This document shows positions 1-28,238 of a DNA stretch of 28,238 nt, piece by piece. Each line of letters begins with the position of its first letter. Within the stretch, counting starts at the first letter, position 1. Source of the stretch: a virus; the IMG/VR virus record IMGVR_UViG_3300049617_000455, positions 1 to 28,238 of that record. The stretch is one strand, 5' to 3'. The position numbers and the translations under genes were made by a program. The notes below the pieces were generated by a model that was given only the letters and a program-made list of their open reading frames with translations, did no database searches and was not told where the DNA came from.

Positions 1-999
1 TCATTTCAGACTCAGATGCCAATCGTTGATTGTCACACGCAGGCGGCGCGGGCGGCCGCTGTGCGGGAGCACGATCCAGGCTTCGCCGTCCGTCCAGCGC
101 CAGCGGGCGGTGCCTTTGGATTCCATGGGGTGAAAGCCCGGACCCGGGGTCGGCCCGTCGAGCGCCAGAGGCGTATCGTCGATTAAGAGAGCGATGACAC
201 ATATCCCAAGGCGCCGCTTGTCCTGTGGTGCGGGCGAATCATGCGCGTGCGCGACAAGGCGGACGGGGCCGGTGTCCGGCGGAAGGGCAAAGCGGAATTC
301 GGTGGGGGTGCTGGCGGGATCGGCCGGGATTTCCTGCCCCTCGATGAACAGCCGGATTGGGCGCGCGGGATCGGGTTCGATCCAGGGTGGCGGCGGCGGG
401 CCGGGCGTTGGCGGGGCGAATTCGGGGCGCGTGCCTCGCCGGGCGAGGCTGGCGCGCAGAGCGAGCAATGCGCTGCCTGCGGGGAGCATGGTCAGACTTG
501 GTGGCTGCGCGCCGCGCAGGCTGGCAACCGGGGCGGCGTTGGCCAGCAGAATGGCCTGGCTTGCAAGCTGGATGGCGTGCCAGCTGACGATTCCCGCGGC
601 AGGCTGGCGCAGAATGGTTTGGGTGTTGGTGAGCGCCCCGATCGGAACGAGGCGTGGCACGGCGGACTCGGGGGCGCCGGAAGCCATCGGAAAGGGGACC
701 AGCGCCTCCTGTGGCAGAATCAGATCGGCCGACGGCACCCCGGGCGCCAGCGCACCGGCGCGCACCAACACTGGGGCGACGGCGGAAGGGGTGGGATGGG
801 CCGCGATGTCGATCCGCTGGGTGTCAATGGTCAGGATAGCGGCTGAGCCACCTTGCCAGAGGCAGAGCAGATCTCCCGGACGCAGCGACTCGACAGCCCG
901 TTCGACCGGGGCATCGCCCGCCAGGGCGATCGCCATGGCCGTCCCGCCTGTAAACAAGCCGCTGGAAAGCCCGTTGCGCGTCCTGCCAGCGCCGATCAT
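1..999 (-). CDS. Degenerate Hint (hedgehog/intein-type) domain protein
   Basis: This is a complete 332-aa gene, with ATG at 997-999 (reverse strand) and TGA at 1-3. Residues 15-45 read LFTGGTAMAIAL then PVESLRPGDLL-like, the start of the Hint_2-type domain found in many acetic-acid-bacterial proteins. Around residue 140, WHAIQLASQAILLANAAP matches the later Hint block that in typical members reads roughly H-V-E-L..H..LLAEG.P. A proline-rich linker (about 195-210) leads to a C-terminal part with RLFIEGQEIP, DKRRLGICV and RWRWTDGEAWIVLP, typical of these proteins. The first Hint residue, normally the Cys of a CF pair that drives self-processing, is Leu here, and the later second His is Gln. It is therefore probably inactive for autoprocessing. 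It lies 4 bases downstream of the RlpA-like gene and is probably co-transcribed. The family call is fairly sure; the function is unknown. Confidence 0.75.
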   Translation of the reverse strand: MIGAGRTRNGLSSGLFTGGTAMAIALAGDAPVERAVESLRPGDLLCLWQGGSAAILTIDTQRIDIAAHPTPSAVAPVLVRAGALAPGVPSADLILPQEALVPFPMASGAPESAVPRLVPIGALTNTQTILRQPAAGIVSWHAIQLASQAILLANAAPVASLRGAQPPSLTMLPAGSALLALRASLARRGTRPEFAPPTPGPPPPPWIEPDPARPIRLFIEGQEIPADPASTPTEFRFALPPDTGPVRLVAHAHDSPAPQDKRRLGICVIALLIDDTPLALDGPTPGPGFHPMESKGTARWRWTDGEAWIVLPHSGRPRRLRVTINDWHLSLK

Positions 1000-1003
1000 T
1001 CGG

Positions 1004-1699
1004 CTATTGCAGCGCGAGCGTCACCTTCGCAACTCCGCTGTTGAGCATTCCGAGCTTGGCGGCGGCCCCGCGTGACAGGTCTATGATACGGCTACGGGTG
1101 CCGGGGCGGTCGTTGATGGTGACGACGACGCTTCGTCCGCTGCCGACCAGGGTGACGCGGACGCGGCTCCCGAGGGGAAGGGTGGCGTGGGCCGCGGTGA
1201 GCTCATTTTCATTGTAGCGGGTGCCGCTGCTGGTGGCGTGCCCCACCCAGCGCTTTCCGCCGTACCAGGAAGCCATTCCGGTCTGTTGCCAGGTGGATGA
1301 CGTGGATTCGGGGGCCGGGATCGGGTGGGCGATGGCCATGGCGCGGATCAGATGCGCCTCCGGGGCCGCGGTGTCTGCCGCGGCGTGGCGGGGTTCCGGA
1401 TGGTGGGTGTAGCTGTGCCTGAGGGCGGCATGATGCAGGGGGCGTCGTGCCGGGTGGGACTGGGTGCGCACCACACGGACGGTTTTGGCGGGACGGCCGC
1501 CGCGCGGGGCGACGTGTGCCTTTGCGGCACGCTGGGCCGGACGGCGTTGCTCTGTGACGTGTCGGTCAGCGACGTGCCGCACATGCGAGGTTTGATGTTC
1601 CGTGGTGTTGTGACTGCCCGTGGGGGCCGCGAGAGCCGGCGCCGCCAGCAACATGGACACCACCATGCCGGGGAATGCCCTTCTGGCACGTTCGATCAT
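1004..1699 (-). CDS. rlpA: RlpA-like secreted double-psi beta-barrel protein
   Basis: The 231-aa product starts at ATG 1697-1699, chosen because a GGAG lies about 10 bases upstream and a signal peptide follows at once (basic start, then hydrophobic VVSMLLAAPALAAP). The frame stays open upstream to 1831, but that extension has no signal character. The middle is a basic, His/Arg/Ala-rich linker. The C-terminal ~95 residues carry the RlpA/DPBB signature: GMASWYGGKRWVG, ELTAAHATLPLGSRVRVT, SVVVTINDRP, RIIDLSRGAAAKLGM. RlpA proteins are septal or outer-membrane lytic transglycosylases acting on denuded peptidoglycan glycans; some homologues only bind. There is no SPOR domain. The usual SGE before the AAH motif reads SGT, and the NDRGPF block reads NDRPGT, so catalysis is uncertain. 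Probably a host gene flanking the prophage rather than a phage lysis gene. Confidence 0.85.
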   Translation of the reverse strand: MIERARRAFPGMVVSMLLAAPALAAPTGSHNTTEHQTSHVRHVADRHVTEQRRPAQRAAKAHVAPRGGRPAKTVRVVRTQSHPARRPLHHAALRHSYTHHPEPRHAAADTAAPEAHLIRAMAIAHPIPAPESTSSTWQQTGMASWYGGKRWVGHATSSGTRYNENELTAAHATLPLGSRVRVTLVGSGRSVVVTINDRPGTRSRIIDLSRGAAAKLGMLNSGVAKVTLALQ

Positions 1700-1954
1700 A
1701 CAGCAAACTCCGGCCTGTGCGCGAAGCCGGGCATAGATCGGTGCCCGGACGAGCGGCGCAAGGTGACAGTGAAGGATTGCCGGACCTTGAACAGGAACGG
1801 CGGCAATAGCGCGTTTCAAAACGCTGACCATTCAGCCAACACTTCTCGCGAAGATCAACCCCAAAAGCTTCTGCAACTGTTAAGCGCGGCAGTGTTTTGG
1901 CCTCAGAAGGCTATTGACACGGCGTTTTCTGAATTCAATCTGCCACGCAATGGA

Positions 1955-1981
1955 TTGATTTTTCGTGATTTGTGTTATGAT
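1955..1981 (+). promoter_or_regulatory. Candidate extended -10 promoter for the phage late genes
   Basis: TATGAT at 1976-1981 is preceded by TGT (1973-1975), giving an extended -10 element. TTGATT at 1955-1960 could serve as -35 with a short 15-base spacer. It points toward the terminase gene about 220 bases downstream. This rests on consensus matching alone; alphaproteobacterial and phage-specific promoters may look different. Confidence 0.3.
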
Positions 1982-2002
1982 GGATAGCGCTGGGAGGCAC
2001 CT

Positions 2003-2017
2003 ATGAATTCACTATAG
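2003..2017 (+). other. Mini-ORF MNSL with strong ribosome binding site
   Basis: GGAGG at 1993-1997 sits 5 bases before ATG AAT TCA CTA TAG. The five-codon reading frame (MNSL then stop) is too short to be a protein gene. It could be a leader peptide between the candidate promoter and the terminase gene, or the surviving start of a decayed gene, for example a lost small terminase. The ribosome binding site is better than that of the terminase itself. Confidence 0.25.
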
Positions 2018-2021
2018 CCGA

Positions 2022-2035
2022 CCGTATAATTACGG
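2022..2035. repeat. Inverted repeat CCGTA-TAAT-TACGG overlapping a TATAAT
   Basis: Arms CCGTA and TACGG flank a 4-base centre. The repeat contains a perfect TATAAT (2025-2030), though no matching -35 is visible at 15-18 bases. An operator overlapping a -10 is possible. A second palindrome, TTTTCCGGAAAA, occurs at 2076-2087. Both could be chance in an AT-rich gap. Confidence 0.3.
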
Positions 2036-2203
2036 CGAGAATGTGGCAGAAAGGGTCATATTAGGCAATTTATCCTTTTCCGGAAAAAATTCCTTGCCCA
2101 CTCACCCCAGTTTCGGATAGAAATTCCGACATGATCGAGGCGGTGTGAGGCTGATGCCTCCAACCGCTCGGATCACTCTCTTCTCCCGATCCGCCGGAGC
2201 ACC

Positions 2204-3589
2204 ATGGCCAGCCCTGAAGCGGATGCGGGCCGGGGGCGGCAGCCCTCGTTGCGGCAATGGGCTCGACATGCGCTCCGCCCGGCCGGGCTGGTGCCGGCGG
2301 CGCATCATCGGAAATTGCTGTCGTGTTTGAATGCGCTGGCGCGGGGGAGGAGCGACCGGCTGATGCTGCTGATGCCCCCAGGCAGCGCCAAGTCGACCTA
2401 TACCTCGCTGCTGCTGCCGGCATGGTGGCTGATGCGCTTTCCGACCCATTCGATCATCGCGGCCAGCCATACGCAGGACCTCGCGACGCATTTCGGCCGG
2501 GGCCTGCGCCGACTGGTGCGCGACCATGAGGCGCGCCTGGGCTACCGGCTGGCCAGCGATGACAAGGCGGCGAATCGCTTCCGCACCGACAAGGGCGGCG
2601 AATATTTTGCGACCGGATTGGGCGGCGGCATTACCGGGCGGCGCGCCGACCTCGTGCTGATCGATGACCCGATCAAAAGCCATGCGGAGGCGGATAGCGC
2701 GGCACAGCGGGACGCCGTATGGGACTGGTATCGCAGCGAACTGGTGACGCGATTGCGGCCGCGCGGCCGGATCGTGCTGATCATGACGCGATGGCATGTC
2801 GACGATCTGGGTGGGCGGCTGCTGGCTGGCGATGACGGTTGGACGCTGCTGCGGCTGCCGGCACTGGCGGAGGAGAATGACCCGCTGGGCCGCCGGCCGG
2901 GAGAGGCGCTCTGGCCGGGTTGGGAGGATCGTGACGCGCTGCTGCGCAAACAGGCGGCGGTCGGCCCGCGGGTTTGGCAGGCACTGTATCAGCAGGCGCC
3001 GGTGGCCTCAGGCGGCGCGCTGTTTCAAGTCTGCCGGATCGATGTGGTGGATGCGGTGCCGTCGGGGCTTGCCGCGGTGCGCGCCTGGGATCTGGCGGCG
3101 ACCGCCGATGGCGACGGTCGGGACCCGGACTGGACCGTCGGGGTGAAGCTGGCGCGCGATGCGGCGGGCCGCCTGTTCGTGCTGGATGTGACGCGGTTGC
3201 GGGGCGGACCGCACGATGTGGCGCAGACCATCTTGGCCACGGCGCACCGGGACGGGCGGGCCGTGCCGGTGGGATTGCCGCAGGACCCGGGACAGGCTGG
3301 CAAACAGCAGGTTGCGTGGCTGACCGGTTTGCTGGCCGGGCACCGGGTGATCGCGTCGCCGGAAACCGGCTCGAAAATTCTGCGGGCGGGGCCGCTGGCC
3401 TCGCAGGCGGACGCCGGCAACCTGGTGCTGCTGCGGGCCGGCTGGACCGCGGCGCTGATCGAGGAACTGCGGGACTTTCCGAATGGGCGCAAGGACGACC
3501 AGGTGGACGCGCTGGCCCGCGCCTTCGCGATGCTGATCGAGCCGGGGGCTCCGGCCAGGCGGGCGCAGGTGGCCTTGATGGGGCGGTAA
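2204..3589 (+). CDS. terL: Phage terminase large subunit (packaging ATPase-nuclease)
   Basis: A 461-aa protein of normal length for a large terminase. It pumps genome DNA into the prohead and cuts it. The ATPase part shows a Walker A-type PPGSAKST (58-65), VLIDDP as Walker B (151-156) and TRWH (195-198) as the coupling motif. The C-terminal RNase H-like nuclease shows AWDLA (Asp295), QDPGQAGK (Asp361) and DDQVDALARAF (431-441), the acidic metal ligands. The P-loop has Ala where Gly is most common, a variant I know from this terminase group. GGAG lies at 2196-2199, 4 bases before the ATG. No small terminase gene is found upstream, where the next gene is on the opposite strand. It is the first gene of the rightward operon, 70 bases before portal. 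Confidence 0.95.
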   Translation: MASPEADAGRGRQPSLRQWARHALRPAGLVPAAHHRKLLSCLNALARGRSDRLMLLMPPGSAKSTYTSLLLPAWWLMRFPTHSIIAASHTQDLATHFGRGLRRLVRDHEARLGYRLASDDKAANRFRTDKGGEYFATGLGGGITGRRADLVLIDDPIKSHAEADSAAQRDAVWDWYRSELVTRLRPRGRIVLIMTRWHVDDLGGRLLAGDDGWTLLRLPALAEENDPLGRRPGEALWPGWEDRDALLRKQAAVGPRVWQALYQQAPVASGGALFQVCRIDVVDAVPSGLAAVRAWDLAATADGDGRDPDWTVGVKLARDAAGRLFVLDVTRLRGGPHDVAQTILATAHRDGRAVPVGLPQDPGQAGKQQVAWLTGLLAGHRVIASPETGSKILRAGPLASQADAGNLVLLRAGWTAALIEELRDFPNGRKDDQVDALARAFAMLIEPGAPARRAQVALMGR

Positions 3590-3659
3590 GCAGGGCCGGC
3601 ATCGGTTGCCAGGACGCGGTGCTGCTTGCGGAATTGCCCCGCCAAAGTGTGGAGTTTTC

Positions 3660-5051
3660 ATGTTTGATACGATCTGCGCCCAGATTCCCGCCGATCCGGA
3701 TTATCCGTCCCGCACGCGGCGGCTCGATTTGATGACCAGGGTCCTCGATGGGACGCTGTACGACGTGCTGCCCTATGAGTTTCATGAGGAGCGGGATGCG
3801 GGCGGACAGTATATTCCGTTACGGCAGCGACGACCGAGCGTGCGTTATCCGCTGGCCCGGATCGTGGTGGACGATAGCGTCGCGCTGGTTTTTGGCGACG
3901 GGCATTTTCCGACCATCGATAGCCCTGACCCCCGCGTCCGGCTGTTGCTGGGCGACGTGGTACGCGAGTCCGGTCTCAATGGCCTGATGCAGGCTGCGGC
4001 GCTGGCCGGCTCGGTGGGCTCGGTTGCGGTGTGGTTGCGGGTGCTGCGCGGCCGGGTGTTTTTTCGCGTTATGCCGAGCCTTTTTTTGACGCCTGAATGG
4101 GACCCGCAGGCGCCGGACACGCTGCTGCGGGTGACCGAGTCCTACAAGGTGCGGGGTGCGGCGCTGGCGGCGCAGGGCTACGAGATCGCGGATCTGCAGG
4201 CCGAATACTGGTTCATGCGGCGGTGGGATGATCAGGCGGAGATCTGGTTTGTGCCGTGGCCGGTGGCAGAGCCGCGGCCGCCCGTTGTGGACGAGCAGCG
4301 CAGCGTGCGCCACGGGCTGGGCTTCGTGCCTCTGGTGTGGATCCGCAATCTGCCTGGTGGTGACGATATAGACGGTGGCTGCACATTTCGCGCCGCTGTG
4401 GAGATGGGCATCGAGATCGACTACCAGCTGAGTCAGGCGGGGCGGGGGCTGAAATACAGCAGCGACCCGACCTTGCTGATCCGCGAGCCGGCGGCCGGGG
4501 ACAACGAGATCATCCGCGGGGGTGGCAATGCGCTGGTGGTGAGCGAGAAGGGCGATGCCAAGCTGCTGGAGATTGGGGGCACGGCCTCGGCCGCGGTGAT
4601 CGACTATGTTCGTACGCTCAGGGAAATGGCGCTGGAGGGTGTGCACGGCAACCGGGCAAGTGCGGACCGGCTGACGGCCGCGCAGTCCGGCCGGGCGCTG
4701 GAAATGATGAACCAGGGGCTGATCTGGCTCGCCGATAACCTGCGTGTGAGTTACGGCGACGCGCTGTTGCGGCTGGCACGAATGGTGGTGCTGGCGAGCG
4801 CGCGCTACCGGCTGGTGGTGCTGGGCGAGACGGTGCCACCGCTGGACGCTGGGGCGCGGCTGACCCTGGCCTGGCCGCGCTGGTATCCGCCGAGTGCCCA
4901 GGATCGGCAGGCCGATGCGCAGACGCTGACGGCGCTGCTGGCGAGCCGGCTGATGGCGCGCGGGACCGCCTTGAAATCGATCGCCGACATTTACGGCATT
5001 GAAGATGTCGGCGGCGAACTGGCGGCCATTGCAGGTGAGGGATTGGGATGA
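3660..5051 (+). CDS. Phage portal protein
   Basis: A 463-aa protein, start chosen at ATG 3660 because GGAG (3651-3654) lies 5 bases upstream; the frame opens earlier without support. It should form the dodecameric ring through which DNA enters and leaves the head. Features include VRYPLARIVVDDSVALVFG near the N-terminus, LVWIRNLPGGDDIDG in the stem or clip region, and a helical C-terminal half with GVHGNRASADRLTAAQSGRALEMMNQGL, a Ser-Gly-rich helix region typical of SPP1 gp6-type portals. The gene overlaps the next by ATGA, giving translational coupling to the scaffold-like protein. Position after the terminase and before the capsid gene supports the call strongly. Confidence 0.88.
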   Translation: MFDTICAQIPADPDYPSRTRRLDLMTRVLDGTLYDVLPYEFHEERDAGGQYIPLRQRRPSVRYPLARIVVDDSVALVFGDGHFPTIDSPDPRVRLLLGDVVRESGLNGLMQAAALAGSVGSVAVWLRVLRGRVFFRVMPSLFLTPEWDPQAPDTLLRVTESYKVRGAALAAQGYEIADLQAEYWFMRRWDDQAEIWFVPWPVAEPRPPVVDEQRSVRHGLGFVPLVWIRNLPGGDDIDGGCTFRAAVEMGIEIDYQLSQAGRGLKYSSDPTLLIREPAAGDNEIIRGGGNALVVSEKGDAKLLEIGGTASAAVIDYVRTLREMALEGVHGNRASADRLTAAQSGRALEMMNQGLIWLADNLRVSYGDALLRLARMVVLASARYRLVVLGETVPPLDAGARLTLAWPRWYPPSAQDRQADAQTLTALLASRLMARGTALKSIADIYGIEDVGGELAAIAGEGLG

Positions 5052-5434
5052 CCGAAGAGTTGCAGGATACACCTGATCTGGAGGCACGCGCCGCATCGCT
5101 GGAGCAGCGACTGGCCGATATGGAGGCGAGTACGACGGCCCGGTTGATTCGGGCTGAGCTGAAGGCTGAGGCCGTTCGGGCCGGGATGGTCGATCTGGAC
5201 GGACTCAAATTGGTCGATACCAGCGGGCTGGTGTTGAGCGAGCAGGGCGAGGTCGAGGGTGCTGCGGGATTGATGAACAAGTTGCGGCGCAGCAAGCCGT
5301 GGCTGTTCGGCGCCGCATCGTCCAGCAGCGGCGCCGCTGCGCCTCCGGCGCAGCCGCCGGCGGCGAAACCGGCGACGGCGATGAGCCATGCCGAGTGGCA
5401 GGCCGCACGCGCCGAACTTCTAAAACGGCGCTGA
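5048..5434 (+). CDS. Putative capsid scaffolding protein
   Basis: A 128-aa acidic-to-mixed protein. Residues 5-45 are predicted helical and coiled-coil-like (LEARAASLEQRLADMEAS then LIRAELKAEAVRAG). A middle segment GMVDLDGLKLVDTSGL recalls GP20/DUF4355-like scaffold proteins, and an Ala/Pro/Ser linker precedes a short basic tail ending ELLKRR, the kind of C-terminus that contacts coat protein. The start overlaps the portal stop by ATGA. Position between portal and major capsid, length and composition all fit a scaffold, but there is no diagnostic motif, so the function is inferred from context. Confidence 0.7.
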   Translation: MTEELQDTPDLEARAASLEQRLADMEASTTARLIRAELKAEAVRAGMVDLDGLKLVDTSGLVLSEQGEVEGAAGLMNKLRRSKPWLFGAASSSSGAAAPPAQPPAAKPATAMSHAEWQAARAELLKRR

Positions 5435-5548
5435 AAACTTCCTGATCACCGCATGGCCTGCCCTGGTGGGGCGGGCGCGCGGCTTTGTGCATAACCGAAC
5501 CCCGCGGCGCGGCGCCGTTGCGGAATTGTCTCATCATGAGGATTCGAA

Positions 5549-6871
5549 ATGGGCATTCAGAATTTTCCGGCCGCTCTGCAGCCGATCATCCAGCAGGGGT
5601 TTCTGGAGCGGGAGTTCGGCCACGCGCTGCAATCGCGGCTGGGCTATCGCGACGTGGCGGAGCGGGAGGAGTTTTCGGTTGGCATTGGCGAGACGCTGAC
5701 CAAGACGCGGGCCGGGCTGAAGCCGAGCGTGACCGTTCCGCTGGCGCCGGCGACCAATACCAATCTCGATAACGGTCTGGTGCCGCAGGGCTTCAATGTA
5801 GAGCAGTACACCATCACGCTGAACCACTACGCGGCGACCACCGACCTGAACATGGTGACCAGTCGCGTGGGCATTGCCTCGCAGTTTCTACTGAATGCAG
5901 CGATCAACGGCGAACAGGCGGCGCGGAGCCTGGACGAGCTGGCACGCAATGCGCTGTTCGCCGCGTATTTCGCCGGGAATTCGCGGGTGCGGACGACGCT
6001 CGGCGCCGCTGGGCCGGCGGTGGCGGTGGACGATGTACGGGGATTTCAATATGTGTTCGTCAACGGCGTGCAGACGCCGGTGGGCGGGGCGGCCTCGCTG
6101 ATGGTGACGGTGGGCGGGAATGCCTACACGCTCATCGGGACGGCGATCGATGCGGTGAACGCAAGCACCACGCCGGGTGGGATTTCCGGGGTACTTACAT
6201 TTTCCGGTTCTGTGACTGTTGCTGATGGTGCGGCCGGCAACACGGTCACGGCGGCGACGGCGAGCGCCATCATGCGGCCCAATCAGCGCGGGAACACGTC
6301 GGCACTGGTGGGCGGCGACGAGTTGACAATGGCGACGCTGCTCGATGCCGTATCGACGCTTCGGCTGAACGCAGTGCCCGAGATCGACGGCGTGTTCAAC
6401 TGTTATCTCGATCCGGTATCGGCGCGCCAGCTGTTTGCGGACAACGATTTCCGCCAGCTCTTTCAGGGCGCTACCTCGGCGAACCAAGTGTTCCGCAAGG
6501 GGCTGATCAACGAGTTTCTCGGGCTGCGCTTCATCCCGACGACGGAGGCCTACGTGACGCCGCATCCGGACATCGCCGGGGCGGTGGTACGCCGGCCGAT
6601 CATCTGCGGCAAGGGCGCACTGGTGGAGGGCGACTTTGCCGGAATGGCGGAGGCGGATGTGGCGCCGAAGGATTCCATTATTTCCATGGTGGACGGGGTG
6701 GCGATGGTGACGCGCGAGCCAATTGACCGGCTGCAGCAGATCATCGCGCAGAGCTGGTACTGGATCGGCGGGTTCTGCACACCGTCGGACCTGACCACCA
6801 ATCCCTCCACCATACCGACGGCGACGAATGCGGCGTTCAAGCGGGCGGTGATGGTCGAGCATATGGGCTGA
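5549..6871 (+). CDS. Major capsid protein with an inserted domain
   Basis: A 440-aa protein with GAGGA 6 bases upstream of its ATG. The N-terminal 155 residues include LVPQGFNVEQYTITLNHYAA and DELARNALFAAYFAG. After residue 250, ELTMATLLDAVSTLRLNAVPEIDG, YLDPVSARQLFADNDFRQLF and LINEFLGLRFIPTTEAYV match the pattern of HK97-fold coat proteins of the N4 gp56-like type. Residues about 158-240 look like an extra beta-rich insertion (VFVNGVQTPV, LMVTVGGNAYTL, GVLTFSGSVTVADG), which could be a surface-exposed I-domain-like or Ig-like module. No separate decoration protein or prohead protease gene is seen nearby. The 114-base leader before the gene holds no other ORF of note. Confidence 0.87.
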   Translation: MGIQNFPAALQPIIQQGFLEREFGHALQSRLGYRDVAEREEFSVGIGETLTKTRAGLKPSVTVPLAPATNTNLDNGLVPQGFNVEQYTITLNHYAATTDLNMVTSRVGIASQFLLNAAINGEQAARSLDELARNALFAAYFAGNSRVRTTLGAAGPAVAVDDVRGFQYVFVNGVQTPVGGAASLMVTVGGNAYTLIGTAIDAVNASTTPGGISGVLTFSGSVTVADGAAGNTVTAATASAIMRPNQRGNTSALVGGDELTMATLLDAVSTLRLNAVPEIDGVFNCYLDPVSARQLFADNDFRQLFQGATSANQVFRKGLINEFLGLRFIPTTEAYVTPHPDIAGAVVRRPIICGKGALVEGDFAGMAEADVAPKDSIISMVDGVAMVTREPIDRLQQIIAQSWYWIGGFCTPSDLTTNPSTIPTATNAAFKRAVMVEHMG

Positions 6872-6922
6872 CATTGCGATACGGGCACCACGCGGGCTTT
6901 TCTTGGTCGGAGACCGTCATCC

Positions 6923-7300
6923 ATGGCCTTCATTGAGTCGGAGCGCACCGATATTCGCCGTTATTGCGGATTTCCGGCCTACGGGGCCGGGAGTACGGGG
7001 TTTCAGGGGTGGCGGTTCTATCAGGTCTATGGGCTGCTCGAATATCGGCTGAATTTTCTCACCGGCTCGGAGGAGGCGGTGGTGCGGCAATATCTGCTGA
7101 CATTGTCGCAGTTGGAAACGGCGATTCCGGCTGCGAGCGCAGGGCTGGATACGGCGCAGGCTTCGGTGTGGATACGCAATGCGGCGGAGCTTCGCGAGCG
7201 AACCGGATTGTTCGATGACTGGCGCAGACGTTTATGCGCTTTTCTTGGGATTCCGCCGGGACCTGGGCTGGGTGACGGTGGCGTGGCGTTGGTGGTTTGA
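6923..7300 (+). CDS. Putative head-tail connector protein
   Basis: A 125-aa, largely helical protein placed directly after the major capsid gene, where connector proteins that dock under the portal (gp6/gp15 type) normally lie. GGAG at 6909-6912 precedes the ATG by 10 bases. Visible blocks are FIESERTDIRRYCGFPAYG, LLEYRLNFLTGSEEAVVRQYL, a heptad-like stretch around LSQLETAIPAASAGLDTAQ, and ELRERTGLFDDWRRRLCAFLGIPP. There is no signal peptide or membrane segment. The assignment is from position, size and helical character rather than a named motif. The stop is 2 bases before the next ATG. Confidence 0.6.
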   Translation: MAFIESERTDIRRYCGFPAYGAGSTGFQGWRFYQVYGLLEYRLNFLTGSEEAVVRQYLLTLSQLETAIPAASAGLDTAQASVWIRNAAELRERTGLFDDWRRRLCAFLGIPPGPGLGDGGVALVV

Positions 7301-7302
7301 GC

Positions 7303-7947
7303 ATGCGTGGCCGCACATTGCAGAACGTGGTTCAGCGTGGGTTGGGGCGGGCCGCGCTGATGGTGGGGCAGGATTGCCACGCCTATCGCCCCAACTCGGT
7401 GGATAGGCCTCTGACCGAGGAAAACCGGTATCTACGGTTGCAGGCGGCGTTCATACGACCGGGACGAAGTGCCGTGCGGGCGATGGATTACGGCCAGGCT
7501 GTCTGGGAGGGCATTTTTGACGCGGCCTACACGCGCCCGGGAGATTATCTGGTGCGCGTTGCGGATGGTGCGGTTTGGTTCATTGCCGGGCAGCCGGAAT
7601 TGGAGCCGATCATGTGCGTGCAGGCCGAACGGGTGGTGGCGTTCTCCCGCCCGGCCATAAGTGCGACCGCGGCAGCTTATGGGGGCGTTGTGGCGGCGAC
7701 GGCCATTCCGCTGCTGGCGCAGTGGCCGGCGAGTGTTTTGGATGGCGGCGGTGGCGGCATCGGGCAGGCGGGCTTGCCCGGCGATCCGCGCGGCGGGAAC
7801 TGGCGGGTGTTGCTCCCCGCGCTCCCGGGCGTGCTGCTCAGGGGCGGCGATCTCATGAGCGATGATCTCGGCCGCAACGGGGTGGTGGCGACGGCTGAAC
7901 TGACCGCGCTCGGATGGCGCCTGACGGTACGCCAGGCGACGAGCTGA
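7303..7947 (+). CDS. Putative neck / head-completion protein
   Basis: A 214-aa protein starting at ATG 7303, just after the preceding stop; an in-frame TTG at 7297 is less likely. The N-terminus is basic (RGRTLQNVVQRGLGRAA). The core is beta-rich with YLRLQAAFIRPGR and TRPGDYLVRVADGAVWFIAGQPELEPIMCV, and the end reads LGRNGVVATAELTALGWRLTVRQA. The 'loaded value, then evidence of use' layout (PGDYLV...WFIAGQ...PIMCV) resembles stopper or minor structural proteins of Mu-like and lambdoid neck modules. It lies between the putative connector and the putative tail terminator, which supports a neck role. No catalytic motif is visible. Confidence 0.5.
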   Translation: MRGRTLQNVVQRGLGRAALMVGQDCHAYRPNSVDRPLTEENRYLRLQAAFIRPGRSAVRAMDYGQAVWEGIFDAAYTRPGDYLVRVADGAVWFIAGQPELEPIMCVQAERVVAFSRPAISATAAAYGGVVAATAIPLLAQWPASVLDGGGGGIGQAGLPGDPRGGNWRVLLPALPGVLLRGGDLMSDDLGRNGVVATAELTALGWRLTVRQATS

Positions 7948-7958
7948 GGAGGCGCCCT

Positions 7959-8789
7959 ATGGCCGATCAATCGGATGTGGAGAGCGCACTGGTGGGGGTC
8001 ATCTCGGCCGTTCTGTATCCGCAGGGGGTGGCAGGGCCGAGCCTGCCGGGGCCGCTGTGTCGCGTGTATCGCGGCTGGCCGAATGCCGCGGCGCTGGATG
8101 CCGATCTGGCGGCGGGTGTTCTGAACGTGACGGTCTTCCCGCAGCCTGGGCATGCGGCGAATACGACGCGTTGGGCCACGGAGACGGAAATTCCTGCGCC
8201 GGTTCTGCCGCAGCTCAACGTATCAGTATCGGGGACGAGCGCTACCTTTTCAGGTAGCGCCGTGGCAGGGCAGATTGCCGGGCTGCTGGTTGACGGGATT
8301 GCGGTGGTGCACCGGACGACGTTGGCCGATACGCCGGCGCTGGTGGCTGCCGTGCTGGCCAGCCAGATACGCACCCAGCGGATTGCGCTGCTGGCCGGGA
8401 CATCGGTGACGGTGCCAGGGGTTGGGCTTCTGCTCGGCCGGGTGGTGGCGGATCAGACGACCGTGGTTGCAACACGACGGCAGCGGCAGGGGTTTCGGAT
8501 CACCTTCTGGTGCCCGGATCCGGCAAGCCGTGACGTGGTGACCGCCACCGTGGATTCGGCCCTTTCGGCGCAGACGTTTCTCCCATTGCCGGACGGGACG
8601 GCGGGGCGGCTGCGGTTCGCGTCCACATCGACATTCGATCAGAGCGAAGATGCCGGGCTGTATCGGCGCGATGTTGTCTACGACGTCGAGTATGCGACGA
8701 CGCTGACAAGTTTACTGCCGGAGATGATTTTTGGCGACCTTACGGTGGCGCCCGATGGCGGCACGGCCGCCCTGAGTCGGCTGGGATGA
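7959..8789 (+). CDS. Putative tail terminator / neck protein
   Basis: A 276-aa protein with a strong AGGAGG at 7947-7952, 6 bases before the chosen ATG; this fixes the start over the longer open frame. The N-terminus is helical (DVESALVGVISAVLYPQG). The protein then has ALDADLAAGVLNVTVFPQPG, a segment around LVDGIAVVHRTTLADTPALVAAVLAS, and a C-terminal block with RRQRQGFRITFWCPDPASRD, FLPLPDGTAGRLRFAS and LYRRDVVYDVEYATT. This last block resembles tail-terminator proteins, which cap the tail tube and sheath and join head to tail. Location immediately before the sheath genes agrees. The call is from fold-like pattern and context only. Confidence 0.55.
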   Translation: MADQSDVESALVGVISAVLYPQGVAGPSLPGPLCRVYRGWPNAAALDADLAAGVLNVTVFPQPGHAANTTRWATETEIPAPVLPQLNVSVSGTSATFSGSAVAGQIAGLLVDGIAVVHRTTLADTPALVAAVLASQIRTQRIALLAGTSVTVPGVGLLLGRVVADQTTVVATRRQRQGFRITFWCPDPASRDVVTATVDSALSAQTFLPLPDGTAGRLRFASTSTFDQSEDAGLYRRDVVYDVEYATTLTSLLPEMIFGDLTVAPDGGTAALSRLG

Positions 8790-8802
8790 TGAGGCTTGGA
8801 AG

Positions 8803-8955
8803 ATGGGGAAAGACATGAATTTTCATCTGGTGGTTGTCCGCGCCTTCGCAGCATACGCGAAGGGCTGCGTGCTGACCGACGCAGCTGAGATGAGTGCCGT
8901 GCTGGCCGGAGAATTCTCGCGCCACGTGGTGCGGGTTCTGGTGAAAGGAGCCTGA
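8803..8955 (+). CDS. Small 50-aa protein upstream of the sheath gene
   Basis: A 50-codon gene between the putative terminator and the sheath gene. It reads MGKDMNFHLVVVRAF, then CVLTDAAEMSAVLAGE, then RHVVRVLVKGA before TGA at 8953-8955. GAGG at 8791-8794 is 8 bases before ATG 8803; a second ATG at 8815 also has GGGGAAAG upstream and would give 46 aa. The stop is 3 bases before the sheath ATG and its end supplies the sheath ribosome binding site. Mu-like phages carry a comparably tiny protein (DUF2635-type) just before the sheath; whether this one is related is unproven. The DAAEMSAVLAGE...RHVVRV pattern looks like a real fold. Confidence 0.65.
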   Translation: MGKDMNFHLVVVRAFAAYAKGCVLTDAAEMSAVLAGEFSRHVVRVLVKGA

Positions 8956-8958
8956 GCC

Positions 8959-10530
8959 ATGCCGATTGTTCAGCAAGGCAACATCAACACCACCGCGCTG
9001 GTGGTTCCCGATCTGTATGTCCAGATCGTTCCGCCGCAGAATCTGGTTCTGAACGGTGTGCCGACCGATGTGGTCGGCATGGTCGGCACGGCGAGCTGGG
9101 GCCCCGTGGGGCAGCCGGTGATTATTGCCACGATGGCGGACTACGCGCGCAATTTCGGCCCTTTGCTGGGGCGGAAATACGATATGGGTACGCAGGTGGC
9201 GACGGCCGTGCAGCAGGGGGCTGCGAATTTTCGCTGCGTTCGGGCGAGCGATGGGACAGATATGGCGGCGGCCTTCGAGGTGCCGTCGACGACTCTGGTG
9301 CTGACGGCGCTCTATTCGGGCAGCCTGGGCAACCAGATCGTCGTGACGCTCACCACCGGATCGAAAGGCGGCACGTGGCGGCTGACGGTCGCACTGCCCG
9401 GACTCCAGCCGGAGGTTTTCGACAATCTCGGCGGTACGGGCACGGCATTCTGGTCCGGGCTTGCCGCAGCGGTGAACACCGGACAGGGGCCGCAGCGTGG
9501 GCCGAGCCAGATATTGGTGGCGCGTGACGGGGGCACCACGACGGCGCCGGCGGCGTTCAGCTGGCCGTTCACCACGGGTATCCAGGGCAGCGACGGCGCG
9601 ACCGCGGCGAGCGCAATGACGCTGGTAGGCGTTGACACGATTCCGCGTCAGGGCATGTACGCCTTGCGCGGGCAGGGATGCAGCATCGGGGTTCTCGCCG
9701 ACGCGGATGATGCCACGCAGTATACGACGCAGGCCGGGTTCGGCTTGTCCGAAGGTCTGTATATGATCCTGACCGGCCCAGCCGGGGACGGGATCGGCAA
9801 CGCCGTTGCGGCCAAGCAGAGTGCGGGGCTGGATTCCTATGCCTGCAAGCTGATGTTCGGAGACTGGATCTGGTGGAATGACCAGGTGAACCAGACATTG
9901 CGGGTGGTGAGTCCACAGGGATTCGTCGCCGGGCGCCTGGCGAACCTCTCCCCGGAGCAGTCGAGTTTGAACAAGCCGCTTTATGGTGTCGTGGGGAGCC
10001 AGAAATCCGGGACTCCGGGTTCGGGGCAGAGCACGTCGTATTCGGCGGCTGAACTGGGCGCTCTGCTGCAGTCGGGCATCGACGTGATTGCCAATCCGCA
10101 GCCGGCGGGCAGCTTCTGGGGTGTGCGGGGTGGACATAATGCCTCGAGCAACGCGGCCGCGAATGGCGACAACTATACCCGGATGACGAACTACATTGCC
10201 GCCACGCTGGCGGCCGGGATGGGGCAGTATGTCGGCCAGGTGATCAATACGAATCTGTTCCGGCGAATACGAGCGACCCAGCTGAGCTTTCTCGCAAACA
10301 TGCTGAGCCAGGGCATGCTCGGCAGCACCGATGGCAGCCTGCCATTCAGCGTGATCTGCGACATCAGCAACAATCCGCTCTCGCGCACCGGGCTGGGATA
10401 CGTGCAGTCCGACGCTCAGATTCAGTATCAGGCTATCAACGAGAAGTTCATCGTGAACATGGAAGGCGGCCAGACCGTTCAGGTGGAGCGGCAAACTCTG
10501 CCGAACGCTGCCGGCGGATTGGCGGCGTAA
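8959..10530 (+). CDS. Contractile tail sheath protein
   Basis: A 523-aa protein of ordinary sheath length, with GGAG 8 bases upstream. Sheath subunits wrap the tube and contract to drive it through the host envelope. The N-terminus has GVPTDVVGMVGTASWGPVGQPVII and FGPLLGRKYDMGTQVATAVQQGAANFRCVR, the standard opening of Mu gpL-like sheaths. The C-terminal part has NYTRMTNYIAATLAAGMGQYVGQ, NTNLFRRIRATQLSFLANMLSQGMLG and a final beta hairpin INEKFIVNMEGGQTVQVERQ, which builds the handshake with neighbouring subunits. A variable, beta-rich insertion lies around residues 110-225. The presence of this gene makes the particle a myovirus rather than a siphovirus. Confidence 0.93.
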   Translation: MPIVQQGNINTTALVVPDLYVQIVPPQNLVLNGVPTDVVGMVGTASWGPVGQPVIIATMADYARNFGPLLGRKYDMGTQVATAVQQGAANFRCVRASDGTDMAAAFEVPSTTLVLTALYSGSLGNQIVVTLTTGSKGGTWRLTVALPGLQPEVFDNLGGTGTAFWSGLAAAVNTGQGPQRGPSQILVARDGGTTTAPAAFSWPFTTGIQGSDGATAASAMTLVGVDTIPRQGMYALRGQGCSIGVLADADDATQYTTQAGFGLSEGLYMILTGPAGDGIGNAVAAKQSAGLDSYACKLMFGDWIWWNDQVNQTLRVVSPQGFVAGRLANLSPEQSSLNKPLYGVVGSQKSGTPGSGQSTSYSAAELGALLQSGIDVIANPQPAGSFWGVRGGHNASSNAAANGDNYTRMTNYIAATLAAGMGQYVGQVINTNLFRRIRATQLSFLANMLSQGMLGSTDGSLPFSVICDISNNPLSRTGLGYVQSDAQIQYQAINEKFIVNMEGGQTVQVERQTLPNAAGGLAA

Positions 10531-10542
10531 GGAGACCATCCA

Positions 10543-10971
10543 ATGGCAAGCAACACATTTTCGGTCGGGCGGGACTGCCAGCTGGTGGTGATGGGGCCGT
10601 TCGGGCGGGTCGATCTGACGCATGTGACAGGATTTGAGAGCCGCCAGGTGACGGCGGCGATCCGGGTGGACCGGATCGACGGTGTTCAGCTTGCGGCGGA
10701 GCTTCCCAAAGGATGGGATGGCAGCTTCGAACTGGAGCGAGGAAGCTCGGCGGCCGATGACTTCATTGCGGCGATCGAGGCCGCGTTTTTTGCCGGCAGT
10801 GCTGTGCCTTCGGGGACGCTCTATCAATATGTCTCGGAGACCGACGGCTCGACCTCGACTTATCAGTACGATGGCGCAGCATTCAAGCTTTCCCAGGCAG
10901 GGGCATGGAGGGGCGACCAGAGTGTCAAACAGAAGCTGGATTTCTTTGCCAGTACGCGTAAGCGAATCTGA
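10543..10971 (+). CDS. Tail tube protein
   Basis: A 142-aa protein following the sheath gene by 12 bases, with AAGGAG 8 bases before its ATG. Position, size and the beta-rich sequence fit the inner tube subunit of contractile tails (Mu gpM / P2 FII type). Visible segments are FSVGRDCQLVVMGPFGRVDLTHVTGFES, VDRIDGVQLAAELPKGWDGSFELERGS, and LYQYVSETDGSTSTYQYDGAAFKLS, with a final KQKLDFFASTRKRI. The stop overlaps the next start as TGATG, so the chaperone gene is translationally coupled to it. Confidence 0.85.
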   Translation: MASNTFSVGRDCQLVVMGPFGRVDLTHVTGFESRQVTAAIRVDRIDGVQLAAELPKGWDGSFELERGSSAADDFIAAIEAAFFAGSAVPSGTLYQYVSETDGSTSTYQYDGAAFKLSQAGAWRGDQSVKQKLDFFASTRKRI

Positions 10972-11312
10972 TGCAGACACCATCGGAACGGATCGTGGCG
11001 GCAGCGGCAGCCGGTGAGGCCGTGACGGATGGCCTGGGGCGAGTGCTGGTGCTGCGCCGACCGACGGCGCTCGATCGGCTGCGGCTGTTCAAGGCGGCGG
11101 GCCCGGTGCTGGCCGGTAATCCACCGTGGCTCGGTATGGCCGTGGTGGCGTGCAGTGTGGTGGCGATCGACGACGTGCCGGTTCCTGCGCCTGCCAATGA
11201 GATGCAGATCGAGGCGCTGGTGGCACGGCTGGGCGATGCAGGTATCACGGCGGCGGCGGCGGTGCTCGCTGTGGCGGCCACGCCGGTTGACGACAATCTC
11301 GCAAAAAACTGA
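10971..11312 (+). CDS. Tail assembly chaperone, short (G-type) product
   Basis: The zero-frame product is 113 aa, ending AATPVDDNLAKN at TGA 11310-11312. It starts in a TGATG overlap with the tube gene. The body has ERIVAAAAAGEAVTDGLGRVLVLRRPTALDRLRLFKAAGP, a pattern found in tail assembly chaperones, and a helical middle with IEALVARLGDAGITAAAAVLAV. In tailed phages the G protein coats the tape measure and helps the tube polymerise. The gene's last codons, GCA AAA AAC, form a slippery heptamer that gives a longer product (see 10971-11482). Confidence 0.8.
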   Translation: MQTPSERIVAAAAAGEAVTDGLGRVLVLRRPTALDRLRLFKAAGPVLAGNPPWLGMAVVACSVVAIDDVPVPAPANEMQIEALVARLGDAGITAAAAVLAVAATPVDDNLAKN

Positions 11313-11482
11313 GTCGGCACCCCGATCTGGTCGATTGCCTGTACCTGTGCCGGAACGGGGTGCCTTTCGATGTGGCCTTCAGCCTGCCGGAGGATGAGCG
11401 GTTGGGGTGGGTGGTGGCACTTGGGCGAATGGATGGCGGAGAATTTGATTTCGCAGCCATGGAGTGGAGGGAGCGCCAATGA
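10971..11482 (+). CDS. Tail assembly chaperone, -1 frameshift (GT-type) product
   Basis: A -1 slip at A AAA AAC (11303-11309) bypasses the TGA at 11310 and adds 57 residues read from 11309, giving a 170-aa fusion. The added part begins LSRHPDLVDCLYLCRNG, continues PFDVAFSLPEDERLGW and ends MEWRERQ at TGA 11480-11482. The extension has no start codon or ribosome binding site of its own, stays open to a stop that overlaps the next ATG as ATGA, and reads like protein. These are the hallmarks of the G/GT arrangement conserved in many tailed phages, where GT recruits tube subunits to the tape measure. Frameshift efficiency cannot be judged from sequence. Confidence 0.85.
11303..11364 (+). promoter_or_regulatory. 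Programmed -1 frameshift signal: slippery heptamer plus hairpin
   Basis: The heptamer A AAA AAC (11303-11309) is in the X XXY YYZ register of the zero frame. After a 6-base spacer, GGCACCCCG (11316-11324) pairs perfectly with CGGGGTGCC (11356-11364). Inside it, after an A-A mismatch, TCTGG (11326-11330) pairs with CCGGA (11350-11354) with one G-U. That makes a stem of about 14 pairs at the canonical spacing for stalling a ribosome over the slip site. The TGA immediately after the heptamer may add to the pause. Confidence 0.85.
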
Positions 11483-11754
11483 GAAGCCCGCCTGTCGGTG
11501 AGATTGTGCGGGCGGCGCTGTTGGCGGCCGGGCACGAGCTGGCTGCGTCATTGCGGGCAACGTATGGTGGCGTGGCGGTACGGGTGACGGAGGATGAAGC
11601 AGGGGTGGTTGTGGCAACTTCCGATCCTGGCCTGAATGCCCGACATCGGGGTTTGCCGGGTGCACCGCCGCAGGCAGTTCTGGGCGATGTGGCACAGCAT
11701 GGGACTTACGTTCTGCAAAGTGTCGCGGCGGCACTGGAAGATGGGTTGGCATAA
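11479..11754 (+). CDS. Hypothetical 91-aa tail protein
   Basis: ATG 11479 is chosen over the upstream in-frame GTG because GGAGGGAG (11466-11473) lies 5 bases before it and because it overlaps the stop of the frameshift product as ATGA. The N-terminus is helical (VGEIVRAALLAAGHELAASLRATYGG). It is followed by a beta-like stretch VAVRVTEDEAGVVVATSDPG and a helical end, YVLQSVAAALEDGLA. I do not recognise the family with confidence. Its place between the chaperone and the tape-measure candidate suggests a tail assembly or completion role. The stop overlaps the next ATG as TAATG. Confidence 0.6.
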   Translation: MRSPPVGEIVRAALLAAGHELAASLRATYGGVAVRVTEDEAGVVVATSDPGLNARHRGLPGAPPQAVLGDVAQHGTYVLQSVAAALEDGLA

Positions 11755-12692
11755 TGGAGCAAGTCCACACGATCGGAATTCGTCTGGCTTTGGACGATGG
11801 TGTTTCGGCCGGCATGGAACTGATGGCGGCAGAGATGAATGCATTGGAACGGGCGTTGGCTGGGCTGGAGCGCAATGGCGCCGCGGCCCGCGTGCGTATG
11901 GCCGACGTGGCGCCTGCGGTTGAGCCGACGCTGGTCGCGATGCCTGAGAGTTCGGTCCCAGCTTCGGCGCCATCGCGCGTGCGAGAGCCGGCTTTGGTGC
12001 CTTTGCCACGCGCTGCACCCCCGGTGGCTCCGACGATGACTGAACGCGCTGATGTGGCCAAGTCTCCCTCAGTGGCCAGGCCGGCGAGCCTCGTGCGGGT
12101 GATGGTGCCGACGCAGGCGCAGGTCCCGCCGGCGCGGCCAAAGCCGCCTATTGCTGAGCGGGCGGTATCGGCGCCATTGCCGGCGATCGCGGCACCGGTG
12201 ATGCCTGCGTTTCCCAAGGTGCAGGTTTTCGCGTCTGGACCAGAGACGGTTCGCCCCGTCACGGCGCCCTCTCCGGTGTCGGCGCGGGCAGCGCCGCAAG
12301 CGTCGCCACAGAGGTCTGTCATATCGGCCGAACTGGTTGCGCGGCGTTCGGTTCAACGGTGGCCGGATGGGCCCGTTGAGGTGTTACCCGCGGCTCCCGT
12401 GTGGAACCCACCGAAGCCGCCTCAGCCTCGGCCGGCGGCCTCGGGTGCAGTGGATCAGAAAAGCGCCATGCGCGACGCGGTTGTTATGACGCCACCCCGG
12501 CCGATGGCACCACCGCCGGCGCCGGAGGGGCGAGGTGGGCCGATGGGTGGGGACGTGTTTCTCGACGGGGTGAAGCTAGGTCACTGGGTGGTGAACACGC
12601 TTGGACGCATGGCGTCTCGCCCGCAAGGCGGCGCGACCGCATTCGACCCTCGGATGAGCATTGCCTGGCCGGGAACCTTGCAGGGGGGATGA
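11754..12692 (+). CDS. Tape-measure-position protein, short and Pro/Ala-rich
   Basis: The 312-aa protein sits exactly where the tape measure belongs: after the G/GT chaperone and before the gpU-, gpX- and gpD-type genes. It is far shorter than usual (P2 and Mu tape measures are roughly 700-800 aa). Residues 1-45 look helical (MELMAAEMNALERALAGLERN). Residues about 50-260 are dominated by Pro, Ala, Val and Arg, with many PP and PxP pairs and no coiled coil or membrane segment, so they are probably disordered or extended. The last 52 residues look folded: GGDVFLDGVKLGHWVVNTLGRMASRP, then FDPRMSIAWPG. The start overlaps the previous stop. Either this is a reduced tape measure setting a very short tail, or the true tape measure has been lost or replaced. 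Context is strong; the molecular role is inferred. Confidence 0.6.
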   Translation: MEQVHTIGIRLALDDGVSAGMELMAAEMNALERALAGLERNGAAARVRMADVAPAVEPTLVAMPESSVPASAPSRVREPALVPLPRAAPPVAPTMTERADVAKSPSVARPASLVRVMVPTQAQVPPARPKPPIAERAVSAPLPAIAAPVMPAFPKVQVFASGPETVRPVTAPSPVSARAAPQASPQRSVISAELVARRSVQRWPDGPVEVLPAAPVWNPPKPPQPRPAASGAVDQKSAMRDAVVMTPPRPMAPPPAPEGRGGPMGGDVFLDGVKLGHWVVNTLGRMASRPQGGATAFDPRMSIAWPGTLQGG

Positions 12693-12695
12693 GCA

Positions 12696-13400
12696 ATGGC
12701 GACGAACCTCGTATTGGGGGGTGTGCTGTTCCAGAGCTTCGAACTGCCCGAGCGGATCGACTGGGGTGGGGCGCAGCGCCTCGCCCTCCACCGGCTTCCT
12801 GGGGGTGGTCGCGTGATCGATGCGATGGGGCGCGACGATGGGCGCATCACCTGGTCGGGCGTGTTCAGCGGGCCGGATGCCGGCGACCGGGCGCGACTGA
12901 TCGATCTGATGAGGGCCGCCGGGAACGTGCTACCATTAAGCTGGGATAGTTTTTTTTACTCCGCGGTGATCGACAGTTTCCGTGCGGAATATGCGCAGCT
13001 GAACTGGATACCGTATCGGATCAGTTGCACTGTGCTGCGCGACGAGGCGCAGTCCGTGGTGACGGCGGCTCTTTCGCTCGGCACCGCGGCATTGAGCGAT
13101 CTGGCGGCGGCTGGTGGCGCTGGCGTTGATGTTTCGGCAGCGACAGCGGCGGTTGGCGCGACGGGAGCGACCATACGGGGCAGTACAGCCTATGGTGCAG
13201 CGGTGCTCGCGGTGGGTGACGTTGCAGCTTCACTTGATTCGGCGGTGTCTGGCGGCGAGGCGGCCCTGGTTGCGGCTGATGTTGCGAGCTCAGCGGGGCT
13301 TGAGCAGGCGGCTGCGATCTGTGGGCAACTCGCCGGACTCGTGGCGGCACGCGGATTCGTGGAGCGTGTTTCAGTCAATTTGGCAAATGCGAGCACCTGA
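12696..13400 (+). CDS. gpU-like tail protein with Ala-rich C-terminal extension
   Basis: A 234-aa protein starting 3 bases after the preceding stop. Residues 1-115 form the recognisable part: GGVLFQSFELPERIDWGG, VIDAMGRDDGRITWSGVFSGPDA, LIDLMRAAGNVLPLSWDSF and IPYRISCTVLRDEA. This order resembles P2 gpU-type tail proteins (a beta domain then a 'change in position, then value' helix) and phage baseplate proteins adjoining the hub. Residues 120-234 are rich in Ala, Gly and Val, helical and repetitive (AATAAVGATGATIRG, LVAADVASSAGLEQAAAICGQLAGL). This half is unlike gpU and may be a helical bundle or a tape-measure-like segment. The function is inferred from pattern and place. Confidence 0.55.
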   Translation: MATNLVLGGVLFQSFELPERIDWGGAQRLALHRLPGGGRVIDAMGRDDGRITWSGVFSGPDAGDRARLIDLMRAAGNVLPLSWDSFFYSAVIDSFRAEYAQLNWIPYRISCTVLRDEAQSVVTAALSLGTAALSDLAAAGGAGVDVSAATAAVGATGATIRGSTAYGAAVLAVGDVAASLDSAVSGGEAALVAADVASSAGLEQAAAICGQLAGLVAARGFVERVSVNLANAST

Positions 13401-13653
13401 GCGACCGTTTCGTCACGCCACCAATTTGGCGGGCTGTTGTGCGATTGTGATGATCACGAGGCAGTTCGCCACGTCGCTTCGGTTCCCGACAAACACGTGA
13501 GTTTATCGCAGTCTTGAGGATGATCGCTTCTGACAGGCGAAGCGGTTCTTTTTCTCGTGATTTGTTTCGGAGAGCAATTTCATCGTCCGGTTGGTTCGAC
13601 CCAAAACGATATTGTTCCCAGCGAGTTCTCAAAACGTTTCTAGCGGGGGCGCG
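13401..13653. other. 253-base low-GC gap inside the tail operon
   Basis: Neighbouring genes overlap or abut, but here the operon is interrupted by a clearly AT-richer stretch with no convincing ORF. A small hairpin, CGCCA-ccaatt-TGGCG, lies at 13416-13431 just after the gpU-like stop, and a terminator-like hairpin at 13523-13553. No good promoter to restart transcription could be identified before the gpX gene. Confidence 0.6.
13523..13553 (+). terminator. Terminator-like hairpin inside the tail operon
   Basis: CGCTTC (13525-13530) and GAAGCG (13539-13544) form a 6-bp stem, extendable by a T-G and an A-T pair, with an 8-base loop. It is followed by TTCTTTTT (13546-13553). This matches a weak intrinsic terminator on the plus strand. 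Being in mid-operon it may attenuate expression, or be read through by an antiterminated polymerase. Confidence 0.45.
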
Positions 13654-13839
13654 ATGCAGAGCGTGACGGTGGCCGGCGGCAATCTGTTTGAGATTGCCGC
13701 CGCGGAACTCGGCGATGCCACGCAATGGCTGAGGATCGCCCAGCTCAACGGTATTTCAGATCCAATGCTCAGCGGCGTCGTGACTCTGTTGATTCCTGAT
13801 GCCGATCCGACGGCCGGCGGTGGGGTCGCTGCACAATGA
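13654..13839 (+). CDS. LysM-like tail protein X
   Basis: A 61-aa protein. The frame is open from 13591 but ATG 13654 begins the recognisable LysM-like motif: MQSVTVAGGNLFEIAAAELGDATQWLRIAQLNGISDP followed by LLIPD. The pattern of 'hydrophobic-T-V-x-x-G-D-x-L-x-x-I-A', 'W-x-x-I-A-x-x-N' and 'L-x-I-P' is that of P2 gpX / LysM modules, which sit by the baseplate hub and may touch peptidoglycan. It overlaps the next gene as ATGA, and gpX directly before gpD is the standard order. The upstream ribosome binding site is only a run of G (around 13644). Confidence 0.75.
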   Translation: MQSVTVAGGNLFEIAAAELGDATQWLRIAQLNGISDPMLSGVVTLLIPDADPTAGGGVAAQ

Positions 13840-14870
13840 GTTTTTCGGCGGCGGTACTCCGCCAACCCCGGTTGCTGGTTCTGGCCAACGGGGTTGCGTT
13901 ACCCGGCGTGCTCGATGCCGAGGTGGTCAACACCAGCCATTGCGGTGCCGACCGGTTTCACGTGCGCGCCGCCCTGGGTGCGGATTTCGTTGGCATGTCG
14001 ATGCTTGTGGATGATCCGTCGATCCGCGTGGAGGTGCAGGCCTCTCTGGATGGCGGGCAGAGTTTCGTTAGCCTGATCCAAGGCAGTGCCGATCAGCTGG
14101 AGCTCGATCCGATCGGTGGCTTGCTGGAACTGAGCGGGCGCGATGATTCGGCAGGGCTGATCGAGGCGCGAACCGGGGAGATTTTTGCCAACCGAACATC
14201 CAGCGAGATCGCCGGCCTGTTGGCTGGCCGGCATGGCCTGCTGGCCGATGTACAGGCGACGACAATGCCTGTGGGGCGCTATTGGCAACTCGAACACGAC
14301 AGCCTGGTATTGGACCAGTTCGGTCGGAACACCACGGAATGGGACCTCCTGGTCATGCTTGCGCGGCAGGAGGGTTTCGACGTTTGGGTCGGCGGCGGAA
14401 CGCTGCATTTTCGGCCACCGGACGCAGGCACCGCACCGGTTGTGTCACTTGGGCCCGGCGATATGGTGGCGCTGCGGCTCGATCGGACGCTGACGCTTGC
14501 GGCGAGCATTTCGGTGACGGTAAAAAGCTGGAACAGTCTCAAAGGGGCGGCGACCACGACGACGGTACAGCGCAGCACGGGCGGTGTGGCGCGCAGCTAC
14601 GTCTATGTGGTGCCCAATCTGACACCTGAAGCCGCGCAATCCTTTGCCCAGTCCCGATTGAGTGAGCTGATCCAGCACGAGCGTGTGCTGGTCGCTGAGA
14701 TGCCTGGCGAACTCGTGTTGATGCCGCGCGACCGGATTGTGTTCGAAGGCAGTATGACGGGCTTCGACCAGAACTATGTGATCGACCGGGTGGAACGGCA
14801 GATCTCCATGGCGCAGGGGTTCACGCAGAGCGTGCATGCCAAGAGCAGCAATGCAGATGGGAGTGATTGA
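13836..14870 (+). CDS. Baseplate hub protein (late control gpD-like)
   Basis: A 344-aa protein of the P2 gpD / Mu gpP type, the trimeric hub that joins the tube to the central spike. Visible blocks are LVLANGVALPGVLDAEVVNTSHCGADRFHVRAAL, LIQGSADQLELDPIGGLLELSGRDDSAGLIE, EWDLLVMLARQEGFDVWVGGGTLHFRPP and LTLAASISVTVKSWNSLKG. The C-terminus has SFAQSRLSELIQHERVL and DQNYVIDRVERQIS. The SGRD-DSAGLI block followed by ARQEGFDVWV is characteristic of the family. The start overlaps gpX by ATGA and the stop overlaps gpV as TGATG, so three baseplate genes are coupled. Confidence 0.87.
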   Translation: MSFSAAVLRQPRLLVLANGVALPGVLDAEVVNTSHCGADRFHVRAALGADFVGMSMLVDDPSIRVEVQASLDGGQSFVSLIQGSADQLELDPIGGLLELSGRDDSAGLIEARTGEIFANRTSSEIAGLLAGRHGLLADVQATTMPVGRYWQLEHDSLVLDQFGRNTTEWDLLVMLARQEGFDVWVGGGTLHFRPPDAGTAPVVSLGPGDMVALRLDRTLTLAASISVTVKSWNSLKGAATTTTVQRSTGGVARSYVYVVPNLTPEAAQSFAQSRLSELIQHERVLVAEMPGELVLMPRDRIVFEGSMTGFDQNYVIDRVERQISMAQGFTQSVHAKSSNADGSD

Positions 14871-15388
14871 TGGACCTGCTGCTCAACGCCATCAAGGCGC
14901 ATGCCGGGGCGCTGGACCGGGCCCAGGGCCAGCCACGGTTTGGCGTGGTGGTCAGTGTCGATCCGGCGCGTTACGCGGCCCGGGTGCAGTTACAGCCCGA
15001 GGGTGTGATGACGGGATGGCTGCCGGTGCTTTCCGGCTGGGTTGGCTCGGGCTGGGGCATGGCCTGCCCCCCGAGCGTGGGCGACCAGGTGATGGTGCTG
15101 GCGCAGGAGGGCGATGCCGAAAACGGTGTTATTGCCGGGCGCAGTTTCAGCGATCTGGCGCGCGGCCCCGCTGCACCGCCGGGGGAGTTCTGGCTTGTCC
15201 ATGCGTCGGGATGCTTTCTGCGCCTGCAAAATGACGGGACGGTGCGGGTGCAGGGTGATCTGCATGTGGTTGGCAATGTGTTCGTGACCGGCGATGTGAG
15301 CGACGGGCATGGGGCTTTGTCCAATCTTCGCGCTGTGTATGACGTGCATGTGCATGGCGGTTCGGTGGGACCATCGCCGCAGGACTAG
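14870..15388 (+). CDS. Baseplate central spike protein (gpV-like)
   Basis: A 172-aa protein starting at ATG 14870 in a TGATG overlap with gpD. GVVVSVDPARYAARVQLQPEGVMTGWLPVLSGWVGSG and PPSVGDQVMVLAQEGDAENGVIAGRSFS form the OB-fold of gpV/gp45-type spikes. The C-terminal half (LRLQNDGTVRVQGDLHVVGNVFVTGDVSDG) is a beta-prism repeat, and the tip carries YDVHVHGG with His160 and His162, the HxH iron-binding apex motif seen in P2 gpV and phi92 gp138. The spike punctures the outer membrane. Length is slightly below P2 gpV, consistent with a short needle. Confidence 0.88.
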   Translation: MDLLLNAIKAHAGALDRAQGQPRFGVVVSVDPARYAARVQLQPEGVMTGWLPVLSGWVGSGWGMACPPSVGDQVMVLAQEGDAENGVIAGRSFSDLARGPAAPPGEFWLVHASGCFLRLQNDGTVRVQGDLHVVGNVFVTGDVSDGHGALSNLRAVYDVHVHGGSVGPSPQD

Positions 15389-15420
15389 CACGGAACGAGT
15401 TGGCCACCGCCCAAACTCAT

Positions 15421-15446
15421 CTCGATTAAATAATCACTTAATCGAG
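15421..15446. repeat. Perfect 9-bp inverted repeat in the gpV-gpW gap
   Basis: CTCGATTAA (15421-15429) and TTAATCGAG (15438-15446) are perfect inverted arms around an 8-base AT-rich centre. They lie in a 141-base gap (15389-15529) with no ORF, between genes otherwise coupled. No T-run follows, so it is not a normal terminator. A protein-binding operator or a processing site is possible. Confidence 0.6.
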
Positions 15447-15529
15447 CCATTCTATCGCACGTCGATTCTGCCGAAACCCATTCTTTTGTAGCACAATTAT
15501 GGGGGGAGTTCGACCTGTCGGGGACCCTC

Positions 15530-15901
15530 ATGAACGATTTGTGGCACCAGTTCAGCGCTGATCTCGCGGTCGGGGTGACGGGCGATCTGGCTGTTGCGAG
15601 TGGTCCGTTGTTGGGCCAGCAGCGGGTTCTGCGCCGTTTGCTGACCAATCCGGGCGATTACATCTGGGCACCCGATTACGGTGCCGGGCTCGCCCAGTTT
15701 GTCGGTGTGCCAGCAGATGCGGCGCAGATCCGCGCGGTGATCCGCAGTCAGATTTTCAAAGAGGCCGCGGTGGCGCGCCAGCCGGAGCCGATCGTTGACG
15801 TTGAGATTGACGGCGGCGGCACAGTTTACGTGCATGTGCGGTACGCAGATGCGACCACGGGCGCCACGCAGGTTTTGTCGTTTTCCGTCGGTAATGGGTG
15901 A
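15530..15901 (+). CDS. Baseplate wedge protein (gpW / gp25-like)
   Basis: A 123-aa protein with GGGGA 5 bases before its ATG. It is a P2 gpW / T4 gp25 homologue, the wedge protein that starts sheath assembly at the baseplate. Visible: QQRVLRRLLTNPGDYIWAPDYGAGLAQFVG, where the LLT.PGDY.W.PDYG.GL pattern is the gp25 core. It continues QIRAVIRSQIFKEAAVARQPEPIVDVEID and a final beta strand, VYVHVRYADATTGATQVLSFSV. The next gene starts after a 6-base gap. gpV, gpW, gpJ, gpI is the canonical P2 order. Confidence 0.9.
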   Translation: MNDLWHQFSADLAVGVTGDLAVASGPLLGQQRVLRRLLTNPGDYIWAPDYGAGLAQFVGVPADAAQIRAVIRSQIFKEAAVARQPEPIVDVEIDGGGTVYVHVRYADATTGATQVLSFSVGNG

Positions 15902-15907
15902 GTGATT

Positions 15908-17032
15908 ATGCAACTGCAGCTACAGGGCTTTACAACGCTGGTTGGCAATGCTGCGGCGGCGGTGCAGGGCGCGGCCGGACAATTGCTGGATTTGACGGTC
16001 GGCTCCACTCTGCGGGCGGTGTTGGAAGCCAATGCGGCGATGGCGCTCTGGCTGCAATGGCTGATTGTGCTGGTGTTGCAGACGACCCGTGCGGCCACCA
16101 GCAACGGGACGGACCTCGACAGCTGGATGAATGATTTTGCGGTGGTTCGGCTGCCCGCGGTTGCGGCCAACGGCGTGGTGAGCTTTTCGAGATTCGTGCC
16201 TTCCACGGCTGCCTTGGTTCCGGTTGGTACTGTGGTGAAGACGGCCGATGGGACGCAGTCCTTCGCGGTCGTTCAGGCTCCGAGCAATGCGTCGTTCAGT
16301 GCGAGTCTGGGCGGATTCATGCTGGCGGTTGGCACCGCCTCGGCGGATGTTCCGGTGAGTGCGCTGGTGCCAGGTGTGGCGGGGAATGTTCAGGCGGGTG
16401 CTGTGACGTTGATCGCGGCGGCCATTCCTGGGGTGGACCTTGTGGGGAATGCGGCGCCATTTCTTGACGGGCAGGATGCCGAAAGCGACCCTGCGTTACG
16501 GGCACGGTTTCAGAATTATCTGGCCAGTCGTTCGCGCGCCACGAATGTTGCGGTGGGTTACGCCGTGAGTTCCATCCAGCAAGGGCTGCAATACGCCATT
16601 CAGGAGAATGTTATGCCGGATGGCACGGCGCGGATGGGTAGTTTCGTGGTGACGGTCGACGATGGCAGCGGCAACCCCTCGGCTGCGCTGATCGCTGCTG
16701 TGACGGCGGCTGTTGACGCGGTTCGCCCGCTGGGATCGAGCTTTGGCGTTATGCCGCCCATCGTGGTGCAAGCCGCCGTTTCGATGGTGGTGAGCGTGGG
16801 GCCCGGGGTGGTGCATGCCGATGCGGCGCAGGCGGTGGCGGCAGCCGTGATCGCCTATATCAACGCTCTGCCTGTTGGTGCGCCGCTCGCCTGGTCACGC
16901 CTCACGCAGGTGGCTTATGACGCCCAGCCGGCGGTGACCAACGTGACGAGCGTGTTGCTCAATGGAGCAACGGCTGATCTGGCGCCTGGAATCGCCGGGG
17001 TGGTGAAGGCTGGCGCGATCGCGGTGAACTGA
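15908..17032 (+). CDS. Baseplate protein J-like
   Basis: A 374-aa protein from ATG 15908; an in-frame GTG at 15902 is possible but too close to the GGGTG. It is P2 gpJ / Mu gp47-like, a wedge component joining the sheath-starting baseplate to the fibres. Motifs: LLDLTVGSTLRAVLEANAAMALWLQWLI, TSNGTDLDSWMNDFAVVRLPAVAANGVVSFSR, then beta-rich repeats (VPVGTVVKTADG, VSALVPGVAGNVQAGAVTLI). DGQDAESDPALRARFQNYLASRSRATNVAVGYAVSS is the strongest diagnostic of the family, and a last domain holds VTVDDGSGNPSAALIAAV. Length is close to the 300-380 aa usual for J. Confidence 0.9.
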   Translation: MQLQLQGFTTLVGNAAAAVQGAAGQLLDLTVGSTLRAVLEANAAMALWLQWLIVLVLQTTRAATSNGTDLDSWMNDFAVVRLPAVAANGVVSFSRFVPSTAALVPVGTVVKTADGTQSFAVVQAPSNASFSASLGGFMLAVGTASADVPVSALVPGVAGNVQAGAVTLIAAAIPGVDLVGNAAPFLDGQDAESDPALRARFQNYLASRSRATNVAVGYAVSSIQQGLQYAIQENVMPDGTARMGSFVVTVDDGSGNPSAALIAAVTAAVDAVRPLGSSFGVMPPIVVQAAVSMVVSVGPGVVHADAAQAVAAAVIAYINALPVGAPLAWSRLTQVAYDAQPAVTNVTSVLLNGATADLAPGIAGVVKAGAIAVN

Positions 17033-17033
17033 G

Positions 17034-17690
17034 ATGACGGGTGATGAGGAGGACATGATCGGCCGGCTGCGTGCCGTATTACCGAGGCATTGGTTTGGTG
17101 ACGCAGCGCTGGTGCTGGACGGGGTTCTGGCCGGCCTGGGTGCGACCGCATCGTGGGCATGGTCGTTGCTGCAGACGGTCGGTGCGCAGACCAGGCTCAT
17201 GACGGCAACGGGCAGTTTTCTTGATATGGCGGCGGCGGATTTTTTTGGATCGCGACTGCTGCGTGCCCCAGCACAGAGCGATGCAGCGTTTCGTGTCACC
17301 CTCGGCCGGGAATTGCTGCGCGAGCGAGGCACGCGGGCGGCACTGACCAAAGTTCTGGGCGATTTGACCGGGCGGGCGCCTGTGGTGTTCGAGCCGGCGC
17401 GGCCAGCCGATACCGGCGCATGGGGGTTGGCACTTGGTTACGGCGCGGCTGGTGGATGGGGCAGTCTGAGCCTGCCATATCAGTGCTTCGTGACGGCCTT
17501 CCGGCCAAATGGTTCGGGCATTGCGCTGGTCAGCGGCTGGGGGCAGTCGGGCGGCGGCTATGGTGCCGGCGTGCTGGAATATGCCTCGCTGGCCGACGTG
17601 GCGGGACAGGTGACCGATGCGGACATCAATGCAGCGATCGCGGGCGTGACACCGACCGCGGCGATCGCGTGGACCCGCATCACCGATTGA
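17034..17690 (+). CDS. Tail protein I-like (baseplate-fibre linker)
   Basis: A 218-aa protein just after gpJ. The position matches P2 gpI / Mu gp48, which sits at the baseplate periphery and holds the fibres. The N-terminal part (DMIGRLRAVLPRHWFG, LVLDGVLAGLGATASWAWSLLQTVGAQTRLMTATGSFLDMAAADFFG) and LRAPAQSDAAFRVTLGRELLRERGTRAALTKVLGDLTGR fit this family. Residues 120-185 are Gly/Ala/Trp-rich and probably beta (YGAAGGWGSLSLPYQ, VSGWGQSGGGYGAG). A second ATG at 17055 follows AGGAGG but with only 2 bases of spacing, so 17034 (GGTGA 6 bases upstream) is kept. Confidence 0.78.
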   Translation: MTGDEEDMIGRLRAVLPRHWFGDAALVLDGVLAGLGATASWAWSLLQTVGAQTRLMTATGSFLDMAAADFFGSRLLRAPAQSDAAFRVTLGRELLRERGTRAALTKVLGDLTGRAPVVFEPARPADTGAWGLALGYGAAGGWGSLSLPYQCFVTAFRPNGSGIALVSGWGQSGGGYGAGVLEYASLADVAGQVTDADINAAIAGVTPTAAIAWTRITD

Positions 17691-17729
17691 CGGGGTGTGG
17701 CGTGTTGTCAAGTCAGTCGAGGGAAGTTC

Positions 17730-18983
17730 ATGGATCGTAACATTGTCTATGCCGGCAGTATTCCTTTGGATACCGACCTGTTGGGCACAAATCGGAACGC
17801 CATGGTGGCGTTGGGTGCGCTGATGGGCGCTGTGCTCGGACAGGGTGTGGTGGTGGATGGACTGGCTGTGGCGCCAGCCAGCCCTGCGGGATTGGGGGTG
17901 GTTGTGGCACCGGGCAGCATCACCCAGCTCTCGCCGGTGGATGAGAACGCCTATGGATCGTTGGGCGTGGACACAGCGGGGAGCGTGATGAAGATGGGTG
18001 TTGCCCTTGCCAGCACCGCCTTCGCGCTGGCGGCGCCGACGGCTTCCGGGCAGTCGGTGAACTACGTCATTCAGGCGACGTTTTCCGAAACCGATACGAA
18101 CCCTGTTGTGTTGCCGTATTATAATGCGGCGAATCCCGCCCAGCCGTTTCTCGGCCCGGCCAATTCTGGCGCCGCCCAGGCGACGCTTCGACAGCAGAGC
18201 GTGCAACTCCAGTTGAAGGCTGGAGCGCCCGCGATCGCCGGTAGCCAAGCGACGCCACCGGTTGATGCCGGCTGGACCGGGCTTGCCGTGATGACGGTGA
18301 ATTATGGGCAAACGCAGATAACGGCGGCAGATATCGCGGCACTGCCAACCAATCAGAATTTGCCGTTCAAATTACCCGATCTGCGGCCGGGCTTTGCGAA
18401 CATCGAGGCTTTTGGTGCCGACGGCAATTTCATCGTGCCCAGCGGCGTGTCCAGGGTGAGGGTGACGGTCATTGGTGGTGGGGGTGCGGGCGGCACGCAC
18501 GCGACTCTGCCGGGGGGCGGGGGCGGTTCGGGCGGCCAGGCCGTTACGGTGATCGGGGGTCTTGCCGCCGGGGCGGTGATTCCGGTGAGCGTGGGCGCGG
18601 CGGGTGCGGCGCCGGGGACGCCGGGCAATGGCGGCAGCGGCGGGACGTCGAGCTTCGGCGGCTACGTCTCGGCGACGGGCGGGACCGGCGGCATTGGTGG
18701 AACGGCACTGGTCACCAGCGCCGGCGGTTCGGGTGGCAGCGGGGTGGGCGGGCTGGTGAACTATGCGGGAAGTTGGGGAACGGACGGGATCACCGCCACG
18801 GGGCGCGGTGGTGATGGGGGCGGTCCGGGCAATGGGCGCGGGACCAGCGGCCTCATCCAGGGCGTTACGGCGCCGGGGTGGGGCGGTGGCGGCGGCGGTG
18901 GTGGCGCCAGCGTGGCGGGCGGCGGGGGCACCGGCGCACCGGGCGGCAATGGTGGATCCGGTCTTGTGATCGTGGAGTTTTGA
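17730..18983 (+). CDS. Tail fibre protein with glycine-rich C-terminal domain
   Basis: A 417-aa protein from ATG 17730, chosen for GAGGGAAG 4-7 bases upstream. The N-terminal ~220 residues (MDRNIVYAGSIPLDTDLLGTNRNAMVALGALM, then VVVAPGSITQL and YVIQATFSETDTNPVVLPYYN) form a plausible baseplate-attachment and shaft region seen in several alphaproteobacterial phages. From residue 234, FIVPSGVSRVRVTVIGGGGAGG opens a glycine-rich domain running to the end, with many GG/GGG runs and ending GLVIVEF. Such domains occur in fibre tips, including the polyglycine-II adhesins of T-even relatives, where loops between glycine helices bind receptors. It is followed 4 bases later by a small possible partner. 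Confidence 0.8.
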   Translation: MDRNIVYAGSIPLDTDLLGTNRNAMVALGALMGAVLGQGVVVDGLAVAPASPAGLGVVVAPGSITQLSPVDENAYGSLGVDTAGSVMKMGVALASTAFALAAPTASGQSVNYVIQATFSETDTNPVVLPYYNAANPAQPFLGPANSGAAQATLRQQSVQLQLKAGAPAIAGSQATPPVDAGWTGLAVMTVNYGQTQITAADIAALPTNQNLPFKLPDLRPGFANIEAFGADGNFIVPSGVSRVRVTVIGGGGAGGTHATLPGGGGGSGGQAVTVIGGLAAGAVIPVSVGAAGAAPGTPGNGGSGGTSSFGGYVSATGGTGGIGGTALVTSAGGSGGSGVGGLVNYAGSWGTDGITATGRGGDGGGPGNGRGTSGLIQGVTAPGWGGGGGGGGASVAGGGGTGAPGGNGGSGLVIVEF

Positions 18984-18986
18984 GCG

Positions 18987-19250
18987 ATGCCGATATATGC
19001 CCGGATCTCCAACGGTGTCGTCGCCGAAATGCTGACTCTCGACGGCCCGATCGCCGGACGGTTTCACCCGTCGCTGACCTGGATCGACGTGAGTGGCAAG
19101 AATGTCCGAACAGGATGGCTTGCCAAGGATGGCACATTCACTGAGCCTCCGGAGCCGATTGCGGCTCTGGTGCTGCCCTCTCTCGCAAGTGTGCAAGCGC
19201 AGCTTGCCGAGCTGAGTGCTCAGGTTGAGCGGTTGCGACACGCGCCGTGA
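18987..19250 (+). CDS. Small fibre-associated protein with C-terminal coiled coil
   Basis: An 87-aa protein immediately downstream of the fibre gene; GTGGAG lies about 9 bases before the ATG. The N-terminal domain reads PIYARISNGVVAEMLTLDGP, HPSLTWIDVSGKNVRTGWLAKDGTFTEPP, a pattern common in small phage proteins accompanying fibres (tail fibre assembly or XkdX-like products: a value, its effect, then TWxDVS). The end, LASVQAQLAELSAQVERLRHAP, is a short coiled coil. It may be a fibre chaperone or a small fibre-tip subunit; I cannot say which. A gap of 171 bases without a convincing gene follows. Confidence 0.6.
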   Translation: MPIYARISNGVVAEMLTLDGPIAGRFHPSLTWIDVSGKNVRTGWLAKDGTFTEPPEPIAALVLPSLASVQAQLAELSAQVERLRHAP

Positions 19251-19421
19251 CGGCGCCGCCGACAAACATGGCTTCGGTTTGGCTGGTTGGAACGCAGTGT
19301 GGCGGCTGTGCCCGGCCGTTTGCAGGCCCGTGGCCTCTGTCGGGCATCGGTTCCGAGCGGAGACGGCGGAGCGCATCGGTCTGACGTTGCAAAACCCTTT
19401 GCGAGCAGGAGCATTTGCGAG

Positions 19422-19910
19422 ATGTCGATGAGCTTGGCGACTCACGTGTGGCGGCCGAGTTGTGCTCGCCGGCTGGTGCTGGATGGCTTTCTGCCCGTTC
19501 CGCGCGGGTCGGTTCCTGCGGCACCGGCACCGTTGACGTGGCCGGCGAAGGATCCCTCCGACGTACTGGATTACGAGTTCGATATGTCTGCGGCGCTGGC
19601 GGGCAATGCCGGCGATGGGATCGCCAGTTTGGCCGTGGCCATTTCACCCAGTGCCACGGGCGATCTGGTGCTGAACAGCAGCGCGGCGGACGGTGCGGTT
19701 GCCGTGCTGTGGCTCGCCGCCGGGCAGGCCGGCACAACCTATACGGTGCGCATCACGGCGGTGACCCAGAGCGGGCGGACGATAGGGCGGGCGGTGTTGC
19801 TGCCGGTGTTGGCGCTGGCGGCGCCTGTGGTGCCGACCGCCGCATTGACGACGAATACCGGGGCTGTAATCACCGACCAGAACGGCAATCCCATATTGCT
19901 GGGGAACTGA
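19422..19910 (+). CDS. Fibre-tail adaptor protein
   Basis: A 162-aa protein. ATG 19422 is preceded by AGGAG at 19407-19411; a second ATG lies at 19428, and the frame opens earlier without support. LTWPAKDPSDVLDYEFDMSAALAG is the signature of phage fibre-tail adaptor proteins, in which 'W-P-x-K-D-P-x-x-x-L-D-Y' leads a small beta-sandwich. It continues ISPSATGDLVLNSSA, VAVLWLAAGQAGTTYTVRITAVTQSGRTIGRAV. The C-terminus (ALTTNTGAVITDQNGNPILLGN) is an extension that may contact the spike. It lies just ahead of the two spike genes, so it probably docks their common N-terminal anchor to the baseplate. Confidence 0.72.
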   Translation: MSMSLATHVWRPSCARRLVLDGFLPVPRGSVPAAPAPLTWPAKDPSDVLDYEFDMSAALAGNAGDGIASLAVAISPSATGDLVLNSSAADGAVAVLWLAAGQAGTTYTVRITAVTQSGRTIGRAVLLPVLALAAPVVPTAALTTNTGAVITDQNGNPILLGN

Positions 19911-19913
19911 ACC

Positions 19914-22466
19914 ATGCCAACCATCGACGCGCTGTCGGCCGCTGCGGCGGTGGCGGATACGGATGAATTGCCGGTGAGCCAGAACGGTGTGGCGGCAAAG
20001 GCCACGCGGAGCCAAATCGTGGCAGGATTGCAGCCTGCTCTGGCACTATCGGGGGGTCAACTGCTCGGGCGGAACTCGGTGGGAAGCGGGCCCCCGGAGG
20101 CGATCGGAGTGGGTGCCAACCTTACGTTGAGTGGCGGCGTGCTCTCCGGGACCGCCGCACCGCTGATTCTGGGCATGCTGCCACCCGGTTCAGCGCCGGG
20201 GACTGCCGATCTCGTTCCCGTCGGACAGGCCGGGAATACGGTCGCGATTCCGTATGGCAGCTTCATGGGCGGCCTCGGTGCACTGTCGAGGATTGATCTC
20301 TCGGCCATGCAGGCGCTGGCCAGCGGCGGCAACAATGTGCGTCGCCTGGCTGACATGTTTGCCGACGCAGTGCCGGTGGAGGCGTTCGGTGCGCGCGGTG
20401 ACGGGGTGAGTGACGACAGCGCGGCGCTTGCCGCGGCCGTGGCCTCCGGCCATCCGGTTCGGCTTGGCCCGAAGACCTATGTGGTGAACGGGCAGTGGAC
20501 GATCAGCCAGGCCGGGACGGTGCTCCTGGGTATACCGGGTGCGAGCACTCTCCGGCGCTCGCAGCAAAGCGGCAACGGCGCCTGGATCGCCGTTCAGGCC
20601 GACCGGTTTCGCGCCATCGGGGTGATTTTCGATGCGAATCGCATGGCGGTGAGCACTGAGAGTTGGGGGGTGTTGGTAACACCTGTATGCCAGACGTCGG
20701 AGTTTCAAGACTGTGCATTTCGCAATGCCGCAGGTTCCACGCTTGGCAGCGGCCTCGTGTATCAGGCAAGCTTTCCGGCCGTCTGCGATCATGTTGTGCA
20801 AGACTGTGAATTCAGCGGCAACGCCGTCCATGGCCTCTGGGTGCAGGCCTGTTCCGGCGTGCAGGTGACGGGGTGCCGGGCGTTTGGAAACGGGCAGTAT
20901 GGGATAACGGCCGATTTCAACGATTCCAGTTTTGCCCAGAAGGTTACCCTCGTTCAGATTCAGGCCAACCGCGCGTGGAACAATCTGCGGGGCATTGCCG
21001 TGGGAAACTACAACGCCACGAATACCCAGCCAGCGGTATGGGGCAATGCCAACCCGGATGCCATCGCCGTGCTGGTGGCCGGAAACATCTGCCATGACAA
21101 CTCCCTTTACGGGATTGCCGTCTCGGGCGAGGCGCTGACCGTGACGGGGAATTTGCTGTCAAACAATGGCGTTGGCATGGCGGGCGGTGGGGGCATCCTC
21201 GCGAACATGTCGTATTCACGCGTTGCCGGAAACATGGTGACTGGTACGGCAACGTACGGGATTGATGCCGGCGGTTCGCTTGCCTCCTGCGTCAACGGCA
21301 ACATGATCAGTGCAGCCTTGCTGGGCATCAACTGCGGTGGCGGGACCGCAATGCTGGTGGACGGTAATGTGCTCCAGGGCTGCACACAGTGGGGCATCGT
21401 GGCGAATAACGTGGAGAGTGACGGGCTCGGCAATAATTTTGGCGTGGCTTGCAGCAACCTTGCCATTACGGGCAACTGGATCGGCCTGGTGAACGCGGCG
21501 GCCGGCGGGGTGCTGCTGCGCGACGGGCCGCAGGACGTCGTGGTGGCGCGGAATAATTTTGTTGGGCCGGGAACGTTGGGCAACTGCCTTTGGGCGAATA
21601 CCGACAGCGTGATCACGGAGGGCAACCGCTTCAACTTCACGGCGCGATTTGTCTGCAATCCGGTTACGTCCGACGGGTTGCAGCAAATCGTTTTTCCGGA
21701 TATCGCCGAATCGGTGATGGTGACGGCGGCGCCGGGTGGTGTGCAGTCGATGATTTCCGCTTATCAGGCGCAGTGCGTCGGGCAGGTAAGCTTCGTGAGA
21801 ATTACCGCCGGCGGCGCCGGCTATTCCCACGCGACGCTGGCGATCGGTGGGACGGGAAGCGGTGCTGCGGCCACGGCGGTGATCAGCAATGGGGTGGTGG
21901 TCGGCGCCGTGGTGTCGAGCGTCGGCAGTGGTTATGGCCCAGTGGGTACGACCTTGCCGGTGGTGGTGAGCGGCGACGGAACTGGCTGCACGGCAATAGC
22001 CTATGCCGCACCGCCGCTTGCCGAAGAGCGGCGACTGACCGTGCAGTGTAATGCCAGTGTCCATTTCAGCCGCAGCGGATCGGTCCCGCTTCAGGAGAAC
22101 TGGACTCTGACCGATATCGACGTGCCGGCCAATTCCGAGGTGACCTGGCACGCAACGTGGGGGAGCTGGCGGGCCGGGCCCTTCGCGGCTGCCGATTATC
22201 TGGCGGCTGACGGTGCGGGCGGTGCAATTTTGCGCAGCCAGGCCGGGAGCGATGTGGCACTTCACCCCAATGCCGGCGGACATGTTCGGTTGCTGACCGA
22301 CACAGAATCGACGGGGTGCATCATGAGCGTCGGGCGTGGCTCGCCCGAGGGTGTTGTGACCGCGCCGGTCGGGTCAGATTACCGGAATCTCGACGGTGGA
22401 GTTGGCGCGACATACTGGGTCAAGCAGACCGGTACTGCCAGCATTGGCTGGGTTGCGGTGGTTTGA
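19914..22466 (+). CDS. Tailspike 1: right-handed beta-helix receptor-binding protein
   Basis: An 850-aa protein 3 bases after the adaptor, with GGGGAA 7 bases upstream. Residues 1-81 are an anchor domain shared with the second spike. From about 153, VEAFGARGDGVSDDSAALAAAV opens a pectate-lyase-like beta-helix domain; this opening is typical of polysaccharide-degrading spikes. Coil repeats run to about 600, full of N-hydrophobic-x-G patterns (ITGNWIGLVNAAAGG, VAGNMVTGTATYGIDAGG, VDGNVLQGCTQWGIVANN). At about 625-700 lies a repeat seen in phage tail proteins (GGAGYSHATLAIGGTGSGAAATAVI, then SVGSGYGP). The last ~150 residues are beta-rich and end GTASIGWVAVV, probably the trimer-closing domain. 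It likely binds or cleaves surface glycan; catalytic residues cannot be assigned by eye. Confidence 0.85.
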   Translation: MPTIDALSAAAAVADTDELPVSQNGVAAKATRSQIVAGLQPALALSGGQLLGRNSVGSGPPEAIGVGANLTLSGGVLSGTAAPLILGMLPPGSAPGTADLVPVGQAGNTVAIPYGSFMGGLGALSRIDLSAMQALASGGNNVRRLADMFADAVPVEAFGARGDGVSDDSAALAAAVASGHPVRLGPKTYVVNGQWTISQAGTVLLGIPGASTLRRSQQSGNGAWIAVQADRFRAIGVIFDANRMAVSTESWGVLVTPVCQTSEFQDCAFRNAAGSTLGSGLVYQASFPAVCDHVVQDCEFSGNAVHGLWVQACSGVQVTGCRAFGNGQYGITADFNDSSFAQKVTLVQIQANRAWNNLRGIAVGNYNATNTQPAVWGNANPDAIAVLVAGNICHDNSLYGIAVSGEALTVTGNLLSNNGVGMAGGGGILANMSYSRVAGNMVTGTATYGIDAGGSLASCVNGNMISAALLGINCGGGTAMLVDGNVLQGCTQWGIVANNVESDGLGNNFGVACSNLAITGNWIGLVNAAAGGVLLRDGPQDVVVARNNFVGPGTLGNCLWANTDSVITEGNRFNFTARFVCNPVTSDGLQQIVFPDIAESVMVTAAPGGVQSMISAYQAQCVGQVSFVRITAGGAGYSHATLAIGGTGSGAAATAVISNGVVVGAVVSSVGSGYGPVGTTLPVVVSGDGTGCTAIAYAAPPLAEERRLTVQCNASVHFSRSGSVPLQENWTLTDIDVPANSEVTWHATWGSWRAGPFAAADYLAADGAGGAILRSQAGSDVALHPNAGGHVRLLTDTESTGCIMSVGRGSPEGVVTAPVGSDYRNLDGGVGATYWVKQTGTASIGWVAVV

Positions 22467-22642
22467 CGGACGCATCCAGCGGTATGCCGCCTCCGGAATC
22501 GACCGCGACGCCGGCTGATTGTCCATAGGCACGCACGTCTGCGCGCAAGTGTTGCAGATCCAGTTCGATAAGACTGTGCGGGTGACGCAAAGATCGGCTT
22601 GGCAGAGTGTTTGTCTTTCGAATTGCAAACGAGGTCTCCCGT

Positions 22643-25624
22643 ATGCCGAGCATTGATCAACTGCCTTTGGCGGTCGTGGTGAATCCGACCGACCTCGTCC
22701 CGGTGGAGCAGAACGGCACTGCGATGGCTGCTTCGACGTCGCTGCTTCTGGGTGGCACTCAGCCGGCGCTGACGCTCGCACCTGGCGTTTTGCTCGGCCG
22801 GGTCAGCATGGGCACTGGCGGGCCGGAGCCGGTGGGTGTTGGGGCGGGGCTCGCCTTGCTCAACGGTCAGCTCGTCGCCAGTGCTGTCGGGTCTCTACCG
22901 CTCGTTTCGCCGGCGTTTACAGGCGTGCCGACAGCGCCCACGCCGGCGCTACACGATGTGAGCGATGCTGTTGCAACAACGGCATTCGTGCAGGCTGTGG
23001 CACAGTCACAGACAGTGGTGCTGACCGGTGACGTCACGGGGATTGGTGTCACCAGTGGGGTTGCGGCGACGTTGCCGGCGATTACGACACCGGGCGTCTA
23101 CGGCAAAGTGACGGTGAACGCGAAAGGTCAGGTGATCGGCGGCGGCGTTCTGCTGGCCAGCGATGTGAGCGGTCTGGCGCGGGTGGCTGTCACAGGCAGC
23201 CTGTCCGATCTCAGTGGTACGCTTGGGCCGGTGGACATGTCGGCGGCCACAGTGGTGGGGCCAGCGGGTGGGACGGCGCGGAGCCTGTCGGCGCGGGCGC
23301 TCGACGTATTCAACGTGCTGGATTTCGGGGCGCTGGCTGATGGTGTCAGCAACGCTGGTACGGCGATCAATGCGGCGATCGCCGCGGCGGCGGCGTTGCC
23401 TTTGGGTGGCGAGGTCTATCTGCCGGCGGGGCATTATCGCATTGATTTGTCGACCGCTGCGCTGATTGCGAAATCGGGTGTGGCGCTGCGTGGCGCCGGC
23501 CGCGGCAAGACCGTGCTGACCATGGACGATACGATTGGTTCAGGTCCCGGTGCAGCCGGACTTTCGAATGCGACCAGCGGCGGAGTGTTTCCGGCGATCA
23601 GTGACTTTCATTTGAGCGACCTGACGATGCAGGGCATGCGTGGGCAAAGCGGGAATAATGTTGCCAGCGGGGCCTTTCTCGTTAATCTTTCGAACATCAG
23701 CAATATCTCTGTTCAAAACTGCGAATTCCTAGATTCAAGAAATTTTTCTCTCGGGATTTTTTCAGGCAGCGACGTGCTGGTTGATGGAAACCGGCTGGCG
23801 CGGAGCAATTTCGATTCGATCGCGGTGTGGGATGTATCCAACGTAATCATCACCGATAACGAAATCGAGATGTCGGGAGATGACTCGATTTCCGTTCATA
23901 CCAGTGACTCCACGATCGCTCCGCTGCGTGCCGGAATATTGATTGCCAACAACAGTATCACCGATGGCCCTGGAATTCATGTGCTCGGCGCCAAGACGGC
24001 GCTGATATCCGGCAACGTCATCCGGCGGGGCCGCGGTACTGGCATCAACGTTGGGTTCGATCCGTATTTTCAACAGGGAGATACGCCGAACTTTGCGGTG
24101 CAGATCGTGGATAATCTGATCGAGGACATGATCGATAGCTCCGGCTTCATCGCCGGTTCGACCCCCGCCTATTATATTCTCGCGGGCGGGTCGTCGAAAC
24201 AGGCTGGCGGGGGGGCGTCGGCGCCGGGTATCCCGGCCGCCGGCACCGGCGCCGTGACGCCGCTCTACGGCAGCGGCAGCGGTAGCCTCTATGGCAATGG
24301 GCAGAGCAATACCGACGGAACCCATAATGTGACGGGCGTTACGCCCTCGCCGGGAGGCTACTGGTTACGCATTGAAGGCAATACGCTCGTGCGAACATTG
24401 CCCGCGGTGACGGCGTGGAGCCAATGGGGCTATGGGACGGCTCTGCAGGTTGGCAGTTCCGGCGAATATGACGGTGCGATCACTGAGGCGATGCTGAATC
24501 ATCCCGGCATTCATCTCATCGGGGCGCTGCGCCATTCCCGGGTGGCAGGCAACATCATCCAAACCACCGGGGCGAATGGTATCGAGTTCGACTATTCGGC
24601 GCTGGACATGGACTATGATGGGTTGGAGATTGTCGGGAATCGCATTGCCGATTTCGGTCAGTTCGGAGTGTTCTGGCCGACTGGCACGATTTCAAACCAG
24701 CGCATTCGCATCGCCGGAAACGATTTCGACGGCGATCCATATTTCCGGGCCTCTGGCCGTGGTCCGAATGGGAGTTGGTCAGGAAATGGAGCGCCGAGTA
24801 TCGGGCTCTATCTTGCCTTTCTGAGCGGCGTGGAGGTGGTTGAGAATCATTTTCGCAATCTGGGTGCGCCGGTGTCGCAGGCTGGTGGTGCGCTTGGTGT
24901 GTTTCGTCGCAATGTCGTGCACTGCAACCCGGTTTTTATTGGCAGCAGTCCAGCCAACCAGGGTGTTGGTACCATCCCGTCCGCGGGTTCGGATTTCACG
25001 CATGTTATTGAATGCTGTGATCCGACTGCGGCGGCCTATGGACGCATGATATCGACAACACTGGCGAGCAGCCCGGCGCAACCGGCGACCGGGACCTATG
25101 TGGCCGGACATTTTGTCGGCAATAGCCTGCCGATGACCGTTGGTGGCCAAGCGCTGCTTGGTTGGCAACGGCTGACGACAGGCAGTACTCATGTTGCCGG
25201 CACCGACTGGGCGGCGGTGTATGGCGCAACGGGCATTAACCCACCGAATGCGGCACTGCTTGGCGGGAACGGGACCGCACTCACCGGGGTGTCGCTCGGT
25301 TCGGGGCTGACGCTTGCCGGCGGCGTGCTGAGTGCCGCCGGGGCGGTATATGCCGTGAGCAACACCTACGGTGCGAGTGGTGCCATTGCGGTGACCGATA
25401 ATCTGGCTTTGGTAACCGCGGCTACCGCTGTTGCGCTCACGCTCGGGGCGGGCGCGGTGGACGGACATGTTTCAATCGTCAAGCGTTTCGGCGCCGGTGC
25501 AGTGACGCTGACCGCGACGATCGACGGCTTGGCCGGCACGGAAGTGATGCTCGATTCGGCGTCAATCAAGGAGGCCATCTCGCTGGTGTGGTCGCAAAGT
25601 CTCAATAGCTGGCTATTGATCTGA
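22643..25624 (+). CDS. Tailspike 2: larger beta-helix receptor-binding protein
   Basis: A 993-aa protein; GAGG lies 8 bases before ATG 22643. Residues 1-81 align without gaps to the anchor of spike 1. Residues 89-118 hold SPAFTGVPTAPTPALHD and ATTAFVQ, a classical fibre motif. Residues about 122-190 carry a collar-like repeat (TGDVTGIGVTSGVAATLPAI, KVTVNAKGQVIGGG). From about 223, FNVLDFGALADGVSNAGTAINAAI begins the beta-helix, with VYLPAGHYRI, VLVDGNRLARSNFDSIAVWDVSN and VIITDNEIEMSGDDSISVHT. The C-terminal 160 residues form a cap (GLTLAGGVLSAAG ... LVWSQSLNSWLLI). An AT-rich patch with atypical codons lies near 23690-23780. A 176-base gap separates it from spike 1. It probably targets a second surface glycan. 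Confidence 0.85.
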   Translation: MPSIDQLPLAVVVNPTDLVPVEQNGTAMAASTSLLLGGTQPALTLAPGVLLGRVSMGTGGPEPVGVGAGLALLNGQLVASAVGSLPLVSPAFTGVPTAPTPALHDVSDAVATTAFVQAVAQSQTVVLTGDVTGIGVTSGVAATLPAITTPGVYGKVTVNAKGQVIGGGVLLASDVSGLARVAVTGSLSDLSGTLGPVDMSAATVVGPAGGTARSLSARALDVFNVLDFGALADGVSNAGTAINAAIAAAAALPLGGEVYLPAGHYRIDLSTAALIAKSGVALRGAGRGKTVLTMDDTIGSGPGAAGLSNATSGGVFPAISDFHLSDLTMQGMRGQSGNNVASGAFLVNLSNISNISVQNCEFLDSRNFSLGIFSGSDVLVDGNRLARSNFDSIAVWDVSNVIITDNEIEMSGDDSISVHTSDSTIAPLRAGILIANNSITDGPGIHVLGAKTALISGNVIRRGRGTGINVGFDPYFQQGDTPNFAVQIVDNLIEDMIDSSGFIAGSTPAYYILAGGSSKQAGGGASAPGIPAAGTGAVTPLYGSGSGSLYGNGQSNTDGTHNVTGVTPSPGGYWLRIEGNTLVRTLPAVTAWSQWGYGTALQVGSSGEYDGAITEAMLNHPGIHLIGALRHSRVAGNIIQTTGANGIEFDYSALDMDYDGLEIVGNRIADFGQFGVFWPTGTISNQRIRIAGNDFDGDPYFRASGRGPNGSWSGNGAPSIGLYLAFLSGVEVVENHFRNLGAPVSQAGGALGVFRRNVVHCNPVFIGSSPANQGVGTIPSAGSDFTHVIECCDPTAAAYGRMISTTLASSPAQPATGTYVAGHFVGNSLPMTVGGQALLGWQRLTTGSTHVAGTDWAAVYGATGINPPNAALLGGNGTALTGVSLGSGLTLAGGVLSAAGAVYAVSNTYGASGAIAVTDNLALVTAATAVALTLGAGAVDGHVSIVKRFGAGAVTLTATIDGLAGTEVMLDSASIKEAISLVWSQSLNSWLLI

Positions 25625-25634
25625 GGAGCGTCAG

Positions 25635-25937
25635 ATGACCGTTCTTGCCAATAACCCTTCGACCGGCCTGGGGCCGCTGTCGCCGGTTCCCGTCGGAAGT
25701 GTCGATGGCACCCCACTGGGAGCTGCGCCGTCGGGCGCGGTGGGTGCGCGGCTCTATTTGCCGCCGGGCTCAAGCGTGAGCTTCACCATCGCGGGTGCAG
25801 CTCCGACGGGCGTACCGGCCAGTGTGTTTACCGTGTCGCAATCCGTCACCGGACCGAACTGGGACGAGGCGTTGAGCGGCGGCCAAATGCTCTATGTGAC
25901 CGGCATCACGGGTGCGCCGCTGTTCCGCTGGTTCTGA
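25635..25937 (+). CDS. Hypothetical 100-aa protein between spike and SGNH genes
   Basis: ATG 25635 has GAGGAG 6 bases upstream and follows the spike stop by 10 bases. The sequence is Gly/Pro/Ser/Val-rich and predicted beta: NNPSTGLGPLSPVPVGSVDG, ARLYLPPGSSVSFTIAGAAP, ASVFTVSQSVTGPNWDEALSGGQMLYVTGITGAPLFRWF. The central part looks like a small beta-sandwich ('P-P-G-x-x-V-x-F-x-I'). There are no cysteines, membrane segments or catalytic motifs. Position between receptor-binding genes suggests a small tail-tip or fibre-capping subunit. I do not recognise the family. Confidence 0.55.
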   Translation: MTVLANNPSTGLGPLSPVPVGSVDGTPLGAAPSGAVGARLYLPPGSSVSFTIAGAAPTGVPASVFTVSQSVTGPNWDEALSGGQMLYVTGITGAPLFRWF

Positions 25938-25951
25938 CCGGAGATGGCTGA

Positions 25952-28000
25952 ATGACCACGCTCTACACCTCGGACGACGCCTCCATCGGCTTCGACGCCA
26001 CCGCCGTCGGCGCCACGCCCTCCGGCTGGACGGCGCCGCTCGCCAGCGCACCCGTCATCAGCACCACGAACCCCACTGCGGGGCACGTGCATACCCTGCA
26101 AACGCCCGACCTCCAGGCGGCGTTGCAGACCGGCATTGCGGCGGTGGCCGACATGTCGGTGTATTTCACCGCCAGCCTGGCGGGCGGTCTCAATTCGGTG
26201 CTGCCGGGGCCGGTGTTGCGATCGAACGCCGGGGGCACCAATGGCTACACCATCACCATCAACGCGCCGAATGGCAGCAACCAGTATCTGGTGGCGATCT
26301 ACAAGCTCAACGGTGGCAGCTATTCGCAGATCGGCTCGACCTATCAGAGCGGGCCGGCCTTCAGCACCGCCAACACGATGGCGGTGCGGGCGCAGATCCA
26401 GGGCAGCACCATCAGCGTGCGGCACTGGGTGTTGGGCACCACGGAGCCGACAAGCTGGCAACTGACCACGACCGATACCAGCGTGACGGCGGCCGGCTAT
26501 GCCGGCGTGTATTCCAGCGCCAACGCCGCGCCGGGCGGCAACGGCTTCCTCGGCGAGTTCATCGTCTCGGATTTCAACACCACGGAGACGATCAGCGTCA
26601 CCACGCCGGGCACCGTCACGCCTGGTGCGGCGATGACGATTGCCGGCGGCTATACGAACGGGCCGCCGACCGCGCTCGATTATCAGTTCGACAGCGCGGG
26701 CTGGGTGGCAGCCGCCTCGCCGACCATATCGGGCGGGGCCTTCAGCTTCAGCGCCACGGCGCCGGCGGCCGGCACGCATACGGTTTCGGTGCGGGACCAT
26801 AACAGCACCGGCATTTCAGGCACGTCCGGCAGCTTCACCGCCGGCACGCCGGCGCTGGTGATCGGCACCATGACGGCGACGCCTTCGGCCGCCGGCATCA
26901 CGCTGGCACTCTCGGCCGGGCTGTCCGGCGGCACGGGGGCCGGGTATTCCTATGCCATCTATCGCGGCACCGATCCCAACTTCGCCGAGGGCGCCGGCAC
27001 GCTGCTCGCGACGGTTTCCAGCATGCCCTATACCGACACGACGGCGGCGGCCGGGACCACCTATTTCTACGGCGTGCATGGCACCGATGGCGGCGGCAAC
27101 GCGGTGGATGCCGGGTTGCCTGGCACGGGGGCGACCGGGCTCTCCGGCCCGCTCTATGTGGCGGGCACGCCGAACGGGCCGGACCTCGCCATCGTGTTCA
27201 TCGGCGACAGTATCACCTATGGCGTGGGGGTTTCGAACGCCGGCAGCGTCGCCAGCCCGACCGCGCCGTATTTCTGCATGGCGCGGCTGGCCGAGCTGTC
27301 CGGCCAGCGCAACGTGTATGGCGCGAACACCGGCATATCGGGCACCACGACGACGGACTGGGCGCCGGGCGGGGCCGATTACAACAATGCGGTGGAAGCC
27401 ATCAACGGCGGCTCGGCGGCGAGCGTGCTGCACGCCGCGCACCCGGCGGCGCAGATGGTGTTCTCCATCATGCTCGGCACCAATGACAGCGCCAGCTCGG
27501 GCACGAACAACGCGCCTTATTCCGGGGCACTGACGGCGGCCGAGTATCAGACGAAGCTGGCGGCGATCGTGACGCAGATCCTCACGGTGGACTGGCCTTC
27601 GGCCAAGATCGTGCTGCACGCCGCACCCTGGTATTCGCCGAACACCCATAATGGCGCGAGCTATCTGCAAGCCGGGCTGTCCGCGCTGTTCGGCTATCGG
27701 TCGGCGCTGGCGGCGGTGGTGGCGTCATTCGCGGTGTCGCACCCGGGCCAGGTGATGCTGGGGGATACGCAGTCCTTCGCCTATTTCGCGCAGAATTTTG
27801 CCAGCGAGTTGCAGGCGGATGGCAGCGGGACGAACGGGGTGTTCTTCCTGCATCCCGCGGGGGTGGCGGGGGCGGATGGCAAGATCGGCACGCAGTCGCT
27901 CGGCGAGATGTGGGCGACGGCGATCGGGGCAGGGTTGTGGGGCGGCGGGGCGGGCGTGGTGACGTATCGCGGTGGTTTCGAGCGCGGCGTGTTGGGATGA
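25952..28000 (+). CDS. Multidomain tail protein with SGNH-hydrolase domain
   Basis: A 682-aa protein, GGAG 8 bases before the ATG. The N-terminal ~210 residues are lectin/concanavalin-like beta-sandwich (SVYFTASLAGGLNSVLPGPVLR, GYTITINAPNGSNQYLVAIYKLNGGSY). Residues about 210-295 look Ig-like (GYTNGPPTALDYQFDSAGWV), and 295-400 fibronectin-III-like (LSGGTGAGYSYAIYRGTDPNF, TYFYGVHGTDGGGNAV). The SGNH esterase part runs from about 412: block I FIGDSITYG with Ser420, block III GTND with Asn511, and His634 in LHPAG. The Asp normally three residues before that His is Phe, so a Ser-His dyad or a displaced Asp is implied. It would deacetylate or de-esterify host surface polysaccharide, complementing the two spikes. 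Confidence 0.85.
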   Translation: MTTLYTSDDASIGFDATAVGATPSGWTAPLASAPVISTTNPTAGHVHTLQTPDLQAALQTGIAAVADMSVYFTASLAGGLNSVLPGPVLRSNAGGTNGYTITINAPNGSNQYLVAIYKLNGGSYSQIGSTYQSGPAFSTANTMAVRAQIQGSTISVRHWVLGTTEPTSWQLTTTDTSVTAAGYAGVYSSANAAPGGNGFLGEFIVSDFNTTETISVTTPGTVTPGAAMTIAGGYTNGPPTALDYQFDSAGWVAAASPTISGGAFSFSATAPAAGTHTVSVRDHNSTGISGTSGSFTAGTPALVIGTMTATPSAAGITLALSAGLSGGTGAGYSYAIYRGTDPNFAEGAGTLLATVSSMPYTDTTAAAGTTYFYGVHGTDGGGNAVDAGLPGTGATGLSGPLYVAGTPNGPDLAIVFIGDSITYGVGVSNAGSVASPTAPYFCMARLAELSGQRNVYGANTGISGTTTTDWAPGGADYNNAVEAINGGSAASVLHAAHPAAQMVFSIMLGTNDSASSGTNNAPYSGALTAAEYQTKLAAIVTQILTVDWPSAKIVLHAAPWYSPNTHNGASYLQAGLSALFGYRSALAAVVASFAVSHPGQVMLGDTQSFAYFAQNFASELQADGSGTNGVFFLHPAGVAGADGKIGTQSLGEMWATAIGAGLWGGGAGVVTYRGGFERGVLG

Positions 28001-28044
28001 CCATGTCGAATTTGTCTGTCTCCGCGTTTGCCGTTTCTCCGTAA
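27997..28044 (+). other. 15-codon mini-ORF coupled to the SGNH gene
   Basis: ATG 27997 overlaps the SGNH gene's TGA as ATGA and encodes MTMSNLSVSAFAVSP before TAA 28042-28044. The next ATG is at 28056. It may be a coupling leader that hands ribosomes to the membrane-protein gene, or the remnant of a truncated gene. No ribosome binding site of its own is needed for coupling. Too short to assign. Confidence 0.25.
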
Positions 28045-28055
28045 GAGATTCATCC

Positions 28056-28238
28056 ATGCCCCACATCAGCCTCCCGGAAGATGAGCAGAAGCGCCTTTAC
28101 AAAGAGGCGCTCAAAGAAGCGTTGCGGGAGTGGCTTGACGACCAATTCGCCACCTTCGGTAAATGGTCTGCCGCCGGTATCGCGTCATTGGTGATTGGCG
28201 GTCTCGCTTATGTCGCGATGACTCGCTGGCGCCGCTAA
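28056..28238 (+). CDS. Small single-pass membrane protein
   Basis: A 60-aa protein from ATG 28056; AAGAG lies about 8 bases upstream, and the longer open frame lacks support. The N-terminal 35 residues are charged and amphipathic (PEDEQKRLYKEALKEALREWLDDQFATFG). One hydrophobic helix follows at about 37-56 (WSAAGIASLVIGGLAYVAMT), then a basic end RWRR that fits a cytoplasmic or topogenic positive tail. Small one-helix proteins after tail-fibre genes are often holin-like or lysis helpers, but many are unassigned. Any endolysin would be to the right of the window. Real gene likely; role unknown. Confidence 0.6.
   Translation: MPHISLPEDEQKRLYKEALKEALREWLDDQFATFGKWSAAGIASLVIGGLAYVAMTRWRR

Follow-up and report, generated by a model that had tools for sequence, protein, structure and literature searches.

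A short tape-measure-slot protein with a spacer-like middle in an integrase-less, contractile-tail gene cluster of Acetobacteraceae

Introduction

The tape measure of phage lambda corresponds to about 0.15 nm of tail per residue. In RcGTA, a gene transfer agent (GTA), the tape measure g11 (Rcc01694) has about 216 aa (a 113-aa helix followed by segments of 83 and 20 aa) for a tube of five discs plus one distal disc at a pitch of 3.83 nm (PMC7296036), and the tail is 49 nm long (PMC9662315). For the AAB phages, tails of 156 nm have been given as a mean of the group, not of phiKX1 alone (PMC8566455). Contigs 1–4 of the Sphagnum core virome match Acetobacteraceae genomes and carry gpV/W/J domains and metabolic flanks with no integrase matches; in the available part of that paper they are called temperate or degraded prophage by the authors, and neither a discussion of the tape measure nor a test of inheritance appears there (PMC12142844). 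In the open-access literature, we found no description of a contractile GTA, of a GTA in Acetobacteraceae or Acidiphilium, or of a disordered proline-rich tape measure.

The window analyzed here is the whole 28,238-nt stretch of the IMG/VR virus record IMGVR_UViG_3300049617_000455, which an initial annotation, made from the letters alone, had described as a contractile-tail phage with an unusually short, Pro/Ala-rich protein in the tape-measure slot.

Gene organization of the window

The tail genes are arranged in the order sheath, tube, G/GT chaperone, slot gene, DNA_circ_N/gpU-like, LysM/gpX-like, gpD, V, W and J, and the slot gene thus stands between the G/GT chaperone and the gpU/distal tail genes, which is the place of a tape measure. 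The following features have been assigned.

1–1831, minus strand: Hint_2-domain protein and RlpA-like DPBB protein, upstream of terL
2204–3589, plus strand: terminase large subunit (E 7e-99)
3606–5051, plus strand: portal
5048–5434, plus strand: scaffold-like protein
5549–6871, plus strand: major capsid protein, 71–85% identity in 40 Acetobacteraceae genomes
8959–10530, plus strand: contractile sheath (phrog_23, E 2.5e-41)
10543–10971, plus strand: tail tube (phrog_12993), assigned by position and synteny
10971–11312, plus strand: G-like tail assembly chaperone (phrog_20383), syntenic with phiKX1 and Emery
11303–11309, plus strand: slippery heptamer A AAA AAC for a predicted -1 frameshift from G to GT, just before the chaperone stop, phase checked against the ORF at 10971
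11309–11482, plus strand: T extension in the -1 frame, 57 residues (LSRHPDLVDCLYLCRNGVPFDVAFSLPEDERLGWVVALGRMDGGEFDFAAMEWRERQ, then the stop)
11464–11754, plus strand: 96-aa ORF between T and the slot gene; an ORF of like size is there in L002 and Limobrevibacterium
11754–12692, plus strand: short tape-measure-slot protein, 312 aa, with a helix at residues 14–51, a disordered Pro/Ala/Val-rich middle (about 51–260) and a conserved C-terminal motif (about 263–312)
12696–13400, plus strand: DNA_circ_N/gpU-like tail protein (phrog_21362)
13591–13839, plus strand: LysM/gpX-like small baseplate protein (PHROG match)
13836–14870, plus strand: baseplate hub, gpD-like (Pfam/PHROG match)
14867–15388, plus strand: baseplate gpV-like OB spike (Pfam, E 4e-11)
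15530–15901, plus strand: baseplate gpW/gp25-like protein (PHROG match)
15902–17032, plus strand: baseplate gpJ-like wedge (phrog_6)
17034–17690, plus strand: gpI-like protein (phrog_26379)
17697–18983, plus strand: tail fibre
19914–22466, plus strand: beta-helix tail spike
22607–25624, plus strand: beta-helix tail spike
25952–28000, plus strand: GDSL esterase-domain protein, belonging to the cluster in Acidocella as well

The A_AAA_AAC site is present in the sequence and the frameshifting event at 11303–11309 is predicted from it; because the site is in phase and followed by a T extension, the machinery that normally handles the tape measure appears to be intact. A T domain like that of the window directly precedes the DNA_circ_N gene in L065 and L187. 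A frameshift within the DNA_circ_N/LysM gene, considered since one PHROG family spans both, was dropped because relatives have two separate genes. A DPBB gene likewise precedes terL in Limobrevibacterium gyesilva, which may therefore carry the element at a common insertion site.

The slot protein and its relatives

The ORF at 11754–12692 has no internal stops, and the same slot is occupied by a 742-aa protein (BCZ76066) in the syntenic Komagataeibacter phage phiKX1 and by a 999-aa protein (gp16) in the syntenic Brevibacillus phage Emery, both of which match PHROG tape-measure families; the ORF and this synteny bear out the placing of a 312-aa gene in the tape-measure slot. Residues 51–260 (210 residues) contain 47 Pro, 39 Ala, 29 Val, 18 Arg and no Cys. 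The highest Kyte-Doolittle mean over 19 residues is only 1.24, which argues against a membrane helix, and AlphaFold2 with a 36-sequence alignment predicted helices at 14–51 and 272–288 only, with the remainder as coil (mean pLDDT 60, pTM 0.26). In this model the ends look folded and the middle disordered, and the annotated Pro/Ala-rich middle lacking a coiled coil or membrane helix, between folded-looking ends, agrees with composition, hydropathy and model. A long alpha-helical, coiled-coil or membrane-helix middle is thus absent by model and hydropathy; since such a middle is typical of tape measures and not strictly defining, we have filed the protein as a reduced, variant tape measure. The protein had no match in Pfam and PHROG at E<=1, nor by tblastn against 50,697 phage records.

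Two circumstances had been named in advance as telling against the reading in the initial annotation, a long tape measure elsewhere and a truncation in a single strain. The window has no second, long tape measure, its other long ORFs being the two beta-helix spikes and the GDSL esterase. Truncation in one strain is ruled out by IMG/VR, which was scanned with the tube and DNA_circ_N proteins and gave about 150 loci: in more than 60 distinct relatives (distinct loci with a full-length gene, partial genes of <240 aa excluded) the slot protein is short throughout, with 244–413 aa (median 331), and is Pro/Ala-rich, poor in hydrophobics and alike at both termini. The N-terminal consensus is DAYxIGIRLALDNGVSxG and the C-terminal one GDVFLDGxRVGRWMSxxLxREAxRPxxGxTGFDPRxxPAWPGxxQG, which reads GDVFLDGxxxGxW...FDxRxxxxWPG in the window's protein (residues about 263–312). 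In the C-terminal alignment A1 (38 sequences), D, G, G, W, D and G are invariant.

Five distant relatives (L147, L152, L154, L155 and L158) have slot proteins of 501–667 aa with an ordinary hydrophobic middle and related ends; of those that were scanned, two (L154 and L158) have matches to PHROG tape-measure families and two (L147 and L152) have none. The N-terminal HMM of the short proteins matches these five long tape measures with E 1e-5 to 1e-10 in a database of six. By hhalign, the N-terminus was aligned to the long tape measures with Prob 96.8 and the C-terminus, as the initial annotation had proposed for checking, with Prob 93.7, and in either case 0 of 200 column shuffles reached the score; the homologous regions are short, about 45 and 50 aa. 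The corresponding segments in the window are as follows.

11754–11903, plus strand: N-terminal segment homologous to long tape-measure N-termini (TIGIRLALDDGVSAG), by HMM and hhalign
12540–12689, plus strand: C-terminal anchor homologous to long tape-measure C-termini, by HMM and hhalign

The profile comparisons show the 312-aa protein to be a reduced tape measure, whose ends are, as judged from this homology, descended from the ends of ordinary ones. Since the long relatives have ordinary middles, the family would be a tape measure with an exchanged or decayed middle. In the Arg/Trp-rich (Acidiphilium-type) proteins and those of a second sub-lineage, the N-terminal motif is not recognizable and the C-terminus alone is.

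In L069 (2061–2627), the slot middle is Arg/Pro-rich, resembling a frame-shifted Pro/Ala-rich stretch, and the C-terminus is in frame; this reflects either an assembly error or a spacer that tolerates a change of frame. In L167, L169 and L178, the gap from chaperone to DNA_circ_N is 5.4–6.5 kb, which represents an insertion or a different slot.

Distribution and inheritance of the cluster

Forty Acetobacteraceae genomes have been examined in detail. The slot protein is present in all of the 39 in which the slot was readable, in the slot itself in 33 and relocated in six. In the six cases (Acidocella and kin), the chaperone is followed directly by DNA_circ_N, and the slot gene stands at the cluster end, some 16 kb downstream, after a holin-like gene; an earlier view that Acidocella clusters have no tape measure was dropped when the C-terminal profile found it there. 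Single E-values of the relocated copies are 1e-6 to 5e-3, and two of the six lie on another contig that is taken to adjoin. The identification is nevertheless good, because the position is common and the C-termini resemble those of the in-slot proteins of the sister group.

In six isolates, the cluster of about 22–26 kb consists of structural and lysis genes only and lies directly between housekeeping genes, with flanks of groES/groEL, kup and rpmI/rplT-type genes as recognized by reading the sequences. A GH108 endolysin was confirmed in the Acidocella cluster, and Acidocella KAb 2-4 has the cluster at the same chromosomal locus as Acidocella aromatica, with a common left flank. In the six clusters read, neither a repressor nor replication genes were recognized. 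Among the matches listed, none was a tyrosine integrase closer than 40 kb (18 genomes) and none a serine recombinase closer than 30 kb, the nearest of the latter being about 32 kb away. Probable genuine prophages occur in the same hosts, one (G172) with a slot protein of 781 aa and an integrase 25 kb away and another (G061b) with one of 692 aa. The integrase is only partly informative as a control for a true prophage, since the majority of the distant relatives are also without one nearby, because they carry the same short-slot element.

In Acidocella and in Acidisphaera sp. L21, terL is immediately preceded by genes for an XRE regulator, a GcrA-like HTH protein and a 135–186-aa protein (L220, G001, about 8388–9509; L226, G005, 6986–8292), and a relative of the gene for the 135–186-aa protein precedes terL in A. 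rubrifaciens. These three proteins are candidate regulators of the element.

Of 397 Acetobacteraceae genomes sampled, 162 have the tube, usually as a single copy, and two or three copies occur in some genomes. Across the class, 385 genomes were sampled and only 2 have the capsid; the Acetobacteraceae search found these two as well. In the samples searched, the cluster is confined to Acetobacteraceae. In one bin (bin-2488, G242), two near-identical inverted copies lie on one 81-kb contig (C145, 22625 and 58043), possibly an assembly palindrome, and a third on C50.

The cluster tree has 24 of 33 splits in common with the rpoB tree (random mean 0.15, maximum 2), and the Mantel correlation was positive for seven proteins. 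When the second sub-lineage (other Acetobacteraceae) was added, 32 of 48 splits were common with rpoB, and this sub-lineage was monophyletic in both trees. In close genome pairs, dN/dS of the structural genes neighboring the slot is 0.03–0.33, mostly 0.03–0.2, and the capsid (0.035–0.13) is among the most constrained genes. The cluster has therefore co-diversified with Acetobacteraceae under purifying selection. Since this is combined with absence of an integrase, we consider the particle to be domesticated and host-encoded, most likely of the gene-transfer-agent kind. The description as a contractile-tail phage holds for the contractile tail genes; an ordinary phage it probably is not, being vertically inherited and integrase-less.

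Taken together, a reduced tape measure with a near-neutral spacer, in an integrase-less vertical cluster encoding a domesticated particle most likely of GTA kind, is the reading we prefer, with a probability of about 0.78. With its caudovirion-like structural genes, endogenization and host-congruent phylogeny, the features used for GTA inheritance in PMC9662315, the element can be called a putative GTA; packaging of mostly random host DNA, never of the whole own genome, and delivery to other cells also belong to the GTA criteria (PMC9662315). By analogy, the particle would move DNA. The stronger proposal, a family-wide contractile-tailed Acetobacteraceae GTA with an origin apart from RcGTA, BaGTA and BhGTA, in which decay would have left the tape measure with its two anchored ends and an almost sequence-free spacer between them, we put at even odds.

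Terminase, portal and capsid are present and conserved, so the cluster does not fit the definition of a tailocin. PBSX of Bacillus subtilis is contractile, headed and vertically inherited, as here, and differs in having a long tape measure and a host of a different phylum. A PBSX-like killer, or another domesticated headed particle that transfers no DNA, would equally be contractile, host-encoded and vertical, with full head genes and no integrase, and the spikes and GDSL esterase could serve in binding targets; the strong constraint on the capsid fits a function needing packaged DNA, and we regard this explanation as possible but rather unlikely. More doubtful is an ordinary lineage of temperate phages, short-tailed and still infectious, with integration genes located outside the windows or encoding an unknown recombinase. 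It would suit the multiple copies in some genomes, the viral entry in IMG/VR and the existence of related true prophages; the congruence with rpoB, the one chromosomal locus in two Acidocella species and the lack of recognized repressor and replication genes in the six clusters read speak against it.

Evolution of the middle and tail length

In close genome pairs, pN/pS was 0.60–0.87 for the slot middle, 0.31–0.52 for the C-terminus and 0.11–0.31 for the N-terminus of Pro/Ala-rich (PA-type) proteins. Across 45 sequences, the GARP-minus-FYMINK content of the middle is closely correlated with regional GC (rho 0.91), and the slope of second-codon-position GC is 1.24 for the slot middle versus 0.12 for the capsid gene. 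According to host, the middle of orthologues is Pro/Ala-rich, Arg/Trp-rich (Acidiphilium-type) or Asn/Lys/Ser-rich (AT-richer hosts), while the C-termini are related. The middle has the properties of a disordered spacer joining two constrained ends, near-neutral and with a content set mainly by host GC.

The initial annotation had offered, besides a very short tail, an extended proline-rich ruler, in which the PA-rich middle would be a selected polyproline-II-like strand of about 0.3 nm per residue replacing the helical ruler. Pro in PA-type middles is 0.183 against 0.135 expected from base composition, above expectation in 64 of 65, and hydrophobics are depleted (0.106 against 0.147) with Cys almost absent; in PA-type middles, base composition leaves nothing further to explain than this modest Pro excess and hydrophobic/Cys depletion, which together with the open frames indicate some residual selection. 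The near-neutral middle, its tracking of host GC and the Arg/Trp-rich and Asn/Lys/Ser-rich orthologues in the same slot speak against a proline ruler as a selected device, and we consider it highly improbable. Decay of cryptic prophages with a merely pseudogenized tape measure, which the neutral middle and the differing slot lengths of sisters would suit, is scarcely credible against the purifying selection on tail, head and baseplate genes, the conserved ends, slot frames that are open though 239 stops are expected over 65 genes if unconstrained, and retention of the slot gene even where relocated.

Because the near-neutral, GC-driven middle behaves as a spacer, a short tail, of some 35–65 nm, is likelier than a proline ruler. 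Besides the lambda value, we calculated about 0.11 nm per residue for RcGTA (our own arithmetic on figures in PMC7296036) and about 0.21 nm for the AAB phages (the 156 nm group mean divided by the 742-aa slot protein of phiKX1), and under these three calibrations 312 aa would correspond to a tail of about 33–66 nm. The disordered, near-neutral spacer has taken the place of the long hydrophobic or helical middle of an ordinary tape measure, and the reduced protein may still measure the tail. In the proposed working, the C-terminus would anchor on the baseplate hub, GT would coat the chain, and the tube would polymerize around it for as long as any chain is left. A short soft chain may suffice, so that the sequence of the spacer would hardly matter.

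The sister hosts G024 and G167 have slot proteins of 419 and 252 aa and form a natural length pair, with a difference that would not be expected of a precise ruler. Should the slot protein determine length, the tails of these sisters ought to differ; otherwise length is set differently. Since there are dozens of natural slot variants, from 244 to 444 aa, the relation of ruler length to tail length is directly testable. This family separates what tape measures must keep, their two ends, from a dispensable middle sequence, and a contractile Acetobacteraceae GTA with a decayed tape measure would, if true, be a natural experiment on the minimal needs of a tape measure.

Comparison with known systems

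Contigs 1–4 of the Sphagnum core virome are probably the same element, likened by their description and not by sequence (PMC12142844). RcGTA g11 is similar, again by description and not by sequence, in being a short tape measure in a vertically inherited phage-derived particle, and differs in its non-contractile tail and its helical, needle-like trimer. The element is not RcGTA-like (Rhodogtaviriformidae): the RcGTA-type GTA_TIM domain (PF13547) was absent in 24 of 25 hosts, the single match (G005) being weak and on another contig, and a contractile sheath is present. GTAs and viriforms in general (Rhodogtaviriformidae, BaGTA and BhGTA; PMC9662315) share an endogenous structural cluster, absence of integrase, co-diversification with the host and restriction to one bacterial family. 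Tails of the GTAs in PMC9662315 are non-contractile, whereas that of the Acetobacteraceae element is contractile as predicted from its genes, and the cluster is a candidate third alphaproteobacterial lineage of domesticated particles, contractile-tailed and found in acidophiles and other Acetobacteraceae. With the tape measures of contractile phages (PHROG families, phiKX1 and Emery gp16), the window's protein has in common the slot, the GT partner and, through relatives of that class, the homology of its ends; it differs from them in having at most half the length, no hydrophobic or helical middle, and a middle that is near-neutral and GC-driven.
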